Shown here: one piece after another, positions 1 through 34,132 of the stretch
How positions within the stretch are numbered: the stretch's first letter is position 1
Layout of the letters: each line of letters begins with the position of its first letter
DNA from: Hondaea fermentalgiana
Taxonomy: Eukaryota; Sar; Bigyra; Thraustochytrida; Thraustochytriidae
Direction of reading: 5' to 3'
Length of the DNA: 34,132 nt
Assembly: GCA_014084085.1 (NCBI GenBank)
Contig: NPFB01000123.1
Span: forward strand, 2,299 to 36,430
Program-made: the position numbers and the translations under genes
The notes under the pieces: model-generated
The model's database searches: none
What the model saw: only the letters and a program-made list of their open reading frames with translations
What the model was told of the DNA's origin: nothing

Positions 1-385
1 CCAAGACTGCGCTCATTGAACCGATTGCAATTTCATGGCAAGTACGAAGCACCACAGAAATCCAGGTTAGTCTTTCTTCGTCTTTCGCGAAACCTTTTGA
101 CCGTTCTCACCACATACTTCAAGTTCTGCAGCGATTTGTGCTCGGCAAGCGCGCATGCCACGGCCTCAGCACCCCTATCGCCAATGCCGTTCTTGGAAAG
201 ACTGAGAGGGTAAAAATGATTAGGTATCGCTGCGTAAGTCTTGTTTGTTCATGCAACAGGAAAGCTGTCTCTGTTCTTCGTCGTAGCTTTTAGAAACTTA
301 CTTCAAAGAATGGAGCTCTGTGTATTTCGCAAGACCCTCCGCCATCTCCTTGGCGCCATGCGAACCAATGCCATCACCGGATCGA
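1..385 (-). CDS. LRR exons continuing past the left edge (partial)
   Basis: Three minus-strand exons are visible: 302-385, 118-201 and the first six bases of another at 6-1. The two complete ones are 84 nt, start with one base and end with two (phase 2), and encode 28-residue LRRs of ribonuclease-inhibitor type. Their cores are GDGIGSHGAKEMAEGL and SKNGIGDRGAEAVACAL. Both have good splice sites: donors GTAAGT (301-296) and GTATGT (117-112), and AG acceptors. They are more divergent than the cassettes at 978-3427, and their introns are shorter (100 and 111 nt), so they look older. They lie downstream of the stop codon at 481-479 of the neighbouring LRR gene. No start-codon exon in the right frame is visible between 386 and 478. 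They may be a 3' extension of that gene, reached by splicing at 515, or part of a separate LRR gene running off the window. Confidence 0.6.
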
Positions 386-478
386 CTGTACTCATCGAAA
401 CAAAAATATGGGAGTCAATAGGAAGCACCGATGTCGACGGTGGTGCGAACGTAGGATTTCGCAAAACGTTAATTAATC

Positions 479-3400
479 TCAGTCCAGCGTATGCGAAAAT
501 CTCAACTCAACGTACTCCAATTCTTTCGCAGCCTCAAATTCGGCATGCCGCTTGGCAGCAAGCTTTGCGCGCTCTTCAGCATGCTTTGCATGCTCTTCAG
601 CATGCTTTGCATGCTCTTCAGCATGCTTTGCGTGCCTTTCAAGATTGTACTTTCTGCGAAGCCTCTCGTCTCTAACGTGTAAAAAAGAATGAAGAGTGGC
701 ATGAACAAGAAAATCGGAAAAAGCGTGATTCAACATTAGTATTCTGACCTGCTCTTTCATCTGGCTTCCGTACATACCTGTTGTTTAGCAGTGCGTCTAT
801 TTCGCCCAACCTGTCTTTGCTGACCTCATTATCGTCAAGACTGCTCTCGATTCAAAATAGTGCCAACGCACACATGAATGGCGACGAACAGGGGAAATGC
901 CATAGTGCATCGAACGCGTTTTTATTAGTTCTTCTCGCTTCCCAGATGCGGTTTGACTTCCCTCACTCCCAACTTACTCAAGATCCTGCAGCAAGGTGTT
1001 CTCCTTGAGCGCATTTTTCAATGCTGTTGCGCCATCCTCGCCAATCTGGTTGCCCTCAAGACTGCGTTGATTTTCAGTTTTTGACGAAGTGAAAAGGTTA
1101 AAGCATGCATGGCAGCATGATCGAAGAAAGACACGAACAATAACAGCATCACGTATCGGGTTGGGTGATTTGTACCATTGCGAGTCGGTTAGTCTTTTTC
1201 CATTGCAAGCTTTTTTTACCTTTCCCGCGTGCAACTTACTAAAGCGACTGCAGCGAGTTGTCCTCATTTAGCGCATTCGCCAGTGCTGTCGCGCCATCAT
1301 GGCCAATTTGGTTGCCCTCAAGACTGCGTTGATTTTAGTTTTTTGACGAAATGAAACGTAAAAGCATTCATGGCAGCATGATCGAAGAAAGAGACGAACA
1401 ACCATAGCATCACGTATCGGGTTGGGTGATTTGTAGCATTGCGAGCTGGTCAGTCGGCTTCGTTCATTGCAAGCTTTCTTTGCTTTTCCCGCGAGTAACT
1501 TACTTGAGCTTTTGCAGCGACGCGTTCACCTTTAGCGCATTCGCCAGCGCTGCCGCGCCATCGTCGCCAATTGCGTTATCCTGAAGACTGCGTTATTTTT
1601 CATTTTTATTTTTGTGAAAACGTAAAAGCATGCATGGCAGCATGATCGAAGGAAGAGACGAACAATCAAAGCATCACGTGTCGGGTTGGGTGATTTGTAC
1701 CGTTGCGAGTCGGTCAGTATTTTTCGTTCTTCGCAAGCTTTCTTTGCTTTTCCCGCGTGCAACTTACTTGAGCTCCTGCAAAGTTGTGTTTTCCTTGAGC
1801 GCATTTGCCAGTGCTGTCGCGCCATCGTCGCCAATTTGGTTGATCCAAAGACTGCGTTAATTTTCATTTTCATTTTTGTGAAAACGTAAAAGCATGCATG
1901 GCAGCGTGTTGGAAGAAAGAGACGAACAATCATAGCATCACGTATCGGGTTGGGTTATTTGTACCGTGCGAGCTGGTCAATAGGCTTCGTTCATTGCAAT
2001 CTTTCTTTGTTTTTCCCGCGAGTAACTTACTCAAGCTCTTGCAGCGACGCGTTCACCTTGAGCGCATCCGCCAGCGCTGTCGCGCCATCGTCGCCAATTG
2101 CGTTCTCCCAAAGACTGCGTTAATTTTCATTTTTATTTTTGTGAAAACGTAAAAGCATGCATGGCAGCATGATCGAAGAAAGAGACGAACAATCATAGCA
2201 TCACGTATTGGGTTGGGTGATTTGTACCGTTGCGAGCTGGTCAGTCGTCTTCGTTCATTGCAAGCTTTCTTTGCCTCAACACCACACTACTTACTGAAGT
2301 ATCTGCAGCGACGCGTTCACCTTGAGCGCATTCGCCAGTGCTGTCGCGCCATCGTCGCCAATTGTGTTCTCCCAAAGACTGCGTTAATTTTCATTTTTAT
2401 TTTTGTGAAATCGGAAAAGCACGCATAGGAGCATGATCGAAGATAGAGAAGAACAATCATAGCATCATGTATCGGGTTGGATGATTTGTAACAATGCGAG
2501 CTTGTCAGCCATCTTCATTCTTCAAGAGCTTCCTTTGCATATCCTCACGCTACTTACCCAAGCTTTTGCAGCGACGCGTTCTCATAGAGCGCATTCGCCA
2601 GTGCTGTCGCGCCATCGTCGCCAATTTGGTTACCGCCAAGGCTGTGTTAATTTTCGTTGTCATTGACAAAGTGAAAACGTAAAAGTATGCATGGGATCAT
2701 GATGGAAGGAAGAGACGAACAATCATAGCAGCACGCATCGGGTTGGGCGATTTGTACCATCGCGAGTCGGTCAGTCTTATTCGTTCATTGCAAGCTTTCT
2801 TTGGTTTCCTCGCATGCAACTTACTAAAGCGACTGCAGCAACTTGCTCTCCTTTAGCGCATTTGCCAGTGCTGTCGCGCCATCGTCGCCAATTTGGTTGC
2901 CCCAAAGACTGCGTTTATTTTCATTTTCATTTTTGTGAAAACGCATACATGGCAGCATGATCGTAGAAAGAGGAGAACAATTATAGCATCATGAACCGGG
3001 TTGGATGATTTGTAACAATGCGAGTTGATCAGTCATCTTCATTCTTCAAAAGCTTTCTTTGCCTCTCCTTACGCTACTTACTCAAAACTTTGTAGCGACG
3101 TGTTCCCTTTGACCGCATTCGCTAGTGCTGTCGCGCCATCACGGCCAATTTTGTTTTTAATAAGACTGCAATTGTGTATTTTTTGACGAAGTGAAAACGT
3201 GAAAGCATGCATGGCAGCATGATCGAAGGAAGAGAAGAACAATCAAAGCATTATGTATCGGGTTGGGTGATTTGTACCATTGCGAGTCGGTCAGTCGTCT
3301 TCGTTCATTGCAAGCTTTCTTTGCCTCTCTTCACGCTACTTACTCGAGCGCCTTCAGCGATTTGTTCTCCTTTAGCGCATTCGCCAGTGCTGTTGCGCCA

Positions 3401-3631
3401 TCGTCACCAACTGCTTTCCACCGAAGACTGCAATTGTGCATTTTATGTGCAATGCGATCGAAGGGTGAGATTGGTAAGACATGACAGCCTTTTGGTCAGC
3501 ATAAACACAACGCATTGCAACGGGGCCTATTGGCAATTCAGAGTTGCTCGTTTGACTTACTTCAGGTTGGTCTCACCTTCTGACATTCGTCGGATTGCAT
3601 CGGCAATCACGTCTTCATAAGAGGTAGACAT
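479..3631 (-). CDS. Leucine-rich-repeat protein with tandem 84-nt LRR exons and C-terminal coiled coil
   Basis: Exon model (minus strand): 3631-3561, 3427-3344, 3165-3082, 2908-2825, 2641-2558, 2378-2295, 2114-2031, 1851-1768, 1587-1504, 1323-1240, 1061-978, 840-778 and 671-479. These total 1167 nt and encode 388 residues with no internal stop. The ATG is at 3631-3629 and the TGA at 481-479. Every junction is phase 2 with GTAAGT or GTATGT donors and AG acceptors. Exon 1 encodes MSTSYEDVIADAIRRMSEG. Ten 84-nt exons follow, each one 28-residue LRR with consensus LxxNxIGDDGATALANALK. A 63-nt exon gives a degenerate capping repeat (LDDNEVSKDRLGEIDALL). The last exon encodes a charged coiled coil with three in-frame HAKHAEE heptads. 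LRRs of this class (ribonuclease inhibitor, NLRC) form protein-binding solenoids. No kinase, NB-ARC, signal peptide or membrane segment is seen, so the ligand and role are unknown. The last exon could instead splice at 516/515 into exons further left. Confidence 0.8.
571..633 (-). repeat. Three-copy 21-bp in-frame minisatellite encoding HAKHAEE heptads
   Basis: Three consecutive 21-nt units (571-591, 592-612, 613-633) differ at a single base. On the minus strand they encode the heptad HAKHAEE three times inside the C-terminal exon of the LRR gene. A repeat length of 21 nt matches one coiled-coil heptad, so copy-number change would lengthen the coil without shifting frame. Confidence 0.85.
978..3427 (-). 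repeat. Tandem array of ten exon-plus-intron LRR units, period about 257-267 bp
   Basis: Ten copies of a unit made of one 84-nt LRR exon plus a similar intron. Exon left edges are at 978, 1240, 1504, 1768, 2031, 2295, 2558, 2825, 3082 and 3344. Introns inside the array are 173-183 nt. They share recognisable blocks: a stretch with GCATGCATGGCAGCATGATC (plus strand) near each acceptor, a central block with TCGGGTTGGGTGATTTGTA, and TTCATTGCAAGCTTTCTTTG near each donor. Homology extends through exon and intron alike, so the unit of duplication was genomic, not retroposed. Flanking introns (133, 137 and 106 nt) do not share these blocks. Confidence 0.9.
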
Positions 3632-4416
3632 TTCGACCTAAAACGTATGAGCCCTTGCCTTACGCGTATTAACGATTTTGTTTATCTGCAGCGATCAGTG
3701 GATAGAAAAGGCAAGCAAGCGTCTGGCCTGCAACTCGCGGGCTCTGCAAGCTCGCAAGCGTGCTTTTCGAGTTCGAGCACGTGTGCTTGTCTTCCAAACG
3801 TAGACTTGCTGCAGCTCACGTGTGTTGGCCTGGGTCCGAGGCTGCAACGCTGCAAGCGAGTGAGCGCCAGATGACGTCCCGGTGGGCGCTCCGGTGAACG
3901 CCCCAGCTCAGCAATCTCTTGCGCGCAATTAGATGGCTTTGTGCGTTTCGGTTTGCTCGATCTGACGCGATCTAATCTTGCTTGTTTTTAACCTCCGAAG
4001 CGGACGGCCAACGGGAAAGCAGAGTAGGAGTGAAGGCGACGCACCGTGGGGGGGGACGAGAGCCTTGAAACCGTCGCAAGAGGTGGGGATGAAAAAAGGT
4101 GGGGAGGGGAGAGGGGCAGACAGCCCTCATCTGAAATTGTCTGATTTCTCGGACTCTGGGCACAGGGTCTAGAGAAACAACCAGGACATTTTGTCCGTTG
4201 ATCATGACAAAATCTGTGTCATCTGAGTGTGAGTAATCTGCAGCTGATGTCAGTGATTTCAAGTCAAACGTAAGGTAGGTCATCGGAGACTCAATGTTTG
4301 TAAATGTGCCGCCGGAGGTCCGTTCTTGCTCGAGATTTGCTCGATCTGTCATCTCTTTTGAAAGAGATGTATTATTTGCAGCCTTTAATTTTTTACAATG
4401 AGCAGTGAGACCGCGA
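3632..4416. other. Intergenic: LRR gene 5' flank and VPS34 3' flank
   Basis: No convincing gene. The half next to 3632 should hold the LRR promoter; I see no clear TATA element. A minus-strand open frame with a true ATG (4352-3972, 126 codons) exists. Its second half is proline-rich translation of a G-rich tract, its ATG sits inside the palindrome at 4350-4369, and it lacks a recognisable domain, so I do not call it. An acceptor-like TTTTAG lies just upstream of the LRR start codon, which leaves room for an unseen 5' exon. Confidence 0.6.
4350..4369 (-). other. Perfect palindrome in the VPS34 3' flank
   Basis: Two 9-bp arms (CATCTCTTT and AAAGAGATG) are separated by 2 nt, and the element starts 47 nt after the VPS34 stop codon. 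It is preceded on the minus strand by AT-rich sequence containing AATAAT. It may be a 3'-UTR stem-loop or part of a 3'-end signal. Similar elements follow the genes ending at 10264 and 13268. Confidence 0.6.
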
Positions 4417-5047
4417 CTAATTTAGAAAGACGTTGGCGTTGTGCATCACATCAGAGATGGTCGTGATGAGTGTGTCTTCAGACTTGTTGATCTTCTCGCG
4501 CAGCCAGACTTCGGCCTTTTCATCCGACATGTCAAGCTCCAAACGATCATGCACCATGCCATAGACGGCGGCATCGTCCTCAAAGACTGAATTCACGTTG
4601 GAGTGTTTCATGAGGTGCAGCAGATTGAGTATGAGGTTCGAATTATTGCGTAGGATTCTGTATGCTTCACAACAATGCGAGACAAAGCGTTCAAAGCCAT
4701 GGCTTCCACGACCACCCATTGTTTCGATCATATCTTTGGTCAGACGAATCGGACCGACCGCCCAACTGCGCGGATCGTTACCCATGATGAAGCCAAAGTC
4801 AATGTGAAAGAGCGCACCCGTGTCTCTGCGCACCATAATGTTATCGAGATGACGATCTCCGACGCCTAGTACATACGTACACATGCAGTACCCAGCGCAT
4901 GACTTGATGAAGTTTGACACCATCTCTTCATAGATTCCTTGCTCGGACCGGGCAGACCGTCCGCTATCCGTCTGAGCACCGCTACTCGTCGTTTGCTGGG
5001 CGCGGGAGCCTTGCGCCGCTGCAGCCCCCGCTTGTGATGCCTCTTGT

Positions 5048-5100
<53 letters not shown>

Positions 5101-7167
5101 TTGTTGTTGTCGATCGTAGGAGTTCTTTGAGTCCTTGTTGCCTCCACTCGAGCCTCCTCCGCCATTTGCGTCAGAAGAGCTCCCCTTGTGAGCGCGACGT
5201 TCGGCGGCAGCGACATGCTTGGCACGCATGTGGAAGAAGCTACTAATTGTGCCATGCGAGCGCTGGATCTGCGTGATCGAAGCGGACTCTTGCACGAACT
5301 CCATCACGCCCTCCTTCTTGCTAAAAGGCAACACGCGGTACAGCGTCAGATGCAGATCAAGGTTGACGTCCTTGAACAACTTGTCCATGACGCCAAGCAA
5401 TTGGAGCACGAGCTGATCCTGACGCAAGTCATCGCCAACCTTGAAAAAGGCCGGGGAACGAACAGGCTGACCGTTCTCGCTCTTGTCACTAAGGAGAAGA
5501 TCAAGCTTGATTGGTTGCGTCTTGCTGCTGAAAACCTTGAGCGAGCACGGATCCAAACCGACAATGAGTTTCTCTGGCCAGAGTGGATGGATTACCGGCG
5601 AATCGAGCGAGCACAGACGATGAAAACGGTGACCTTTTTGCTGCAGGACTTTCTGAAGGAAATTTTGACGTGTGGCCGCGCGTCCACGGCCATCTTCGCC
5701 CAATTCCACGAGCTCTCGGACAAAGGCTTCTTGAGCTTGCAGCTTGGCCGCCAACTGGCGCCCTTCTGCATTTTCCTGTAGTCGATCTTCGAGGTGACGA
5801 CGGACGACCGTAAAGAGCTCATCGCCCTGGTGCTCTTCAGTGTTCAGGTACCACATGAAAAAGGAGACGAGCGTTTGGCTTTGCACGGCCCTACGAATGA
5901 GAAAGCGCGCCAGCAAACCAAGCGGACGGGTCGCTGAACCGTTGGCGCTGCTGGGATGCAGCATAAGCCCTGTTGACGCAGCCGCCGCCTCATTCTCTGC
6001 AGCGGCAGCGTCTTGAATATGGAGATGATCGTAACGTAGCGCCTGAACCAGTTGCAGCAGATACAGTTGCAACTCGGTGTCGCTGGCCTTGTCAAGGATC
6101 CCAATGGCGTGGCCCCGCACTACGGCATTTCGAAAGGGCTGCTCGTCGCCGAGAAGACGCAAGGCGTCGGCAATGTCGATTTGCGCCCACGACTCGAGAA
6201 GCTCTGCAGCCAGCGAGGTCTCTCGCGGGTTCTCCCAATTGACGCTCATCACAAACTTAATCAAAGCTTTGCGGTCGTTCGTAAGCGAATAGCAAAATTT
6301 CCAGAGGAGATCTTGCGATTGCGATTGCGATTGAATGTCGTTCGATTTGAGAACACGCTTAATTTGCTCCTTTTCGTACTTGTTCGGCTTGAGGTCACGG
6401 TCCACAACGCCGCGCACGAGGCTTGGATTGAGCTTGCGATACTTGTCCTCGACAGGATTCATGAGGTATTTCGCTTCGAGGGTGCGCGCGCGGGTCCAGT
6501 TGAGCACCTCCGGATCCTGCACAGGGGCTTCGTCACGTTGCACGGTGCGCTCGGAAAAATTTGTGCGTTCCTCAAAGAGCACTGGTTGTTCAAAGTAGGG
6601 AAACTCGAGAGTGAGCAGCGAGGTACGCTCTGCTTCGCTGTGTGTGAGCGTACGTGTACGTGCTTGTGCCAGCTGATCGAGCCAACGCACCCGGGCGACC
6701 TTGCCGTTGTTGTACTTTTCGCCAATCTGCCAGAGCCGCGAGGTTTCGGTTTGCTCGCCGTTGAGTCGAACCTGAGTACGACCGCGACGTAAGCGTCCGT
6801 GTTCGTCAAAGAGAGAGAGCACGCCCACGCCTAGCTTGCCGAGCCGGGCGCTCCACGCCGTGACGACCACGCAGGCGTCGAGCTGCAGGTCGCAATAGCG
6901 CACCGGCGGTGTGAGCCATTGCGACCACTTTACGCGTCCACGCGTCGCGGTGGCCAGTCGTGTGCTCTGCTGCAGAGCGTGCATCGGGAACCCTCCGCAA
7001 AACACCTGCGCCGTCACAAAGTACTCGTCGTCCTGCTCGCGGCCGCCATCCTGCACGACCCACTCCCGCGCGTCGAGTCTCCGCACCTGCACCGTCACGT
7101 CCACCGTAAGGCTGCAGCTCAGCAGGTACGCGTACTCCAGGCACGGCAGGCTGTTCGGCATGGGCAT
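4417..7167 (-). CDS. VPS34: Phosphatidylinositol 3-kinase, class III (VPS34-like)
   Basis: A single-exon gene of 916 residues that makes PtdIns3P on endosomes and autophagosomes, in complex with VPS15 and Beclin-type partners. Order: C2 domain (about 1-270), helical PIK domain (about 300-500, with LLWKFCYSLTNDRKALIKFV and YLLQLVQALRYDHL), then a PI3/4-kinase domain with FKVGDDLRQDQL, catalytic loop GVGDRHLDNIM and activation segment HIDFGFIMGNDP. The C2 and PIK segments and the absence of a Ras-binding domain identify class III rather than class I, II or PI4K. I take the ATG at 7167-7165, good context AAGATGC, because the family sequence starts right after it (LEYAYLLSCSL). The frame is open to 7326 but has no earlier ATG. 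Oddities: a low-complexity insert of over 100 residues with 22 glutamines between the kinase lobes, and a C-terminus (NVFLN) without the usual YWR-type ending. Confidence 0.93.
5044..5109 (-). repeat. Glutamine-codon repeat (22 CAA/CAG codons) inside VPS34
   Basis: Twenty-two consecutive CAA or CAG codons on the minus strand, interspersed rather than pure, encode an uninterrupted polyglutamine run. The surrounding roughly 100 residues are Gly/Ser/Ala-rich. The insert sits between SSFFHMRAKH and GIYEEMVSNFIKSCAGYC, that is, between the kinase N-lobe side and the catalytic loop. Confidence 0.95.
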
Positions 7168-8137
7168 CTTCGCCCGCCACCCCCCACGCACGTACGCGCG
7201 CACGTACGCGCGGTGCCTCGCGCAACGGGTACGATGGCCCCCAAAAGATTTTGCTTTTGCTTCTTCGATCGTGCTATCATCAAACGGAGGCAGACTGCAG
7301 AAGGCCGAAGCCTTTTTTCCTTCCAACTCGTGTCATGGCATCTGCAAACTCGAGAACTCTCCTCTGTAGGCCGATCATCATCATTCTCATCATCATCATC
7401 ATCATCATCATCGTGGTCGCCGAGGCCAAGGTAGCAAAACACGGTCCACGTAGACGGCCCTTCTGCAACATTGACCCCTTCAAACAAACATCCCGACCAG
7501 CGCCGTGCTGATTTCTACGCTCACCTTTTCCTTCTCTCGCACCACTTGCACTCTCCACGACGTTGCTGAGATCTCCGCCTTTCCTTCAGCAGCGTCCTCT
7601 GCCCGCTGCCCCAGCTCGTTCTCGTCTCGGCCTCGATTTTGCTCTTCGCTCTTTGCTCTTGCTTGCTTGTGCTAGTAGAAAGCCCTTCACACATGTCGAG
7701 CCCGACTGGCCCCAGAACGACTTTGCCCGCGGCAGAGCCCGACCGGATCTGCCAGAGCCTGCGCGAGCGCCGCGAGACCGCGCGCTTGCTCGCTCGCTCG
7801 CTCGCGGACGCGCGGGCGGGCGCGCGCGCGCTCCGGGGTCGGCACGCTGGCGGACCTGCACCGGCGAGGCGCCCGCGCGCGCACGGCGAGCGCAGAGGCG
7901 ACGTGGCCAACGCCGGGGCCGGCTGCGCAGGCAGCCCCGGGCGGCCAGGGGCTCACGTGGGCCGGCCAGCCGTCGGCCTCGCCGCTGGCGCGCGTAGGCA
8001 TCGCGCGAGCTGAAGTGCGTCAGCAATCTCCGCACGGAACGCGGCCCCTGGAGCACCAGCAAATTGGCCAAAACCCGCACCGACCCAGGGCGCTCTCGCT
8101 AGGTCCGAGGATCACTTCACATCTGTGGACGACAAAG
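7168..8137. other. Divergent promoter region between VPS34 and the AI-2E-family gene
   Basis: 970 bp shared by two divergent genes. It holds a trinucleotide ATC-type repeat (7374-7412), a duplicated CGTACGCGCGCA-like tract just upstream of the VPS34 start, and a very GC-rich section (about 7730-8000) with several overlapping open frames that I read as compositional. No ATG-initiated conserved protein and no RNA gene is seen. Confidence 0.6.
7374..7412. repeat. (ATC)n trinucleotide microsatellite
   Basis: About 13 ATC/ATT-type units in the 5' flank of the VPS34 gene, with one interruption near 7384. Confidence 0.9.
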
Positions 8138-10264
8138 ATGGAAGACTACGGGTCGCCTACGAGGACCTTGAAGTCAAGGTCGTCCGCCAGCAGTGGCAGC
8201 GAGGCAGCTCGAGCACGGAAACCAACATATCTGGACATTGGCGAGGGCCGTGACGCAAAGGATCAGCATCGCGAAAAGGAGAGCTCGCGACCCTTTAGCC
8301 CCGTGCAGTCGTATGAAATGGATCTCGATGCATTCGAGGCCGTGCTGCGGCAACGAGGCATTTTGCGCCAGATCGAGGCCACCTTCAACTTGATCGCCAT
8401 CCCCTTGCTCATCATGGCGGTTATTGGCGTCGGCTTTATCCTCGTCTGGGCCGAAGAGATCCTCGTTCCATTCGTCATTGCACTCTTTTTCACATACTTG
8501 CTCAAGCCTTTAGTGAATCTGCTGACGACACCGCTGCACTCATGCACAAATGCAACCTGTCTCAACTTTTTCCAACCAAGATGCTTTCGTGGTCCAGCCA
8601 GCACACCTTCGTACTCAAGCGCGCACTCGATGCGAAAGAACTTGTCTGGCGAACTTAATGCCTCTTTTGATCACGTACAGGTTCCCTTTCCCGGATCAGG
8701 GGATGATTGCAACGAAGAAATGGGCGACGACGGTGGCGATGTGGGTCTCAAGTCAAGTTCTCTAAATGCCGCTGGCGGTGAGGCACCTCTTCAAATGGAA
8801 ATGACATCGCTTCTGGACTGTACGTCAGGCCCCAAAACGGGTGGCGAGAGCGACCTGCGCTCGCGGCCGGCGACGCGCAATAATGCAGGATCGTCGTCTT
8901 CGTCGAGTTCTGCTTCCGCGCACGTTCATGCATCCTCAAGCCTTGGGAACACGAACACCGGAAGCTCGACTCTTGAGGCAAATAAGGCTCTGTGCTGGCG
9001 ATGCCGGCACTTTCGTTGTCCACGGTGGCTGGCTATTCTTATATGTATGCTTGTCGTGATTGGCTTTTTTGCCGGAATTGTCGTCATCATTGCTGATGCA
9101 ATTCAGACCTTTGAGGAGGAAGACATTGAACGTTTCGAGGAACGGACTGTCTTGCTTGCTTCTTCACTCAAGGATTGGGTCAGGCGCGTTTTTGGTATCG
9201 ACATTGCCTCCTTGCTGCAAGAATTCCGCAAGGGTTTCCACTGGGTATCGTTGACACAGACGCTCGTGTTTGGCGTGGTGAACGCTCTCGAGTACGTCTT
9301 TATCATCTTTCTCTTTGTGCTATATATGCTTTTCGAGAACTCTGAATCCGGCGGTGGCACCGACGCACCACGTCTGAGCAAAGCCCACTCCCGCGCACGC
9401 GATCTTCGTCGCCAGATTGATATGCAAATTCAGCGTTACATTGTCATCAAGGTGCTCATCTCGCTTGCCGTTGGTGTAAGCGTCTACGTCGTTCTCGGCC
9501 CGTTGCTCAACGTCAAGATGGCCCACGTTTTCGGGCTCGCAACATGTAAGTTTCGTCAGCGCCTTTTCGCTTTTCTCGCTCAATTGTCTGACTCCTCTTT
9601 CAACTTTTACTTGTCATGCGTGCGTCCACATTGTAAATATGACGTTTGGGAAATCTATTTGTTGCTTTTGGCGCAGTGTAAGTGCAAGCGTTGAATGCAA
9701 AGCGCATGGTTTCTCGAGCTTGACACGCTGACTCAATTCTTTCCGCGGCTATCTTTTCCTGTTGTCGTTCTACAATGTACACAGTTTGTGCAACATGGTT
9801 CCTACGGTAGGAGCAATGCTCGCAACATTGCTTCCGATCCCAATGATCCTTCTGGATCCTAATCAGAACACGATTAGCATGATTCTTGCGATTGCGCTGC
9901 CCGTACGTTTGTTTCTACAATTTCACAACCCATCACGTTCGCGCTTGTATTTAGATTCACCGCTGACACGTTAAGAGTCCTTTGGGGAGTACAGTCGCTC
10001 GTGCATTTACTGCTAGGGAACGTCGTGGAGCCCATGATCTTTGGTCACACACTCGAGTTGCACGCAATCGTTATTTTGGTGAGCCTTTCCTTTTGGTATA
10101 CAGTGTGGGGCGTTGCGGGTGCCATTCTTTCGGTTCCAATCACAGCCGTCATGCGGATTGTTCTCTCGCATATCAAACATCCGTATGCAGAAGTCCTTTC
10201 GTCTCTATTGGAAGGCAAACTTCCTGGTTCGCGTGCGTTTCACAACCCTGACCGTCGAGACTGA
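8138..10264 (+). CDS. AI-2E / TMEM245-family multispanning membrane protein, four exons including a 1-nt exon
   Basis: Proposed exons: 8138-9545, 9676 (one base), 9785-9902 and 9995-10264. They total 1797 nt and encode 598 residues. ATG 8138 has strong context (AAAGATGG). The PF01594 (AI-2E/PerM/TqsA) layout is clear: a TM pair at residues about 85-130 (IAIPLLIMAVIGVGFILVWA), TMs from about 294, then the signature GLATFLCNMVPTVGA, a GNVVEP motif and a C-terminal pair with FWYTVWGVAGAILSVPIT. The family includes bacterial transporters and eukaryotic TMEM245; the substrate here cannot be told. A Ser-rich loop of about 160 residues is inserted after TM2. Introns are 9546-9675, 9677-9784 and 9903-9994, all GT-AG. 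Joining 9545 directly to 9785 shifts frame and hits TAG at 9808. Adding the single T at 9676 restores exactly the family spacing and the conserved Phe. Confidence 0.85.
9676..9676 (+). other. Candidate single-nucleotide exon (T)
   Basis: The base is flanked by a polypyrimidine-rich acceptor TTGCTTTTGGCGCAG on the left and a perfect donor GTAAGT on the right. Exon 1 ends in phase 1 (ACA T) and exon 3 begins in phase 2 (T TTG TGC AAC). Inserting one T makes codon TTT, the conserved Phe in the family signature. No other GT-AG pairing I could find preserves both frame and signature length. Confidence 0.65.
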
Positions 10265-10821
10265 TCATCGACCATCACAATCAAAGCAACCAACTATAAC
10301 AAAAAGAATAAGCATTTACAAATGCTTTGTGTTTTTGTTGTTTTTTTGTAAAATTTGCTCAGTTTCAAAGTTCAACGGGTGGGCAAGAGTGGATGGCAGA
10401 AGATGGGAGCTCTTCTTGGCATGGCACGCACGCGCTGGCGCTTGCTGCGTACTTTTTAGTTTTTTGTTTTTTTTTTTTTTTGGCGAGATTTGACTTGAAC
10501 GCGCGCGTGAAGCCTCCCGTGGTTGTGCGTGTGTAAACTTATGTGTGTGTGGTAACTTATTGTTGATGAGTAAGCCGCACGAGGGCAAAAAGATTATGTA
10601 CTGTACTGGGCTGCGCTCGCAAAGTGTTTCGGCCGTCAGAAAAGTCTTGGAATACGGATACCTTGACCTTCATCGCTCTGGTCTTTTTCTTTCTTTCATT
10701 CATTATTTGTGTGTGCTTTCGAAAGACAGAGGCATGTTATGTGTGTGTGGTGTGGAAAGGGGGAAGAAGTCGTAAATGTGCGCGTGTGCGGTAGGTGCGC
10801 GCGGCGCATGTGTTGTGTTTA
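10265..10821. other. Convergent intergenic region, AI-2E gene and destruction-box gene 3' flanks
   Basis: AT-rich and T-rich 3' flanking sequence with no gene. It holds the palindrome at 10310-10327, T runs around 10441-10485, GT-rich stretches (10540-10560 and 10740-10790) and the self-complementary CTTTCGAAAG near 10720. Short open frames here are homopolymer-driven. Confidence 0.65.
10310..10327 (+). other. Perfect palindrome in the AI-2E gene 3' flank
   Basis: Two 8-bp arms (AAGCATTT and AAATGCTT) are separated by 2 nt, starting 45 nt after the stop codon and preceded by AAAAAGAAT. Its position and build resemble the palindrome behind VPS34 at 4350-4369. Confidence 0.6.
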
Positions 10822-11562
10822 TCAGAACTCGAGATCTTCGCAAAGATCGCTGAGATCGAGGGAGGTGGCGGCGTCTGGTTCGCCGACCGATGCGGTCGTG
10901 GCCGCGCGATCAAGAGATGCAGAGGAGGACAAACCACCAAGAAGGTCGTCCATGTCGAGATCATCGGCAATGTGTCTTGCCTTGATTCCTGTTTCTGCCA
11001 CCGCAAAGGGCTTTCGCCGGCGCCCAGCGCGTCGGGATCCCGCGGCCAGAACGGCGTCAACATCAAAGCCACCGTCGAATTCCGGACTCGGACTCAAGTT
11101 CCGTCGGCTGCACGTGTCGAACTCAAAGTCATCAAAGACGGCCGGTGCCTGCTGGCGAGACGCTGTCTTCGTTTGCACCTCTGCAAGCGCCTGAAAAGGT
11201 TGCTTGGCGCGAGGCTTGCTAGCCAAAGGCTTGCGAGACTCCAGTGGGTCCTCCTCGTGGACAACGAGACCGCCCTTTTTCAGATTGAGATTGAATCGCG
11301 GCGGCTTTTGCGGCTGTTGCTGTCTCTTCAAGCCACCGCCAGCGAGGCCGCCCTTGCCTGCACGTCCCGTGGAGTGTTGGTTATTATTCGAGATATCGCC
11401 AAGCGCGCGTCGACGCTGGGTGTTCGGTCCTGCGCCTGCGCCAGCGCCCCCGAGGCCTTTCTTTGCGGTCTTGACGGCCGAGGATCCGTCCAAGAGCTTC
11501 TTGCTCCGGAAGTTGCTGCTGCTGTTATGCGCAGCAGCGCTCGTCTCCTGGTAGATCTCCAT
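10822..11562 (-). CDS. Predicted disordered protein with destruction box; securin-like candidate
   Basis: A single exon of 246 residues from ATG 11562-11560 to TGA 10824-10822. No folded domain is recognised. Residues 50-59 read RRRALGDISN, a perfect D-box (RxxLxxIxN) recognised by APC/C in cyclin B- and securin-type substrates. Just upstream is SKKLLDGSSAV, which by eye resembles the segment before the D-box in animal securins. Basic stretches follow (GGLKRQQQPQKPPRF and SRRAGRRRKPF, possible nuclear signals), then FDDFEFD and an acidic C-terminus (DDLDMDDLLGGL, SLDLSDLCEDLEF). This basic-N, D-box, acidic-C build fits securin or another mitotic APC/C substrate, but securins diverge too fast for certainty. 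The frame stays open to an ATG at 12180; that extension is Arg/Ala/Ser-rich and looks like translated leader. The ORF and its D-box are clear; the function is inference. Confidence 0.7.
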   Translation of the reverse strand: MEIYQETSAAAHNSSSNFRSKKLLDGSSAVKTAKKGLGGAGAGAGPNTQRRRALGDISNNNQHSTGRAGKGGLAGGGLKRQQQPQKPPRFNLNLKKGGLVVHEEDPLESRKPLASKPRAKQPFQALAEVQTKTASRQQAPAVFDDFEFDTCSRRNLSPSPEFDGGFDVDAVLAAGSRRAGRRRKPFAVAETGIKARHIADDLDMDDLLGGLSSSASLDRAATTASVGEPDAATSLDLSDLCEDLEF

Positions 11563-12293
11563 GCCTCCGTGCCTGACGTCTTCACGAGTCGAGGCTGCTG
11601 CTCGCGCGAATGTCCCCGCTCCAGAACGAGCTCGCGCGCGGGACCACCTCGCGTCACCTCGCGTCGCCGCGCGTCGGCTTGCCTCGCCCCGCGTCGGCCG
11701 CCAAAACGCGCGTCTTCTTTGCGGATTTGCGAGAAGACCTCGCAAAGCCGCTCCTCCGCCGGTCGTTACAGGGGACACGCGCCGGGGGTCCCGCCCCGCC
11801 GCCGATTTCGAATTTGGAATTGGGGTTGCGCAACGTGGCGAATCGGGGTTGCGCACGCCGCGCCGCAGCGCCAGTTTACTGTTAGTATAGGCTACGAGCA
11901 GGAGAGAAGAAGGCCGAGAGCAGCTTGAAGAAGATCGAGAGCAGCAAGGCAAGAGCAGTTCTTCTTGTGCTGCGCGCGACGCGAGAGGCCGGCCAGCTGG
12001 TCGTCGGCGTGCCCGGCGGTCGGGCGGAGTCTGGACAGTCGAGTCTGCGAGTGTTACGACGTGGCAGGCTTTTCCCTGAAGGGCGAGCGACTTTGTGCGA
12101 CCGACGGGCCTCGGCGACGAAAGTGAGGAAGGAAGCCAAGCCGTAGAGCTGGGCCAAGACGTAGGTTTGGGCCTTGGCATTTTATCAAGGGCGCCTCAAG
12201 ACCAAGTGTTGAGTCTGCGTCGATACATTGCGCCGTCTAGAAAATAACCAAGAGGAGTCTTCATCGCACGCGCGGTGTGAAAAGGTCTCTCGA
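11563..12293. other. Divergent promoter region between D-box gene and esterase gene
   Basis: About 730 bp, GC-rich near 11600-11870, with tandem CCTCGCGTC-like motifs, an E2F-like word at 11699-11707 and an exact 11-bp direct repeat GGGGTTGCGCA (11822-11832 and 11845-11855). No gene is seen apart from the unlikely N-terminal extension of the D-box protein. Confidence 0.55.
11699..11707 (-). promoter_or_regulatory. E2F/DP-like site upstream of the D-box protein gene
   Basis: The minus strand reads TTTTGGCGG about 137 nt before the start codon, close to the E2F consensus TTTSSCGC. It would fit cell-cycle-controlled expression of an APC/C substrate. A match this short in GC-rich DNA can easily be chance. 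Confidence 0.25.
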
Positions 12294-13268
12294 ATGGGCG
12301 GGGGACCCACGTGGCTTGACACGATGGCGACCACAACGCGTAACGAGGACAACGATGCCGGCGTACGTCCTCAAAAAGAGGGGATGAAGAACGACGATGG
12401 CGAGAATTCCTTGGTCTGGGTTCTCGCGGGACAAAGCAACATGGCCGGTCGTGGAGGATTGGGAAGTGTTCCGGGGAAAGCAGCGTGGACCGCAGATTCA
12501 ACTCGCAAAGCCCACGCGTATGGAGCGCTTGGCCCGGTGGAAGGTGTAGAAATGCTTTTAACGGATGAAAAAGGAAGCCGAAACGGATGGTGCAGCGCCT
12601 GTGAGCCCATGCATGCAACCGTGGATATTAACAAAGTCTGCGGTGTCGGGCCGGGCCTGCTCATGGCCAAAAACTTTGTGGAAAAGACGTCTAAGCGCGT
12701 GAGACTCATCCCATGTGCTGTAGGAGGAACCAGTATCTCAGGTAAGTATTGGCTCTCTCGCTGATTGTAAATTCTTGCGTTCTTCTTTTGCTCACCACCA
12801 ACACCCCCCTCCCCCCAAAAAAAACATTTGGCGGTGCCGCGTGCAAAACGTGTTTGCACTGCAGAATGGGCGCCAACTGGCGCACTGTATCAGGCAACGC
12901 TATCACGGGCGCAGGAATGCACGCCTGATCTCCTCGTTTGGTATCAAGGCGAGTCAGACGCAATCGAAGAAGACAAGGCAATTGCGTATAGTGCGCGCTG
13001 CAGTGAGCTGTTTGCAAACTTTCGACGAGATTTTGGCACTCCCTCTCTTCTCATCTTGGCCGTTGTTCCCATTGGCGATGCCTTACGGATGCCCTTTCTA
13101 CCCCAGGTCCGAGCAGGAATTGAGGAGGCTGTGAAAAATGACGCGACAGGTTGCTCTCGTATCGTGTACGTTCCTGAGGGAGCGCAAATTCGCGCAGATG
13201 GTCTTCACTTGACTCTGGAATCGCAAGCACTCCTTGCGCAGGCCCTGTGTTCTACTCTTTTGCAGTAA
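12294..13268 (+). CDS. SGNH-type carbohydrate esterase (SASA / sialate O-acetylesterase-like, CE6-like)
   Basis: Two exons, 12294-12741 and 12865-13268, with a 123-nt GT-AG intron (phase 1), encode 283 residues. All family blocks are present. VLAGQSNMAGRGG carries the catalytic Ser48. CAVGGTSIS ends exon 1 and EWAPTGALY begins exon 2, so the split motif GGTSISEWAP confirms the splice. LVWYQGESDA is around residue 178, and ADGLHLT supplies Asp261 and His264. Relatives remove acetyl groups from sugars or xylan in bacteria, plants and fungi. No signal peptide is evident, so the protein may be cytosolic. ATG 12294 has weak context; ATG 12324 (GACACGATGG) is an equally good start and would shorten the protein by ten residues. 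The gene diverges from the D-box gene and converges with the sugar transporter. Confidence 0.88.
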
Positions 13269-13310
13269 GATCGCGAATTCTTGCCTTTCCCACGTTCCAG
13301 CAGCATGATG

Positions 13311-13334
13311 TGTAAAAAGCCCAACGTTTTTACA
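13311..13334 (+). other. Perfect inverted repeat in the esterase gene 3' flank
   Basis: Arms TGTAAAAA and TTTTTACA (8 bp each) surround an 8-nt loop, starting 42 nt after the stop codon. It is the third palindrome found at this distance from a stop codon in the window. Confidence 0.6.
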
Positions 13335-13461
13335 GTGAGTCTACACATCGCACAAGCATAGGAAATGCGGTGAAACGCACGATCAAGAGACACGAGCAGA
13401 AAATCATTGTTTGGAGTGTTGAAGAAAGGTTGTGAATTCCAAAGGATGTTTCTTGTTTTGA

Positions 13462-13478
13462 GGGGGGGGGGGGGGGGG
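13462..13478 (+). repeat. Homopolymer run of 17 G
   Basis: Uninterrupted run of seventeen guanines in the convergent intergenic region. It could form a G-quadruplex, and it is also a place where assembly length may be wrong. Confidence 0.95.
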
Positions 13479-13683
13479 CAGGAGATGACGAAACGGTCCT
13501 TATCTTTATCTTTTTCACCCTCTGTTTGTGTGCGTGAGAAACGACGTCAAGACTGTCTCGGCGAAGCAGCAAAGTGCCGCAGCAGTTCTAATGTCCATTG
13601 TAAGTTTCTTGGTGGTTTGTAGTTTGGTTTTGTCCTGCCCATCAAACAAACATTGCAGCAAGATATCAAACGTTGGCAACAAA

Positions 13684-14769
13684 TCAAACCTTGGAAAGTT
13701 CAGTGGTTTTGCCTTCTGGCACCGCCGTGGGGACGGCCGAGTACGTTCCCTTGCTGGCGTCGGCAGAAGGTTTTGGCGGGAACTTGCCATACACGTAGAC
13801 GGCAAAGATGACAAGGGCGGCGCCGCCCATAAAGAGGTTGGTGATGGGAACCTCGAAGAGAAAGGCGGAAAGAATCGAGGCAAGCACAATGCTGAGCGAG
13901 GTTGCAAAACCCTTGAGAATGTTGTCCGCGTACTTCATGACAACGGCAACAAGGAGCCCGCCGACGGCCTGTGTGAGAATGGGAATCATGACGGGCACGC
14001 CGTAGCCTTGGAAGAAGCCACCCTCCATGACCTTGTCGAGATCATTTGCCGCGACGGTGATGAGGCCAATGACAACTCCGAAAAAGCCGAGCTGAACGTT
14101 GCGAATGTAAATGGACACCTTGCGGCCGCGCTTGAGGATCTTCTCAAAGTAGACACCAGCAAAGCCCGAGGTGAGGCATGCCGAGAGCACAGCGGCGAGA
14201 CCGACCATCTGGTTCATCTCTTCGGTGTTCTGCTGGACCGGCTTGGCGCTCGCTTGCTGCACCGCGACCTGGACGACGCCAACGCCAATGGTGAGCATGA
14301 ATAATGAAAGAGTTTGCTGCATGGAGATCTGCTTGCCGAGCATGATGACCGAGAAGACAGCAGTGGTGAGAATCTTCAGCTGCGCCGTGACCTGGTAGGT
14401 GGCAGCCGTCAGGTTGGTGAGCGCGACAAAGAGCATGTTGTTCTGGAAGGTGTACAGCAGGCCTGGGACAGAGAGCTTGACGGTGTCAATGTTGAAGAAC
14501 TCGTCCTTCATTTTGGCCGTAAAGGACTCCTTGGGTCCGGTCTCAAAAAAGTACTCGAGCACGAGCGAGGCGACGAGCTTGAGGAACTCCGACACGACGA
14601 CGGCCGTCGAGGACACGTAGGCGCCATCCTCCATCTGGTGGATGCGCGAGTACCGGATGGACAGCACGAGGCAAACATTTTGCGCCACGAGCAAGAGCAG
14701 ACTCAGGTACTTGAGGTCCACCAGGGTGTCGGTGCACGGGATGCGCACGCTCCTGGACGGGTCGGCCAT
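13684..14769 (-). CDS. Nucleotide-sugar transporter, SLC35A type (UDP-galactose / UDP-GlcNAc-like)
   Basis: A single exon of 361 residues. The ATG at 14769-14767 has good context (AAGATGG) and the TGA is at 13686-13684. It exchanges a nucleotide sugar for the nucleoside monophosphate across the Golgi or ER membrane. The Nuc_sug_transp family pattern runs the full length: N-terminal TM KYLSLLLLVAQNVCLVLSIR, the block VPGLLYTFQNNMLFVAL followed by NLTAATYQVTAQLKILTTAV, then GFAGVYFEKILKR, IRNVQLGFFGVVIGL and GFATSLSIVLASILSAFL. About ten membrane segments are expected. Substrate (UDP-Gal, UDP-GlcNAc or CMP-Sia) cannot be decided from sequence alone. The short tail KTTELSKV is cytosolic if the topology is standard. 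The frame remains open about 590 codons upstream, but that part is low-complexity and the family begins here. Confidence 0.92.
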   Translation of the reverse strand: MADPSRSVRIPCTDTLVDLKYLSLLLLVAQNVCLVLSIRYSRIHQMEDGAYVSSTAVVVSEFLKLVASLVLEYFFETGPKESFTAKMKDEFFNIDTVKLSVPGLLYTFQNNMLFVALTNLTAATYQVTAQLKILTTAVFSVIMLGKQISMQQTLSLFMLTIGVGVVQVAVQQASAKPVQQNTEEMNQMVGLAAVLSACLTSGFAGVYFEKILKRGRKVSIYIRNVQLGFFGVVIGLITVAANDLDKVMEGGFFQGYGVPVMIPILTQAVGGLLVAVVMKYADNILKGFATSLSIVLASILSAFLFEVPITNLFMGGAALVIFAVYVYGKFPPKPSADASKGTYSAVPTAVPEGKTTELSKV

Positions 14770-15801
14770 CTTGGCGACGGGGGCGGGCTTGACCTCGTCC
14801 TTGCGAGCCGCGGCCCGCGAGACCAAGTTCGCGCGAATGTTGCCGCTTTCCTTCGCCTTCCTCCCCGGGGCCCAAGCAAGAAGCGCGCAGACGCCGCAGC
14901 CTCGGCACCCTAGAAACCTCGCGTCAGCGCCTGCCGGCCTCCCGCTCGAGTCTGCACGCGCGCGAGACGAGCCTCGTCTGGAGCGCGCAGGCAGTCCGGG
15001 CTGGCTGGCTGACTCCCTCGCCGCTTTCTCGTTCCCTCCCTCCCTCCGTTCGTTCGTTCGTCGCGCGTCGACGTCGGCTCCCGCGCCTCCAGGTCTCGCC
15101 GCTCCCGCTCGCGCCCGCGCGCCCCGCGCAGCCGCGCCCTCTCTCGCGCCCGCGCTCGCTGTCGCTCTCGGCCGCGCGCGCGCTCGCTCGCTCGCTCCGG
15201 TCGCAGCGGTCGAAGCGGGTCTGCGCGCCTCGTCCCCGCGCTCCCTGCCCGCGCGGTTATAGCCGCTGCCGCCGGCCGTGTTCCTGTTCTGCGCGTTCTC
15301 CTTCCTCCTTCCTTCCTTCCCGCGCCCTGGCCGGTGGTTAGCGTTACAGTTAGGAGGCCGGCGCCGCTGCCCTGTCGAGGGCCGCATGCGAGTGCACGCC
15401 GCGGCTGCAGCTGCTCGCAGTCGCTGCTTGTTGTCTCGTTGCAGCCGCTGCCGCTGCTTGCTTGCTTGCTTGCTGGTTGCTGTGCGCGCGTGCAGATGCG
15501 GATGCCGCGGCACGGCGGCCGCGCGGGCTCGTGCCGCGGCACGGCCCGCCGTGGAGGCGCGGACGGGAGAGGCCGCGGGGACCGAGAAGATGGGTCTCGC
15601 GCGAGCACACCGCAGCCGAGCTCGACGCCGAGCACGCGCTGCAGCAGCAGCAGACGCGACGCTCGCGCAAGAGCGGGAGCGGGAGCGGGAGCGAGAGCGA
15701 CGCGGCCCGCCGCGCTGAGCAGGGGGAGAGAGGTGCGGAGCGGAGCGGAGCGCTGGAGCCGAGCTGAGCGGAGCTGAGCTGGGGCGAAACGGCGCACACA
15801 T

Positions 15802-15838
15802 TGACCCTCCGGGAGGCACGGAGGGTCCCGGAGGGTCA
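15802..15838. repeat. Inverted repeat, 13-bp arms and 11-nt spacer
   Basis: Arms TGACCCTCCGGGA (15802-15814) and TCCCGGAGGGTCA (15826-15838) match perfectly. The spacer repeats the GGAGGG core. It lies about 1 kb upstream of the sugar-transporter start codon. Confidence 0.85.
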
Positions 15839-16299
15839 TTTTCTTCAGCCACGGCCACCCACCTCTTTCCTCGCGCCACTCCATTCCGTGCCACTCCATT
15901 CCATCTGCATTCCATCTGCATTGCATTGCATTCCTGGCTGGCTAGCTCGCGGGCCTCCATGACGTCTCGCTTCATGGCGTGCGCAGAGGCAACCTTTGCG
16001 CCGCGCAGGTCGGCCCAGCCAGCCAATGGAGATCGTGGCTCGAGGCGGAAGACGGGAGGAGCGCTGCGACCACTGCGAGTTTTTACCCAAGACGCGGCGG
16101 CTGCGGCAGCGGCAGCGGGCTGCGCTGGCTGCCGGCACCTGCTGCAGCTGCTGCTGCTGCTGCAGAGGCCGCGATGAGAGGTGCAGCCCATGCTCTCTCG
16201 CGGGCAAGAAGAAGAGAGAAAATGGGATGGGCGCAAGCGAGAGTCTTCAAGGACAAACGCGGTGCAGCACCTGTCACTGCCAGATGCAACAACAGCAGC

Positions 16300-16300
<1 letters not shown>

Positions 16301-16330
<30 letters not shown>
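16301..16330 (+). repeat. (CAG)10 trinucleotide repeat
   Basis: Ten perfect CAG units preceded by degenerate CAACAACAGCAG. Outside any confident coding sequence; it produces polyglutamine, polyserine, polyalanine or polycysteine in the spurious frames. Confidence 0.95.
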
Positions 16331-16331
<1 letters not shown>

Positions 16332-16460
16332 GAGATCGTAGTCGACTGATTTCAGGAGCAGCAGCAGCTGCAGAGGCGTCCACCAGCTCCAGATGGCAGT
16401 GGTGTGCTTTTAGCAGTAGGTGCAGAGGAGTAATGACGACACTTGGTTTGATTGAAGTTT

Positions 16461-16528
16461 CGTGTGCACGCGCGAGCGCGTCAGTGTGTGCGTCTGTGCG
16501 TGTGCACGCGCACGCGCGTCCACACATG
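16461..16528. repeat. Alternating purine-pyrimidine tract (GT/GC-rich)
   Basis: Mostly alternating GTGTGCACGCGCG-type sequence with a few breaks. Such tracts can adopt Z-DNA under negative supercoiling. Confidence 0.7.
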
Positions 16529-16679
16529 CCCATAGTCTCGCGCTACGTTCAGACGAACGCACTTCCGACAAACAGAGACTGCCGCAGCAGCGACTGCGAC
16601 TGACTCACAGAAGCGTTCCTCCGAGCGGACAAGTCGCACTCGCTGTCGCGTGCAGGTGCACACACGACATTAGGTTTAC

Positions 16680-17220
16680 ATGCTACTGCTTGCGACATTA
16701 CGAATCTTGTCTTCAAAGACTTCTGCGCTACAGGCCTTGAAAGAAACGCTCGAAATTCGAGCGACGGCGAAAACTTGGCGCATCTTGCCAAAGAAGGAAT
16801 TGGTGGGGAAGAGAAATGGCCGATTCTCCCATTCTGACGTAGAGAAAGCGGCTTTTGGCATCAGTGTAGAACGAGGGGCGCTGGTGTTCTCATCAGCGAA
16901 ATTTGGGGTCTCCACGGTACTCTAAATATTCGCGCTTTGCCCCAGCGCTTGCGCCAGCCAGCTGAAAAGCGAATTTTGAATCCTCTGCGTGTATAACGCA
17001 ACTTACGTTCTTGCTACGCAAGTTTTGGCTCCCAGGGTATTACACCGAGCCAAATCAAAGAGTGCGCACCGCCTGGCGACCCGAATTTACATTTCACCTC
17101 TCGGACGAATACGACTTTGAACGAATAACGCTTTTTGCTCGCGCTCGAGATCTTTCACCAAATACTGTGCTTGGGTTCGAATCCTTAAAGTGGCGTACCT
17201 ACTCTCAATTTCATAGTTAA
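16680..17220 (+). CDS. Hypothetical two-exon protein, 144 residues
   Basis: Proposed exons 16680-16916 and 17023-17220 are joined in phase 0 across a 106-nt intron (GTACTC donor, GCAAG acceptor), a length typical of this window. Both exons give non-repetitive, mixed-composition sequence: for example TWRILPKKELVGKRNGRFSH in exon 1, and FWLPGYYTEPNQRV and FTFHLSDEYDFERITLF in exon 2. The N-terminus (MLLLATLRILSSKTSALQAL) could be a mitochondrial presequence. I do not recognise the family. The ATG context is weak and the donor is not ideal, so one or both frames could be chance or remnants of a decayed gene. It would converge with the Zim17-like gene. Confidence 0.38.
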
Positions 17221-17488
17221 TTTATATAGGGATGGGGAGAAGGGCTTGCCCAAGGGTGCACGCGAAACGAGACATGGCGAGACATGCAAACGCAGGCCTA
17301 CCAGCTGATGGATAGCCGGCACGCCGATTTTTACCCCATGAAAGAAGAATTGCGTTGTGAACCATGAAATCTGACAGGACAAAAAATTGGATTCTAGTAA
17401 TGGCAATCGCAAGGGAGGAGAAGAAGAAGGGTAAAGCTTGTCTCGCAAAAAGGAAACGTCCATCTGCACTTGCATCATAACCCTTGTC

Positions 17489-17520
<32 letters not shown>

Positions 17521-17623
17521 CTTCTTCTTCACTGACTTTTTGAAAGGATTAAGGTCCGCGGCCGACATGCTGGTCACAATGAAAGATTGAGAAAAAGAAA
17601 AGGGAAAAGCAAAGCTAAGATAC
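17221..17623. other. Convergent intergenic region with (TTC)n repeat
   Basis: About 400 bp without a convincing gene. It holds a short GGGCTTGCCC palindrome (17242-17251), the (TTC)n repeat 17491-17530 and purine-rich sequence 17580-17620 just after the stop codon of the Zim17-like gene. Confidence 0.6.
17491..17530 (+). repeat. (CTT)13 microsatellite
   Basis: Perfect CTT/TTC units over 40 bases. Confidence 0.95.
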
Positions 17624-18163
17624 CTAAGCGAGCCTTCCGCCACTTGAAGAAGGATGGTCCTCGATATCCACGAGATCAGCGGCGCTCAAATGGCGCACCT
17701 CATCACCGCGAGCCTTGAGAATTTCCTCAATGTTTCGCTCTTCACCAAACCAACCCAGATTATCCGCGATAAGATGGAGATGCTCGCAGGGGCACTTGAC
17801 AAGAACCACGCCGTTCTGGTATGAATGCTTGGAAATAGTCTTGACAACCCGACGGCTATCCTCGTCCGGCTGTTCGCAGTCTCCTTGATACGCGCACGTG
17901 AACGCAAGTGCAATACGCTCCTCGCCGCTGCGCATCGACCGCTTCTCCATCTGGGACTTGATGTTTTGCAGAATCGATCGCAGCCGCGCATCCGTGGCGT
18001 CATCTTGGCCCGTGCTCTCGGCAGTCTGGCCGCTCTTCCCATCATCGCCCACGTCTCCGCTGCTCTTGCTGCTCAGCGTCGCGCTCCAGGGCCTCGGTCT
18101 CCGCGCCGCGAGCTTGAGGCTGCCGGCGCGGGCGCCCCGGGCCATGCCCATCATCATCATCAT
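17624..18163 (-). CDS. DNL-type zinc-finger protein (Zim17/Tim15/HEP-like), mitochondrial Hsp70 escort
   Basis: A single exon of 179 residues, starting within a run of ATG codons (18163 onward) and ending at TAG 17626-17624. Family members keep mitochondrial or plastid Hsp70 soluble and support protein import. The N-terminus [19 protein letters not shown] is Arg-rich with few acidic residues, like a mitochondrial presequence. Residues about 87-145 carry the DNL domain: AFTC, then [16 protein letters not shown], then [20 protein letters not shown]. These conserved blocks make the family assignment firm. The odd point is the zinc site. The usual CX2C and CX2C pairs appear as C90-X5-C96 and C124-X-C126, with a few extra residues before ISKHSY. 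Zinc binding is therefore uncertain or uses another geometry. The gene diverges from the dynein gene. Confidence 0.87.
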
Positions 18164-18974
18164 CTTCCTCTGCGATCCGGGCTGCCGTACCGTTCGGCAG
18201 CGCGAAAGAAACCCGACGACGTCCTCCCGGGCCTGCGCGTTTCCGCGGACTTCTCGCGCCGAGTCCAGCCGGGTCGCCTCGAGTCCCGTCGCTCCAGGCG
18301 AGCTTTGCTTTGTCTGGTCGCGTCTTCTGTTCCGGTTTGCTCCGGCAAGAATTTCCTTCTCGACGCCACTCGAGGCCCTTCGCACGTCTGGGCCTTCTGG
18401 AACCTCTGGTTCTTCTGCCGCAGAAGTGGCCTAAAAAGGAGTCTAACGGCCCTCTCCGAGAGCGCTACGAGCGGGTTAGCGGAAACGCTACGGCAGGTCC
18501 TCGCGTGCCGCGGCGCGCAGGCGATGGCAAAAAGCGCGAGGCTCGAGCGGAAGAGTCGCAGTCTTGCGCGCCTCTTGCAGGCAGAAGAGGGCGGCGGCAC
18601 GCTGCAGCGAAAGGGCAAGGGGGAGGGCGAGTATTGATTGAGCGAGAGGCGCCGGCAAGCCAGCAGGAACGAGCAAGCGAACGGTCAGAGAAAAGGAGTC
18701 CTGCAAGCAAGCAAGCAAGTCAAAGAGGCAACCGTACTGAGCTGCGCCGAGCCGCGCAGCGCCGCGCCGCGCCGAGCCGAGGCCGGCTGCGTCGGGGCCG
18801 CCCTGCCGCGGGGCGATCGAAGGAACGGAGGAGCGAAAGACAGCGAGCAGGTGGAGCGAAGTGAGGACGACAAGCTAGCTCCCTTCGACGGAAAACCGGA
18901 CTCGCGCCGCGGGAAAGCCAAACTCCGCGATAACAAAGTAAAAAGGGGTCGTGGACACCGCCGACGACGACACC
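18164..18974. other. Divergent promoter region between Zim17-like gene and dynein gene
   Basis: About 810 bp, GC-rich with Arg/Ala-coding open frames on both strands that look compositional. It holds a short CAAG repeat (about 18704-18719) and a GCCGAGCCGCGC-type repetitive stretch (about 18742-18785). No gene or RNA is recognised. Confidence 0.6.
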
Positions 18975-21900
18975 ATGAGCGCAGCCGATGAGAACCTAGC
19001 GCTACATACTTGGGTCCAAAAAACCGTCTGCACAGGCCTCGACGTTGACGAGTCCGTCTACGTCAACTGGAGCGAATCGCGAGGAAAAGTAGAGCTCGAC
19101 ACCTTCCTGGCGAGTGCGCCGTGCGAGACCTGCTTCATCTTTGTGCTCGAGGGCGAGGACGAGGAGGACGAGGACAGCGATAACCACGACGGCGCCGACA
19201 ATGGAGCAGAAAAGCAAGGCAGTGAATTTCTGTCCCTGTTTCACAAAGTGCTTCTTCCTGGCGAGCTCCCCGGCATGGGGCTCGCGGGACGGCGGCAAGT
19301 CTATCTGTGCAAGACAATAGATGGACCTCTTGGAGACGGCCAAGATGATCAGCTCGAATTTGGCGTCCTCACAGGCGATCCGCTTGCCGATCTGGGCGAC
19401 ATTATTCGCGAGGTCTACATTCCCCTCCTCGACAGAGCTGCCCCCGGAAGGACCAGCCCGGGCCTCGACGATCCGATTCGGTCTCCGGGCGCCAGCAGCG
19501 GGCCCGAGCACGAGGCCATTAGCGATAGCGGCATCGATGTAGACTTTCGCGAAGCCGAGGCAAAGGGAGGCGACGGTGCACAAGCGCTTGGCGTCACCAA
19601 GACTTCCCTCGCCGCCAAAACCTCTGTCAACATCATGGAGCAGTCTGCCTCGTCCTCTCTGAGTCGTGAGCTGCGTGCAAACATGCAAAAGTTTGAGTCG
19701 CAAATCGAACATGCCTTGCAGCAAGTCAACGGCGACGTCCACCTCTACATTCCAGATGTTGCCATTCAAGACCTCGATACAATCGCAGACGACTACGAGG
19801 CCGTGAGCCAACTCGAAGAGGCTCTTGAGGAGTGGTCCAAAGCCGTTTCCCAGGTCGTCGACCAAGAGACGCGCAAAACACCGCAGCGTGCCGGGCCCTT
19901 GGCAGAGATTGAGTTCTGGCGCAAGCGGAACGCCGCGCTGAGTGCTCTGTATGAGCAAATCAGCCTTCCCACGGTACAGCACATGCTCAAAGCTCTCGAA
20001 CTGGTGGAGGCTAACATGTTTCCCACTTTCCGCTTCCACTTTGCAGAGCTTACCAAGCTCTATGTCGAGGCCAAGGACAACGTAAAGTTCCTTTCCACGC
20101 TCGAGAGGCATTTTAAAGCGATCAGCTCCGGAACACTCGGATCCATCCTTGACACACTGCCGTCCATGATGAACGCGATCCGAATGGTCTGGATCATCTC
20201 GCGCCACTACAACACTGACGAACGCATGGTGCCACTCATGGAGCGCATTGGTGGCGAGATCGCCGACAAGGTCGCCACAGAGATTAGCATTCGGACCATT
20301 CTGCGCAGGTCCCCCGAAATCGCGCTGAAATCCATCTCCGAGGCCAGCACGGTGCTCGAAAGCTGGTACAAGACCTACATGTCTGTGCGCGAGAAGATTG
20401 AGGCCAGTGGAACCGACCATCGCTGGGAGTTCGACCGTAAACGTCTCTTTGAGCAGACCAATTACATGGCCAAAATCTGCGAGAACCTTCACGAGGTCGC
20501 CCTTGTTCTCGATCAGTTCCAAAAGTTTCTCGGCCCCGAACTCAAGGCCGTGACGGGCGACTCTGAGGGCATCGACGAAGTCATGCGTCGCGTCGAAGCC
20601 CTCATCGACCCGCTCGAGTCCGTGCCTTTCGATATCTTCGACCGTCGCTACAAGACGAGCTGGGACGCGGTCATGTCGCAATTCCGTCTCAAGGTTGACG
20701 AGATTGAGGACATGACGAAGCGCTTCATCGACACCTCATTCCAAAAGCTGCGCTCGGCAGAAGGTGCCTTTGACCTCTTGCAAAACTTTCAAAACATTCA
20801 GAGTCGCGAGTCCATCAATCGCCAAATGATGCAAAAGTTCGACGATATCCTCTTGCAGTACAGCAAGGAGCTCGAGCGCGTCCGAGAAACATTCGAGGCC
20901 AACGCGGCGGAACCTCCCGTGTTCAAGAATTTTCCGCCCGTCGCGGGCTCAATCGCTTGGGCCCAGCATCTCTACTACCGTGCCAAGCGACCCATTATGC
21001 GCTTTCGCAAGATGGAGTCCTGGTTCGACGGTTCACAGACTTGGCAAAACGTCATGGCAGAGTACATTAGTTTTGCAAAGGTCATCAAGGAGTACAGCAA
21101 GAACAAATATGCCGAGTGGCAGGAGCGAGCCCACGCCACAAGTCTCCTCCTTCAGCAAGCCGTGCTCGGCCCGCCGCTTGTTCCCATCAAGGACGGCGCA
21201 AATCTAGAAGACTATGACGCCGAGTCCCGCGTCACCGGGCTTTGCCTTCCGGAACCGCCATACTACGTCAACTTTAGCGATGATCTCGTGCGTCTCATTC
21301 GCGAGACAAAGTATCTCGATCGCATGGGGTACCAGGTTCCCGAGGCCGCGCTCAATGTAGCTCTTCAAGAGGAGAAATACCACGGCTATGTGCAGGCGCT
21401 CAATGAAATGCTCGAGAACTACCACGCAATTTTGCGCAGTCTGCGACCCGTGGAGCGTCGCCTTGTCGCAACGCGGCTGCGTGAGCTCCAGTCTGAACTG
21501 CGCCACGGTTTTGACCCTTGCAACTGGTGCTCGCTGCACATTCCCACGTTGATCGAACGCTGCACCAAGGCCATTAACGAATTCCAAAGCGTGATCGTCC
21601 AAATTCACAAGAGCTCGTCCATGATTGAGGAGGTCATTGAGAGCATCGAAAACGCTGCGCTCGTCGATGTAGATCTTTTTGCGGACCGACTGGGCCGCAG
21701 CAGCCAGCACTCTGGGAAACCTGGGGGCGCTGCTCCAGCATCCTCACCCGCTGCGATCGCTAGCGCGACTGCTGTTCCTGTCGCGGACGCAGCAGGAGAG
21801 GCAGATGCAGATGCAGATGGAACGATGGAGATCTCGGTGCTGTACGAGACCCTCGAAAAGTCCCTACAGGAAAAGGTTGCCGCGCTCGTTCGCAAGTACG

Positions 21901-24900
21901 AGTCAATCGGGCCGCTTCTTGTCAAGGTCGAGGAAATTGTTGCGTCCTCAAACACCGGTGCAAGTCCCGTGCTCGCAGAGTTTTACAACTTTTGGGAGAA
22001 ACGCATGTACAACGCGATTACCAAAATGGTCATTCGCGGCATCGCTTCGTTCGAGGTGCTTCTCAATCTCGATCGCGAAGGAGAAGGCGCAGGCGCTGCC
22101 TTGAGTGACGATGGTATGGGCGCTTCCAGCGCCGCTGTCGGGCCTGCGACAAACATGAGGCCGCCCCTTTGCCATGTCCAGGCGGCATTAAACGGAAGCG
22201 ACGTCAGTGTTTCCCCTGCGCTCACTGACATTTACAAGTACGTGAGCCGCATTGTGCGAAGTATCGTGGAGAGCTCCAAGAGCTTTCATCGCTGGATGCG
22301 GGGCACGTGCAAAGAATGCGAGCCTGTGGTGGTGAGCGAGGACGAAGACCCAATTGTCTTTAGCTTTTACCAGGACGTGTCAAAAAGCCCACATGTGATC
22401 AAGCTCATGCTCGGTCTCAATCACAGTTTCCAGCGGACCTTTACGATCGTGCGCCGGTACCTCGATACTTGGCAGCGCTATGACGAGGTCTACGGGCTTT
22501 GGGATACAAAGCGCAAGGAGCAGCTGGGCCGCCTGCGGGACAAAAAGCCATCCTGCGTCTACTTTGACAACCGCATTGCAATCTACGACAAGCTTTCCGA
22601 CACAGTGCGCGCACAGACCTCGCGCAAAGATATTGACTTTTTGCGCATTGACTGTTACTCAGTGCAGGCCGGCCTTTCTGCACGCGCGCAGCAGTGGACC
22701 GAGGAGTACGGCCGAGTTCTCTTTGAGATCGCCAAGGGCCGAATCGACGCTCTCAACGAGGAGGTCCGTCAATGCCGCGAAGTCCTCGAATCCGATCCCA
22801 ATGACCTCGAGGAGCTCAAGCATGTTTTGCACGTTATTGCCTCCGTAAACGAAAAGACCATGGTCAAGGAGCTCGAGATTGCCGATATCATGGAAAGCTT
22901 CCGCACGCTCGCCAAATTCGAGCTTCTTCCGGACCGTCTCATCGTAGAAACCGAAGAGACGGCAGCAGCTGCTGCCGCTGCACCATTGTCTCCCAAAACA
23001 CCTGGTGCTGATGGTGCGAATAGCTTGCAAAACCGTATCCAAGAGGCGGAGGCTGCATTTGCCGATGCGCGTACGCTCGACGAAACATGGCGACAGCTCG
23101 TGCTTGACTCCAAGACCAAGGATTTGCGCATGGATCAAGTCAAGGACGAGTTTCGTCAGGTCACGCAAACTTCGGCAGAGGACTTTGTCACGACGGTGCG
23201 TGCACTGAAGCGCGCCTTTGAGACCACTGGTCCAGGCACGAAATCTAACGGTGATGGTGAGCTTGATGAGGGCGTCGAGCTCATGGAGCACTATGTGGAG
23301 AAACTTGCGCACATGTTCCGTGAGCGCGAGCAAATTGTCAACGCGCAAAAACTCTTCAACCTCGACATTACCTCGTACCCCGAACTGAACCAAGTCAAGA
23401 CCGAGCTTAGCAAGCTGCAGCAAATCTACGGCTTGTACTCGGAGCTCAAGGCCTTTGAATCTGAAATGTCGAGCATGCTCTGGAGCGAGCTCGATGTGCA
23501 CGCTCTGCTCAAGGGTGCAGAGGATCTCGAAAAGAAGCTTCGCAAACTCCCCAAGGAGTTGCGTGCCATGTCAACGTACGACGCCGTCGAGGAAGCAATT
23601 GTGCGCTTCCGCGACTCGATTCCCCTCATTCAGAGCCTGAAGAATGACGCCATGAAAAAGCGTCACTGGGACAAGCTCTCCAAGGTCACAGGCGTGGTCT
23701 TCGAGATGGACCCGAAAACCTTCACGCTCGGTGCACTTTTCGAGATGAAGCTTGCACGCTTTGAGGCAGAGATTGCCGAGATTGTCAATGAGGGTAACCA
23801 GGAAGCCAAGATTGAGAAGGCGCTCAAGGACATTGAGGAGAAGTGGAAGGATACGAACTTTGGCGTGGCCAAGTACAAGAAGAATGGCGTTGACAAGGGT
23901 TTTGTCCTACGCTCCTGCGATGATATCAAGCTTGAGCTTGAAGACAACATGCTCAATTTGCAGACCATGAGCGGATCTCGCTTTGTCGTCTCCTTTGCAG
24001 ATGTCGTTCGCAAGTGGGAAAAGCAGCTCAACCACGTTCTCGAAACCATCGATGTCTGGTTCAAGGTTCAGAGCAAGTGGATGTACCTCGAAAGTATTTT
24101 CGTTGGTGCCGAGGATATTCGCATGCAGCTTCCCGAGGAGGCTAAAAAGTTTGACCAGGTCGACAAAGCATGGAAGGGCGTCATGGTTGGCACCTCCAAG
24201 AATCCCAACGTTGTAGAGGCCTGCCATGCCGAGAACCGCATTGAAACCCTTCGCGCTCTCAGCGAGCGTCTCGACCTGTGCCAAAAGTCTCTGAGCGACT
24301 ACCTCGACACGAAACGTAACTCGTTTCCGCGCTTCTTCTTCATCTCTGATGACGAGCTTCTCAGTGTGCTGGGCAGCTCGGATCCAACCTCGATCCAGGT
24401 TCACATGCTCAAGCTCTTCGATAACACCAAGTACTTGCAATTTGGACGCGGTGCCAAAACTGTCATTGGCATGGGATCTAGCGAAGACGAAGAATTTAGC
24501 TTTGCAACTCCCGCGCCCGTGGAGGGACCTGTCGAGCAGTGGATGACCACGGTGGAGAGCGAAATGCGCAAGTCGCTTCGCAAGATTTCCAAGGAGGGAA
24601 CCTTCTTTTATGCCAAGCAAGATCGTGTGCAGTGGGTCGATGATAACATTGGCATGACCGGTCTTCTCGGCACGCAGATTTGGTGGACCTGGGAAGTCCA
24701 GGACGTCTTTCGCAGAGTGCGCGATGGAAACAAGCACGCCATGAAACAGTTTGCCGACAAACTCACGGCGCAGCTCAATGAGCTCGTTCACAAGGTCCGT
24801 CAGAACATTTCGAGCCACATGCGCAAAAAGGTCAACTCTTTGCTCATTATCGATGTACATGCACGCGACATTGTCGACAAGTTCGTGCGTGATTCCATTC

Positions 24901-27900
24901 TCGACGAGCGCGAATTTGCATGGGAGTCACAGCTGCGCTTCTACTGGGATCAAGTCGTTGACGACGTGATCATCCGCCAGTGTACTGGTGCTTTTGACTA
25001 TGGCTATGAGTTCATGGGTCTGAACGGCCGTCTCGTGATTACCCCGCTTACAGATCGCTGCTACATGACGATTACGCAGGCCCACACGTTTAATCTCGGT
25101 ACTGCACCAGCTGGTCCTGCCGGAACAGGCAAGACAGAGACCGTCAAGGATCTTGCCAAGGGTATGGCGCTTCCGTGCTTTGTCATCAACTGTGGTGAAG
25201 GTCTTGATTGGAAGGCCATGGGTTCCATCTTTAGCGGTCTGGCGCAGATTGGTGCGTGGGGATGCTTTGATGAGTTCAATCGCATCAATATTGAGGTGCT
25301 TTCTGTCGTCTCTGCGCAGCTGCAGGCCATTCAAGGAGGTCTCAAGGCCGGGCGGAAGAAGGTTGACATTGGTCTTGGATCCGAAATTCGTCTTGACAAA
25401 AAGATTGGTGTCTTCGTCACCATGAATCCTGGTTATGCCGGTCGCACGGAGCTTCCTGACAACCTCAAGGCGCTTTTCCGACCCGTCACCATGATTGTTC
25501 CAGATCTTTTGCAGATTTGTGAGATTATGCTTTTCTCCGAAGGTTTTGGGCTCGCTCGCGGACTCGCCAAGAAGATGACCACGCTGTACTCGCTGGCCAA
25601 GGGTCAGCTTTCCAAGCAACATCATTATGATTTCGGTCTGCGCGCTCTCAAGTCTGTGCTAGTCATGGCAGGTGGCCTCAAGCGCCAGTACGCCGAGATG
25701 CCAGAAGATCTTGTGCTGATGCGTGCGCTTCGTGACTCGAACATGCCCAAGTTCGTGTTCGATGATGTGCCTTTATTCCGCGGTCTTATTGCTGATCTCT
25801 TCCCGGGTCTCGACTGCCCTCGCGTCGCTTTTGAGCTTCTCAAGGTCGAAATTGAGGGGTGGCTTGAAAAGAACAGCTTCCGACCTTCTGACGAGGAAAC
25901 CTTCCAGCTGCAGGTGGACAAAACCATTCAAATGTACGAGACGCTCCTTACGCGTCACACGTGCATGATTGTCGGACCCACCGGAGGTGGCAAGACCGTT
26001 GTGCTTGAGTGTCTCCAGGAGGCGCAAGGCAAGGCTTTTGACCAAAGCATCAAAATGTTCGTGCTCAACCCCAAGGCGCAGACTTTGCCAGAGCTCTATG
26101 GTGAGCTTGACCCCGTGACACGTGACTGGACAGACGGTGTGCTCAGTAACCTGTTTCGCTCCATGAACGAGCCGCTGCCAGCTGGCCGCGAAAATGAGCT
26201 GCGCTGGCTCATCTTCGATGGTGATGTTGATGCGCTCTGGATTGAGAACATGAACTCTGTCATGGACGACAACCGTCTGCTTACCCTGCCGAACGGAGAA
26301 CGCATTCGACTCCAGCCTTACTGCAAGCTCATCATGGAAACCTTTGACCTTCAGTATGCCAGTCCAGCGACAATTTCGCGCTGTGGTATGGTCTATGTCG
26401 ATCCCAAGAATCTCGGCTACAAACCGTACTACGAGCGATGGGTTCGCACGCGTGATCCCGCGAGCGAGCAAGGCGGAGCGGCTGGAGATGATAACGAGGC
26501 GGAGGGCAACGCTTCCGAGGCTGCAGACGCACGAGCCCACCTTCAGACGCTACTTCTTGAGCTCTTTGAGACCTATGTGCCCAAGTGTATCGACTTTGTG
26601 CTCGAGGGTGTTCTCGAGGAGGAAATTGTCGAGCGCCCCACGCAAGTTGTGCCGATCACGAACTTGAGCATGGTCAAGCAGCTTTGCGCTCTCATGGACG
26701 CAATGCTGGCGCTGGGCGGTCTCAAGGACGACCCCGATGCTCAAAACGCAGCGGAAGAGGCCGAAGAGATGGACGCCGCGGCCGCGGCGATGGCTAGCAA
26801 ACAGCAGCTCAGTGATGTGGACGTCGAAGGACTTTTTGTTTTTGGTGTGGTGTGGTCGATTGGAGGTCAGCTTCTCGAAGAGTCACGCGACCGTTTTGCA
26901 AGCGTGGTTGCAAGCTGCTCGTCGACGGGTCTTCCCGAGAAGCTCTTTGACTCCTATTACGACACTACGACCTGCCGATGGGAAAAGTGGGAGTCGCGCG
27001 TCCCTGCGTATCAGCAGCCTTCGCCCTTTGAGTTCAACCGCATCATGGTTCCGACCAAGGAGAACGTGTTGTATACGCAGCTTTTGCGACTCACAAAGGT
27101 GGTCGAGAAGCCTGTACTGTTTATTGGTGACCCGGGTACAGCCAAGACAGTGACCATTCAGAACTTTATCGACAGCCAAAAGCAGGAGTCGCACATGAAG
27201 TTGAATCTGAACTTTTCCAGTCGTACCACGAGTTTGGACGTGCAGAACAACATTGTGGATGTGGTCGACAAGCGCACGGGTCGTATCTATGGCCCGCCTG
27301 CTGGAAAGCAGTTGCTCATCTTCATTGACGACATGAACATGCCGATTGTAGACACGTATGGCACGCAGGCCCCGATTGCGCTTTTGCACTTTCTTGTTGG
27401 CAAGGGCGCCATGTATGACCGTGGCAAGGATCTGGATTTGCGCATCTACAAGGATCTTCAGTTCTTTGCCGCCATGGGCCCTCCTGGTGGTGGGCGCAAC
27501 AATGTCGACCCGCGCTTTATCTCACTTTTCAACGTGTTCAACCTTACACCGCCTAGCGAGGCTGTGTTGACCCACATTTACAGTTCCATCATTACGTCTT
27601 ACCTCAAGGACAAGTTCGACGACAACGTTGTGGCTCTCGGACCCAAGATCACGTCTTGCACTTTGCGTTTGTACAACGCCCTCTTGCTTGCGCTACCCCC
27701 TACGCCGTCCAAGTTTCACTACGTGTTCAACTTGCGCGACTTGGGACGCATCTTTGAAGGCATGTGCCGCGCCACGCCTGATGAGTTTGACGGCATGCCC
27801 GGGTCCGTGGTGCGACTGTGGCGCAACGAGTGCGCACGCGTTCTCTTTGATCGTCTCATTTCGGAAGAGGATCATCTGTATGTTCGCGAGGAGTTCACCA

Positions 27901-30900
27901 CCATTTTGGCAGAGAACTTTCCCGAGCACGTTGACGCTGTAATGGCGGAACCGATGCTCTTTGGTGACTTTACGCAGGCTGTGAGCCGGCTCGCAGAGGA
28001 AGCGGAGGACCCAATGATTTACAAGGATCTGCAAACCTTTGACACGGTGCGCAAAGTGTTTGATGAGGTGCTCGAGCTCTACAATGTCGATAACAAGCCG
28101 ATGACACTTGTTCTCTTTGAGATGGCCATCGAGCATTTGTGCCGCATTTACCGCGTGCTTGGTCTTCCGTTGGGCCATTGCTTGCTGGTTGGTGTCGGTG
28201 GTAGCGGCAAGCAATCGCTGACGCGTCTTGCCACCTTTGCGTGCGGGTACAAGATCTTTGAGATTGTGCTCTCTCGTGGCTATGGCGAAAAGGAGTTCCG
28301 CGATGATCTCAAGGAGCTCTATCGCATGCTCGGTGAGGGCCCTGTCGTCTTTCTCTTTACGGATGCCCATGTTGTGGAGGAGGGCTTTCTTGAACTCATT
28401 AACAACATGCTTACCACGGGCATGGTGCCAGCACTCTTGGAGAATGACGAAAAGGACGCGGCATGCAATGGTGTGCGCGCTGAGGCCAAGGCCGCGGGGC
28501 TCATCGACACCAAGGACAACCTGTGGGCCTTTTATGTGCGCAAGTGCCGCATGAACTTGCACATTGTGCTGGCCATGTCGCCAAGTGGAGACACGTTGCG
28601 CGTGCGATGCCGTAACTTCCCCGGACTCGTCAGCGGATGCGTGATTGATTGGTTCTTTCCTTGGCCCGCCGATGCGCTTCGGAGCGTGGCCAACTACTTT
28701 TTGCAGGACGAGCCCCTTCCCGAACAACAGCGCGAGGCTATTGTGGAACACATGGTCGTGGTGCACCAGGGCGTGATTGAATCGAGTGAGCGCTTCTACG
28801 CAGAGCTGCGGCGCCACAACTATGTGACCCCCAAGAACTTTCTCGACTATCTAGCCAACTACAGAGCTGGAATGAAGGAGAACAAGCGCAAGGTTGAAGA
28901 AAACATCAAGCGTCTCGGCGGAGGTCTCACCAAGCTGCAAGAAGCAGAGGTCTCTGTGGATGCCATGAGCAAGGAGCTCGCTTCGAAGAAGATCATTGTC
29001 GACGGCAAGACAAAGGATTGCCAAGAAATGATTGCCGACATTGATGCGAAGCAAAAGATTGCCGCCGAACAGCAAGAGGCTGCCGAGCAAAAGAAGAAGG
29101 AGCTCGAGGAGAGCAACGAGATCATTGTGGCCGAAAAGGCCAAGGCTGACGAGCAGCTCATGGAGGCCTTGCCCGCGCTCGAGGCGGCCGCCGAGGCTCT
29201 TGACAACCTCGACAAGAACGACATTACTGAGATCAAGGCTTTTGCGTCGCCACCCCCTGCCGTGGCCTCCGTGTGCATGTGCGTCGTGTATCTGCGACCC
29301 ACAGGAACGGAAGATGAGAACTCGGGCTGGAAGGGTGCCAAGGCCATGATGGGCCAAGGCAACTTTCTCGCTTCGCTCAAGGCGTACGACAAGGACTCGA
29401 TCACGGAGAAGATGATTCGCAAGGTGAAAACCTACTTTCGCGACCCGGAGTTCAACATGGAGAACATGAAGAAAATCTCCAAGGCCGGCGCCGGTCTGTT
29501 TCAGTGGGTTATCGCCATTGTCAAGTACCACGAGGTCGCACGGAATGTCGAGCCTCTGCGTAACAAGGTCCGTGACCTCGAAAAGCAAAAGGCGGCTGCC
29601 GAGAAGGAGCTTGGGGAGATCATGCAAAAGCTCTCCGAGCTCGAAGAGCAGCTCGGAGAGCTTAACGCCAAGTTCTCGGAAGCCAATGAGGAGCTTACGG
29701 CGCTTCGTGACGAGGCACAGCTCATGGAGAAGCGTCTTACGGCCGCAAGCAAGCTCATTGAGGGCTTGAGTTCCGAGAAGGAGCGCTGGAGCAAGGACAT
29801 TGCTGGTCTCGAGAGCAAGACTGTACAGCTCGTGGGCGACTGCCTTCTGGGAGCCTCCTTTCTCTCCTACTTGGGCGTGTTCACCTCCAAGTACCGTCGC
29901 GAGTTGGTGGAAGGTGTCTGGGAGCCGGATGTGCGCGAGCGTGGCGTACCGCTGTCGGATGACTTCAAGGTTGAGACGTTGCTGACGGACGATGTTGAAA
30001 TCCAAAAGTGGAATGGCGAGGGCCTCCCCGGTGACGACCATTCGATCCAGAACGGTATTCTTACCACGAACTGCTCGCGCTTCCCCCTTTGTATCGACCC
30101 GCAGCAGCAGGCCGTCAAGTGGATCAAGCGCAAGGAGGCGGCGAACAACTTGACGGTGCGCACGTTCAGCGACGGTGACTTCATGAAGCATCTGGAGCTC
30201 GCGATCCAGTTTGGTAATCCGTACCTCTTTGAGAATGTCGACGAGGAACTCGATCCAATGATCGATCCTGTGCTGGAGCGCAACACAATTGTTGAGAATG
30301 GCCAGCGCATGATTGTGATTGGCGACAAAAAGGTCGATTGGGACGCAAACTTTAGGCTCTACATGACGACCAAGCTGGCCAACCCGCATTACACGCCCGA
30401 AGTCATGGGTAAGACGATGATCATCAACTACAGTGTGACGATCTCGGGTCTTGCAGATCAGCTGCTCAACGTGGTCGTGGGACATGAGCGTGCGGATATT
30501 GAGGAGAAGTTCGCAGAGATCGTCACGCAAATGAGTGATAACACGCAAGCGCTTGCCCAACTCGAAGATACCCTGCTCAAGACCCTAGCGTCGTCGACGG
30601 GTAACATTCTCGATAACGAAGAGCTCATTGCCACGCTTGAGGAGGCAAAGACCAAGGCCGTCGACATTCACGCGCAAATTGAGAATGCATCCTTTACAAA
30701 GGACGAGATCCAGTCCGCTCGTAAGCAGTACCAGCCCGTGGCGAAACGAGGCTCGATTCTCTTCTTTGCCCTGTCCGGTCTTTCGACGCTTATGCGCATG
30801 TACGAGACTTCGCTGGCCTCGTTTCTCACTGTGTTTCAAAAGAGTCTCGACGATGCAAAGAAGGACGGCATTCTAGACAACCGTCTGCGCAACATGATTG

Positions 30901-33209
30901 AGGAGGCGACCCGCCAGCTCTACGACTACACCTGCACGGGCATCTTTGAGCGCCACAAGCTCATGTTCTCCTTGCAGCTGACTTGCATGATTATGGAGGG
31001 TGATGGCGAGCTGGATCGCTCGCAGCTCGACTTCTTCCTCAAGGGTGACACGTCGATTTCCTCAGATGGTGAGTCACGCAAGAAACCTTGCGAATGGATC
31101 TCGGACTCGGGCTGGAAAGATCTGCTCAAGCTCGAGACAATGGGCGAGAGCTTTGCAGGTCTCGCGGACTCTGTGGAGAATCAGGAACGCTCGTGGAATG
31201 CGTGGTACGAGCTCGAGGCGCCCGAAACGGAGCCTTTTCCCGAGGGCTTTGCCCAACGTCTCAATCCTTTCGAGGGCCTTTTGCTGACGCGTTGCTTCCG
31301 TCCCGATCGCGTCTACAATGCCGTCAAGCTCTTTATCATGGGCCATCCACGACTCGGTGAAAAGTATGTGCAGCCGCCCGTGCTCAACTTTCAGCGAATC
31401 TTCAATCAGTCGACAGAGTACACGCCCATGGTCTTTATTTTGTCCCCTGGTGCAGATCCTGCGCTGGATATTCAGGCGCTCGGCGAGGAGCTTGGCTTTG
31501 CGGGTAACCTTTTCAAGACAGTGTCGCTGGGTCAGGGCCAGGGTCCATTGGCAATGCAGCTGCTCGAGACCGGTGCGGCACGCGGACACTGGGTTCTTTT
31601 GCAAAACTGTCACTTGCTCATTTCGTGGCTTCGCGAGCTTGAAAAGGTTCTGGAGACAATGCACAAGGTGAATCCGGCCTTTCGTCTGTGGATGACTACT
31701 GACCCGACGGAGAAGTTCCCCATGGGTATCCTTCAGCGCTCGCTCAAGGTCGTCACGGAACCGCCTGATGGCCTCAAGCTTAACATGCGCTCGACGTTGG
31801 CTCGTCTCGACGAGTCTGTCTTGGAAGAGTGCGACCACGCGGCCTACCGTCCGCTCGTGTATGTGTTGACCTTTTTGCATGCTGTGGTGCAGGAGCGCCG
31901 CAAGTACGGCAAGATTGGATTTAATGTGGCTTACGATTTTGCTGGCAGCGACTACGCCGTCTCGCGTCGTCTCGTGTCACTGTACCTGAACAAGGCTCTC
32001 GACAATGGCGACGAGATGATCCCCTGGGGAAGCATCTCCTATCTGGTGGGCAGTGCCATGTACGGCGGACGTGTATCTGATGACTACGATCGACGCGTTC
32101 TTCTCACGTATGTGGACGAATACATGGGCGACTTTCTCTTTGATGACTGCCAGAAGTTCTTCTTTTCGCGCGCAGGTTTTGAGTATGATTTGCCCGAGGA
32201 CGGTCAGCTTGAAACGTTGCGAGGTCATGTGGAGAAGATGCCGCTCAATTGCGGTCCGTCCGTCTTTGGTCTTCACCCTAACGCTGAGATTGGTTACCTC
32301 ACGAGCGCCACGCGTAGTCTGTGGAAGAACCTGGTCGATTTGCAGCCTCGTACGGCGTCCTCGTCGGGTGGAATGTCCCGTGAAGAAGTCATTGAGCGGT
32401 CTGCTGAGAACATTCAGCGCAATGTCCCAGAGCCGGTGGACATCCTCATTGTTAAGAAGAAGCTTGGCATTCCGAGCCCGACTGAAATCGTCCTCTTGCA
32501 AGAGCTCGAGCGCTGGAATGTGCTGGTTGCCACGATGGCCTCGTCGCTGGTGGATCTCAAGCGTGCGCTCAAGGGAGAGATTGGTATGAGTGAGGCCCTC
32601 GATGAGCTCGCCTCTTCGCTGTTTAATGGTTACCTCCCGGGAATGTGGCGCCGTCTTTGCCCGGACACGCAAAAGGGTCTGGGTTCGTGGATCGAGCACT
32701 TTAAGCACCGATTCGATCAGTACAGCTCTTGGATTGAGGAGGGTGAGCCCAAGGTCATGTGGCTTTCGGGTCTTCACATTCCAGAGTCGTACCTGACGGC
32801 ACTGGTTCAGGCGGCATGTCGCCAGCGTAACTGGCCGCTCGACAAGAGTGTCATGTACACAAAGGTGACCCAGTACAGCTCGCCAGACCAGGTAGAAGAG
32901 CGCCCTGATATGGGATGTTTTGTGTCTGGACTCTATCTCGAAGGCGCGGCTTGGGATCTGGAGCAGAGTTGCCTCGTTCCGCAGCCGCCAAAGGTCCTCG
33001 TCCAGGAGCTGCCATTGCTTCGCGTCATTCCCATCGAAGCGAGCAAGCTCAAGCTGCAGGACACGCTCAAGACGCCCGTGTACGTGACGCAGGATCGCCG
33101 CAACGCCATGGGTGTCGGTCTAGTGTTTTCTGCCGACCTTGCAACTACCGAGCACCCGAGTCGTTGGGTCCTTCAGGGTGTCTCGCTCAGTCTCAACATC
33201 GATTCCTAA
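18975..33209 (+). CDS. DNAH10: Axonemal dynein heavy chain, inner-arm I1/f 1-beta type (DNAH10-like)
   Basis: One uninterrupted exon of 4744 residues, ATG 18975 (CACCATGA) to TAA 33207-33209. This is the ATP-driven motor of an inner dynein arm in flagella. The N-terminal tail and linker cover about residues 1-2000. The AAA ring follows: AAA1 P-loop GPAGTGKT at 2047 with Walker B CFDEFN, AAA2 GPTGGGKT at 2334, AAA3 GDPGTAKT at 2718 and AAA4 GVGGSGKQ at 3073. The stalk coiled coil runs from about 3310, the microtubule-binding domain is near 3425-3510, the return coil runs to about 3615, then AAA5-6 and the C-terminal domain. Subtype rests on close agreement with DNAH10, e.g. GLDWKAMGSIFSGLAQ, RALKSVLVMAGGLKRQ and MWLSGLHIPESYLTALVQA, rather than outer-arm or cytoplasmic dyneins. 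Small Ala/Glu/Asp-rich inserts occur near residues 920-950 and 2495-2520. The gene implies a flagellated stage. Confidence 0.96.
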   Translation: MSAADENLALHTWVQKTVCTGLDVDESVYVNWSESRGKVELDTFLASAPCETCFIFVLEGEDEEDEDSDNHDGADNGAEKQGSEFLSLFHKVLLPGELPGMGLAGRRQVYLCKTIDGPLGDGQDDQLEFGVLTGDPLADLGDIIREVYIPLLDRAAPGRTSPGLDDPIRSPGASSGPEHEAISDSGIDVDFREAEAKGGDGAQALGVTKTSLAAKTSVNIMEQSASSSLSRELRANMQKFESQIEHALQQVNGDVHLYIPDVAIQDLDTIADDYEAVSQLEEALEEWSKAVSQVVDQETRKTPQRAGPLAEIEFWRKRNAALSALYEQISLPTVQHMLKALELVEANMFPTFRFHFAELTKLYVEAKDNVKFLSTLERHFKAISSGTLGSILDTLPSMMNAIRMVWIISRHYNTDERMVPLMERIGGEIADKVATEISIRTILRRSPEIALKSISEASTVLESWYKTYMSVREKIEASGTDHRWEFDRKRLFEQTNYMAKICENLHEVALVLDQFQKFLGPELKAVTGDSEGIDEVMRRVEALIDPLESVPFDIFDRRYKTSWDAVMSQFRLKVDEIEDMTKRFIDTSFQKLRSAEGAFDLLQNFQNIQSRESINRQMMQKFDDILLQYSKELERVRETFEANAAEPPVFKNFPPVAGSIAWAQHLYYRAKRPIMRFRKMESWFDGSQTWQNVMAEYISFAKVIKEYSKNKYAEWQERAHATSLLLQQAVLGPPLVPIKDGANLEDYDAESRVTGLCLPEPPYYVNFSDDLVRLIRETKYLDRMGYQVPEAALNVALQEEKYHGYVQALNEMLENYHAILRSLRPVERRLVATRLRELQSELRHGFDPCNWCSLHIPTLIERCTKAINEFQSVIVQIHKSSSMIEEVIESIENAALVDVDLFADRLGRSSQHSGKPGGAAPASSPAAIASATAVPVADAAGEADADADGTMEISVLYETLEKSLQEKVAALVRKYESIGPLLVKVEEIVASSNTGASPVLAEFYNFWEKRMYNAITKMVIRGIASFEVLLNLDREGEGAGAALSDDGMGASSAAVGPATNMRPPLCHVQAALNGSDVSVSPALTDIYKYVSRIVRSIVESSKSFHRWMRGTCKECEPVVVSEDEDPIVFSFYQDVSKSPHVIKLMLGLNHSFQRTFTIVRRYLDTWQRYDEVYGLWDTKRKEQLGRLRDKKPSCVYFDNRIAIYDKLSDTVRAQTSRKDIDFLRIDCYSVQAGLSARAQQWTEEYGRVLFEIAKGRIDALNEEVRQCREVLESDPNDLEELKHVLHVIASVNEKTMVKELEIADIMESFRTLAKFELLPDRLIVETEETAAAAAAAPLSPKTPGADGANSLQNRIQEAEAAFADARTLDETWRQLVLDSKTKDLRMDQVKDEFRQVTQTSAEDFVTTVRALKRAFETTGPGTKSNGDGELDEGVELMEHYVEKLAHMFREREQIVNAQKLFNLDITSYPELNQVKTELSKLQQIYGLYSELKAFESEMSSMLWSELDVHALLKGAEDLEKKLRKLPKELRAMSTYDAVEEAIVRFRDSIPLIQSLKNDAMKKRHWDKLSKVTGVVFEMDPKTFTLGALFEMKLARFEAEIAEIVNEGNQEAKIEKALKDIEEKWKDTNFGVAKYKKNGVDKGFVLRSCDDIKLELEDNMLNLQTMSGSRFVVSFADVVRKWEKQLNHVLETIDVWFKVQSKWMYLESIFVGAEDIRMQLPEEAKKFDQVDKAWKGVMVGTSKNPNVVEACHAENRIETLRALSERLDLCQKSLSDYLDTKRNSFPRFFFISDDELLSVLGSSDPTSIQVHMLKLFDNTKYLQFGRGAKTVIGMGSSEDEEFSFATPAPVEGPVEQWMTTVESEMRKSLRKISKEGTFFYAKQDRVQWVDDNIGMTGLLGTQIWWTWEVQDVFRRVRDGNKHAMKQFADKLTAQLNELVHKVRQNISSHMRKKVNSLLIIDVHARDIVDKFVRDSILDEREFAWESQLRFYWDQVVDDVIIRQCTGAFDYGYEFMGLNGRLVITPLTDRCYMTITQAHTFNLGTAPAGPAGTGKTETVKDLAKGMALPCFVINCGEGLDWKAMGSIFSGLAQIGAWGCFDEFNRINIEVLSVVSAQLQAIQGGLKAGRKKVDIGLGSEIRLDKKIGVFVTMNPGYAGRTELPDNLKALFRPVTMIVPDLLQICEIMLFSEGFGLARGLAKKMTTLYSLAKGQLSKQHHYDFGLRALKSVLVMAGGLKRQYAEMPEDLVLMRALRDSNMPKFVFDDVPLFRGLIADLFPGLDCPRVAFELLKVEIEGWLEKNSFRPSDEETFQLQVDKTIQMYETLLTRHTCMIVGPTGGGKTVVLECLQEAQGKAFDQSIKMFVLNPKAQTLPELYGELDPVTRDWTDGVLSNLFRSMNEPLPAGRENELRWLIFDGDVDALWIENMNSVMDDNRLLTLPNGERIRLQPYCKLIMETFDLQYASPATISRCGMVYVDPKNLGYKPYYERWVRTRDPASEQGGAAGDDNEAEGNASEAADARAHLQTLLLELFETYVPKCIDFVLEGVLEEEIVERPTQVVPITNLSMVKQLCALMDAMLALGGLKDDPDAQNAAEEAEEMDAAAAAMASKQQLSDVDVEGLFVFGVVWSIGGQLLEESRDRFASVVASCSSTGLPEKLFDSYYDTTTCRWEKWESRVPAYQQPSPFEFNRIMVPTKENVLYTQLLRLTKVVEKPVLFIGDPGTAKTVTIQNFIDSQKQESHMKLNLNFSSRTTSLDVQNNIVDVVDKRTGRIYGPPAGKQLLIFIDDMNMPIVDTYGTQAPIALLHFLVGKGAMYDRGKDLDLRIYKDLQFFAAMGPPGGGRNNVDPRFISLFNVFNLTPPSEAVLTHIYSSIITSYLKDKFDDNVVALGPKITSCTLRLYNALLLALPPTPSKFHYVFNLRDLGRIFEGMCRATPDEFDGMPGSVVRLWRNECARVLFDRLISEEDHLYVREEFTTILAENFPEHVDAVMAEPMLFGDFTQAVSRLAEEAEDPMIYKDLQTFDTVRKVFDEVLELYNVDNKPMTLVLFEMAIEHLCRIYRVLGLPLGHCLLVGVGGSGKQSLTRLATFACGYKIFEIVLSRGYGEKEFRDDLKELYRMLGEGPVVFLFTDAHVVEEGFLELINNMLTTGMVPALLENDEKDAACNGVRAEAKAAGLIDTKDNLWAFYVRKCRMNLHIVLAMSPSGDTLRVRCRNFPGLVSGCVIDWFFPWPADALRSVANYFLQDEPLPEQQREAIVEHMVVVHQGVIESSERFYAELRRHNYVTPKNFLDYLANYRAGMKENKRKVEENIKRLGGGLTKLQEAEVSVDAMSKELASKKIIVDGKTKDCQEMIADIDAKQKIAAEQQEAAEQKKKELEESNEIIVAEKAKADEQLMEALPALEAAAEALDNLDKNDITEIKAFASPPPAVASVCMCVVYLRPTGTEDENSGWKGAKAMMGQGNFLASLKAYDKDSITEKMIRKVKTYFRDPEFNMENMKKISKAGAGLFQWVIAIVKYHEVARNVEPLRNKVRDLEKQKAAAEKELGEIMQKLSELEEQLGELNAKFSEANEELTALRDEAQLMEKRLTAASKLIEGLSSEKERWSKDIAGLESKTVQLVGDCLLGASFLSYLGVFTSKYRRELVEGVWEPDVRERGVPLSDDFKVETLLTDDVEIQKWNGEGLPGDDHSIQNGILTTNCSRFPLCIDPQQQAVKWIKRKEAANNLTVRTFSDGDFMKHLELAIQFGNPYLFENVDEELDPMIDPVLERNTIVENGQRMIVIGDKKVDWDANFRLYMTTKLANPHYTPEVMGKTMIINYSVTISGLADQLLNVVVGHERADIEEKFAEIVTQMSDNTQALAQLEDTLLKTLASSTGNILDNEELIATLEEAKTKAVDIHAQIENASFTKDEIQSARKQYQPVAKRGSILFFALSGLSTLMRMYETSLASFLTVFQKSLDDAKKDGILDNRLRNMIEEATRQLYDYTCTGIFERHKLMFSLQLTCMIMEGDGELDRSQLDFFLKGDTSISSDGESRKKPCEWISDSGWKDLLKLETMGESFAGLADSVENQERSWNAWYELEAPETEPFPEGFAQRLNPFEGLLLTRCFRPDRVYNAVKLFIMGHPRLGEKYVQPPVLNFQRIFNQSTEYTPMVFILSPGADPALDIQALGEELGFAGNLFKTVSLGQGQGPLAMQLLETGAARGHWVLLQNCHLLISWLRELEKVLETMHKVNPAFRLWMTTDPTEKFPMGILQRSLKVVTEPPDGLKLNMRSTLARLDESVLEECDHAAYRPLVYVLTFLHAVVQERRKYGKIGFNVAYDFAGSDYAVSRRLVSLYLNKALDNGDEMIPWGSISYLVGSAMYGGRVSDDYDRRVLLTYVDEYMGDFLFDDCQKFFFSRAGFEYDLPEDGQLETLRGHVEKMPLNCGPSVFGLHPNAEIGYLTSATRSLWKNLVDLQPRTASSSGGMSREEVIERSAENIQRNVPEPVDILIVKKKLGIPSPTEIVLLQELERWNVLVATMASSLVDLKRALKGEIGMSEALDELASSLFNGYLPGMWRRLCPDTQKGLGSWIEHFKHRFDQYSSWIEEGEPKVMWLSGLHIPESYLTALVQAACRQRNWPLDKSVMYTKVTQYSSPDQVEERPDMGCFVSGLYLEGAAWDLEQSCLVPQPPKVLVQELPLLRVIPIEASKLKLQDTLKTPVYVTQDRRNAMGVGLVFSADLATTEHPSRWVLQGVSLSLNIDS

Positions 33210-33960
33210 ACACACAATTATATACCACTATTTTGGACAAGGCACAAAGGCACAAAGGTGGTGATGGTATTGGTGGTGGTGGTGTTGGTGGCGGTGGCAG
33301 CGGCTACAGGACGGTACTACATAGCACGTGCAGCGCACACGTCGCAGTTGTCAAGTGGCCTGCCTGGAGGCAAGCCAGCCACTCTTGCCACCGCTCTCCT
33401 CGCCCCAAGAACGCAAACGCGCGCGCGAGAGAGGTGAGAGAGAGAAAGAGAGGCGAACAGCAGTCTCCGCGTCGCGACAGCACCCCTTTTCGTTCCTGAC
33501 GGAGCCCATCTCTGCCTGTGCCTCGCATCATCTCCATCATCTGCGTCAACGGTGGGTGGGTTTCCCCACAGACGATGGACTCAGCTCCGCAAAGAAGTGA
33601 AGGACTCCGCCGCGCCGAGGTGGAAGCCGGCCGGCATCTCGCACGCGCGGGCGAGCACGTGCCGCCGACAAGAAGTAGCAGCGCCGGCGGCCTGGCTCCA
33701 TGCCCGCGCCGCCGTCGCTCGTCCCCGGCGAGGTTTTCTTGCGCTATGTCATGCCATGCCGTGCCGCCTTATGCCACCCATACCTCCTTCCTCCCTCACA
33801 GGTCGGTCGGTCGATGGATGGGTCGGTCACCGCTGCGCTCGCAATCATCGTGCCGGCCTCCTGGCGCGCCCTCCCGCGCCATCCATTCAGGTCGAGGCTT
33901 TCACTCCGTGCGCGACTGCGCGAGGCAGCGCAAGCGGCAGCGGCGCCCCATCTTGCCACG

Positions 33961-33993
33961 CATTCATTCATTCATTCATTCATTCATTCATTC
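33961..33993 (+). repeat. (CATT)n tetranucleotide repeat
   Basis: Eight perfect CATT units followed by degenerate CATT/TTCATT-rich sequence to about 34070. Confidence 0.95.
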
Positions 33994-34078
33994 CTTGAAT
34001 TTCATTTCCATTCATTTGCATTTTTCATTCATTCGATTTCGTTCCATTCACCACTGCATTTTCCATTCATTCGGTTGC

Positions 34079-34080
<2 letters not shown>

Positions 34081-34132
<52 letters not shown>
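34081..34132 (+). repeat. (GATT)13 tetranucleotide repeat at window edge
   Basis: Thirteen perfect GATT units reaching the last base; the true length is unknown because the window ends inside it. Confidence 0.97.

Follow-up and report, generated by a model that had tools for sequence, protein, structure and literature searches.

A predicted single-nucleotide coding exon in a nuclear AI-2E family transporter gene of Hondaea fermentalgiana

A predicted exon of one nucleotide in a transporter gene

A nuclear gene of Hondaea fermentalgiana predicted to encode an AI-2E family transporter probably contains a constitutive protein-coding exon that consists of a single nucleotide, the T at position 9677 of the window (i.e., the whole 34,132-nucleotide stretch of contig NPFB01000123.1 analyzed here); this prediction is made from DNA. 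The T is preceded by the acceptor CGCAG (9672–9676) and followed by the donor GTAAGT (9678–9683), leaving one base between AG and GT within an apparent 239-nt intron. With the T kept, an open frame of 598 aa runs on the + strand from a Met at 8138 to a stop at 10264, and the gene is read as follows.

8138..9545, + strand: coding exon 1; open frame from Met 8138, ending in phase 1 (..GCA ACA T, then GTAAGT)
9546..9676, + strand: intron A; 131 nt, GTAAGT...GGCGCAG; non-coding score in all three frames
9677..9677, + strand: predicted one-base exon (T); second position of the Phe codon TTT
9678..9784, + strand: intron B; 107 nt, GTAAGT...TACACAG, with CTGAC at 9728–9732; non-coding score in all three frames
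9785..9902, + strand: coding exon 3; begins with the third base of the Phe codon, followed by LCNMVPTVG...LAIALP; the expected frame has the best score of the three
9903..9994, + strand: intron C; 92 nt, GTACGT...GTACAG; a CTGAC is located 28 nt before its end
9995..10264, + strand: coding exon 4; stop TGA; the Pfam AI-2E match above cut-off extends into this exon

The one-base exon was first proposed in a sequence-only reading, and it proved to be the best fit among the enumerated alternatives and in view of the homologues, the rarity of the motif, and a homology-free scan. That reading had correctly recognized the acceptor-T-donor motif but placed it at 9671–9682, one base too early; similarly, two half-introns do flank the T, but their lengths are 131 and 107 nt, where 130 and 108 nt had been given. 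The frames agree both with the proposed end of exon 1 (9545, phase 1, donor GTAAGT) and with a coding block that starts at 9785 after TACACAG and requires two carried bases. A CTGAC branch-like motif had been claimed for each half-intron; intron B contains CTGAC at 9728–9732, but the claim is weak for intron A, where the A of CTGAC is 85 nt away from the end of the intron and a TATGAC (9638–9643) is located nearer to that end. CTGAC showed only mild enrichment after GTAAGT.

Exon 3 ends at 9902 in phase 0, and the acceptor TACAG at 9994 preserves the frame into exon 4, with a junction (..ILAIALP/SLVHLLLGN..) that matches the homologues P0001 and P0002; an acceptor at 9975 was rejected for intron C because it is out of frame. 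As the junction at 9994 keeps the frame, the transporter gene has a single frame problem, which T 9677 would solve. The protein predicted by the T model matches the PF01594 (AI-2E) profile at 134.3 bits, as compared to a curated cut-off of 34.3, and its FLCNMVPTVG conforms to the family stretch F-x-x-N-x-x-P-x-x-G, a pattern taken from the alignment; a sequence relative with a solved structure is TqsA (7nb6; found with P0001 as query). The predicted gene product is a eukaryotic AI-2E family transporter, and transport is likewise predicted. The window's own protein in the database, P0006, comprises the 469 codons of exon 1 and ends at FGLAT; the one-base exon model would account for this public entry stopping at exon 1.

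A public protein search yielded 165 matches among 7,996 scored candidates; the best 120 of the 165 were used and P0006 was excluded, leaving 119 homologues. When the T is kept, the translation reads FGLATFLCNMVPTVG, which is letter-identical in P0001 (91% identity over residues 290–598) and differs by one residue from FGLATFLCNLVPTVG in P0002 (86% identity). A 15-column stretch around the T codon contained no gap or insertion in 119/119 homologues (best 120 of 165, minus P0006), and exon 3 aligned to its relatives without gaps. At the codon spanning the T, this same set of 119 presented 87 Phe, 10 Leu, 7 Cys, 6 Ala, 4 Val, 3 Thr, and 2 Gly; among the 23 nearest homologues (P0001–P0024 minus P0006), all but P0020, which has Val, presented Phe. 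The homologues agree with the claim that inclusion of the T gives both the conserved length and the conserved Phe. No second allele or close paralogue that could serve as a control was found in the assembly, where a 965-base DNA search of the region matched itself only (single copy). L003 and L004, distant AI-2E relatives encoded in the assembly, were considered as another control, but each passes through the region in one frame and neither was informative.

As had been predicted, omission of the T leads to a stop (TAG, 9808–9810) and to a truncated protein of 477 residues; partly spliced forms also end early, with 470 residues if intron B is retained, 521 if intron A is retained, and 518 if both are. 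The stop of the skip form is located 92 nt upstream of the 9902/9995 junction. Because a stop so far upstream of an exon junction usually leaves an mRNA open to nonsense-mediated decay, the skip mRNA would be open to this decay. The skipped, half-spliced, and unspliced forms would all be expected to represent loss of function. The further suggestion that the T could act as an on/off switch found no support in this analysis; we infer that the RNA is spliced as modelled here and that the exon is used constitutively.

Alternative readings of the junction

In the enumeration of middle exons, the flanking exons were kept at 9545 and 9785, acceptors had to be AG, donors could be GT or GC, and the minimum intron length was 30 nt. 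Seven left the frame open, two of which gave the exact protein, i.e., T9677 (CGCAG/T/GTAAGT) and T9683 (GTAAG/T/GCAAGC). The latter has a GC donor and a weak acceptor; since its mRNA is identical to that of T9677, cDNA alone cannot distinguish the two. Middle exons C9689 and C9703 gave Ser, and the remaining three in-frame ones inserted residues. Longer middle exons were rejected, as those in frame add residues or rely on weak sites, and lengthening exon 1 to the donor at 9678 gave a wrong frame. Single introns with donors between 9470 and 9689 left the frame open in 59 cases, including 14 that keep NMVPTVG; none of the 59 had the length of the T model. Of all the enumerated alternatives, the T exon alone combines consensus GT-AG sites with the conserved residues and the correct length. 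Programmed frameshifting was judged by eye, and no slippery heptamer was noticed at ACATTTTGTGC.

Four single-intron alternatives (donors 9550, 9535, and 9586, and intron 9546–9813) were scored by Pfam, and the T model was better by 8 to 28 bits. Over the last 313 residues, the AI-2E match was 121.5 bits for the T model and 113.4, 109.0, and 96.8 bits for the single introns from donors 9550, 9535, and 9586, respectively; for the complete forms, the T model's 134.3 bits compare with 106.7 bits for the form using the in-frame acceptor at 9813 and 58.5 bits for the truncated skip form.

The alternative that survives best, which we nevertheless consider unlikely, is a sequencing or assembly error that removed one T at the junction (at the end of exon 1 or in the TTT run 9785–9787), in which case a single 239-nt intron would be present and the internal motif would be coincidental. 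A T absent at either place would yield the same protein, and a length of 239 nt is compatible with the 97–296 nt spanned by 12 introns that were predicted ab initio from the assembly sequence retrieved. However, such an error would have to lie no more than a few bases from the junction, and the same intron would have to contain CAG-N-GTAAGT by chance (2.3e-4). In addition, the frames of the dynein heavy chain and PI3-kinase genes are unbroken over 17.2 kb, which limits the indel rate to less than ~1.7e-4 per base at 95%; inclusion of L003 and L004 (23.0 kb) would lower this bound to 1.3e-4, but those frames had been picked for being open, and the 17.2-kb bound is therefore preferred.

A single GT-AG intron at 9550–9784, with the weak donor TAA/GTTTCG, would leave a stop-free frame that retains LCNMVPTVG (..FGLATCNLCNMVPTVG..) and reaches the best Pfam score of the single-intron forms scored (113.4 bits). 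It appears very improbable, as it falls 8.1 bits under the T model over the same stretch, replaces the Phe by Cys-Asn, and thereby adds a residue that is found at this place in 0/119 homologues (best 120 of 165, minus P0006); it would also bypass a full GTAAGT four bases upstream and leave CAG-T-GTAAGT unexplained.

We give even less credit to a single canonical intron at 9546–9813 (acceptor GGAG), which would be in frame and stop-free (..FGLATSMLATLL..) at the cost of FLCNMVPTVGA. This form scores 27.6 Pfam bits lower than the T model and removes a stretch that is ungapped in 119/119 homologues (best 120 of 165, minus P0006); the skipped bases 9785–9813 still read as family sequence, and TACGGTAGGAG is a poor acceptor that lacks a pyrimidine tract. 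Equally hard to credit is a non-canonical single intron (e.g., GTAAGT...ACA or TAAGTT...CAG), for which one extra G kept at either end would fit both frame and length (..FGLATCLCN..); this would require a boundary other than GT or AG, with a GT and an AG available one base away, would leave the internal motif unexplained, and would replace by Cys the Phe of 22/23 near homologues, although Cys does occur in 7/119 (best 120 of 165, minus P0006). A recent pseudogene, in which one base was truly deleted at the edge of the exon, which would explain why the frame breaks unless the T is counted, is just as implausible, given that the rest of the 598-codon frame is intact, with 91% identity to P0001 over residues 290–598, and that the same coincidence of position and motif would be required.

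Rarity of the motif and introns of the window

The pattern CAGNGTAAGT occurs 70 times in the 36.0-Mb, 238-contig assembly when both strands are considered (31 and 39 on the two strands). At this genome-average rate, 2.3e-4 occurrences would be expected per 239 nt; the rate inside introns may differ and could be higher. For the T version, CAGTGTAAGT, which accounts for 20 of the 70 sites and contains the only base giving Phe, 6.3e-5 occurrences would be expected per 239 nt, while the looser YAGNGTRNGT is expected 0.007 times (estimated from 247.6 kb of sequence with the 70 selected sites subtracted). Read backwards, the same pattern has 227 occurrences in the assembly, about three times as many as the 70 of CAGNGTAAGT, a difference that may only reflect the rarity of GTAAGT.

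All 70 sites were also scored without homology, with an ordinary donor compared to a one-base exon between two introns; the scoring used an order-2 model with author-set thresholds and training partly on this window. Two other models, one based on a codon table and one of order 4, had been too weak for the scan. The one-base-exon model fitted 3/70 sites; two of these also scored as ordinary donors (3.2 and 3.9), while the site in the window did not (−4.0), and its sole one-base-exon solution was the one with introns of 131 and 107 nt. Among the 70 sites, 19 reached an ordinary-donor score of at least 3, and in 15 no frame was open across the 120 bases that precede the donor. Further one-base exons may exist at these 70 or at other sites.

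The 12 introns predicted ab initio had a median length of 159 nt, and the half-introns, at 131 and 107 nt, fit the sizes of these other introns, as the sequence-only reading had stated. Introns A, B, and C (131, 107, and 92 nt) are ordinary in size and sites, but an intron of 239 nt would not be impossible either. Sites similar to those of introns A and B serve other introns in the window, i.e., ten in a leucine-rich repeat (LRR) gene and one in an esterase gene, although the GTAAGT donors result partly from the search design. The LRR gene (301–3427, minus strand) contains 11 exons of exactly 84 nt, each encoding one 28-residue repeat and following GCAG or ACAG; these exons were located by their GTAAGT donors, and this donor is therefore present by construction. 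The donor spacings imply introns in 10/11 cases (one of 133 nt and nine of 173–183 nt), the last spacing being 676. When joined, the ten LRR exons from 3343 to 977 matched Pfam LRR_6 at 165.6 bits; an exon-by-exon search of the assembly with LRR_6 gave none on this contig among the matches listed. Most LRR exons are located in a 264-bp tandem array (971–3410, 9.3 copies), in which an exon and its intron of roughly 180 nt appear to have been duplicated as one unit. The carbohydrate (sialate) esterase gene (12213–13268, + strand; Pfam SASA, 158.8 bits) has one 123-nt intron (12742–12864), and its joined frame is open to the stop.

The dynein heavy chain gene (18942–33206, + strand) consists of 4,755 codons in one uninterrupted frame with its Pfam domains in order, and the PI3-kinase gene of the window presents 971 codons, also in one open frame with Pfam domains in order. 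The uninterrupted dynein heavy chain frame thus shares the window with an LRR gene that has an intron at nearly every repeat. The possibility that introns A and B are duplicates of each other looked promising against a plain base shuffle (2/200 as good) but not against Markov shuffles (34/500, and 44/500 with the donor kept), and was rejected; introner-like copies were rejected as well, since the 965-base DNA search matched itself only. No Rfam match was found in the window at the gathering threshold.

Splicing route, known systems, and relatives

T 9677 would be flanked by two ordinary U2-type introns. Factors bound to a donor and an acceptor located one base apart would collide; as such an acceptor and donor could hardly be bound simultaneously, the two introns are probably removed one after another, in either order. 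If intron A were removed first, the T would join exon 1 and the donor would become ACATT/GTAAGT; if intron B were removed first, the T would join exon 3 and the acceptor would become GCAG/TTTTG. Each order would rebuild a normal site for the second step, in a manner resembling a ratchet point that keeps one base, and both would lead to a single mRNA, ACA TTT TTG TGC, encoding T-F-L-C, a strongly conserved stretch of the family. Because tiny exons are considered difficult for the splicing machinery, this locus makes a sequential, ratchet-like route testable.

The exon predicted here would be a further case of a known, rare kind. The sequence-only reading had correctly cited Arabidopsis APC11 as a precedent; others are known from VPS55, Fusarium CYP621A, and snoRNA host genes of Candida. 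In APC11, as here, one base lies between AG and GT in an apparent intron (422 nt), the frame needs it, and annotation missed it (PMC4674806); the same report notes the view that the splicing machinery has difficulty binding at both sides of a very small exon. The 1-nt exons of plant APC11 and VPS55 are also described as absent from annotations, with GTRAGT donors in VPS55 and an intronless APC11 in most monocots; for soybean APC11, reads are reported not to have mapped unless the 1-nt exon was supplied (PMC8831610). The base in Arabidopsis APC11 is an A in a plant gene, with proof from cDNA and reporter constructs (PMC4674806), and the plant APC11/VPS55 exons are described as conserved throughout the land plants and backed by RNA-seq and RT-PCR (PMC8831610), whereas here the base is a T in a transporter gene, read in one genome from DNA alone. 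For Fusarium CYP621A, the published argument is the same as ours, in that a phase-1 exon cannot join a phase-2 exon and an intronless relative sets the length; the base is also the second position of a codon within a conserved motif, as here, but the arrangement is AG-G-GT, described with 20 orthologues and 18 RNA reads, as compared to AG-T-GT in one genome (PMC12940212).

Candida-group snoRNA host transcripts are reported to contain two introns one base apart, as here, but with non-coding exons; nested or recursive routes were described there from RNA-seq, and one cluster with a single-base exon is said to splice classically (PMC5033589). As both kinds of route have been described, the sequential splicing of introns A and B is a step that we infer. 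Drosophila ratchet points also combine an adjoining acceptor and donor with stepwise removal, but these sites are described as directly juxtaposed in long introns, whereas one base is kept here (PMC8605326); T 9677 is accordingly distinct from a zero-nucleotide exon, in which AG is joined directly to GT. Stwintrons resemble the present case in that consecutive splicing reactions clear one apparent intron, but there an internal intron is described as splitting a splice motif of the external one (PMC5639578), while the donors and acceptors of introns A and B are complete, with one base between them. Exons of 1 bp in databases have been reported, as unverified (PMC3064661), and one was described in placozoan mitochondria (PMC5436844). 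Among the papers listed by the literature searches, including those on labyrinthulomycete splicing and on thraustochytrid introns or microexons, no title or abstract opening indicated a one-base exon in a stramenopile. For other protist genes that appear frameshifted, the present gene makes a case for checking AG-N-GT.

The closest homologues of the window's PI3-kinase, P0121 and P0122, are on contigs of 29,210 and 96,251 bases, equal to those of P0001 and P0002; these equal contig figures suggest a shared gene neighborhood, such that P0001 and P0002 probably come from genomic contigs with the same two neighboring genes. Scans with P0001 found no locus, and the relatives were compared as proteins. 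The proteins P0001 and P0002 are whole, with P0002 starting with an upstream extension from Val, as in a plain open-frame call, while the window's own entry P0006 stops at exon 1; this difference, which was counted against the one-base exon model, hints that the relatives lack the arrangement. Their genes would then be read without a one-base exon, being either intronless or normally spliced, and if so, the arrangement would be young. We tentatively raise the possibility, which we consider somewhat less likely than its opposite, that the one-base exon was born recently in a single labyrinthulomycete lineage, as relatives with the same two neighbors seem to lack it, that its introns are cleared only sequentially through a ratchet-like site keeping one base, and that it is the first nuclear coding exon so small outside plants and fungi among the papers listed by the literature searches; if this were true, the birth of a one-base exon could be dated.

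Among more distant homologues, P0008 (52% identity) is from Aplanochytrium stocchinoi, a labyrinthulomycete. P0018 (51% identity) is filed as the chytrid Batrachochytrium salamandrivorans (BASA81) and is identical to P0017 in the aligned stretch; it may represent labyrinthulomycete contamination of the BASA81 assembly.
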